Below are positions 1-33,756 of a DNA stretch of 33,756 nucleotides, piece by piece. The stretch's first letter is position 1. Every line of letters starts with the position of its first letter. The DNA lies in contig CAIKNA010000183.1 of NCBI GenBank assembly GCA_903828645.1, positions 1 to 33,756 on the forward strand. Direction: 5' to 3'. A program made the position numbers and the translations under genes. The notes under the pieces were generated by a model. That model searched no databases. It saw only the letters and a list, made by a program, of their open reading frames with translations, and was not told the DNA's origin. This DNA comes from an uncultured Bacteroidales bacterium (GTDB taxonomy: Bacteria; Bacteroidota; Bacteroidia; Bacteroidales; FEN-979).

Positions 1-594
1 AGCAAGGGTAATGGCAGAGAAATATAAGGGCATTGAATTTGTGCAGGAAAGCGATGTTGATGACCAGTTATTGTTAAAGAAAATGCTTGATGCACGCAAA
101 TCCGGGGAAATGACACGTGGCAAGGTTCTGGAAACACTTAATGGAATCATGGAAAAATAAACCAGATTTTTTACCCCTTTTTTAACCCTTGTTGCCGTCT
201 CATAATCAGGTGTCGTGTTACATTTGTAGCCTACCGTCCCGGAAACAGACAGCCAGTTCCATAGAATCTGTCCCTGCGATATCACGGGAGAACCTGCATT
301 GGGTGCAGCAATTGAGCAAGGCGAAAAGGTCATCCACGAGCCATTGGTAAAGATGCTCAGCGAACCATTTGTACCGCAATTTGTGCAGTAAATCATTAAA
401 CCTTCGGCAGGGCTCGCGATCGCGTTGCGCTGAAAATGGGTCATGCGGGGTAAAAGCACACCTTTATCACTGAAATTTACATCCAACCCGGCCGATGCAT
501 CGGGCGCACTGTTGTCTGCATTGATACCTACCTGGGAATATAGGCTCATCCCTGCAAGAAGGAACAAAAATAATAAAGTTACTACTTTTTTCAT
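1..594 (-). CDS. Secreted Bacteroidota surface protein, N-terminal part, probably truncated
   Basis: Reading leftwards from ATG 594 the frame stays open to base 1. Residues 1-20 are a signal peptide (MKKVVTLLFLFLLAGMSLYS). A segment follows that is common at the start of Bacteroidota secreted proteins: 'VGINADNSAPDASAGLDV', 'GVLLPRMT', 'GLMIYCTNCGTNG'. After that comes the beginning of a fibronectin-III-like module (IWNW-type core, then 'GYKCNTTPDYETAT' near residue 135). From about base 185 leftwards the translation no longer resembles the family, and a T-rich stretch (169-185) sits at the break. Below base 160 it overlaps the plus-strand frame. I therefore think the gene is 3'-truncated or decayed and that the last ~55 codons are fortuitous. 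Full-length relatives usually carry more FN3-like modules and sometimes a FISUMP-type C-terminal domain (family knowledge). Confidence 0.5.
   Translation of the reverse strand, partial: MKKVVTLLFLFLLAGMSLYSQVGINADNSAPDASAGLDVNFSDKGVLLPRMTHFQRNAIASPAEGLMIYCTNCGTNGSLSIFTNGSWMTFSPCSIAAPNAGSPVISQGQILWNWLSVSGTVGYKCNTTPDYETATRVKKGVKNLVYFSMIPLSVSRTLPRVISPDLRASSIFFNNNWSSTSLSCTNSMPLYFSAITLA
2..160 (+). CDS. C-terminal fragment of an unrecognised protein (5' end outside window)
   Basis: An open frame enters from the left edge and stops at TAA 158-160. It gives about 52 residues that are charged and helix-like, with several Lys/Glu/Asp pairs and no low-complexity or membrane segment. An in-frame ATG lies at 11, but no convincing ribosome site precedes it, so I read this as the tail of a longer gene. 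I do not recognise the family. The opposite strand is also open across the same bases, but its translation there is rich in Pro, His and Cys and looks like antisense, so the plus-strand reading is the better candidate for bases 2-160. Confidence 0.45.
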   Translation, partial: ARVMAEKYKGIEFVQESDVDDQLLLKKMLDARKSGEMTRGKVLETLNGIMEK

Positions 595-1106
595 GGCCGG
601 AGAATTTATTGTGAATAATATAACAATGTGAAAATTAATATTATACAGTACAATTTTACGACTATTATTATGATATTATCCATTCAATAATTCAAATTAA
701 TATTTTTTAACAAAAAATCACAGTCCATAATAAAAGTCCCGGATGCCGATAACCAGCAGAACCCGGGGCTAAATCCATAAGGAACCTTCAACTACAAAGG
801 ACTAATAACCCTCACAGGCTACAATTATGTGATCAGGAAGAGCGCACTGTTTTATACTGGTTGTGTTTCTTTCGTGACAAATAGGAATCCTGAAGGCTTT
901 GAAGATACTTTTGTCCTGGCCGGACAGCCAAAAACCTCAGGATACAGCCTACATCGTCTATGTTTTAGATCCGAAACGATATACTCAATATGTTCATATA
1001 CGTTCAGTTATTATCCTGTTCTTCGAAAAGTGCTCCCCACATGCTCCCCACATGCACGGGAGATGATACCCACCTGCAGGATAACCAGGGAAGCATGATA
1101 CAGGGC
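595..1106. other. Gene-poor interval, possible gene remnant
   Basis: I can support no gene in these ~510 bases. The first ~140 bases are very AT-rich and should contain the promoter of the minus-strand secreted-protein gene. An open frame at 829-1098 follows in-frame protein-like text ('GTFNYKGLITLTGYNYVI') that is interrupted by a stop near 780. This could be a decayed gene, but I recognise no family. A perfect 11-base tandem repeat (TGCTCCCCACA twice) lies at 1031-1052. Confidence 0.35.
1031..1052. repeat. 11-bp tandem duplication
   Basis: TGCTCCCCACA occurs twice back to back, followed by TGCACGGG. It lies in the gene-poor interval just downstream of the gltX stop. It is probably a slippage duplication with no evident function. 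Confidence 0.6.
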
Positions 1107-2633
1107 TTATTTCAGGGAGTCCAGGCCGGTGCTGATTCGTTTCAGGAATTCTTCTTTTCCCAGCACACCGGCCAGATCCATGATGCCAGGCCCCTGGTTT
1201 GAACCAACCAGCAGGAGACGTAAAGGATTCATCAGCTGACCCATTTTCACACCGGTATTTGATGTAAATTCCTGAACGAGCGTGTGGAGGGTCTCCTTAT
1301 TGAAATCCTGCAGTTTTTCAACCTCCTGTACAAAGCCGGTGATACACCCTGTGGTTGAGGGTTGCCAGATTTTCTGATAGACCTGCAGGTCATATTTTTC
1401 AGGCCGTACAAAAAAGAACCACGATGAATTCCACAGGTCAGGAACCAGGAAGGCACGCTCCCGCATAAGACCGACGACTTTGCCCAGGTATTCCGCGGAG
1501 GGCGAAACCCCGTGCTGTTCCAGGTAAGGCTTCAGTAGGAGGGAGAGTTCGCCTTCCGATTTCTTTTGCATGTACTGGTGGTTAAACCATTTTGCCTTCT
1601 CGGGGTCGAATTTTGAACCATGTTTGCCGACTCTTTCCAGGGAGAACTGCTGAATCAGGTCATCCATGGTAAAGAGTTCCTGCTCTGTACCGGGGTTCCA
1701 GCCCAGGTGGGCCAGGATGTTGATTACCGCTTCGGGCAGGTAGCCCGATTCGCGGTACCCGGAGTAAATCTCACCGGATTTTGGGTCTTTCCATTCTGTC
1801 GGGAAAACAGGGAAACCCAGCCTGTCGCCATCCCTTTTGCTTAATTTTCCGTTTCCATCGGGCTTTAAGATCAGGGGAAGGTGGGCGAATTGCGGCATGA
1901 TATCCTCCCATCCGAAAAAACGGTAGAGCATTACATGAAGCGGAGCCGACGGCAGCCACTCCTCCCCGCGGATCACATGGGTGATCTGCATCAGGTAATC
2001 GTCAACCACATTGGCCAGGTGGTAGGTGGGAAGTCCGTCGGATTTGAACAACACCTTGTCGTCGAGGTTTGAAGTATTTACAACAACTTCGCCGCGGATG
2101 AGGTCATGCACCACCACCTGTTCATTTTCCGGAATTTTCACCCTGACCACATAGGCCATTCCGCCGGCGATGTTTTTTTTCCACTCCGTTTCGGGAAGGG
2201 CAAGAGAATTTTGAAGGGATTTCCTTGTCTGCTGATCGTATTGAAAAGTCACCCCGCCTGCTTTTACCCGGTCGCGCAGGTCGTTCAGGGCAGCTTCCGT
2301 GTCAAAAGCATAATAGGCGTGTCCGTCGTCAAGAAGCTTTTGAACATAACCCCGGTAAATTTCGGAGCGTTCCGACTGACGGTAGGGGGCATGCGGACCT
2401 CCTTTTTCAGGGCTTTCGTCAAAATCGAGGCCGCACCAGGCGAGTGAATTCACTATATACTCTTCAGCACCGGGAACAAACCTGTTCTGGTCGGTATCTT
2501 CGATCCTGAGAATCATGGTTCCCCCAAGCTTTTTAGCAAAGAGGTAGTTATATAAAGCAGTCCTCACTCCGCCGATATGCAGCGGGCCGGTCGGACTGGG
2601 GGCAAATCGTACCCGAACATGCTGGGATTTCAT
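1107..2633 (-). CDS. gltX: Glutamyl-tRNA synthetase
   Basis: A class I aminoacyl-tRNA synthetase that charges tRNA-Glu with glutamate in the cytosol. The 508-residue length is normal for bacterial GltX. The N-terminal catalytic signature is clear: 'RFAPSPTGPLHIGGVRTALY' with the HIGH-type motif at residues 19-22. The KMSKS-equivalent 'KLSKRDGD' starts at residue 263, after 'VIRGEEWLPSAPLH'. The C-terminal ~180 residues are the helical anticodon-binding part. The ATG at 2633 is chosen because the conserved fold begins within ten residues of it and a Bacteroidetes-type promoter lies about 25 bases upstream. It is transcribed divergently from the DUF4175 gene. The identity is certain. I did not try to judge discriminating versus non-discriminating specificity. 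Confidence 0.97.
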   Translation of the reverse strand: MKSQHVRVRFAPSPTGPLHIGGVRTALYNYLFAKKLGGTMILRIEDTDQNRFVPGAEEYIVNSLAWCGLDFDESPEKGGPHAPYRQSERSEIYRGYVQKLLDDGHAYYAFDTEAALNDLRDRVKAGGVTFQYDQQTRKSLQNSLALPETEWKKNIAGGMAYVVRVKIPENEQVVVHDLIRGEVVVNTSNLDDKVLFKSDGLPTYHLANVVDDYLMQITHVIRGEEWLPSAPLHVMLYRFFGWEDIMPQFAHLPLILKPDGNGKLSKRDGDRLGFPVFPTEWKDPKSGEIYSGYRESGYLPEAVINILAHLGWNPGTEQELFTMDDLIQQFSLERVGKHGSKFDPEKAKWFNHQYMQKKSEGELSLLLKPYLEQHGVSPSAEYLGKVVGLMRERAFLVPDLWNSSWFFFVRPEKYDLQVYQKIWQPSTTGCITGFVQEVEKLQDFNKETLHTLVQEFTSNTGVKMGQLMNPLRLLLVGSNQGPGIMDLAGVLGKEEFLKRISTGLDSLK

Positions 2634-2656
2634 CTGGTTTTTTATTTAGGAAGGTA

Positions 2657-2686
2657 CAAAAATAGGCTATTCTGACCATTTAGAAA
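2657..2686 (-). promoter_or_regulatory. Bacteroidetes-type promoter for gltX
   Basis: On the minus strand, TATTTTTG (2664 to 2657) matches the -7 consensus TAnnTTTG. TTTC (2686 to 2683) lies 18 bases upstream as a one-mismatch -33 element. The start codon is 24 bases from the -7 box. Confidence 0.6.
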
Positions 2687-2707
2687 ATCATTTGCGGGTT
2701 ATATTCG

Positions 2708-2715
2708 TACTTTTG
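2708..2715 (+). promoter_or_regulatory. -7 promoter element for the DUF4175 operon
   Basis: TACTTTTG matches the TAnnTTTG consensus and lies 53 bases before ATG 2769. A TTTG at 2691-2694 is only 13 bases upstream, which is shorter than usual for a -33 element, so only the -7 box is well supported. With the gltX promoter it forms a divergent pair about 50 bases apart. Confidence 0.45.
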
Positions 2716-2768
2716 CAACAGGATACTAAACATTTTTACACGCCGTTATTCTCAAGATAAAATATACA

Positions 2769-5700
2769 ATGGCAGACAACCAGATTCTTCTTAAAAAACT
2801 TGATCACTTCATCCGGAAGTATTATAAAAACCGGCTGATGAGGGGAGTACTGTGGTCGCTGACCCTGCTTACAGTCTTTTACCTTGTTTTTGTCTCGCTG
2901 GAGTATTTCTTTCACTTCAGCCAGGCGGTGCGGATGGTTTTGTTTTTCACCTTTCTTGCACTCTCACTTTTTCTGTTGACCAGGTTGATTTTTGTACCGG
3001 TATTGCAACTGATCAAGATCGGGAAAATTATTTCGCATGACCAGGCGGCCCAGATCATAGGTACCCATTTTTCAGAAATCCAGGATAAGTTGCTGAATAC
3101 GTTGCAACTGATCAAACAACAGAACACAGCAGGGGAGGGTTCCGAACTTCTTTCGGCAAGCATCGAACAGAAAACGAATGCGCTGAAGGTTTTCCGGTTC
3201 GGCGTGGTGGTTGATTTCCGGAAAAACCTGCGCTTCCTGCGTTATGCGATGATCCCTGTCGCCATCATTCTATTCCTGGTGGTCGTATCGCCCAAAACCA
3301 TTTCCGACCCTACAAGGCGCCTGATCAAGTTTAACCAGACTTTTACCAACCCCCTGCCATTCGAAATTGCCATTCAAAATAAGAGCCTTACTGCGATTCA
3401 GCAGGAGGATTTTGAATTGCTTGTGAAAATTACCGGGTCGGAAATTCCATCAGAGGTGTATGTTAAAACGAAAGAAGGTACCTTTAAACTGGTCCGGAAC
3501 AAAGGGTTTATTTTTTCGTATCTTTTTAAATCGTTGCAGGCAAGCGTACCCTTCAGGCTGGTTACAAATGATTACAGGTCGGAAGAATACGAGATAAAGG
3601 TTTTTCCAAAACCAACCATCCTGAATTTTGATGTGGTTGTAAACTTCCCGGGATACATAAACAAACCTGCTGAAAAGTTTGAAAACCAGGGAGATTTGGT
3701 GATTCCTGAGGGGTCGGTGGTCAGCTGGAATTTTTTCACAAAGGATGTGTCGGCGATCAAAATGAGATTTGAAAACGATCTGGTTACGCTGTCAAAGGTC
3801 GATGGAAACACTTTCTCGCACAGCAGCAAAGTAATGAAGTCTGCTGCATACAGCATAACGCCTGTAAACGCGAATACCTATCTGTCTGACTCCCTGAAAT
3901 ACCGGATCAGCGTGGTGAGTGATGGATTTCCGTCTGTTTTTGTTACAGAATCGGCCGATTCTGCATTGGCAACCAACCTCTTTTTCAAAGGAACGATCAA
4001 GGACGATTATGGTTTTACCAATTTAACCTTTAATTATACCGTTTTTGCCAAGGGTGACACCACTGCGCGCGTCATGAAAACGGAAACAATTCCCATTGAA
4101 AAATCGGTCAACAACCAGGTGTTTTATTACGCGGTCGATCTGCTTAAATTCCTGCCGGCTGCTGGTCAGAACATGCAGTACTATTTTGAAGTATGGGACA
4201 ATGACGGCATACATGGCCCCAAGGCGACCAAATCGGAATTAAAGACCCTTTCAACACCTACCATTGAAGAGATTGCCCAGCGCACGGATAAGAATGAACA
4301 AACGATGAACCAGGACCTGGAGAAGAGCCTTACAGATGCGAAGGCAATTAAAAAGACCATGGAGGATCTGAACAAAAAGCTTGTGGATCAGACCTCCATC
4401 TCCTGGCAGGAAAAGAAAAAGATAGAGGATCTCATCAAGGCCAACCAGGCGATTGAAGACAAGGTTGATCAGATAAAGAAGAAAAACAGTGAGAATATCA
4501 AGGCTGAAGAAAAATACCTGGAAACCAGCGAGCGGATCGTTGAAAAGCAGAAACAGCTGAATGAAATGATGGAGCAGATGCTTTCGGAGGAGATGAAGAA
4601 AATGATCCAGGAGATGAAAGATCTATTGAACCAGGTGGATAAGGAGAAACTGGGAAACCTGCTGGAGAAGATGAAGATGTCGAATAAGGAACTTGAGACG
4701 CAGCTGGACAGGAACCTTGCCTTATTAAAACAGATTGAGTTCGACCGGAAACTTGAAACAACAGTAAATGATCTTAAGAAAACAGCTGAAAAACAGGAGA
4801 AGCTGGCCGATCAGACTGAGAAACAGGCGCAGAATAACGAAAAGCTGGTTGAACAGCAAAATGAGATCGCACAAAAGGCCGACAGCATTGCAAAAAAGGT
4901 AAGTGAACTGGAGAAGGAGGCGAAACAGCTGGAAACCCCTGCCGATCTGGGTCAAACAAAGGATAAGCAGGACAGCATCAATAAAAGTCTTTCAGAAAGT
5001 TCGAAGAACCTGAAGGAGAAAAAAAGCAAGGAGGCTTCAGGAGCCCAGAAGAAGACCGCAAGGCAAATGAAGGAACTGGCTAAACAAATGGAGGAATCAC
5101 AGGAGGAGAATGAAGATGAACAGGCGGAGGAAGACGCGGCGAACCTCAGGATGATCCTTGAAAACCTGGTACGACTGTCGTTCGACCAGGAAGATCTGAT
5201 AGGAAGCACCAGGCAGATCGCGAGAAATGACCCCAGGTACACTGAACTGGTTTACCAGCAGAAGGAGTTTGGGGATAAGATCAAAGTCGTTGAAGACTCT
5301 TTAAAGGCCATTGCAAAACGACAGATTGAAATCAAACCGATTGTATCGAAGGAGATTGCATCCATCAACCGGAACATTGATCTTGCACTGGATGCCATGG
5401 ATACGAGAAACATCAGCATGGCGGTTGCAAACCAGCAGTTCGCCATGACCTCCATCAACAACCTGGCGTTATTGCTCAACGAATCGCTGGAGAAAATGAA
5501 CCAGAAGATGTCGTCGAGCATGAAGGCCAAATCGGGGAATAAATCGTGTCAGAATCCTTCGGGAAGCGGTAAGGGAAAGAAATCGGCGAAGAACATGAAG
5601 GATCTCCAGGAGAAGATCGGAAAGCAACTCCAGAAGTTGAAAGAAGGGATGGATGGGGCTAAAAAAGACGGCAAGGGAAAACCCCAGGGTCAGAGCGGAA

Positions 5701-6125
5701 TGAGCAGGGAACTTGCAAAACTTGCTGCCGAGCAGGAGGCTTTGCGAAATGAGATGCAAAAATACCAGGATGAAATGGGTTCGAAAGGGGTAAAGGACCA
5801 GGGTACGTTAAATGATGCAGCCAGGGATATGGAGCAGATCGAAAAGGATATTATTAATAAAAGCATCACGGCGGAAACGATCAGGAGGCAGCAGAATATC
5901 ATGACCAGGCTTCTGGAGTCGGAAAAGGCGGAGCAAATGAGGGATCAGGAAGAAAAAAGAGAATCTACGGAAGCAAAAACTCAACAAAACAGTAACCCTG
6001 GACTGAAATATCAGTATAACATGAAAAAAAGAGCCAGCCTTGACAACATTCAATTGATTCTGCCGGGCATCAACTCTTTTTATAAAAATAAAGTAAGCAG
6101 CTATATTGTAAAAATTGAAAATTGA
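2769..6125 (+). CDS. DUF4175 family membrane-anchored coiled-coil protein
   Basis: A 1118-residue protein of the type found in Bacteroidota next to an ATP-binding gene and ybeY/mnmG (family knowledge; no established function). Two hydrophobic helices lie near residues 23-48 and 54-82, and a third near 157-176. An Ig-like, presumably extracytoplasmic, region runs to about residue 500. The rest is extremely rich in Lys, Glu and Gln with heptad character (roughly 500-800 and 860-1060), predicting long coiled coils. The C-terminus ends in a conserved-looking segment, 'LDNIQLILPGINSFYKNKV'. The next gene starts one base after the stop codon, so the two are almost certainly cotranscribed. A structural or envelope role is possible, but that is inference. 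Confidence 0.88.
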   Translation: MADNQILLKKLDHFIRKYYKNRLMRGVLWSLTLLTVFYLVFVSLEYFFHFSQAVRMVLFFTFLALSLFLLTRLIFVPVLQLIKIGKIISHDQAAQIIGTHFSEIQDKLLNTLQLIKQQNTAGEGSELLSASIEQKTNALKVFRFGVVVDFRKNLRFLRYAMIPVAIILFLVVVSPKTISDPTRRLIKFNQTFTNPLPFEIAIQNKSLTAIQQEDFELLVKITGSEIPSEVYVKTKEGTFKLVRNKGFIFSYLFKSLQASVPFRLVTNDYRSEEYEIKVFPKPTILNFDVVVNFPGYINKPAEKFENQGDLVIPEGSVVSWNFFTKDVSAIKMRFENDLVTLSKVDGNTFSHSSKVMKSAAYSITPVNANTYLSDSLKYRISVVSDGFPSVFVTESADSALATNLFFKGTIKDDYGFTNLTFNYTVFAKGDTTARVMKTETIPIEKSVNNQVFYYAVDLLKFLPAAGQNMQYYFEVWDNDGIHGPKATKSELKTLSTPTIEEIAQRTDKNEQTMNQDLEKSLTDAKAIKKTMEDLNKKLVDQTSISWQEKKKIEDLIKANQAIEDKVDQIKKKNSENIKAEEKYLETSERIVEKQKQLNEMMEQMLSEEMKKMIQEMKDLLNQVDKEKLGNLLEKMKMSNKELETQLDRNLALLKQIEFDRKLETTVNDLKKTAEKQEKLADQTEKQAQNNEKLVEQQNEIAQKADSIAKKVSELEKEAKQLETPADLGQTKDKQDSINKSLSESSKNLKEKKSKEASGAQKKTARQMKELAKQMEESQEENEDEQAEEDAANLRMILENLVRLSFDQEDLIGSTRQIARNDPRYTELVYQQKEFGDKIKVVEDSLKAIAKRQIEIKPIVSKEIASINRNIDLALDAMDTRNISMAVANQQFAMTSINNLALLLNESLEKMNQKMSSSMKAKSGNKSCQNPSGSGKGKKSAKNMKDLQEKIGKQLQKLKEGMDGAKKDGKGKPQGQSGMSRELAKLAAEQEALRNEMQKYQDEMGSKGVKDQGTLNDAARDMEQIEKDIINKSITAETIRRQQNIMTRLLESEKAEQMRDQEEKRESTEAKTQQNSNPGLKYQYNMKKRASLDNIQLILPGINSFYKNKVSSYIVKIEN

Positions 6126-6126
6126 T

Positions 6127-6612
6127 ATGAAGCGGGATCGTAGAGTGCTGGTAATTAAGGGAAAACCTGAGATTGCAAAACTGGAAGGATTTATAGAGGA
6201 GATTTGCGATTACTACAATGTGGGAAGTGAGCATTTCGGCAATGTCATGCTGGCCACTTCGGAAGCGGCGGTTATTTTGTTCGACATACATAATTCAACA
6301 GGAAGTGAACCTGTTGAAGTTGGTTTTGACAGGGAGGCTCGGGGGATGGTGTTTACGCTGAAACTTGGAGCCGGTTATGAAACCATCATTGAAAATGAAG
6401 ACATCCTTGACAGGGAGATCAGAAGGCATAAATTGTCTCGGGATATTTTTGTTATAAGAGCACTGGCTGATGAAATTTCCATATCCCCGCATGCCGAAAG
6501 CATTGTGGTTGTCTTCTATGTTTCAGGAATCAATTATGAGAAGTCGCTTGGCCGGATGAATCACCTGAAAGCCTATTGGAGTAAAAATGAGGTAGTAGTT
6601 CACAGGAAGTGA
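6127..6612 (+). CDS. Degenerate RsbW-like (HATPase) regulatory protein
   Basis: About 161 residues with the size and fold order of the single-domain anti-sigma/serine-kinase ATPases usually encoded here between DUF4175 and ybeY. An alternative TTG at 6115 would overlap the upstream stop; ATG 6127 is preferred. The three ATP-binding boxes are all altered. The N-box reads 'SEAAVILFDIHNS' instead of an E..NNA..HGN pattern, the G1 box reads 'LGAGYET' without the usual Asp, and the G2 box reads 'SRDIFVIRALADEI' where GRG/GLG is expected. The fold therefore seems retained while nucleotide binding may be lost. Its role could be protein binding rather than phosphorylation (inference). It is one base from the upstream gene and one base from ybeY. 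Confidence 0.7.
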   Translation: MKRDRRVLVIKGKPEIAKLEGFIEEICDYYNVGSEHFGNVMLATSEAAVILFDIHNSTGSEPVEVGFDREARGMVFTLKLGAGYETIIENEDILDREIRRHKLSRDIFVIRALADEISISPHAESIVVVFYVSGINYEKSLGRMNHLKAYWSKNEVVVHRK

Positions 6613-6613
6613 C

Positions 6614-7042
6614 ATGGCAATAAATTTTTTCAACGAGGAGATATCCTATACGGTCAGAAAAAAGGGAAAATTAAGGAGTTGGATTGGCGGTGTGGTGGGA
6701 AAGGAGGGGAGAATTGCAGGCGAACTTAATTTTATTTTTTGTAATGACGGGTATTTGTCTAAATTGAATTTTAAATATCTGAAGCACAAAACGTTAACTG
6801 ATATAATTACCTTCCCGTACGAAAGTGAAGAGGGTTTTGTCAGTGGCGATATTTTTATCAGTTTGCCTCGTGTAAAAGAGAACGCCAGTATTTTTAAACA
6901 GGGAATAGAAGATGAGTTGCATCGTGTAATGGTTCACGGGGTCTTACACTTAATCGGGTATAATGATGCCTCCGCAAGCGAAAAGCAAACCATGAGGGAG
7001 AAGGAAGATTATTACCTTTCGGCTTTAATTTCTGTTGAATAG
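6614..7042 (+). CDS. ybeY: Endoribonuclease YbeY (rRNA maturation factor)
   Basis: A 142-residue single-domain metalloprotease-fold RNase involved in 16S rRNA 3'-end processing and ribosome quality control (family knowledge). The zinc-site helix is visible as 'VMVHGVLHLIGYND'. The first two His of the HxxxHxxxxxH motif are present. The third position is Asp in 'GYND', a variant I associate with Bacteroidota homologues. 'DIITFPY' and 'SGDIFISLPRVKENA' are the other conserved blocks. It starts one base after the preceding gene stops, so it belongs to the same operon. Confidence 0.93.
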   Translation: MAINFFNEEISYTVRKKGKLRSWIGGVVGKEGRIAGELNFIFCNDGYLSKLNFKYLKHKTLTDIITFPYESEEGFVSGDIFISLPRVKENASIFKQGIEDELHRVMVHGVLHLIGYNDASASEKQTMREKEDYYLSALISVE

Positions 7043-7065
7043 GAATCGGTATATTTAGTTTGTTT

Positions 7066-7155
7066 ACCACTGAGGCTCTAAGGACACAAAGAGGCACTGA
7101 GGATATTATCTGATTTTCTCTAAGTGTATCTTAGTGATCTAAGTGTCTGAGTGGT
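7066..7155. repeat. Imperfect long inverted repeat between ybeY and mnmG
   Basis: The ends ACCACTGAG (7066-7074) and CTGAGTGGT (7147-7155) pair with one mismatch. Inside them, roughly two thirds of another ~25 bases on each arm pair, leaving a central loop around 7105-7120. The text resembles the dispersed 'ACCAC.GAG..' hairpin repeats seen in many environmental bacterial genomes (from memory, not searched). It might also work as a weak terminator after ybeY, but it has no T-tract directly at the stem. Confidence 0.5.
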
Positions 7156-7233
7156 TTAAAATATTTTTTTAGGGGTGTCAATCCAAGTATTTTTTTTCTC
7201 TCCATTAGAATGGCATTTTAGTATTAATTGAAA

Positions 7234-7249
7234 TGTTTCACGTGAAACA
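7234..7249. promoter_or_regulatory. parS: parS centromere-like site (perfect consensus)
   Basis: TGTTTCACGTGAAACA is a perfect 16-base palindrome. It matches the bacterial chromosomal parS consensus TGTTNCACGTGAAACA (established from Bacillus subtilis and many other phyla), the loading site of ParB/Spo0J. It ends 12 bases before the mnmG start codon, so ParB binding could also affect transcription of mnmG (inference). A second site follows mnmG. Confidence 0.85.
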
Positions 7250-7261
7250 AAAGCATAAAGC

Positions 7262-9130
7262 ATGCAGAAATATGATATAATTGTGGTTGGTGCAGGGCAT
7301 GCCGGTTGTGAAGCTGCAGCCGCTGCAGCCAACATGGGTTCGAAAGTTTTATTGATTACAATGAACATGTTGAACATGGCCCAGATGTCGTGCAACCCCT
7401 CGATGGGAGGAATTGCAAAAGGACAGATTGTTCGGGAAATTGATGCTTTGGGTGGATATTCTGCGATTGTGACCGATCATACGATGATACAATTCAGGAT
7501 GCTGAACCGGTCAAAAGGGCCGGCGATGTGGAGTCCAAGAGCGCAAAATGACCGCGTGCTCTTCTCGGTTGAATGGCGGAACCGGCTGGAGAGAACAAGG
7601 AATGTCGATTTCTGGCAGGATTCAGTGGTTGATATTGAGGTTAAGCAGGGAAAAATATCGGGTGTAAAAACCGGGTTGGGACTGGTCATTAAATGTAAGG
7701 CGGTTATTCTTGCAAACGGAACATTTTTAAATGGGTTGATTCATATCGGTGAAAAGCATTTTTCGGGTGGAAGAATGGGGGATGGGGCTTCTCTGGGATT
7801 AACGAAAAGGTTGATTGATTTCGGATTTGAAGCCAGCAGGATGAAGACCGGAACCCCGGTGAGAGTGGATGGCAGATCCCTCGATTTTAAGAAAATGGAA
7901 GAGCAACCGGGTGACGATATTCCGGGGAAATTCTCCTATATGAATACCCCGGCATTGAAAAAGCAGCGAAGTTGCTGGCTCACCTATACCAGCCCGGAGG
8001 TGCATGACATCCTGAGGACGGGATTCGATAAATCACCGATGTTTTCAGGCAGGATAATGGGGAAGGGGCCAAGGTATTGTCCGTCTATTGAGGATAAAAT
8101 CGATCGCTTTGCAACAAAGGAGAGACACCAGCTTTTCATTGAACCGGAAGGGTGGGATACGGTGGAGTATTACGTTAACGGGTTCTCTTCATCTCTTCCT
8201 GAAGATGTTCAGTTCAAAGCATTGAGAAAGGTAAAAGGCTTTGAAAAAGCCCGGTTTTTCAGACCGGGTTATGCCATAGAATATGATTATTTCCCGCCTC
8301 TCCAGTTGAATTTCACGCTGGAAACAAGGCTGATCGAAAACCTTTATTTTGCCGGACAGATCAATGGAACAACCGGATACGAGGAGGCTGCCGCCCAGGG
8401 TTTGATGGCGGGGATCAATGCGAACCTGAAGATAAGAGGGGAAAGTGAATTTATCCTTAAGCGTTCGGATGCCTATATTGGCGTCCTTATTGATGACCTG
8501 ATAACCAAGGGAACTGAAGAACCTTACCGCATGTTTACTTCAAGAGCAGAATACAGGATTTTACTGCGGCAGGATAATGCCGACCAACGGCTGACAAAGC
8601 TCTCTTTTGACATAGGTCTTGCTTCACGGGAAAGGCTTGAAACGGTTACGGAAAAATACCGGAAGGTAAATGATTTCACCTCTTTTTTGGGTGGATTAAG
8701 CCTCCAACCTGCTAAAATTAATGATTTACTGGCCAGGAAAAACACCAATGGCATCGCTCAAAAGCAGAAAGCCGCTGCAATATTATTAAGGCCGCAGCTG
8801 TTTCTTAAAGACATGATGGAGGAGGTTGAGGAGGTCGGGAATTTTGCCCGGGAGAATGGTTTTAACGATGAGGAAATTGTTGAGGAGACAGAATTGAAGA
8901 TCAAATATGAGAGCTATATCGTAAAGGAGCAGGAGCTGGTTGATAAGCTGGCAACCCTTGAAAATTATGCTTTATCAGCCGGTTTCGATTATTCAAAACT
9001 GATCTCTTTGTCGCATGAGGCCAGGGAAAAACTAAACAAGGTTCAACCTCGAACCATCGGGCAGGCATCGAGGATCAGCGGAGTTTCTCCGGCTGATATT
9101 TCGGTACTGATTGTCTACCTGGGTCGTTGA
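7262..9130 (+). CDS. mnmG: tRNA uridine-5-carboxymethylaminomethyl modification enzyme MnmG (GidA)
   Basis: The FAD-dependent partner of MnmE in forming the cmnm5 modification at the wobble uridine of certain tRNAs. Its 622 residues are full length. The N-terminal dinucleotide-binding motif reads 'DIIVVGAGHAGCEAA'. Conserved blocks follow: 'MSCNPSMGGIAKGQIVREIDALGG', then 'RLKTGTP'-type text as 'RMKTGTPVRVDGRS', 'PRYCPSIEDKI', 'GQINGTTGYEEAAAQGL' and 'TSRAEYRILLRQDNAD'. A helical C-terminal domain ends with 'ARTIGQASRISGV'-like text. The ATG at 7262 directly precedes the FAD motif. The gene is bracketed by two parS-type sites. In many bacteria mnmG/gidA is origin-linked. Confidence 0.97.
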   Translation: MQKYDIIVVGAGHAGCEAAAAAANMGSKVLLITMNMLNMAQMSCNPSMGGIAKGQIVREIDALGGYSAIVTDHTMIQFRMLNRSKGPAMWSPRAQNDRVLFSVEWRNRLERTRNVDFWQDSVVDIEVKQGKISGVKTGLGLVIKCKAVILANGTFLNGLIHIGEKHFSGGRMGDGASLGLTKRLIDFGFEASRMKTGTPVRVDGRSLDFKKMEEQPGDDIPGKFSYMNTPALKKQRSCWLTYTSPEVHDILRTGFDKSPMFSGRIMGKGPRYCPSIEDKIDRFATKERHQLFIEPEGWDTVEYYVNGFSSSLPEDVQFKALRKVKGFEKARFFRPGYAIEYDYFPPLQLNFTLETRLIENLYFAGQINGTTGYEEAAAQGLMAGINANLKIRGESEFILKRSDAYIGVLIDDLITKGTEEPYRMFTSRAEYRILLRQDNADQRLTKLSFDIGLASRERLETVTEKYRKVNDFTSFLGGLSLQPAKINDLLARKNTNGIAQKQKAAAILLRPQLFLKDMMEEVEEVGNFARENGFNDEEIVEETELKIKYESYIVKEQELVDKLATLENYALSAGFDYSKLISLSHEAREKLNKVQPRTIGQASRISGVSPADISVLIVYLGR

Positions 9131-9146
9131 TGTTCCACGTGAAACG
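9131..9146. promoter_or_regulatory. parS: Second parS-like site, one mismatch
   Basis: TGTTCCACGTGAAACG matches the consensus TGTTNCACGTGAAACA at every defined position except the last base. It begins directly after the mnmG stop codon and ends 8 bases before the methyltransferase start. With the perfect site 1.9 kb upstream it brackets mnmG. Confidence 0.7.
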
Positions 9147-9154
9147 CTAAAGAA

Positions 9155-10048
9155 ATGCAGGAAAAAATAGTAAAATGTCCCATTTGTAATCAAGGAAGTT
9201 TTTCTCTCTTCCTGAAAACCGGTGATTATTTTCTTACCAGGGAGGAGTTTATCATACAACAATGTGATGGCTGCGGGTTTAAATTTGTCAACCCCCGGCC
9301 GGATAAGGATGAGATCGGGAGGTATTACCAGTCGGAAGAGTACATTTCACACGACGCAAAAAAGGCGAATTTATTCAGCAGAATATACAAACTTGCACGG
9401 GTCCATGCAATCAAAGGCAAATACGGCATTGTTGCCGGCCATGCGCATGCAGGAAAAATTCTGGATATCGGATGCGGTACCGGCGAATTTCTCCACTACT
9501 GCAAGTCCAGGGGACTGGAAGTGACCGGAGTGGAACCCAATGACAAGGCCCGTGAATATGCCCGGAAGGTAAATGGCATTGAAGTATTTAATGAGCTGGG
9601 TGAGGCTGGGATCTCCAATCCGACTTATGGCTGCATTACGATGTGGCATGTGCTGGAACATGTTCATGACCTGAATGAAACACTGGAAATCGTAAAAGGG
9701 ATGCTCCATCCTGAAGGAATTTTTGTGGTTGCCGTTCCGAACAGCAATTCATGGGATGCAGGCAAGTATGGAAAGTTTTGGGCAGCCTATGATGTGCCAC
9801 GACACCTTTACCACTTTAATAAATCCACCATGGATAAACTGGTCGGGAATCATGGATTTGAAACCATTAAAATAATTCCCCAGAAACTCGATGCATATTA
9901 TGTTTCGATGTTGAGTGAAAAATACCGGTCAGAAAAAAATAATTATTTCACATCCCTGTTTTCTGGTTTTTGGTCGAATTTTCAGGCGGGAAGAGAGGGA
10001 AGGGGACATTCGAGCCAGATTTTCGTCCTTTCATTAAAAAAAGCTTAA
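9155..10048 (+). CDS. Class I SAM-dependent methyltransferase with N-terminal zinc ribbon
   Basis: 297 residues. A four-cysteine ribbon comes first (C8-x2-C11 and C37-x2-C40, 'CPICNQGSF' and 'CDGCGFKFVNPRPD'). A Rossmann methyltransferase domain follows, with motif I 'ILDIGCGTGEF' near residues 102-112, the acidic strand-2 end in 'VTGVEPND', and a 'MWHVLEHV' motif typical of UbiG/methyltransferase-11/23 types. 'VPRHLYHFN' is another common block of this subgroup, which often acts in surface polysaccharide or lipid metabolism (family knowledge). The substrate cannot be read from the sequence. It starts 24 bases after mnmG. Confidence 0.85.
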   Translation: MQEKIVKCPICNQGSFSLFLKTGDYFLTREEFIIQQCDGCGFKFVNPRPDKDEIGRYYQSEEYISHDAKKANLFSRIYKLARVHAIKGKYGIVAGHAHAGKILDIGCGTGEFLHYCKSRGLEVTGVEPNDKAREYARKVNGIEVFNELGEAGISNPTYGCITMWHVLEHVHDLNETLEIVKGMLHPEGIFVVAVPNSNSWDAGKYGKFWAAYDVPRHLYHFNKSTMDKLVGNHGFETIKIIPQKLDAYYVSMLSEKYRSEKNNYFTSLFSGFWSNFQAGREGRGHSSQIFVLSLKKA

Positions 10049-10166
10049 TTTTAGCCCCTGTAACGAACGCAGCAGGCGTTTTAAGGAAAACCATCAACCC
10101 TTCCCTGAACCGTCTTTATATGCGTCCTGAAAGCCCTGATACATTGCATTGTAAATCTGTAACTTA

Positions 10167-13100
10167 GTGAATTCACGTCAAAGAGGCCTCCGTTTTTGGA
10201 GATTTCCCTGTTTTCTGATGGCAGTGTTGCTGTATCTTTCAATATATGGCTTTCGCCTCTATTTGGATCATAAAGATAATCCCCGGCAAATTTCCATTGA
10301 GTTTCAAAAGAAAAACAAAGCGATAGAAAAGGAGTTAAAAAGGCGGGTTGATTTGTTGTGCGATAATTTTTTCGAAAATCCGAAAATTGAAAGTTCAGCC
10401 GGAATTTATTTTGCAGGGGAGAAAGAGGAGGATGATGGAAATTTGTTGTTTGTCTACCGGGGGGATTCGCTGATCTATTGGAACAACAACAAGGTTATTT
10501 TGCCGTCCGATTTTAGAAAATTTACCGGGCGACCCGATTTTGCCTGCGATTTAAAAAACGGATGGTATGAATTCCATGGCAGGCACAAAGGCCCCTATTT
10601 TTTCCTGGGGGGATACCTGGTCAAAAACAGGTTTCCGTTTCAGAATGAATTTATCCAAAACCAGTTTTCTGCTTCCTTCAACATCCCGGCATCTGTTGCG
10701 ATTTCGGGGAAAATCGGTGCTTACCCTGTTTATACGGTCGACGGAACTTACCTGTTCAGTCTCGGTTTTGAAAATTACCAGCCGGAGGAGGAGGGTCTGG
10801 CCGGGGTGATATTTCTTTTATTTTTTGTCGGGTCATTGTGCTGGCTCTATTTCCTGTTCAGGGTTTTTTCAGGATGGGCATGGCTCAGGAAAAGAAACAA
10901 CCTGTTCGTTGTTTTCTATAGTACGTCGGTCATTTTATTGAGGATCATCCAGGGATATGCGGGATTTCCTGCCGAGATTTACCAGTTGGCTCTTTTTGGG
11001 CCGTCAGGGTACTCTTCCTCTGCCTTCCTGCCATCGCTGGGAGATTTTACAATGAATGCCGTGGTGTTGTTTGTGATATCGCTGGTAGTTTACCTGAGGG
11101 GTAATTTCGGGCCGGTTTTGGACACGACCCGGCATGCCGGCCGGTTTGCATGGAATATGATTGCCATGTTGGCCATGCTGCTGTTGTTCCAGGCTGCCGG
11201 AAACCTTGTAACCGACCTGGTCATCAACTCTTCGCTCTCCCTCGATTTACAGAATATTTTCGGGTTAACCCGGGAAAGCGGGTTCGGGCTGTTTATCATT
11301 GCCATCCTCCTGTTTTCGCTGTGGCTGATTTCCACAAAGGTGTTTGATGGTGTTTATTTACCCGTGCGGTTGCTGAAATGGCAGGTGCTGTCAGCACTTA
11401 CTGTTGCAGCCATCTGGTTCCTGATTTGCCGTGTGACAGGATGGAACCCGAATGTGACAGTCACACTTTTTTTTCTTGTTTACCTTGCATCGGCCTGGTA
11501 TTTTAAATTATCAAAAAGGAACTTTTTCGCAGTTCAGCACCTCCTTTTCTTTCTCTGTTTTTACGCAATTTTTGCGACGTTTTTGTTAAACAAGGCAAAT
11601 ATGGTAAAGGAGACGGAAAAATTGAACCTGCTGGCCTGCAAACTGGCCACCCAGCGAAACCCTGTAACGGAAGTGTTGTATGAGCAGGTAGAGCGGCACA
11701 TGCATGCCGATTCGATCCTGAATCAATGGATAAGCCCGGATACAGGAGAGAACAAACCCGGGCAGGACAGCCTTGCAGGTTATCTGAAAAAACAATACTT
11801 TAAGGATTACTGGAAAAAGTACCAACTCCAGGTTACATTTTGTGATCCAGCCAAGACGCTGCGCATTCAGCCGCAGGGCAATCTTGTTAACTGCAACGCT
11901 TACTTTCGCGGACTCATCAATAATTACGGAAAGGCGACGATGCTTCCGAACCTCTTCTTTTTGGATTACGGCGCCGGCAAGGAATATTACCTCGCCATAT
12001 TTTCCTTGAATGATTTCGAATCGGGCCCCCTGGCCGAGCCGGCCATTTTCATCGAATTCAATTTAAAAAATGCAGATAGTGATCCGGGTTATCCGGGGTT
12101 ATTGATGGATAAAACGAGGATGGATCTTCCGAACCTTTCTGATTTTTCATACGGATTATTTCAAAACGGGAGGCTGATCCGTGCGGTAGGAACAACCGAT
12201 TACAAGACCGACCTGGAGCAATACAAAGAATTTTCTGCTTCTGCATCCTCCTTTAAAGAGGGGTCCATTGTCCATTATCAGTTTCATATTAATGAGGGAG
12301 ACACCTTGCTCATCAGTAAAAAAGAGGACAACCTGCTCTCTTATGCAACGCCGTTTTCCTACCTGTTCATCCTTTTTGCCGTCATGGCACTGGTCGTTGC
12401 AGGGATGGTACATTTCCCGGTGAATTTCAATCATCTTCCGGCCAGCCTGAGAAACCGGCTCCATTTTTCCCTGACCGGCATCCTTGTGGTGACCATGCTT
12501 GCGATCGGGATTGTACAGGTGATCAACATTATCCAGATCAATTATCAGAAGAATGTTGACAACCTGCGCGAAAGGGCCGGTTCGGTGGTGGTTGAAGTGC
12601 AGCATCAATACAGCCCGCTGCCTGACATGCGGGAGGTCGCGAAAAGCGAACTGGAGGATTTCCTGGTCAAATTGTCGAACGTTTTCTTTACGGATATCAA
12701 TATTTACGATGAGAAAGGGGCGCTGATTTCCTCGAGCCGCCCCCAGATATTTGAAGAAGGCCTGTTGTCGGAAAGAATGAATGCCATGGCTTGCCGAAAA
12801 CTGATCGCGGAGAAAAACTCCATTTTCATTCACCATGAGTCGATCGGAAACATGCACTTCAATTCGGCCTATCTTCCTTTTTATAACCAGCACGACCAGC
12901 TTCTGGGGTTTGTGAATCTGCCTTATTTCGCGAAACAGGACGAATCGAAAAAGGAGATTTCTTCATTCCTGGTTACCTTCCTCAATGTTTATATCCTGTT
13001 GATCCTGTTCGGGATATTTATTACTATATTGATATCCAATTATATAACAGCACCATTGGGCATGCTTGCCCTAAAATTGTCGAAACTGAGGCTTGGGATG

Positions 13101-13892
13101 GTAAACGATAAGATCGGCTGGAAGCAAAATGATGAGATTGGCCAACTGGTGTCGGAATACAACCGGATGGTTGACGAATTGAGCCGGAGTGCCGACATGC
13201 TTGCCCGTTCGGAGCGCGAAAATGCCTGGAGGGAGATGGCAAGACAGGTAGCCCATGAGATAAAAAACCCGCTTACCCCGATGAAACTCAGTGCGCAGTA
13301 TCTTGAAAAAGCCTGGAATGATAAGGCTGCAGACTGGGATCAACGTCTTGCCCGGTTCACAAAAACCCTTGTTGAACAAATAGATGCACTCTCGGTGATC
13401 GCCTCCGACTTCTCCGATTTTGCAAAAATGCCGACAGTGGTATTTACCCGGGTTGACATGGAAGAGGTCATCGGGTTTTCCCTTTCGTTGTACCAGGATG
13501 CAACCCGGATCCGTTATGAATTTCAGCATGATGACCCGGAGTGTTTTATCGTTGGAGACCGTTCTCAACTTATCCGGCTGTTCACAAATTTGTTGAATAA
13601 TGCAGTCCAGGCGATTGGCGATCATAAGGAGGGAATGATCAGGGTTCACCTCGCCAGGGATCAGAAAGAGGTTGTGGTGAAGGTTTCAGATAACGGCTGC
13701 GGAATATCACCCGAACGCACCGGACGGATTTTCCAGCCTGACTTTACGACAAAAACAAGCGGCATGGGTCTGGGGCTTGCAATTGTGAAGGGCATTGTGG
13801 AAGGCATGAACGGGAACATTACCTTTGTTACCGAAGAGAGGAAAGGCACGACATTTATCATAAAATTTCCATCAGATGAAGAACAATCCTGA
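10167..13892 (+). CDS. Large NtrY-like membrane sensor histidine kinase
   Basis: 1241 residues, translated from GTG 10167 (ATG 10218 is an alternative, inside the first membrane helix). The order is: an N-terminal helix near residue 17-30; a soluble extracytoplasmic segment to ~210; a block of about eight membrane helices (~215-485); a second extracytoplasmic region; helices near 735-755 and 770-795; a periplasmic sensor loop; a helix near 930-960; HAMP; the kinase. The H-box is 'AHEIKNPLTPMKLSAQYL' with the phosphoacceptor His at residue 1030, the wording typical of NtrY. The N-box 'NLLNNAVQAI' is at ~1141-1150, the G1 box 'DNGCGI' starts at Asp1175, and the G2 box reads 'GMGLGLAIV'. No NtrX-type response regulator is adjacent. 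It overlaps the next gene by 17 bases. The stimulus is unknown. Confidence 0.88.
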   Translation: MNSRQRGLRFWRFPCFLMAVLLYLSIYGFRLYLDHKDNPRQISIEFQKKNKAIEKELKRRVDLLCDNFFENPKIESSAGIYFAGEKEEDDGNLLFVYRGDSLIYWNNNKVILPSDFRKFTGRPDFACDLKNGWYEFHGRHKGPYFFLGGYLVKNRFPFQNEFIQNQFSASFNIPASVAISGKIGAYPVYTVDGTYLFSLGFENYQPEEEGLAGVIFLLFFVGSLCWLYFLFRVFSGWAWLRKRNNLFVVFYSTSVILLRIIQGYAGFPAEIYQLALFGPSGYSSSAFLPSLGDFTMNAVVLFVISLVVYLRGNFGPVLDTTRHAGRFAWNMIAMLAMLLLFQAAGNLVTDLVINSSLSLDLQNIFGLTRESGFGLFIIAILLFSLWLISTKVFDGVYLPVRLLKWQVLSALTVAAIWFLICRVTGWNPNVTVTLFFLVYLASAWYFKLSKRNFFAVQHLLFFLCFYAIFATFLLNKANMVKETEKLNLLACKLATQRNPVTEVLYEQVERHMHADSILNQWISPDTGENKPGQDSLAGYLKKQYFKDYWKKYQLQVTFCDPAKTLRIQPQGNLVNCNAYFRGLINNYGKATMLPNLFFLDYGAGKEYYLAIFSLNDFESGPLAEPAIFIEFNLKNADSDPGYPGLLMDKTRMDLPNLSDFSYGLFQNGRLIRAVGTTDYKTDLEQYKEFSASASSFKEGSIVHYQFHINEGDTLLISKKEDNLLSYATPFSYLFILFAVMALVVAGMVHFPVNFNHLPASLRNRLHFSLTGILVVTMLAIGIVQVINIIQINYQKNVDNLRERAGSVVVEVQHQYSPLPDMREVAKSELEDFLVKLSNVFFTDINIYDEKGALISSSRPQIFEEGLLSERMNAMACRKLIAEKNSIFIHHESIGNMHFNSAYLPFYNQHDQLLGFVNLPYFAKQDESKKEISSFLVTFLNVYILLILFGIFITILISNYITAPLGMLALKLSKLRLGMVNDKIGWKQNDEIGQLVSEYNRMVDELSRSADMLARSERENAWREMARQVAHEIKNPLTPMKLSAQYLEKAWNDKAADWDQRLARFTKTLVEQIDALSVIASDFSDFAKMPTVVFTRVDMEEVIGFSLSLYQDATRIRYEFQHDDPECFIVGDRSQLIRLFTNLLNNAVQAIGDHKEGMIRVHLARDQKEVVVKVSDNGCGISPERTGRIFQPDFTTKTSGMGLGLAIVKGIVEGMNGNITFVTEERKGTTFIIKFPSDEEQS

Positions 13893-14376
13893 ACAGAGAC
13901 GAATAGACATTCCGGTACTGGCAATCATGCTTTTGGCCATCGTGGCATTGATATTACCCGGTTGCAGAAAGGATGAGAGCAGGGAGTTATATCACCGGTT
14001 CCAGGATAAATCATGGGGCAGGTACAATTTGCTGAGTTTTGAGATCCCGTTTGAAAAAGCCAACACGTATAATATTTACCTGTTTGCAAGGTTTATGCCT
14101 GATTATCAGTATGAAACCCTCAATTTCAATATGGTTATGAATACGCCGTCGGGGGAGGAGCGGATCAACGAATACCAGATGGAGGTGAAATCGAAATCGG
14201 GCAATTTTTGCATCGAGTGCGGCAAAGACTCGTGCCAGGGAACAATCTTGCTGAAGAAGGGGCTTGTGCTTGCGAAACCGGGCATCCTGAAAATTGAGAT
14301 AGAAAACCTTACACCCCGTTTATCTGCCGCTGGTGTTCTTGGCATCGGGATCCGGATGGTGCCTCTGGGAAAGTAA
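13876..14376 (+). CDS. gldH: GldH-like lipoprotein
   Basis: 166 residues. A lipoprotein signal peptide ends in 'LILPGC' with the lipidated Cys at residue 30. The mature part shows the pattern I associate with gliding motility lipoprotein GldH: an early 'W..YNLLSFEIPF', 'NIYLFARFMPDYQYETLNFNM', and a final 'GILKIEIENL...GVLGIGIRMV' strand pair. It also has three clustered Cys near residues 112-120. GldH belongs to the outer-membrane lipoproteins linked to gliding and type IX secretion in Bacteroidota. The family assignment rests on remembered pattern, not alignment. It overlaps the histidine kinase end by 17 bases and converges on the riboflavin kinase gene with a 57-base tail overlap. Confidence 0.6.
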   Translation: MKNNPEQRRIDIPVLAIMLLAIVALILPGCRKDESRELYHRFQDKSWGRYNLLSFEIPFEKANTYNIYLFARFMPDYQYETLNFNMVMNTPSGEERINEYQMEVKSKSGNFCIECGKDSCQGTILLKKGLVLAKPGILKIEIENLTPRLSAAGVLGIGIRMVPLGK

Positions 14377-14820
14377 CCTCAGGGCCTCTGTTTTATCAAG
14401 GTGAATTTGCTGAACCAGGTGGTCGAGCGACTCGAATTTTTTTTCTTCACGGATGCGGTCGTAAAAAGAGACAACGAGGGTTTTGCCGTACAGGTCGCCC
14501 GAAAAATCAAATAAATTGACCTCAATCGTAAGCGTTTTACCGGCAATGGTCGGACGAAACCCGGCATTGGCCATACCGTTGTAAACCAGGGAATTTACGA
14601 TGGCTTTGACAGCATAAACGCCATTGGCCAGTAAAAAGGGGCTGCCATCGGGCAGTTCAAGATTTGCAGTAGGATATCCAAGGGTACGTCCAAGATGGTT
14701 TCCATGAACAACCAGTCCCCGGATGCACCAGGCTGAGCCCATCAATTCATTTGCTTTGCGGATATCCCCCCCTGACAGGGCTTCCAGAACCCCGGGGGTA
14801 TCCAAACCCTGTTTCATCAT
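14320..14820 (-). CDS. Riboflavin kinase domain protein lacking the FAD-synthetase half of RibF
   Basis: 166 residues that make FMN from riboflavin and ATP, if active. The flavokinase domain is intact: 'GNHLGRTLGYPTANLEL' with PTAN at residues 50-53, 'NGVYAV', 'NAGFRPTIAG' and 'TIEVNLFDFSGDLYG' with the expected catalytic Glu at 100. The first 30 residues, 'GVLEALSGGDIRKANELMG', correspond to the linker that in bifunctional RibF follows the nucleotidyltransferase domain. The ~150-180 residues that should precede it are absent: the next gene upstream ends 32 bases away. FAD synthesis must therefore be encoded elsewhere. The tail overlaps the GldH-like gene by 57 bases. Confidence 0.85.
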   Translation of the reverse strand: MMKQGLDTPGVLEALSGGDIRKANELMGSAWCIRGLVVHGNHLGRTLGYPTANLELPDGSPFLLANGVYAVKAIVNSLVYNGMANAGFRPTIAGKTLTIEVNLFDFSGDLYGKTLVVSFYDRIREEKKFESLDHLVQQIHLDKTEALRLLSQRHHPDPDAKNTSGR

Positions 14821-14851
14821 GGGGCAAAGCTACCTATAAAACAATTCAAAA

Positions 14852-15757
14852 TTAAAACAGCGGTTTATCTTTTTTGCTGAGCCGCCTGATCATGACCAGT
14901 TCATACACGGCATAGATGTAATGAGCCCATACGCCGGCGAGCATGACGATGAGGGTGATGATCATCCACAGGGGGGCGATCGGCGTCCACAGCTCACGGG
15001 AGGGGACTTCTGCCTTATAATATTGTTTGTGAACTCCCCAGTTTATGATATTTTGTCCCTGTACGAAGCCAAATTTGTCATTTTCTTCTATTTTAGCCAC
15101 CACCATGAGGTTTCCAAGCGTATCCCCGACAATCTCTTTAGGAAACTCCATGGTACCCGTACCTTGTTCATCCAGGGCGATTTCACCGATTTTCAGGAGG
15201 CTGAAGAGCCGCGGGATATAAATGAGCACCTTTTCCTTGGGAATGGCAATCTCTTCGCCTTTTTCATTTTTCTCAGTTGCCGTGACCTTCAATATCCTCA
15301 GGGAATCCTCGATGCTGAAAAAGAGACGGATTTTGGCAGGCTTTGCCTTGAAGGAGGCTTCTGCGGCGGGATATTTGGCGTTGCCCGCGAATTTTGCAGA
15401 AAATGCAACCATCCCGTCTTTATCTGCGGGCAGTCCTGAAGATGCAGCTTTAATTACGGCATTACCCTCCTGGTCTGTTTTTGCCTTGCCCAGCAGTTTG
15501 CAGATCGTGCCGTTTGACGCTGTCAGTTCCACCCATGCATTTTTCAGGGCAAGCGTTGCATCTCCTTTTTTAATGCCTAGCGTTGCGGTGAGTGTCACCG
15601 TATCTGCGCCGCACAGGTAATTCAGCGCGAGTTTTGATTCAACAGCCGTGCTGGTCGAATCGGTATTTCCTTCGGCAAAGGATCTCTCCGGCTGAATGAC
15701 CAGGGAACCCAGTGCGAGAAGAAAAAACATACATGCGAAAACTCTTTTCATATGCAT
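14852..15757 (-). CDS. Membrane-anchored Ig-like protein of the electron-transfer operon
   Basis: 301 residues; I do not recognise a named family. A signal peptide (residues ~1-28) is followed by about 230 extracytoplasmic residues with beta-sandwich, Ig-like text ('LTATLGIKKGDATLALKNAWVEL', 'TDQEGNAVIKAASSGLPADKDG'). A C-terminal helix (~262-285, 'LWMIITLIVMLAGVWAHYIY') precedes a basic cytoplasmic tail. It has no CXXCH. It is the last gene of a tight minus-strand operon, 24 bases after the NrfD-like gene, so it is probably an accessory or assembly subunit of that complex (inference). ATG 15751 is an equally good start. Confidence 0.7.
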   Translation of the reverse strand: MHMKRVFACMFFLLALGSLVIQPERSFAEGNTDSTSTAVESKLALNYLCGADTVTLTATLGIKKGDATLALKNAWVELTASNGTICKLLGKAKTDQEGNAVIKAASSGLPADKDGMVAFSAKFAGNAKYPAAEASFKAKPAKIRLFFSIEDSLRILKVTATEKNEKGEEIAIPKEKVLIYIPRLFSLLKIGEIALDEQGTGTMEFPKEIVGDTLGNLMVVAKIEENDKFGFVQGQNIINWGVHKQYYKAEVPSRELWTPIAPLWMIITLIVMLAGVWAHYIYAVYELVMIRRLSKKDKPLF

Positions 15758-15781
15758 TGGTTGAGTAGTTCCGGTGAATGA

Positions 15782-17095
15782 CTAAATTAACACATCCTCT
15801 TTTTTGCCTTCTCCCTCTATTCCGGAGACCGGAACAATGGTGATGAACTTCGATGCCAGGGTAAAGAGGAGGCAAAAAACTGCGACTCCGGTGGCTGTGA
15901 GGCTCCATTCAACCCATGTTGCCGAATAATTCAGCCATTCGGGACGTGCATCCTGGATCGGAAGATAGGGGGATTCAAGTGTCGGGACGACGATGATATA
16001 GCGGTTGAGCCAGAGCGCGATCACGACCACGACGGCTGTAAGGGTAATATTCCTGATGGTCCTGAACCTTGCAATACCCACCACGATGAGCGGCAGCAGC
16101 ACCCCCACGTAATTGGAGATGATGAACGGCCAGTAGAATTTTTTAAAGAGCAGCTGGATCAGCAATTCATCATTTTTTTCTGAGCCATACCACTTTGTGA
16201 GGTAATCGCTGAAGGTGAAGTAGCCGAAAAAGGCGGCGAGAACAAGCATGATCACGCCAACAGATACGAAATGTTTTTTAGTGATATACTCTTCAAGATG
16301 GTACACTTTCCGGAAGACCCACATGCTGATGATGAGGACGGCGCTCCCGGAGTAGACGGCTGCAATGACGAAATAAGGTCCGAAGATGGTGCTGTGCCAG
16401 CCGGGTTGCAGGGTGACGCTGAAAATCCAGGCCAGTACCGAGTAAACGATGATGGCGATGGCGATGACCATGGTGGCCATGATGTCGGTAGCCCTGTTTA
16501 ACCGTTCCTGCTGCTCCGGGGTTCCGGTATAGCCAAGCGCCAGTGTCTTATAGATTTTTTTTCTCCATTTCGGGAGCTGGAGGAGTTCATAATCCCTTAA
16601 TGTAGCCAGGTCGCGCAGTATGGCAAGATAGAGGAAGATAAAACAGCCGAAAATATCGGTTGAGATGGCGATAACGTCCCAGGTGATGGGCGATTGGATT
16701 CTCCCGAAAAGGATCAGGTATGGCAGGCGGTCGAGCCGGCCGATGCAAAGAAGAATGAAGCAGGGGCCGATGAGCAGTGAAATGACCGTGATAAATTCTG
16801 CCATGCGTATAACCGGCTTGCGCCAGGCTGTTTTAAAGAGGTGGAGGGTGCCGGAGATAAGCGCCCCAGCGTAACTCACTCCCATGAAGAAAATGAAATT
16901 CACAATGTATACGCCCCATACCACGTTGTCGCGCATGCCAGTAACGATATGGCCGTTAAGCACCTGGTCCATAAATGCATAGAAGCCAAGTCCGATCACA
17001 CCAAGGAGGAAGGCGATCCAGGCATATCCCTGTATGGAAGTCCGCTCGAGCTGAGGGGCAAAATCTCTTAATGGATTTTTTTGTTGTGGGTCCAT
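15782..17095 (-). CDS. NrfD/PsrC-family quinone-interacting membrane subunit
   Basis: 437 residues with about ten hydrophobic helices, in the pattern of NrfD, PsrC, HybB and ActC. These proteins exchange electrons between the quinone pool and a partner iron-sulfur subunit (family knowledge). Family-like features include the N-terminal 'GMRDNVVWGVYIVNFIFFMGVSYAGALIS' block (positions ~54-83) and 'GPYFVIAAVYSGSAVLI'. It carries no redox-cofactor Cys motif, as expected. Two bases separate it from the ferredoxin gene upstream, the classical FeS-NrfD pair. It probably faces menaquinone in the inner membrane. Confidence 0.9.
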   Translation of the reverse strand: MDPQQKNPLRDFAPQLERTSIQGYAWIAFLLGVIGLGFYAFMDQVLNGHIVTGMRDNVVWGVYIVNFIFFMGVSYAGALISGTLHLFKTAWRKPVIRMAEFITVISLLIGPCFILLCIGRLDRLPYLILFGRIQSPITWDVIAISTDIFGCFIFLYLAILRDLATLRDYELLQLPKWRKKIYKTLALGYTGTPEQQERLNRATDIMATMVIAIAIIVYSVLAWIFSVTLQPGWHSTIFGPYFVIAAVYSGSAVLIISMWVFRKVYHLEEYITKKHFVSVGVIMLVLAAFFGYFTFSDYLTKWYGSEKNDELLIQLLFKKFYWPFIISNYVGVLLPLIVVGIARFRTIRNITLTAVVVVIALWLNRYIIVVPTLESPYLPIQDARPEWLNYSATWVEWSLTATGVAVFCLLFTLASKFITIVPVSGIEGEGKKEDVLI

Positions 17096-17097
17096 GG

Positions 17098-18060
17098 TTA
17101 CTTTTTATTTTTTTTACTGTATGGCGTGTCCTTGTATCTTTCCTGAATAACCGGGTCAAGGTTGTTGAATCCGCGGTCAACTTCGAATTGCCGCTCTACG
17201 GGAGGGAGGTAATAGACACACGGGCGGGTTCCCAGGGTTTCAAGATAACGGTAACCGGCCCGGTCGCTGATGAGTTTGCTGAACTGGAAGGTTTCGGTGC
17301 CATTGGTGACCGTATCCTCGTCAACATCGCCAAAATAAATGACTCCCATCGGGCAGGCAGCGGCGCAATAGGGAATTTTGCCAACCCGGATGAGGTCGGG
17401 GCAAAAGTCACACTTTGAAACGGTACCTTCCTTACCCGGGCTGCCTGCTTCGGGGGAATAGGGCTCTTTATCGTCCTCAAATTCCTTGTAATGCTTCCAC
17501 GCAAAAACACGGGTTGAGTAGGGGCAGCCGGTCATACAGAATTTACAGCCGATGCACCGTTCATTGTCGATAAGCACAATGCCGTCGCTGCGCTTGTAGG
17601 TGGCCCCGACCGGGCATACGCTCACGCACAGCGGGTTGTCGCAATGGAAGCAGGGTTTTGGGAACCAGTAGGGCGATGTTTTTTCAGAATCCTGGAGCAG
17701 GTACACCTTCATAAATTCCTGGCTTTTGGGAAGGTGGTGCCCTTTCTGACAGGCTTCGACGCATTTCCGGGCGTTTTTGCACTTTCCAAGGTCGATGACC
17801 ATCACAAATTTACGGCCGGGAATCCCGTGATGGGACTCTTCGCGTGAAACGCGGGGCAGTTTCAGCAACCCTTTGTCGACCTCCATGATTTCACCATCGG
17901 TGGTAAGAACTTTGACCTTTTCACCGGTTTCGGTGGCGGTTGCATCTACATATGCCGCGATCAGTCCGCTGCCAATGGCAACACCGGCTCCGGCAATAAG
18001 TCCTTTTTTGAGGAACTGACGACGGGAGTTTTTCTGGTTTTTATTCAATTCTTCTTCCAT
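17098..18060 (-). CDS. Tat-exported four-cluster ferredoxin subunit (NrfC/PsrB/DsrO type)
   Basis: 320 residues. A twin-arginine leader 'SRRQFLKKG' with a hydrophobic core predicts folding before export. Cys groups fit up to four cubane clusters: C137-C140-C145-C149, C169-C172-C175-C179, C217-C220 with C232-C236, and C94-C100-C104. The last group is one ligand short: the usual C-x2-C-x2-C-x3-C reads 'CKNARKCVEAC', with Ala at the second Cys. The protein should sit on the outer face of the membrane and link NrfD with the haem subunits. It lies 11 bases after the cytochrome b gene and 2 bases before NrfD. There is no molybdopterin subunit nearby, so it is unlikely to be part of a classical Psr/Phs reductase. 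Confidence 0.92.
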   Translation of the reverse strand: MEEELNKNQKNSRRQFLKKGLIAGAGVAIGSGLIAAYVDATATETGEKVKVLTTDGEIMEVDKGLLKLPRVSREESHHGIPGRKFVMVIDLGKCKNARKCVEACQKGHHLPKSQEFMKVYLLQDSEKTSPYWFPKPCFHCDNPLCVSVCPVGATYKRSDGIVLIDNERCIGCKFCMTGCPYSTRVFAWKHYKEFEDDKEPYSPEAGSPGKEGTVSKCDFCPDLIRVGKIPYCAAACPMGVIYFGDVDEDTVTNGTETFQFSKLISDRAGYRYLETLGTRPCVYYLPPVERQFEVDRGFNNLDPVIQERYKDTPYSKKNKK

Positions 18061-18071
18061 GTGCAGGAATG

Positions 18072-18695
18072 TTAGTGTGATTCATGGTAACCATTGATCA
18101 TGCTTTTAAAGTTGCTTGTAGGATTTTTCCCGATGGTGCAAAAATAGACATGTACACACATGATAATGCTGACTGCAAAGCCTGCCGTGATATGAAAGAG
18201 GTCGGTCAGGTCAAGTCCGCTTAAGCCGACAAAGCTTTTGACGGTGATTTCAGGGTAGAGCAGCCCCCATCCCGAGAGGATCAGGAACGGGACAAATCCG
18301 TACATCAGCACTACGTAAGTAACCTGTTGCAGGGGATTGAATTTCTGCTCCTCCGTTACCGGGAAAGGTGCGTTTTCTTTTTTAAAAAGTCCGACGGTAT
18401 AGTAAATGAACTGCTTTTGAAGACGAATCAGGAATCCTTTCACGGGAATAACATAATAGGCGCCATTGGGGGTGAAGAGGTTGCCGAGAAAAAACAACCC
18501 GTAGCTGACGGAGAGGATGATTCCGGCGATGTTGTGCACGGAAACGGCGGCATTGAATTTCACCACGGTTTCCGGATTTGAAAACTGGATGCTTAACCCT
18601 GTGATGATCAATATCAGGCAGAGAATCGCATTTGTCATGTGCCAGATCCTGATCCAGACAGGATAGAGGTAGAGTCGTTCGTTTTGATGGTTCAT
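18072..18695 (-). CDS. Di-haem cytochrome b subunit (b561/FdnI/PhsC-like)
   Basis: 207 residues with four or five membrane helices. The first helix begins at 'PVWIRIWHMTNAILCLILII' with haem-ligand candidate His19. His54 lies in 'VSVHNIAG', and two more candidates are in 'LFHITAGFAVSIIMCVHVY' near residues 168 and 182. The arrangement matches cytochrome b subunits of formate dehydrogenase, thiosulfate reductase and b561 types. It lies nine bases after the seven-haem cytochrome gene and eleven before the ferredoxin. A complex with both cytochrome b and NrfD resembles Hmc/Dsr-like or Geobacter Cbc-type quinone:cytochrome oxidoreductases (established families; the analogy is inference). Confidence 0.88.
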   Translation of the reverse strand: MNHQNERLYLYPVWIRIWHMTNAILCLILIITGLSIQFSNPETVVKFNAAVSVHNIAGIILSVSYGLFFLGNLFTPNGAYYVIPVKGFLIRLQKQFIYYTVGLFKKENAPFPVTEEQKFNPLQQVTYVVLMYGFVPFLILSGWGLLYPEITVKSFVGLSGLDLTDLFHITAGFAVSIIMCVHVYFCTIGKNPTSNFKSMINGYHESH

Positions 18696-18704
18696 AGGTT
18701 CGTT

Positions 18705-19724
18705 TTATTTTTTAATGCGCAGCGCCGCATGGATCATGATAACCAAAATGGTAAGTGCGAAAATTGCAAGGCTGATGTAGTTCAGGGTGTTGCTTTTATC
18801 GGGGCCGATGGTTGTGGCATCGCCCATCAGCAGTCCCTTGATGATCCCTTCTTTCTGGATATTTTCACTGACCTTATGCTTGTAAAGTGATGCATAAAGG
18901 ATTGAATTTTTTGAGTGGCACGATTCGCACTTTCTCACGGCCATTTTTTTGGGCATGATATGATGTGCCACAACCAGGGTGTCGTCATTTTTAGCATGAC
19001 ATTCGATGCAGCGCACATTGGTGAAGTGCGATGCCTGGTTTGGCAGCCATTCATGTTTGCTTAAAATATTCGGTTTTGCCTTGTCGGTGAGGAGCTGGTA
19101 GTTTTTCAAATCCCCGTGACAGTTAAGACAAATCATATTATCGTAGGTAATGGTCTCTTTAAGGTTCTCATTGGTACGGGCATTGATCTTATAGGTATGT
19201 GCGTTGTGACACATCCAGCAGGTAAAATCAGCGCTGTGTTTTTCGGAATGGACGCTTGCCTGGAATTCCGTTTCAATCTGTTCAAATTTAAATTTCGCAT
19301 ATTTCTCATCGCCGCCATGGCAGTCGATGCAATTGGCCTTGGCTTCCATACGCAGGTTTCCGGCGTGGGGGAAGGTGCCATAATCTTCGGAATGGCAATC
19401 GGTGCATTTGAACCCGCGGTGGTTTGATACATAAAAAACATCGCGGCTCAGCACCAGCTCTCCGTACATCCGTTTTGTGACTGTTTTTTTCGACTCCGGA
19501 TTTTCGTAAGTATATTTTGACTGACCATGACATTTGAGGCAGTTTTCATTCTCCGTGGCATTTTTAAACCCCGAGAGGTCGACCCTGGAAGGTTTTTCCT
19601 CTTCTGCCTGAGAGGGTTTTCCCGGGGCTGTATCCGATGTTTTTACCAGGGTGAATGCGAGGGTAAACAGCATCAGCAGTACCAGGACGACCCACGCTGG
19701 CCGGATGTTGGTTTTATAGATCAT
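18705..19724 (-). CDS. Seven-haem membrane-anchored cytochrome c
   Basis: 339 residues with exactly seven CXXCH motifs, at C62, C107, C132, C169, C199, C239 and C266. They lie between an N-terminal signal/anchor helix (residues ~9-27) and a C-terminal helix (~316-334), so the haem domain should be periplasmic and tethered at both ends. Extra His (for example H102, H120, H159 and H224) could serve as distal ligands. It is the first gene of the five-gene minus-strand operon, and a hairpin terminator lies just upstream. Expected role: accept electrons from, or deliver them to, the cytochrome b/ferredoxin/NrfD core. No active-site haem of the NrfA CXXCK type is present, so nitrite reduction by NrfA-like chemistry is not indicated. 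Confidence 0.93.
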   Translation of the reverse strand: MIYKTNIRPAWVVLVLLMLFTLAFTLVKTSDTAPGKPSQAEEEKPSRVDLSGFKNATENENCLKCHGQSKYTYENPESKKTVTKRMYGELVLSRDVFYVSNHRGFKCTDCHSEDYGTFPHAGNLRMEAKANCIDCHGGDEKYAKFKFEQIETEFQASVHSEKHSADFTCWMCHNAHTYKINARTNENLKETITYDNMICLNCHGDLKNYQLLTDKAKPNILSKHEWLPNQASHFTNVRCIECHAKNDDTLVVAHHIMPKKMAVRKCESCHSKNSILYASLYKHKVSENIQKEGIIKGLLMGDATTIGPDKSNTLNYISLAIFALTILVIMIHAALRIKK

Positions 19725-19766
19725 AGTTGTTGGTGTGGTGAGTTATTCGGGGTGGTTTGCAAAAAG

Positions 19767-19805
19767 AAATGGGTGTTAACGGGAAAGCCCGGTTAACACC
19801 CATTT
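19767..19805 (-). terminator. Strong hairpin terminator after the mono-haem cytochrome gene
   Basis: Arms 19767-19783 and 19788-19805 pair over about 17 bases (core GGGTGTTAAC with GTTAACACCC) with one bulged base and the loop AAAG. On the minus strand the stem is followed by a T-rich run (TTTCTTTTTG). It separates the cytochrome c gene at 19834-20247 from the five-gene operon. Confidence 0.8.
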
Positions 19806-19833
19806 TGTGAATCATTGTTGAATCATCATGCAC

Positions 19834-20247
19834 TTACTTCTTCAATGTACGCATGAAGGCAACCAATGCCCAGCGATCGTTGGCTTCTGGAATTTTCTTT
19901 TCATAGGCAGGCATTTCATCACGGCCTACATTGGTACGAAAGAAAAGTTCGCCATCGGTGGAAGCCTGGAAGGCGGCGGATGAGAAGTCGCCCGGATTGG
20001 TCTTTAATGAAGCGGCTTTTGGTCCGTCACCCAAACCTTTGCTTCCGTGGCATGATTTGCAATGTTTTGCCCAAAGTTCCTTACCGGCAGCGGCGTCGGC
20101 TTTTGCAGGAGCTTTCACGGATTTGTCTTTATCAGGAACCGGCCATGGTTTTGCTTTTGCCTGTGCCTGAACGGCGTTTCCAAAGAGGAAAACTACAGCA
20201 ATGACTGCAGTTACCATAATTGTTGCGATTTTTGTTGTTGTTTTCAT
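19834..20247 (-). CDS. Small class I-type mono-haem cytochrome c
   Basis: 137 residues. A signal peptide (~1-28, ending 'AVQAQA') is followed by one haem motif, 'HCKSCHGSKGLGDGP' at C63-H67, and a probable axial Met112 in 'RDEMPAYEKKI'. The C-terminal helix 'DRWALVAFMRTLKK' is typical of cytochrome c class I. It is a soluble periplasmic electron shuttle. It begins 42 bases after the DUF5777 gene stops and is followed by a strong terminator, so it probably closes a three-gene unit with DUF5777 and the cytochrome lipoprotein. It could bridge the inner-membrane complex and the outer membrane (inference). Confidence 0.92.
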   Translation of the reverse strand: MKTTTKIATIMVTAVIAVVFLFGNAVQAQAKAKPWPVPDKDKSVKAPAKADAAAGKELWAKHCKSCHGSKGLGDGPKAASLKTNPGDFSSAAFQASTDGELFFRTNVGRDEMPAYEKKIPEANDRWALVAFMRTLKK

Positions 20248-20289
20248 AGTTTTGATTTTTGTTAGTAAACAATTTGAAGAATGGGTGAA

Positions 20290-21348
20290 CTAAAAGGTCC
20301 ACAACCGGGTAATATTGAATCCAAGAAGGATATATCCGTTATAGGGGTTGTTGTAATTATACATGGCGGTTTCCTGCGGCACCAGACCGTTAGCTGCCGT
20401 CATGAAGATCTGGAAAGTATGGGTGCTGGTTGAAATTTCGACTCCTACGCCCATGTTGGGCCATGGAGCCGTGTTGAGATAGGTGAAAAGAGGTTGGGAA
20501 TAGCTGAGCATCACCGATGTTTGCGGGCTGACTTTGAGCCTGCCGATCCCGGAGAGGCTGATGTTGTCGTTTTTCATGCCATTTGCATGGTTGTTTGCCA
20601 TTTCGGCCATGTCGACCAGGTTGTAATGCACCCATGAAATTCCCAGCTGTGCAGAAAATTCTTTGCAGAACCGGCGGGCGAACATGAATTCGGCATAGTA
20701 TGAAAACCTGTAAGAGGCCTTGAAGGTTTTATCAAAAAGGGAGCTCAGGTCGGTAGCGTTTGCACCCTTGAGCCCTGTTGCCTGGTTGTAAGTGATATAG
20801 TTCAGCCCGTACATGGTATCGTTTTGTACGGCCTGGTTCTTGATACTAGATCTGAAAGCGGTATCTTTAACAAGAGAATTGTAATCGAGATCCGATGACA
20901 ATTTATTGTTTCCAAGGAAGGCTTTATCCCTGCAATCGATGGCAACATCGCCGAAAAAGGTGATGGTGAGCGGGAATCCTCCTTTACGCTGACGGACGAT
21001 GTTGTACTTCAGGCTGAAATCCTGCAGTCTTTTCACTTTAGTGGTTCCAAAACCGACCTCAAGGTTTTTGGTAATGGTATAATTCATGCCGAGCCGGATG
21101 TTGGAGGAGCCCCAGATTCCCCAGAGATCGGACCATTTTTGCTGGATCGTTCCAAAATCGTGCTGGATGACAAATTCGAGTGTTTTTGCCGGGGGCAGGG
21201 AAACGGTTTGGTCAGCGATGAAATACCCGCTCTCAAATGGCGCTTTTACCAATGGTTTTTGTGCCGGCTGTTCAGGAACCGAATCCTGGGCAATCACCAT
21301 TCCAACACCACTCATCATGAAGATGGCGCCGAGCAATAATCGTTTCAT
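20290..21348 (-). CDS. DUF5777 family outer-membrane beta-barrel protein
   Basis: About 352 residues from ATG 21348. The frame extends to a TTG at 21402, but the signal peptide 'MKRLLLGAIFMMSGVGMVIA' starts at 21348. The conserved DUF5777 opening is clear: 'PFESGYFIADQTVSLPP', 'TLEFVIQHDFGTI', 'DLWGIWGSSNIRLGMNY', 'LEVGFGTTKVKRLQDFSLKY'. Strands alternate to the end, finishing with an aromatic C-terminus (…LWTF), as in outer-membrane barrels. In Bacteroidota this family tends to sit beside c-type cytochromes and YceI-like genes (family knowledge). Here it lies between a cytochrome lipoprotein and a soluble cytochrome, so a porin role in electron transfer is a reasonable hypothesis. Confidence 0.87.
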   Translation of the reverse strand: MKRLLLGAIFMMSGVGMVIAQDSVPEQPAQKPLVKAPFESGYFIADQTVSLPPAKTLEFVIQHDFGTIQQKWSDLWGIWGSSNIRLGMNYTITKNLEVGFGTTKVKRLQDFSLKYNIVRQRKGGFPLTITFFGDVAIDCRDKAFLGNNKLSSDLDYNSLVKDTAFRSSIKNQAVQNDTMYGLNYITYNQATGLKGANATDLSSLFDKTFKASYRFSYYAEFMFARRFCKEFSAQLGISWVHYNLVDMAEMANNHANGMKNDNISLSGIGRLKVSPQTSVMLSYSQPLFTYLNTAPWPNMGVGVEISTSTHTFQIFMTAANGLVPQETAMYNYNNPYNGYILLGFNITRLWTF

Positions 21349-21402
21349 GTAACCCATCATATATGTATGCATTTCGATTAAATATTTGTGTGAATAATTC
21401 AA

Positions 21403-21798
21403 TTAGTTATTTTTCGCGCCCTGCCTGATCCATTTATAGGTTGAATCGGCATTTGCCTTGTTGCAATATTGTGACATCCCGCCACCGGTTGCCATCTGCT
21501 TATAGAGGATGCTGTTTCCCGGAGTTACGGTGTCGATCATGCCTTGCATGCTCATCAATGACTGGTAAGACTTCCCGGCGACCAGTGTCGGTGAATTCTG
21601 ACCCGTTCCGTGGCACATGGTGCATTTTGCCGAGAAGATGGGTTGTATTTCCCCGGAAAAACTGATTTTATTCTCATTGGGAGAGGGCGGGGCGATGACG
21701 ACAGGAGGATCCGTTACAATTAGATCCTTCGTACAGGATGAAAAGATAAAAAGCACGAAAAAGATCGTAATCAGATTTTTCAACTTTTTGCTTTGCAT
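21403..21798 (-). CDS. Mono-haem cytochrome c lipoprotein
   Basis: 131 residues. A lipoprotein signal ends 'FIFSSC' with the lipidated Cys at 22. A Pro-rich linker ('DPPVVIAPPSP') leads to a haem domain with 'IQPIFSAKCTMCHGTG' (C59-H63). The 'EIQPIF...C..CH' pattern is common in Bacteroidota surface or periplasmic cytochrome lipoproteins. A second, non-haem Cys lies in 'SQYCNKANADSTYKWI'. It is the first gene of a probable operon with DUF5777 and the small cytochrome c. A bidirectional terminator at 21881-21904 separates it from the multihaem gene upstream. Confidence 0.9.
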   Translation of the reverse strand: MQSKKLKNLITIFFVLFIFSSCTKDLIVTDPPVVIAPPSPNENKISFSGEIQPIFSAKCTMCHGTGQNSPTLVAGKSYQSLMSMQGMIDTVTPGNSILYKQMATGGGMSQYCNKANADSTYKWIRQGAKNN

Positions 21799-21880
21799 AA
21801 TGAATTTTTTTGGGTTGAATGATTCGTTGATGGTTTTTATGAAGCAATGATAATGAAAATTATTTTCTTGTTTGAAAAAA

Positions 21881-21904
21881 AGGCTTCAGGAGGTCCTGAA
21901 GCCT
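21881..21904. terminator. Bidirectional rho-independent terminator
   Basis: AGGCTTCAGG (21881-21890) and CCTGAAGCCT (21895-21904) form a perfect 10-bp stem with the loop AGGT. A run of A precedes it and a run of T follows, so it can work in both directions. It ends the minus-strand multihaem transcript 22 bases after its stop codon. Confidence 0.92.
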
Positions 21905-21926
21905 TTTTTATGATCATAGAACTTTT

Positions 21927-23291
21927 TTAAAGGTTCGCAGCAGTCATGGCTGCAATTGTGTTGGTCAGAAGAGCTGTCACATACTGGGTATTGTGAATAC
22001 CAAGGCTGTATTCCCTTAAGCAGAACTGGAAGTTGATGAGGGCACCCGTTTGTACATTCAACAGTTTGGGGAATTTGGGTTTGGTCATATTTACAGCATT
22101 TGTGCTGTAAGGATCTCTCCAGTAACCGGCATCGTTTGTTCCCGGGGTGTAGATGTCAAGATAACCATCCTGGTTGCCTGTGGCAACACCTGCCCACAAA
22201 TTCGATGAAGTGGCGTCTTTGTGAAGAATATCATGTCCGCCGCCGGCGGCATTGATTTTCGTTGCGAGTTGGTCAAGCAGGGATTTTACATTGCTCCTGG
22301 TCGTTGCCCATTTCGAAGAGGATGCACTCAGGGGGCTGTCAGCATGACATCCGGTTACATTGCAGCCATTGAAGTTCCAGGTTGTACCTGATCCCAGCGG
22401 GGTTTCAATTGCGTTCCTTACGTTGAAGGAGTGTCCGCCGGCAACACCGGTCATTGGGGTTGCCATATGGCAATCCTGGCAGGAAGCTACCGTTGTATGT
22501 TTTGAATTGGTGTAAGAAAGCGTACCGGGGAATTCAATGGCACCTTTACCTGCATATACGCCGCCAACGGCACCGTAATGGATGTGCATCCTGTAAGAAG
22601 GTCTCAGGTACTTATTTTTTGCACCTGCAGCACTGTCGTACATAACGATCAGCGGGAAATTCTTCACAGAGTCATAGTTGAGCAAACGGCCTGAAGGATC
22701 GTTGCCGCAGGTGAGCGGACGGGGCTGGTGGCATTTTACGCATAAATTGCTCCTGCTGCTGTCCTGGGTCAGATCGATCGTCTTGGCACCACCCCACATG
22801 GTCATTGGAACCGGGGCTGTGGATGTCAGGGCAATATCTGCAGTGGTATAAGTAGTATGCAGACTGGTGTGGCAGGTAAAGCAACTGATCGAACCGATTG
22901 CATCGGAAGCAGTTGTGTTGTAAGGATTGGTCCATTTCTGTGTGCCTGCATCAAATGTAAACACCGTTGAAACGTTGTTCTGACACATGTAAATAAAGGC
23001 CTTTTGAGCATGACACGGGGTGCAACCGGTATTTCCTGCTTCTGAGAAGGCCGTGGTTCCGAAATTATGTTTCGACATTTCAAATTCGGTGGCGATTTCA
23101 TCCACAACGGCTTTTGCATGGCAGGCTTTACATTGTTCGGTTGCGTCTTTACCGTCTTTACCGTTAGCGCCGGTCGGGCCGGTAGCACCTGTGGCGCCCT
23201 GGGGGCCTTCCTTGGTGCAGGAAGCTAAAATCAAACACGCCGCCGCGATCATCAATCCGGCGGAAAAAAAGAATTTTTGTAAATTTTTCAT
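21927..23291 (-). CDS. Multihaem cytochrome c lipoprotein with collagen-like N-terminal stretch
   Basis: About 454 residues from ATG 23291. The frame continues upstream to 23426, but the lipoprotein signal 'MKNLQKFFFSAGLMIAAACL' with 'ILASC' (Cys25) begins here. Residues ~29-50 are Gly-X-Y repeats ('GPQGATGATGPTGANGKDGK'), probably a stiff spacer. Five CXXCH motifs follow, at C54, C90, C137, C184 and C271. There is also a CX4CH motif, 'CNVTGCH', at 310-316, giving five or six haems. Unpaired His-rich segments ('RMHIHYG', 'HSFNVRN') may provide distal ligands. It is probably an outer-membrane or surface lipoprotein that handles electrons at the outside (inference). It stands alone between a terminator and the regulator, with two Fnr-like sites upstream. 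Confidence 0.88.
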   Translation of the reverse strand: MKNLQKFFFSAGLMIAAACLILASCTKEGPQGATGATGPTGANGKDGKDATEQCKACHAKAVVDEIATEFEMSKHNFGTTAFSEAGNTGCTPCHAQKAFIYMCQNNVSTVFTFDAGTQKWTNPYNTTASDAIGSISCFTCHTSLHTTYTTADIALTSTAPVPMTMWGGAKTIDLTQDSSRSNLCVKCHQPRPLTCGNDPSGRLLNYDSVKNFPLIVMYDSAAGAKNKYLRPSYRMHIHYGAVGGVYAGKGAIEFPGTLSYTNSKHTTVASCQDCHMATPMTGVAGGHSFNVRNAIETPLGSGTTWNFNGCNVTGCHADSPLSASSSKWATTRSNVKSLLDQLATKINAAGGGHDILHKDATSSNLWAGVATGNQDGYLDIYTPGTNDAGYWRDPYSTNAVNMTKPKFPKLLNVQTGALINFQFCLREYSLGIHNTQYVTALLTNTIAAMTAANL

Positions 23292-23356
23292 ACTCTTACA
23301 GTTTTTGTTAATAATACGTTTATGCAGCGGACAACTTGTGCAAATTGTTTCGGGAA

Positions 23357-23364
23357 CAAAAATA
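23357..23364 (-). promoter_or_regulatory. -7 promoter element of the multihaem lipoprotein gene
   Basis: On the minus strand TATTTTTG matches TAnnTTTG, 65 bases before ATG 23291. I find no TTTG-like -33 element at the right distance, which would fit a promoter that depends on an activator bound at the two upstream palindromes. Confidence 0.5.
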
Positions 23365-23419
23365 TTGAAGTTTATGAAGGGGAGTGTTAATAAGTCGGTG
23401 AGATTTGTTAATATAATAA

Positions 23420-23454
23420 CTGACATATCTCAATTCTTCATTGATATATGTCAA
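23420..23454. promoter_or_regulatory. Pair of Fnr/Crp-type palindromes upstream of the multihaem lipoprotein
   Basis: CTGACATATCTCAA (23420-23433) and TTGATATATGTCAA (23441-23454) both fit TTGA-N6-TCAA, the first with one mismatch. Their centres are 21 bases apart, two helical turns. Together they also form a 14-base inverted repeat with one mismatch and a 5-base spacer. Their centres lie about 65-90 bases upstream of the -7 box. The same motif occurs upstream of the adjacent Crp/Fnr gene. Confidence 0.6.
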
Positions 23455-23546
23455 CATGTTAATGATATAATAATGTTTGACGTGTGCAGGTTTCCTGAAA
23501 TTGCCAAATAAAAGCGGTTAAGAGAGGATTGGCTGTGAATCCTGTA

Positions 23547-24242
23547 TCAACCGGTTTCACTGATCTGGCGGAGTTGTTTTGCATTAAGCACCTCCATGGT
23601 GTTGGTGCTGAGGGTGAGGATTCCCTCTTCCTTGAATTCTTTCAGAATCCTGATCGCACTCTCTTTTGACATGCCCGACAGGTCGGCCAGGTCCTGCCGG
23701 GAGATTGTCATATCAAAAGGATTCTGACAATATATTTTATCGAGCAGGTAAAATATCACATCGGCGATGCGCCCGTGCATCTGTTTTTGAGTGAGGCTGA
23801 TTACCTGTTCAAAATTGAAAATGGACTGGAGTGAAACCCGTTTGATAAATTCTTCGGCAAAATCGGGGTTTTCGCGGATCAGTTTTTTAAAAACGGTGAC
23901 ATCAACCAGGCATGCGGTGCAATCTTCAACGGCAGCGGCAGAGTAGTAGTGACGGTTGTCGACATAGATTCCGGGACCGAAGATGTAATCGACCGGTTTG
24001 ATCAGGGCCAGGATTAAATTTTTGCCGTAACCTTCAATATAGATCTTGGCAAGTCCGGAGGTAACGCAAACAAAATAGGGAGAGGGGGTTCCCTGTTTAA
24101 AGATGATTTCACCGGCCTTGTAGCTTACCTGGAAACGACTGCCGTTGATGAGTTCAACTTCAAGCGGACTTAAATTTTTAAAAATGGAGGATTTGCAGTT
24201 GCAGTCGGCGCAATTGGATGAATGATGTATTTTGTTTACCAT
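23547..24242 (-). CDS. Crp/Fnr family transcription regulator
   Basis: 231 residues. The N-terminal cyclic-nucleotide-binding-like barrel covers ~20-140 ('KAGEIIFKQGTPSPYFVCVTSGLAKIY'). A long helix is followed by a C-terminal winged helix with recognition-helix text 'SRQDLADLSGMSKESAIRIL'. It has Cys11, Cys14 and Cys16 near the start ('NCADCNC') plus Cys108 and Cys111 in 'EDCTAC'. The layout recalls the N-terminal plus central Cys ligands of Fnr, although the spacing differs from E. coli Fnr. A redox or iron-sulfur/metal sensor is therefore possible but unproven. A good promoter and an Fnr-like palindrome lie upstream, which suggests autoregulation. It is adjacent to the cytochrome genes it may control. 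Confidence 0.9.
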   Translation of the reverse strand: MVNKIHHSSNCADCNCKSSIFKNLSPLEVELINGSRFQVSYKAGEIIFKQGTPSPYFVCVTSGLAKIYIEGYGKNLILALIKPVDYIFGPGIYVDNRHYYSAAAVEDCTACLVDVTVFKKLIRENPDFAEEFIKRVSLQSIFNFEQVISLTQKQMHGRIADVIFYLLDKIYCQNPFDMTISRQDLADLSGMSKESAIRILKEFKEEGILTLSTNTMEVLNAKQLRQISETG

Positions 24243-24281
24243 CTTATACGGCTCCCAGGGCCTGATTTTTTATTAAGCAGA

Positions 24282-24312
24282 CAAAGTTAGTGCTAAATTG
24301 ATATAAAACAAA
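24282..24312 (-). promoter_or_regulatory. Bacteroidetes-type promoter of the Crp/Fnr gene
   Basis: On the minus strand TTTG (24312 to 24309), a 19-base spacer and TAACTTTG (24289 to 24282) match the TTTG-N19-TAnnTTTG consensus without mismatch. The start codon is 39 bases downstream. Confidence 0.8.
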
Positions 24313-24341
24313 TTTAGCGGCCCTTTTTATCAATGGGAGAA

Positions 24342-24355
24342 TTGAGATATGTCAA
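24342..24355. promoter_or_regulatory. Fnr/Crp-type palindrome upstream of the regulator gene
   Basis: TTGAGATATGTCAA fits TTGA-N6-TCAA and is identical in 13 of 14 bases to the reverse complement of the 23420-23433 site. It is centred about 60 bases upstream of the -7 box, a class-I-activator-like position, and ends one base before the asd stop codon. Confidence 0.65.
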
Positions 24356-24356
24356 C

Positions 24357-25346
24357 TTAGGCAAGACCGTTTGCGGAAAGGTATTCTGCTATCTGCACCG
24401 CATTGGTGGCTGCCCCTTTGCGAAGATTATCCGCGACAATAAAGAGGTTCAGTGAATTGGGCTGGGATTCGTCGCGACGGATCCTTCCAACGAATACGTC
24501 GTCTTTGCCCGCAGCGTCAAGGGGCATCGGGTAAATGTTGTTTTTAATATCGTCGCGGATGATGATGCCCGGGGTATTGCGAAGAAGATCAACGAGCCCG
24601 TTTATGTCAAAATCATGATCGAACTCCAGGTTTATCGCTTCGGAATGGCCTCCCAGCACCGGGACCCTCACAATGGTGGCGGTAATGCGGATGGTGTCGT
24701 CGGCAAGAATTTTATGGGTTTCATTCACCAGCTTCATCTCCTCGGAGGTGTACCCGTTTTCAAGAAAATCGCCTCCATGCGGGAAAAGATTCATGTCGAT
24801 CGGGTATGGATAGGCCATTTCCCCGACAATGCCTTTGCGTTCATTTTCAAGTTGCCTGACGGCCTTTGCGCCGGTTCCGGTAACAGACTGGTAAGTGGAA
24901 GCGACAATTCTTTTGATGTGGTATTTTGCATGAAGCGGGGCCAGGACCAAAACCAGCTGAATCGTGGAACAATTGGGGTTGGCAATGATTTTGTGATTCC
25001 TCGTCAGGATGGAGGCGTTTATTTCGGGAACGATCAGCGGAATTGCCGGATCCATGCGCCATGCAGAGGAGTTGTCGATCACTGTGACACCTGCTGAGGC
25101 ATAACGGGGAGCCCATTCCCTGGAGGCGGCGGCGCCGGCAGAAAATATGGCAATGTCGGGTTGCGCTGCAATTGCCTGTTCATGTGTGTGAATAAAATAA
25201 CGATGGCCGTTGAAGACCAGCGGGAGACCTGCCGATTTTTGGGAGGCAACGGGAATAAAGGTTTCGGGATAAATTTTATGCTCGTCAAGAACTTTGAGGA
25301 TCTCTCTGCCAACAAGCCCTGTGGCGCCTACTACTGCCAGTTTCAT
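24357..25346 (-). CDS. asd: Aspartate-semialdehyde dehydrogenase
   Basis: Reduces aspartyl-4-phosphate to aspartate-4-semialdehyde with NADPH, the branch point to lysine/diaminopimelate, threonine and methionine. 329 residues, normal length. The N-terminal nucleotide motif is 'VVGATGLVGREILKVL'. The catalytic Cys126 lies in 'ANPNCSTIQLVL', a Gln follows in 'STYQSVTGTGAKA', and the catalytic His234 is in 'GGHSEAINLEF'. The start ATG 25346 directly precedes the Rossmann motif, and a -7 box lies 13 bases upstream. It is apparently monocistronic and divergent from the lamin-tail gene. Confidence 0.97.
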   Translation of the reverse strand: MKLAVVGATGLVGREILKVLDEHKIYPETFIPVASQKSAGLPLVFNGHRYFIHTHEQAIAAQPDIAIFSAGAAASREWAPRYASAGVTVIDNSSAWRMDPAIPLIVPEINASILTRNHKIIANPNCSTIQLVLVLAPLHAKYHIKRIVASTYQSVTGTGAKAVRQLENERKGIVGEMAYPYPIDMNLFPHGGDFLENGYTSEEMKLVNETHKILADDTIRITATIVRVPVLGGHSEAINLEFDHDFDINGLVDLLRNTPGIIIRDDIKNNIYPMPLDAAGKDDVFVGRIRRDESQPNSLNLFIVADNLRKGAATNAVQIAEYLSANGLA

Positions 25347-25359
25347 GGTGTTTTTTTGG

Positions 25360-25391
25360 CAAAGATATGGAAAAACGGATAAACAGTTAAA
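25360..25391 (-). promoter_or_regulatory. Bacteroidetes-type promoter of asd
   Basis: On the minus strand TATCTTTG (25367 to 25360) matches TAnnTTTG. TTTA (25391 to 25388) is a one-mismatch -33 element 20 bases upstream. The resulting leader would be very short. Confidence 0.5.
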
Positions 25392-25480
25392 TGCATAAAC
25401 CAGTGTCCACCGCAGAGAAATTTGTTATCAACACTCCCGCCACTTTATTTAAAAAAACCGATTAATCCGAAAAATCAGCC

Positions 25481-28123
25481 ATGAAAACGCAAAATCTCTT
25501 CAATTCCCTCATTTCCCGCATTGCTTGCATTGTTTCCATTGCTTGCATTGTTTCCAATGCCCATTCCCAGGTAAAGGAAGATTTTTCAGACGGAAATTTT
25601 ACCGTAAACCCACCATGGACCGGCGATGTGACGCAGTTTGAGGTCAACTCCGCGGGGCAGCTCCATTTGAATTCGGCGGGCAGTGATACCTCTGTTTTGT
25701 TTACCCGAAGTTCACGTGTGAAAAATACGGAATGGAGTTTCTGGATGAAGCTTTCATTCAACACCTCCTCAAACAACCATGCAAGGGTTTACCTGGCTGC
25801 CGATACCTCCGTGCTTCTTTCCATTGCCAGCGCCTGCTACCTGCAGGCCGGGGGCGGGGATGACTCACTTTTTATCATGAAACTCGCTGGCGGAACTGCA
25901 AAAACAATGTTCAGGTTTAAATCATATAAAACACTCCATTCAACAAACACGCTCAGGTTTAAGATCCTCTGCGACGATTCCGGTCGCTGGGAGGCGCTGA
26001 TCGACACGACCGGGGGGGGTAACTTTATTTCAGATGGAACATTTTCCGACAATTCTTTTCCAGATGCACGGTGGTTCGGGGTCATGTGCCGGTACACTTC
26101 GAGCAATGCAACGAAATTTTATTTCGATGATTTTTATGCCGGGCCGATCCGGCATGATACGGCAGCCCCCCGCGTTATTTCGCTGGAGACATTGAGCGCA
26201 AAGGAGGTGCAGGTTGCTTTCTCAGAAACCGTTCAGCGCCGGGAGGCGGAAAACCCGGAAAATTACAGGGTTTTGCCCCAAGGTACCCTGCCCGATTCGG
26301 TCGTACCGGATGTTCATACCCCGGATCATGTTTCCATATTTCTTCATGATTCCATGGCACAGGGCAGTTTTGGTTCAATGCGTATCGGGAACATCCCCGA
26401 CTTATCAGGGAATCTCTTGGCGGATACGACTATCCGATTTTGCTTTTATGAAGCAAAACCGTATGATATCCTTATTCATGAAATCATGGCCGACCCTGAT
26501 CCCCCGGTTGAACTGCCCAATGGAGAATTCGTGGAATTATTCAACCGTTCGGCATTTCCTGTAAACCTGCGCGATTGGACAATTACCTATGGGAGCTATT
26601 CAAAAGGTTTCCCTTTCATAACCCTGCCTTCACAGAGATTTTTACTGGTAGCGAGGGATTCGGCCTATCTGCATTTTGGCAGATGTGCGGTCCTGTTCAC
26701 CTCGTCGACCTCCTTGTCCAATGAAGGAACAACCCTTGTCCTGAAAGACTCGCGGCATCACGTGATCCATGCTGTTTCCTACAGTCCCGACTGGTACCGG
26801 GGCTCTTTTAAAGGAGATGGCGGATGGTCGCTGGAGATGATAGATCCGTCGAACCCATGCGGTTGCGGGGAGAACTGGGCTCCCTCGAAGGATGCCTCCG
26901 GCGGCACACCCGGAAGGGCAAATTCCATTTCCGGGGCAAACCCCGATCTGAATGCACCGGTTGCCCTGAGAGCCGTTATCACCGGTTCGGCATTGCTTAA
27001 AGTGACCTTTTCGGAAGCGATGGACAGTGCATCAATGCTGACCGCAGCAAACTGGGCGATCACCCCTTTCGACACCCAGCCCGGCGGGGTTTTGCATCCG
27101 GAAGAAGTGATGCCGGTTTCACCGGGTTTCACCTCAGCGGATTTGTTGTTCTCCGAGAATTTTAAGAGAGGGGTAACCTATTCGCTGCGGATTCATGGCA
27201 ACCCGGAAGATTGTGCAGGCAACCGTTGTGACACCTCCCGGCCGGTGAGGGTGGCCATTCCTGATTCAGTAACCCCCGGGGATGTGGTCATCAACGAAAT
27301 TTTATCCAATCCTGCCTCAGGAGGATCGAGGTTTGTGGAATTGTTCAACCGTTCGGAAAAGACCATTGACCTTCAGACACTGGTACTTGCCAGCCGCGAC
27401 ACGGCGGCAGGAGTTCTTGCCAATGCGGTACCGCTGGCTGCAGGCGGATACCTTTTGTTCCCGGGGGATTATATCGCCCTGACCCCTCATCCTGAAGATA
27501 TCCGCGACCGTTACCACCCGGCCTTTCCGGAAGCCATTGCCGCGATGAGCGGATTCCCGGTATTCGGAGACGATACGGGTACGGTTGTGATTGCCAGGAA
27601 AGACAACATGGTGATCATCGACAGGATGAAATACAACCCGGCCATGCATTATCCATTGCTGGTGACCACCGAAGGGGTTTCGCTCGAACGTACCAATCCT
27701 GATCTGCCTGCGGATGATCCCGAAAACTGGCATTCGGCGGCTGAAACAGCCGGTTTTGCAACGCCCGGTTACCGGAATTCCCACTGGTATTTGCCCGGCG
27801 AGGCCAACGGAGAGGTGATGATCAGCCCGGAGATATTTTCTCCGGATAATGACGGGCGTGATGATTTACTGATGGTGACCATCAGGGAGAAAGATTCCGA
27901 TTATGCCGTGAACATCGTGGTTTATGATGCCAGAGGCCGGGTGGTCAGGCAGATAGCCAACAACGTTTTGGTTGGCAGCGAAGCTGTTTTCACCTGGGAC
28001 GGGACGACCGCAACGCGAACCAAAGCCCCCCTGGGTATTTATGTTTTGCTCATTGAACTGGTACGGCCGGATGGAACCGTGAGGAAAATTAAAAAAACAG
28101 TGGTCCTTGGGGGGAAATTGTAG
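25481..28123 (+). CDS. Secreted lamin-tail-domain protein with gliding-motility-type C-terminus
   Basis: 880 residues. The signal peptide runs to about residue 29 ('SNAHSQ') and contains a duplicated 6-residue unit. An N-terminal concanavalin-like, probably carbohydrate-related, region covers ~30-200. Two Ig-like segments follow ('VQVAFSETVQRREAENPENY', 'LKVTFSEAMDSASMLTAANW'), each before a lamin-tail domain ('ILIHEIMADPDPP...GEFVELFNRS' and 'VVINEILSNPASGGSRFVELFNRS'). The end carries 'ISPEIFSPDNDGRDDLL...VVYDARGRVV', close to the FlgD-like/CHU_C gliding-motility-associated C-terminal domain, a presumed type IX secretion signal. The protein is therefore likely exported to the cell surface. 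No catalytic motif was recognised. Confidence 0.85.
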   Translation: MKTQNLFNSLISRIACIVSIACIVSNAHSQVKEDFSDGNFTVNPPWTGDVTQFEVNSAGQLHLNSAGSDTSVLFTRSSRVKNTEWSFWMKLSFNTSSNNHARVYLAADTSVLLSIASACYLQAGGGDDSLFIMKLAGGTAKTMFRFKSYKTLHSTNTLRFKILCDDSGRWEALIDTTGGGNFISDGTFSDNSFPDARWFGVMCRYTSSNATKFYFDDFYAGPIRHDTAAPRVISLETLSAKEVQVAFSETVQRREAENPENYRVLPQGTLPDSVVPDVHTPDHVSIFLHDSMAQGSFGSMRIGNIPDLSGNLLADTTIRFCFYEAKPYDILIHEIMADPDPPVELPNGEFVELFNRSAFPVNLRDWTITYGSYSKGFPFITLPSQRFLLVARDSAYLHFGRCAVLFTSSTSLSNEGTTLVLKDSRHHVIHAVSYSPDWYRGSFKGDGGWSLEMIDPSNPCGCGENWAPSKDASGGTPGRANSISGANPDLNAPVALRAVITGSALLKVTFSEAMDSASMLTAANWAITPFDTQPGGVLHPEEVMPVSPGFTSADLLFSENFKRGVTYSLRIHGNPEDCAGNRCDTSRPVRVAIPDSVTPGDVVINEILSNPASGGSRFVELFNRSEKTIDLQTLVLASRDTAAGVLANAVPLAAGGYLLFPGDYIALTPHPEDIRDRYHPAFPEAIAAMSGFPVFGDDTGTVVIARKDNMVIIDRMKYNPAMHYPLLVTTEGVSLERTNPDLPADDPENWHSAAETAGFATPGYRNSHWYLPGEANGEVMISPEIFSPDNDGRDDLLMVTIREKDSDYAVNIVVYDARGRVVRQIANNVLVGSEAVFTWDGTTATRTKAPLGIYVLLIELVRPDGTVRKIKKTVVLGGKL
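25520..25555 (+). repeat. Two 18-bp tandem repeats inside a signal peptide
   Basis: The 18-base unit ATTGCTTGCATTGTTTCC occurs twice exactly, in frame, duplicating 'IACIVS' in the signal peptide hydrophobic core of the lamin-tail protein. A gain or loss of one unit would keep the frame but change the core length. Confidence 0.9.
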
Positions 28124-28131
28124 CTTCAAAT

Positions 28132-28175
28132 AAATGCAAAATGCAGATTGCAAAGTTAAAATGCAAAGTAATAAT
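28132..28175 (+). repeat. Left 44-bp inverted repeat arm
   Basis: An AT-rich arm built from variants of TGCAAAGT/AAATGCAAA. It pairs perfectly with 28707-28750. From 28149 it overlaps the first of two ~40-base direct repeats (the second begins at 28189), so the arm seems to contain its own internal repetition. Confidence 0.9.
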
Positions 28176-28258
28176 TCAAAAGAGAAAGTGCAAAGTTAAA
28201 ATGCAAAGTAAAATTTAAAAGAGAAATTGAAAAGGATAAAATTATAATTGGAATTGCG

Positions 28259-28648
28259 ATGGGAAGCTTTTCGGATGAATTGTCAAAACGGTTTCTTTTT
28301 TTTGCGGTCAATATTATAAAAATTGAAAAACAGCTTTGTATAAGTTATTCAGGAAGGCATCTTTATGGCCAGCTTTTTCGTGCAGGAACATCTGCAGGTG
28401 CAAATTATGAAGAAGCAAGAGCCGGAGAAAGCATGGCGGATTTTATTCATAAAATGCAGATAGTTCTAAAGGAACTTCGGGAATCAGGTTTTTGGATAAA
28501 AGTTATTCTTGCCTCCAAATTGATTCCAGCCGAAAATGAAGTTTTAAACCAAATTTTTAATGAGGCAACAGAATTATCAAACATCACCGCCAAATCAGTC
28601 CTTACCGCCAAATCAGTCCTTACCGCCAAATCAAAATCCGGCAAATAA
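28259..28648 (+). CDS. Four-helix-bundle protein (S23/23S rRNA intervening-sequence family)
   Basis: 129 residues. The family core is clear: 'SKRFLFFAVNIIKIEKQL', 'GRHLYGQLFRAGTSAGANYEEARAGES' and 'DFIHKMQIVLKELRESGFWIKVI'. These proteins form four-helix bundles and were first seen in intervening sequences of 23S rRNA genes. Their biochemical role is not established, although the related fold Avd binds nucleic acid. The C-terminus ends in a repeated hexapeptide (TAKSVL) from an 18-base tandem repeat. ATG 28259 is the first good start; the frame is open upstream without another ATG. The gene lies inside 44-bp perfect inverted repeats. Confidence 0.88.
   Translation: MGSFSDELSKRFLFFAVNIIKIEKQLCISYSGRHLYGQLFRAGTSAGANYEEARAGESMADFIHKMQIVLKELRESGFWIKVILASKLIPAENEVLNQIFNEATELSNITAKSVLTAKSVLTAKSKSGK
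28586..28633 (+). repeat. 18-bp tandem repeat at the 3' end of the four-helix-bundle gene
   Basis: ACCGCCAAATCAGTCCTT occurs twice exactly, followed by the first 12 bases of a third copy, encoding TAKSVL repeats. It is in frame and is probably slippage. Confidence 0.9.
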
Positions 28649-28654
28649 TCACCT

Positions 28655-28705
28655 TTACCTGAGCAAAGTGTTATTTTAGATTTCCACACCCTTACCTGAG
28701 CAAAG
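28655..28705 (+). repeat. 14-bp direct repeats between gene end and right arm
   Basis: TTACCTGAGCAAAG occurs at 28655-28668 and again at 28692-28705, 37 bases apart, inside the inverted-repeat unit between the stop codon and the right arm. Confidence 0.8.
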
Positions 28706-28706
28706 G

Positions 28707-28750
28707 ATTATTACTTTGCATTTTAACTTTGCAATCTGCATTTTGCATTT
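28707..28750 (-). repeat. Right 44-bp inverted repeat arm
   Basis: The exact reverse complement of 28132-28175. It ends 2 bases before the stop codon of comF on the minus strand. If transcribed from either side the two arms would form a 44-bp RNA stem, long enough for RNase III cleavage (inference). Confidence 0.9.
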
Positions 28751-28752
28751 TT

Positions 28753-29442
28753 TTACATCACGGCCGTTGCAATGCAGGCAACGCTGATCCTTACCCCGGG
28801 AATTATACCCAGCGCCAGGATCGACGACTCCAGCGTCGCCCCGGTGGTGATCACATCGTCGACGAGCAAAAGGTGTTTGCCCTTCCAGTCCTGAGGGGAA
28901 TTGACCGTAAAGATCTCTTTCACATTCTCATACCGGCTGAACCTGGATTTCCTGGTTTGTGTTTCGGTGGCTTTTATACGTGACAGGAGGAGGGTATTCA
29001 CCGGGATGTTCATCGAACCGCTCAGCCCGATGGCAAATTGTTCACTTTGGTTATATCCCCGCTGCATCTGTTTTTTCCTGTGCAGCGGAACCGGGATGAT
29101 CGCGTCGGCCGAATTGAAATGGGGTGAATATTTCAACAAATGACCATACCTCTTGCCCAGGTATATTCCGACATCTTTCCTTCCTTTGTATTTCAGCTGG
29201 TGGACAAGTCGCTGCACGTTGCTTCCCTTGTGGAAATAGAGGAAGGCTGCCCCGGTTTCAATCTCCACCCTTCCGCGGAAGAGGCATGAGACCGGATTTT
29301 CAGGATCCTGGTGAAAATTTGTTTTCGGGAGGTGATATTCGCAGAAGTGGCAGATGGTCTCTTCCTTATTCCAAAGGTTGTTGCCGCAACCTGCGCAGAT
29401 CCGGGGAAAAATGAGAGATATGAAGTCGCCGAGGTATTTCAT
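28753..29442 (-). CDS. comF: ComF family phosphoribosyltransferase-like protein
   Basis: 229 residues. An N-terminal zinc ribbon (C16, C19, C31, C34; 'CAGCGNNLW', 'CHFC') is followed by a phosphoribosyltransferase-type domain. The domain has 'PVPLHRKKQMQRGYNQSEQFA' and the PRPP-loop text 'LLLVDDVITTGATL' near residues 195-208. In naturally competent bacteria ComFC takes part in DNA uptake or processing; elsewhere the reaction is uncertain (family knowledge). ATG 29442 starts the conserved 'DFISLIFPRICAGC' opening. Its stop codon lies 2 bases from the inverted-repeat unit. Confidence 0.93.
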   Translation of the reverse strand: MKYLGDFISLIFPRICAGCGNNLWNKEETICHFCEYHLPKTNFHQDPENPVSCLFRGRVEIETGAAFLYFHKGSNVQRLVHQLKYKGRKDVGIYLGKRYGHLLKYSPHFNSADAIIPVPLHRKKQMQRGYNQSEQFAIGLSGSMNIPVNTLLLSRIKATETQTRKSRFSRYENVKEIFTVNSPQDWKGKHLLLVDDVITTGATLESSILALGIIPGVRISVACIATAVM

Positions 29443-29532
29443 GGCAGTTGTTTCCGCTTAATCGGGAAAGAAGGGGAAAGGTGAACCATTATTGAAAAAA
29501 AACTTGTAGGTTTGATTAAAATTTACCCGGGA

Positions 29533-31221
29533 ATGAATACACCTCCGTTACTTGATATCCAGGACCTGGCAATTGGTTTTGCCTCCGGTGCGGGGGAACT
29601 GACCGTGGTGGATCATGTTTCGTTCAGCCTGTATGAGTCGGAAACCCTTGCCGTGGTGGGAGAATCCGGTTCAGGCAAGACCGTTTCGGCTTTGGCTGTG
29701 TTAAAGTTGATTCCCTCGCCTCCGGGAAGAATTTCAAGCGGGAGAATATACTTCAGGAATGGTGAAGCACCTGCGAAGGATCTTTTGCAGATGGACGAGC
29801 CGGAGATGCAGAAGATCCGGGGCCGGTCAATTTCCATGATCTTCCAGGAGCCCATGACTTCGTTGAACCCGGTTTTTACCTGTGGCGACCAGGTGACGGA
29901 GAGCCTGAGGGTTCACCTGGCATATACCAGGAAACAGGCACATGAAAAAGTGCTCGACCTCTTCAACGAAGTGATGCTGCCTCGACCGGCAGAGGTTTTC
30001 AGGGCCTACCCGCACCAGCTTTCGGGGGGTCAGAAGCAGCGGGTGATGATCGCCATGGCGATTTCGTGCAACCCGGCACTCCTGATTGCCGATGAACCGA
30101 CCACAGCACTGGATGTGACCGTTCAAAAAACCATTCTCGAACTGATGAAAAACCTCCAGGTATCCCGGAAAATGAGCATTCTGTTCATCACCCACGACCT
30201 TGGAGTTGTGGCAGGTTTTGCCGACCGTGTTCTGGTGATGAACAAGGGGAAAATAGTGGAGGAGGGTCCTGTTGAAGATATTTTCCACAAACCCGTGCAA
30301 CCCTATACGCGCGGGTTGCTGGCGTGCCGTCCCCCGCTCGGTGTAAGGCTCAACCGGCTTCCTACGATTGAAAAATATATGACGGGCGAAGGGGTTGAAT
30401 CAGAAGGCATCATCACCCCGTTGCAACGAAAAACAGCCCACGAAAGGATATATGCTGGCGAGCCGATCCTGAAAGTAGAAAAACTTGGCAAGCGGTTCGG
30501 ATCGTTTACAGCCCTTGAACAGGCAAGTTTCCTGGTTTATCCAGGTGAAACCCTTGGCATTGTGGGGGAGTCGGGAAGTGGAAAAACAACCCTCGCAAGG
30601 GTTGTGCTTGAACTCATTCCCGCCACGGAGGGAAGAATTATTTACCGGGAGCAGGATATCACGAAGCTGACACACGGAGACCTGAAAAAATTACGCAAGG
30701 ATCTTCAGATCATATTCCAGGACCCATATTCTTCCCTGAATCCAAGGCTTGCCATTGGCCCTGCCATTCTTGAACCGATGAAGGTTCACGGGTTGCACGG
30801 CAACGACCCGGCACGGAAAGCAAGGGTGATGGAGCTGCTCCGGAAAGTCGGTTTGAATCCCGACCATTTTTACCGTTACCCCCACGAGTTTTCGGGCGGC
30901 CAGCGGCAACGGATCTGCATTGCCCGGGCATTGGCCGTTGAGCCCCGGCTGGTCATCTGCGACGAGTCGGTTTCGGCGCTCGATGTTTCCATCCAGGCGC
31001 AGGTATTGAACCTGCTGAATGATCTGAAAAAAGATTTCGGGCTCACCTACATTTTTATTTCACACGACCTGTCGGTGGTTAAATTCATGTCGGACCGGCT
31101 GATCGTGATGAAAAACGGCAAAATCGAGGAGATGGGCGAAGCGGACGAGGTGTATGCAAATCCGCAGTCGGCGTATACCAGGATGTTGTTGGCGGCGATA
31201 CCGCGTGAACGCGTATCGTAG
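29533..31221 (+). CDS. Fused DppD-DppF-type ABC transporter ATPase
   Basis: 562 residues from ATG 29533; a TTG at 29512 would add seven, but the family opening 'PLLDIQDLAIGF' favours the ATG. It has two complete ATPase halves. The first has Walker A 'GESGSGKT' at 43-50, 'LSGGQ' at 163-167 and Walker B Asp187/Glu188. The second has Walker A at 345-352, 'FSGGQRQR' from 453, and Walker B 'CDESVSALD' from Asp477. Each half ends with the oligopeptide-type extension ('PVQPYTRGLLACRP', 'NPQSAYTRMLLAAIP'). The family energises peptide or nickel uptake. No permease or binding-protein gene is nearby, so the partners are encoded elsewhere. Confidence 0.93.
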   Translation: MNTPPLLDIQDLAIGFASGAGELTVVDHVSFSLYESETLAVVGESGSGKTVSALAVLKLIPSPPGRISSGRIYFRNGEAPAKDLLQMDEPEMQKIRGRSISMIFQEPMTSLNPVFTCGDQVTESLRVHLAYTRKQAHEKVLDLFNEVMLPRPAEVFRAYPHQLSGGQKQRVMIAMAISCNPALLIADEPTTALDVTVQKTILELMKNLQVSRKMSILFITHDLGVVAGFADRVLVMNKGKIVEEGPVEDIFHKPVQPYTRGLLACRPPLGVRLNRLPTIEKYMTGEGVESEGIITPLQRKTAHERIYAGEPILKVEKLGKRFGSFTALEQASFLVYPGETLGIVGESGSGKTTLARVVLELIPATEGRIIYREQDITKLTHGDLKKLRKDLQIIFQDPYSSLNPRLAIGPAILEPMKVHGLHGNDPARKARVMELLRKVGLNPDHFYRYPHEFSGGQRQRICIARALAVEPRLVICDESVSALDVSIQAQVLNLLNDLKKDFGLTYIFISHDLSVVKFMSDRLIVMKNGKIEEMGEADEVYANPQSAYTRMLLAAIPRERVS

Positions 31222-31272
31222 GGGCACGGCTTGTCCGTGCCCCGCCGTATGGGCACGGCTTGTCCGTGCCCC
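31221..31272. repeat. Two tandem GC-rich palindromes after the ABC ATPase gene
   Basis: GGGGCACGG-CTTGT-CCGTGCCCC-type hairpins occur at 31221-31243 and 31251-31272. They are identical over 21 bases (GGGCACGG, loop CTTGT, CCGTGCCC) and separated by 7 bases. The first begins directly at the end of the stop codon. No T-run follows, so these look like dispersed palindromic (REP-like) elements more than simple terminators, though they may still stop transcription or protect the 3' end. Confidence 0.8.
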
Positions 31273-31291
31273 AACCGGCGCGCATCCCGGG

Positions 31292-31325
31292 TTTGTACAA
31301 TAAAACAGGGGGAAAAATATTTTTA
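31292..31325 (+). promoter_or_regulatory. Possible promoter of rnr
   Basis: TTTG (31292-31295), 22 bases, then TATTTTTA (31318-31325), which misses the -7 consensus by one base. The start codon follows after only 15 bases, so the leader would be very short. This is a weak call. Confidence 0.3.
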
Positions 31326-31340
31326 TTAAATTATACCATT

Positions 31341-33494
31341 ATGGCAAAGAAAAAGAGTTTAAGCGGAAGCGAGAAGAACACATTTGTAAAATCGGTACTG
31401 GATGTTTTCCAGAACAATCCATACAGCAGTTTCAATTACAAGCAGGTTGCAGCGAGGCTTGGCATCCGGGACCGCGCAAGCAAGGATCTGATCAGTGTGA
31501 TCATCGGGCAGTTGTTCAAAAACCAGGAACTTGCCATGAGCAAGCGCGGGAAATACCAGATCAACCAGGAGAGCCCGAGATATGCAAAGGAAGTTAAAAC
31601 CACCCTCACCGGTACCGTTGACATGAAACAGACGGGAAAGGCCTATGTGATCCCGGATGATAAAACGGAAGATGTTTTTATTGCTGCCACAAACACGAAC
31701 CACGCCCTGCACGGGGACAAGGTGAAGGTCTTTATTTTTCCAAGGCGGAAAGGGCACAAGCTGGAGGGAGAAATCGGGGAGATCATCCGGCGGAATAAAA
31801 AGCAGTTTGTCGGTACGATCGAGACTTCTAAAAACTTTGCCTTTCTACGGCCGGATAACGCCACCATGCCGGTCGATATTTTCATTCCCAACACGAGCCT
31901 GAATGGTGCCAAAAACGGGCAGAAGGTGGTGGTTGTCATCACCGAATGGCCGGCGCAGTCGGCCAACCCTTTCGGGGAGGTGAAGGAGGTGCTTGGAAAA
32001 CCGGGCGACAACCGCGTAGAGATGCAGTCGATCCTGGCCGAAATAGATTTTCCATTGTCTTTTTCACCTAAAGCGGAGAAGGAGGCCAGTTCGTTTCCGG
32101 ATGAGATCCCTGGGGCTGAAGTCAGCACACGCAGGGATTTCCGGCAGGTTCTGACCATCACCATCGACCCCGAGGATGCCAAGGATTTTGATGATGCAAT
32201 TTCGCTGAGGACCCTGGAAAACGGCCATTGGGAGATCGGGGTTCACATTGCCGATGTATCCTATTATGTTAAACCGGGATCGGCCATCGATGAAGAGGCC
32301 ATCGAACGCGGAACGTCGGTCTACATGGTCGGCCGCACCATCCCGATGCTTCCCGAACATTTATCGAACGGGTTGTGTTCGCTGAAGCAGGGTGTTGACC
32401 GGCTCTGTTTTTCGGCGGTATTTGAGATGGATGAAAAGGCTAAAATTTATTCTGAGTGGTTCGGCAAGACAGTGATCAATTCCAACCGGCGGTTTTCGTA
32501 CGAAGAGGTTCAGGCGATCATTGAATCGGGAACTGGAGAGTATGCCCCGGAGATTGCCATTTTCAACAAGGTTGCTTTAAAACTCCGGGAGGAGCGGTTT
32601 CAGAAAGGTTCATTTAATTTTGAAACCCAGGAGGTGAGGTTCAGGCTGGATGACCTCGGAAGGCCGCTTGACATTTATATCCGGGAGATGAAGGATGCCA
32701 ACAAACTGATCGAGGATTTCATGTTGCTGGCCAACCGCAAGGTTGCGGAATCTGTCGGGAAGAAAAAGGAAAACCAGACCGTCAAGACCTTTGTATACCG
32801 GGTTCACGATACGCCAAATCCTGAAAAGCTGGAGAATTTCACCCTGTTTGTGGAACGGCTTGGCTACAAGCTCAAAATAAGTTCCAAAAAATCACTGGCC
32901 GACTCCTTCAACAAGTTGTTCAAAGACATCAAAGGCACCGGAACGGAGACGATGATTGAGACCATCGCCATCCGCACCATGTCAAAAGCCTATTATTCAA
33001 CCAACAACATTGGCCATTACGGGCTGGCATTTCCGTTTTATTCCCATTTCACCTCGCCCATCCGCAGGTATCCCGACCTGATGGTACACCGCCTGCTGTT
33101 CGATTACATGAATGGCGCCTCTTCTGTTTCCAAAGAGGTGTACGAACCGATGTGCGAACATGCGTCGGAGATGGAGCGCAGGGCGGTGGATGCCGAGCGG
33201 ATGTCGGTAAAGTACAAGCAGGCCGAATACATGCTCGACAAGGTAGGGCAGCAGTTTGATGCCATGATATCCGGGGTGAGCAAGTGGGGCATCTTTGCCG
33301 AGATCATCGGGACCAAATGCGAAGGGATGATCCGCCTGCGCGACATGGAAGATGATTATTATTATCTCGACGAGGAGAACTACCAGATCATCGGGCAGCG
33401 CCACGGGAACATATACAAACTAGGGACGAAGCTGAGGATCAGGGTAAAACGGATCGACCTGGCCAGGAAGCAGATGGATTACGAGATCGTATAG
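31341..33494 (+). CDS. rnr: Ribonuclease R
   Basis: A processive 3'-5' exoribonuclease of the RNB/RNase II family that degrades structured RNA. 717 residues from ATG 31341; a TTG at 31260 would only add sequence from the palindrome region. The order is an N-terminal winged-helix-like segment ('FNYKQVAARLGI'), cold-shock-type OB domains (~80-230), the RNB catalytic domain and a C-terminal S1 domain. The Asp cluster of the active site is in 'ITIDPEDAKDFDDAISL' (Asp276, Asp282, Asp284, Asp285). 'TSPIRRYPDLMVHRLL' is the other diagnostic block. The S1 domain reads 'FDAMISGVSKWGIFAEI...GMIRLRDM'. It lacks the long basic C-terminal tail of the E. coli enzyme. Confidence 0.96.
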   Translation: MAKKKSLSGSEKNTFVKSVLDVFQNNPYSSFNYKQVAARLGIRDRASKDLISVIIGQLFKNQELAMSKRGKYQINQESPRYAKEVKTTLTGTVDMKQTGKAYVIPDDKTEDVFIAATNTNHALHGDKVKVFIFPRRKGHKLEGEIGEIIRRNKKQFVGTIETSKNFAFLRPDNATMPVDIFIPNTSLNGAKNGQKVVVVITEWPAQSANPFGEVKEVLGKPGDNRVEMQSILAEIDFPLSFSPKAEKEASSFPDEIPGAEVSTRRDFRQVLTITIDPEDAKDFDDAISLRTLENGHWEIGVHIADVSYYVKPGSAIDEEAIERGTSVYMVGRTIPMLPEHLSNGLCSLKQGVDRLCFSAVFEMDEKAKIYSEWFGKTVINSNRRFSYEEVQAIIESGTGEYAPEIAIFNKVALKLREERFQKGSFNFETQEVRFRLDDLGRPLDIYIREMKDANKLIEDFMLLANRKVAESVGKKKENQTVKTFVYRVHDTPNPEKLENFTLFVERLGYKLKISSKKSLADSFNKLFKDIKGTGTETMIETIAIRTMSKAYYSTNNIGHYGLAFPFYSHFTSPIRRYPDLMVHRLLFDYMNGASSVSKEVYEPMCEHASEMERRAVDAERMSVKYKQAEYMLDKVGQQFDAMISGVSKWGIFAEIIGTKCEGMIRLRDMEDDYYYLDEENYQIIGQRHGNIYKLGTKLRIRVKRIDLARKQMDYEIV

Positions 33495-33505
33495 AGGATT
33501 GCATC

Positions 33506-33756
33506 TTGAAAAATGTAATTTCATCCATTACTTTTTTATTCCTGCTGTTGGCAAACGGGTGGTACTCCAATGCCCAACACGCGAATTACTCCTTTACAAA
33601 TTATACGACTGTACAGGGCTTGCCCAATAATAATATTGCTTCAATATGCCAGGACAGCCGCGGTTTTTTATGGATCGCAACGCTTGAAGGATTAAGCCGG
33701 TTTGACGGGAAAAATTTCAGGAATTTCTATGCCGGCAAAAATGACAGTGTTGTCAG
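33506..33756 (+). CDS. Reg_prop sensor protein, N-terminal fragment (3' end outside window)
   Basis: Starts at TTG 33506, eleven bases after the rnr stop, and is open to the window end (83 codons). A signal peptide ('NVISSITFLFLLLANGWYSNAQ') is followed by 'YTTVQGLPNNNIASICQDSR' and 'FLWIATLEGLSRFDGKNF', the first blade of a two-component regulator propeller. Such propellers form the periplasmic sensor half of hybrid two-component or histidine-kinase proteins in Bacteroidota, often for glycan or nutrient sensing. What follows the propeller here cannot be seen. Confidence 0.85.
   Translation, partial: MKNVISSITFLFLLLANGWYSNAQHANYSFTNYTTVQGLPNNNIASICQDSRGFLWIATLEGLSRFDGKNFRNFYAGKNDSVV

Follow-up and report, generated by a model that had tools for sequence, protein, structure and literature searches.

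A conserved, mosaic gene set for a candidate quinol-to-outer-membrane electron chain in Bacteroidales

Introduction

In Geobacter, CbcA is a seven-haem cytochrome and CbcB a b-type cytochrome (PMC10470525), while CbcC carries 11 haems and CbcD is a monohaem cytochrome (PMC10470525, PMC10989804). In CbcL, a b-type membrane cytochrome is fused to a multihaem cytochrome c, and a table from 2018 counts five CbcL-type homologues in Bacteroidetes (PMC6295460). In MtrAB, a barrel of 26 strands encloses a wire of 10 haems (PMC7198977). DsrMKJOP, NhcABCD, Qrc and alternative complex III share a periplasmic iron-sulphur protein and an NrfD membrane protein, and several NrfD-type complexes have cytochrome partners (PMC8076601); Nhc and alternative complex III are compared here by description only.

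We analysed a nine-gene locus in a stretch of 33,756 nucleotides (the window) from an uncultured Bacteroidales bacterium. Its cytochrome b, g4, is paired with the multihaem g5, as in CbcBA, or fused to it in relatives, as in CbcL, and judged by architecture g5 resembles CbcA in having seven haems. CbcC, CbcD and CbcE lack one-for-one counterparts in the locus, where the pair is instead joined by a DUF5777 module and by an iron-sulphur/NrfD unit that is optional. A gene-for-gene equivalence of g5-g4-g3-g2-g1 with CbcABCDE is thereby refuted, and only the CbcA/CbcB part matches. The initial annotation knew of no system with this composition. We likewise found no description of the whole set in the open-licence PMC literature, covering titles and the starts of abstracts, but the inner half (g4/g5) is not new because it has the CbcBA/CbcL make-up, with the five Bacteroidetes homologues already counted (PMC10470525, PMC6295460).

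Results

Organization of the locus

Nine open reading frames on the minus strand run from 23291 down to 14852 with intergenic gaps of 2–128 bp (Table 1). Labels derive from Pfam and NCBIfam profile matches, and the lipoboxes of g8 and g9 were assigned by reading; the nine genes and labels proposed initially were confirmed with small corrections. The listed reading frame of g7 begins at a TTG at 21402. Close to that position a stop interrupts the frame in each of the seven closest homologues, and we therefore use the start that g7 shares with its homologues. Homologues also place the start of g9 at 23291, not at the reading-frame start at 23426.

Table 1 Features of the locus and its upstream region, in positions of the window
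Feature	Position	Strand	Description
g1	14852..15757	-	exported protein, C-terminal membrane anchor, 301 aa, optional NrfD unit
g2	15782..17095	-	NrfD-family membrane protein, 437 aa; PF03916 E=7.7e-29
g3	17098..18060	-	iron-sulphur protein, Tat-like signal, 320 aa, 15 invariant Cys
g4	18072..18695	-	b561/HydC-type cytochrome b, 207 aa; PF01292 (Ni_hydr_CYTB) E=1.9e-23
g5	18705..19724	-	seven-haem cytochrome c, C-terminal membrane helix, 339 aa
g6	19834..20247	-	class-I cytochrome c, 137 aa; PF00034/PF13442
g7	20290..21372	-	DUF5777 beta-barrel, 360 aa; PF19089 E=2.6e-64; start from homologues
g8	21403..21798	-	monohaem cytochrome lipoprotein, Pro-rich linker, 131 aa; lipobox FSSC, CTMCH
g9	21927..23291	-	six-haem lipoprotein, 454 aa; lipobox LASC; 7 Gly-X-Y triplets
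second FNR-type box, weaker	23420..23433	.	7 bp from first; kept in 9-spacer alignment
FNR-type box TTGATATATGTCAA	23441..23454	.	upstream of g9; predicted site
g10	23547..24242	-	Crp/FNR-family regulator, 231 aa; PF00027, PF13545

As initially noted, none of the nine genes matches a molybdopterin family, and the profiles name no other terminal reductase subunit in the locus. Elsewhere the genome holds one molybdopterin match, a haem-copper oxidase accompanied by a separate NrfD unit, and a short match to the NrfA family that, taken together with its neighbours, passes the cut-off; in view of the oxidase and the NrfA-family match, the locus need not be the sole electron outlet.

Conservation of the gene set

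The initial annotation had stated that it would fall if the subunits did not co-occur in other genomes. They do travel together across related loci, and the gene set is conserved far beyond chance, yet mosaic. Of 295 genomes sampled from the same order, 65 carry g5; DUF5777 is encoded in 64 of these 65 genomes and in 56 of the 230 without g5 (memberships counted by hand; Fisher test 6e-30, with kinship ignored). It lies within 5 kb of g5 at no fewer than 46 of 66 g5 places, 66 of the 67 places being taken in. Four duplicate contigs were excluded before loci were counted, and ten of the 47 loci, among them L092, which is also without DUF5777, were set aside as short of flank. This gives 37 loci, window included, with at least 3.5 kb on each side. 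Without the four distant 13-haem loci (L093–L096), which have no DUF5777 within 9 kb, g4 and g7 accompany g5 in all 33. Within 9 kb of g5, g6 occurs in 30 and a g10-like gene in 32 of the 37 loci. A search of 72,556 plasmid records with g5 gave no match. That the parts are specific to Bacteroidota, as proposed initially, is supported.

Two separable units with a predicted quinone link

The locus contains a predicted quinone-linked cytochrome module, as first described, although it does not form one unit: g4 and g5 are constant, whereas g3-g2-g1 are optional. Among the 42 loci with at least 3.5 kb downstream, 23 carry the trio, whose genes are never discordant; of the 33 loci where g4 and g7 accompany g5, 21 have it. 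A four-gene quinone module was accordingly rejected, since g3-g2-g1 are gained or lost together, apart from g4-g5.

The assignment of g4 as a membrane cytochrome of the HydC/FdnI (b561) type rests on PF01292 and conserved haem histidines, with H19, H54, H168 and H182 invariant in 14 aligned sequences. In g5, seven CXXCH motifs are joined by seven further invariant histidines, candidate second ligands, ahead of the C-terminal helix (19 sequences), a pattern better suited to a wire than to a catalytic protein; against solved structures, g5 gives only weak sequence matches (best E 0.0045). The genes adjoin each other and are fused into one protein in three relatives (L090, L091 and L092), which argues that g4 and g5 work together, as in CbcL.

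The optional unit shares its periplasmic iron-sulphur protein and NrfD protein with the NrfD-type complexes and differs from them in having its own anchor, g1, and in being separable from the b/seven-haem pair. Among the NCBIfam models listed, g3 and g2 reach the cut-off of none (for g3, the best 25 of 74). The best matches are DsrO for g3, a 4Fe-4S protein (169.3 of 200 bits), and DsrP for g2 (84.9 bits, far under the cut-off of 350), so that neither DsrMKJOP membership nor, at 117.6 of 400 for QrcC and 37.9 of 570 for QrcD, Qrc membership is indicated. The Tat-signal match of g3 is also below cut-off. All 13 aligned sequences, that of the window among them, lack one of the canonical ferredoxin cysteines; 15 cysteines are conserved. 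For g1 we found weak Ig-like similarity, with bMG3/Big_1 matches below cut-off and no clear family. The same genome carries NrfD-type trios elsewhere, once beside a haem-copper oxidase, and on contig C285 a paralogue of g1 is fused to NrfD (blastp 33%, residues 484–738 of a 739-aa reading frame). In a search of 13 genomes with g2, no match was obtained in G009, G006, G024, G043 and G046; G004 and G011 have a core locus without the trio but an NrfD relative elsewhere (54–60% identity).

The proposed outer-membrane module

The structure model of g7 shows 12 strands at moderate confidence (pLDDT 70.4, pTM 0.65), and its closest Foldseek matches are FapF, a COG4313 channel and NanC, with KdgM also among the closest (query-normalised TM ~0.4). 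Neither g7 nor g9 has a meaningful sequence match among solved structures, and in the open-licence PMC literature we found no paper naming DUF5777. The locus is similar to MtrCAB and Geobacter Pcc/Ext in its proposed order of quinol pool, periplasmic carrier and outer-membrane barrel with haem partners, lipoproteins among them. The porin-cytochrome logic claimed at first is, in the MtrAB sense, not borne out: with 12 modelled strands, against the 26 described for MtrAB (PMC7198977), g7 is too narrow for a wire of that type, and such a barrel, as modelled, cannot sheathe a cytochrome in the manner of MtrB. What constantly adjoins g7 is the monohaem g8, and the window has no 8–10-haem plug next to g7; two haem lipoproteins, one with a single haem and one with six, take its place. 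The MtrB/PioB barrel (PF11854) has no match in the same genome. Among the loci listed, some relatives carry 10–19-haem cytochromes near the core.

The haem lipoproteins that the initial annotation had proposed as partners are found in g8 and g9, each with a lipobox. A g8 match was obtained in 38 loci, in every one of them no more than 187 bp from the match to g7, and the haem motif of g8 is found in 36; of the other two, L058 is a fragment from which the site is missing and L048 has the motif in another alignment. In L097, g8 was missed by tblastn and found by blastp. All 21 aligned sequences, counting that of the window, retain the six haem sites of g9 (five CXXCH and one CX4CH in the window). 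The sixth varies between CX2CH, CX4CH and, in L062, CX5CH; among further histidines, candidate second ligands, four are invariant and one nearly so, while a sixth shifts its place (by reading). The collagen-like spacer described initially is present but short, with 5–10 Gly-X-Y triplets among the homologues listed and a collagen profile match below threshold. The g9 model is poor (pLDDT 49.7). An NrfA-like terminal nitrite reductase was considered for g9, prompted by a Cytochrom_C552 match below threshold, and rejected on the basis of the six haem sites and the conserved extra histidines. After the lipoboxes follow CTKEG and CTKDL, which we take to hold no clear surface-export signal. The lipoproteins may be exposed at the surface, where the chain would then end.

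A Crp/FNR-family regulator and conserved FNR-type boxes

FNR binds its iron-sulphur cluster through three N-terminal cysteines and one central cysteine. In g10, which has an N-terminal CX2CXC motif, C11, C14 and C111 are invariant in 11 sequences, and a further N-terminal cysteine shifts or is missing in distant sequences. As the FNR site we take a consensus of the TTGAT-N4-ATCAA type; the pattern TTGAYNNNNRTCAA was chosen after viewing an alignment of nine spacers. It has one match in the window against 0.29 expected, and because 23 of 100 shuffles hold at least one match, the box in the window alone is not significant. Across loci, 20 of the 28 spacers that separate the FNR-like gene from the operon hold an FNR-type box, the strict box being absent from the other eight. 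The 6.5 kb of regulator–operon spacers contain 20 sites and the remaining 527 kb of the same loci 15, a 108-fold difference. This count leaves out L059, which has no regulator beside the operon and no box, and a second spacer of L060 (34 bp), also without a box. Judged from these sequences, an oxygen-responsive switch on the operon is probable.

Discussion

The reading that we favour, with slightly better than an even chance, is an anaerobic, quinol-oxidising electron-export chain of the Cbc type under FNR-type control that ends at outer-membrane haem lipoproteins. The cytochrome b g4 would oxidise quinol, in Bacteroidota usually menaquinol, and hand the electrons to the membrane-anchored seven-haem g5, as a CbcBA/CbcL-like pair. 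Where present, g3-g2-g1 would form a second quinol-oxidising entry that feeds the cytochrome c g6. Periplasmic cytochrome c would then deliver electrons to an outer-membrane module of g8, encoded beside the barrel g7, and g9, from which they would pass to an acceptor that lies beyond the cell or within its outer layer. The operon would be induced anaerobically through the FNR-type regulator. Extracellular reduction by the chain is likely.

A different, rather unlikely reading has the cell respire a small soluble compound in the periplasm, with DUF5777 as a 12-strand solute inlet and g8/g9 or another haem protein as the reductase. The narrow channels among the closest folds of g7 would suit such an inlet, and rhodanese-domain proteins and 10-haem cytochromes beside the core in L031, L060 and L063, together with c554-family four-haem cytochromes in L037, L039 and L063, hint at sulphur or nitrogen compounds. 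The sub-threshold Cytochrom_C552 match of g9 (22.5 bits, cut-off 24.1) points the same way, but the six haem sites and extra histidines of this protein leave scant space for a haem that is open for catalysis. The loci examined share no constant catalytic subunit, and elsewhere DUF5777 pairs with cytochrome-type, Rieske or copper carriers and not with one substrate enzyme. Electron uptake, with Fe(II), a syntrophic partner or another donor outside the cell feeding the quinone pool through the same chain, seems to us very improbable; FNR-type control suits anaerobic acceptor respiration at least equally. The records of several relatives name lakes, presumably stratified, which would be compatible with uptake. 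Both directions have been proposed for CbcL/MtoC-type proteins (PMC6295460), and reverse operation of CbcBA for Seep-SRB2 (PMC10553843).

It is also improbable that the outer-membrane genes form a general Bacteroidota envelope module for lipid, quinone or metal traffic that is only co-regulated with the cytochromes. DUF5777 is indeed far commoner than g5 (153 against 9 of 395 genomes sampled across the phylum, with g5 at E 1e-20), and outside g5 loci YceI, labelled by the Pfam match of one member of its cluster, is nearby in 18 of 20 loci, a sample taken from the higher ranks of a list of matches. Yet 17 of these 20 have either a member of the g8-like cytochrome cluster or a Rieske protein within ~3 kb (the cytochrome cluster in 14, by cluster membership), and in the order the association of DUF5777 with g5 is near absolute (64/65). 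The window locus resembles the widespread Bacteroidota cluster of cytochrome-type lipoprotein, YceI and DUF5777 in bringing DUF5777 near a member of the g8-like cytochrome group and differs from it in lacking YceI and in being joined to a quinone-linked cytochrome complex; a DUF5777 copy with YceI lies on contig C84 of the same genome.

We speculate, as a doubtful extension, that DUF5777 with a monohaem, Rieske or copper partner constitutes a new narrow-barrel redox gateway of the outer membrane that is common in Bacteroidota and distinct from an MtrAB wire. Here it would be coupled to a Cbc-type quinol oxidase as extracellular electron transfer of the Bacteroidota's own; elsewhere, with YceI, it would perhaps move quinone or a small mediator through the barrel.

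The literature surveyed says little in molecular terms about how Bacteroidota could deliver electrons to acceptors outside the cell. The locus provides a conserved, testable set of genes that is probably switched in response to oxygen, and DUF5777, a common barrel, gains its first redox context.

Conservation and modularity of the gene cluster

The window covers contig C183 in full (33,756 bp), one of 409 that make up the 5.1-Mb metagenome-assembled genome (MAG). Open reading frame and family searches bore out the initial annotation of nine consecutive minus-strand genes, here numbered from g9 (first) to g1 (last), and the features of this and related loci are collected in the table. Homologues of the riboflavin kinase gene lie downstream of the cluster in many loci of the genus.

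Features of the locus, of the same genome (G000) and of related loci (L-numbers)
Feature	Contig or locus	Position	Strand	Remarks
Operon, g9 to g1	window	23291-14852	-	nine genes
g3, iron-sulphur protein	window	17098-18060	-	residues 94-104, CKNARKCVEAC
g10, Crp/FNR-family regulator	window	23547-24242		precedes operon
Loose FNR-type match TTGAGATATGTCAA	window	24342-24355		upstream of g10
Riboflavin kinase	window	14320-14820	-	PF01687; 166 aa, without FAD-synthetase half; 31 bp behind operon
GldH-type lipoprotein	window	13876-14376	+	PF14109; convergent and overlapping with riboflavin kinase gene
NrfD cluster	C285 (L084)	6820-11341		paralogous iron-sulphur protein, 739-aa NrfD-g1 fusion, cytochrome c
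Third iron-sulphur/NrfD/cytochrome c set	C133 (L085)	1623-9792		adjoins COX1, COX2, COX3 genes
NrfA-family match	G000:C188	8092-8262		short; 781-aa frame
Rhodanese-domain protein and 10-haem cytochrome	L031	7661-10042		adjoin core
Same	L060	6269-8673		adjoin core
Same	L063	11038-13217		adjoin core; cytochrome ends at contig edge
14-19-haem cytochrome	L036	2-1279		adjoins core
Same	L037	6758-8173		adjoins core
Same	L039	12366-15167		adjoins core; also has b561-type domain

We followed the cluster through its seven-haem cytochrome, g5, which has a match in 40 of the 61 relatives searched: 18/19 genomes of the genus (own genome included), 15/18 in the rest of the family and 7/24 in the rest of the order. 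Wider samples gave 65 of 295 genomes in the order (E 1e-30) and, with the own genome included, 9 of 395 in the phylum (E 1e-20), where seven of the nine matches are weaker and lie inside open reading frames of ~480–510 aa belonging to one family. The 20 named g5 loci, from which own-genome records were possibly excluded, come mostly from Bacteroidales or Bacteroidetes MAGs, several of them bearing the lake names Lac Pavin, Loclat and Kiruna. DUF5777, the domain of the barrel protein g7, is present in 120/295 genomes of the order (118 above cut-off) and 153/395 of the phylum (152 above cut-off); within the order sample it accompanies g5 in 64 of 65 genomes, compared with 56 of the 230 genomes that do not contain g5.

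Partners within 9 kb were scored for those 37 loci in which g5 is flanked by 3.5 kb or more on both sides. Cytochrome b (g4) is present in all 37, DUF5777 in 33, the monohaem lipoprotein g8, the multihaem-lipoprotein family of g9 and a g10-like regulator in 32 each, and cytochrome c (g6) in 30; the four loci in which DUF5777 was not found within this distance are the distant 13-haem loci L093–L096. The ferredoxin, NrfD and anchor genes (g3–g1) occur in 21 loci, never apart from one another, and are missing from L048, L049 and L042 despite their belonging to the same genus. Since the presence of this trio varies and NrfD relatives occur elsewhere in the own genome, on C285 and C133, it appears to be a self-contained quinol:cytochrome c unit, able to plug into different chains. 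Both a g10-like regulator and an FNR-type box belong to the C285 cluster itself, and the C133 set is possibly a quinol:cytochrome c reductase for aerobic respiration. In all 13 aligned g3 sequences the first cluster motif is one cysteine short of the canonical motif, which suggests ligation by three cysteines.

A quinone-side core of known kind

The g4 protein belongs to the b561/HydC type of cytochrome, and four of its histidines are invariant in the alignment. In g5, seven CXXCH motifs and seven further invariant histidines all precede the C-terminal membrane helix, as would be expected if every haem were bis-histidine-ligated and served transfer only. The two proteins are fused into one of 526–554 aa in L090, L091 and L092, the arrangement also found in CbcL. 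The Geobacter Cbc5 complex pairs a seven-haem CbcA with a b-type CbcB (PMC10470525), CbcBA operates near −0.2 V (PMC12307469), and five CbcL/MtoC/MtrH homologues had been counted in Bacteroidetes (PMC6295460). The likeness of g4/g5 to CbcBA and CbcL is one of architecture; by this comparison, the inner half of the system is of a known kind.

Other electron outlets were sought in the own genome. It contains one molybdopterin-oxidoreductase match, a haem-copper oxidase on C133 and the NrfA-family match, which scores 20.1 bits, or 26.4 with its neighbours (cut-off 24.1); MtrB/PioB searches returned no match. The rhodanese-domain proteins and 10-haem cytochromes listed in the table belong to distant relatives. 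Of the loci with 14–19-haem cytochromes, L037 and L039 are missing the NrfD unit, and the L036 sequence is too short to judge.

The predicted outer-membrane side

AlphaFold2 models g7 with 12 strands (pLDDT 70.4, pTM 0.65), with strand blocks mostly above 80 and a low-confidence insertion at ~150–220. Its top Foldseek matches are FapF, a COG4313 channel and NanC, at query-normalised TM-scores of ~0.4; KdgM is among the matches listed, and larger barrels, FadL, OmpG and OmpC among them, score lower. By the usual geometric estimate, the backbone radius is ~11 Å for 12 strands and 24 Å for 26, the strand number of MtrB (PMC7198977). Whereas MtrB encloses a cytochrome, g7 as modelled would therefore be too narrow to do so. 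The porin-cytochrome logic proposed initially holds as an overall route, but not as a structure.

In each of the 38 loci where g8 has a match, it lies no more than 187 bp from g7; the g8 haem motif is kept wherever the sequence covers the site. The aligned g9 homologues keep six haem motifs, and those listed carry 5–10 Gly-X-Y triplets. Tandem pairs of diverged g9-family copies, one with five CXXCH and a CX4CH and the other with six CXXCH, occur in L045, L052 and L054. Around DUF5777 in 20 chosen loci (19 from other genomes, one from own contig C84), a YceI-cluster protein is found in 18 and a g8-like cytochrome-cluster protein in 14, with a Rieske protein in three others.

Regulation and proposed electron route

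The regulator g10 has a CX2CXC close to its N-terminus, and Cys111 is invariant across 11 sequences. In nine close loci, two tandem dyads 7 bp apart, which span 23420–23454 in the window, are conserved within an otherwise diverged regulator–operon spacer. The pattern TTGAYNNNNRTCAA, picked after viewing this nine-spacer alignment, occurs in 20 of 28 spacers at a density 108-fold above the remainder of the same loci, an enrichment whose significance the p-value exaggerates because of kinship among the loci. The strict site was not found in the spacers of L033, L039, L060, L063, L027, L030, L052 and L054, of which L027 and L030 carry a one-base variant; the single match in the window is not significant by itself. 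We consider FNR-type control of the operon probable, and TTGAGATATGTCAA hints at autoregulation of g10.

The literature searches made here showed no description of g4/g5 combined with DUF5777 and monohaem and six-haem lipoproteins under probable FNR-type control; what appears new is this joining to an inner half of known type. Most likely, g10 would switch on the operon at low oxygen, and g4/g5 would oxidise quinol and reduce periplasmic cytochrome c, with the NrfD unit most likely providing a second entry for quinol electrons. From cytochrome c, electrons would then most likely pass to the haem lipoproteins, held with DUF5777 at the outer membrane.
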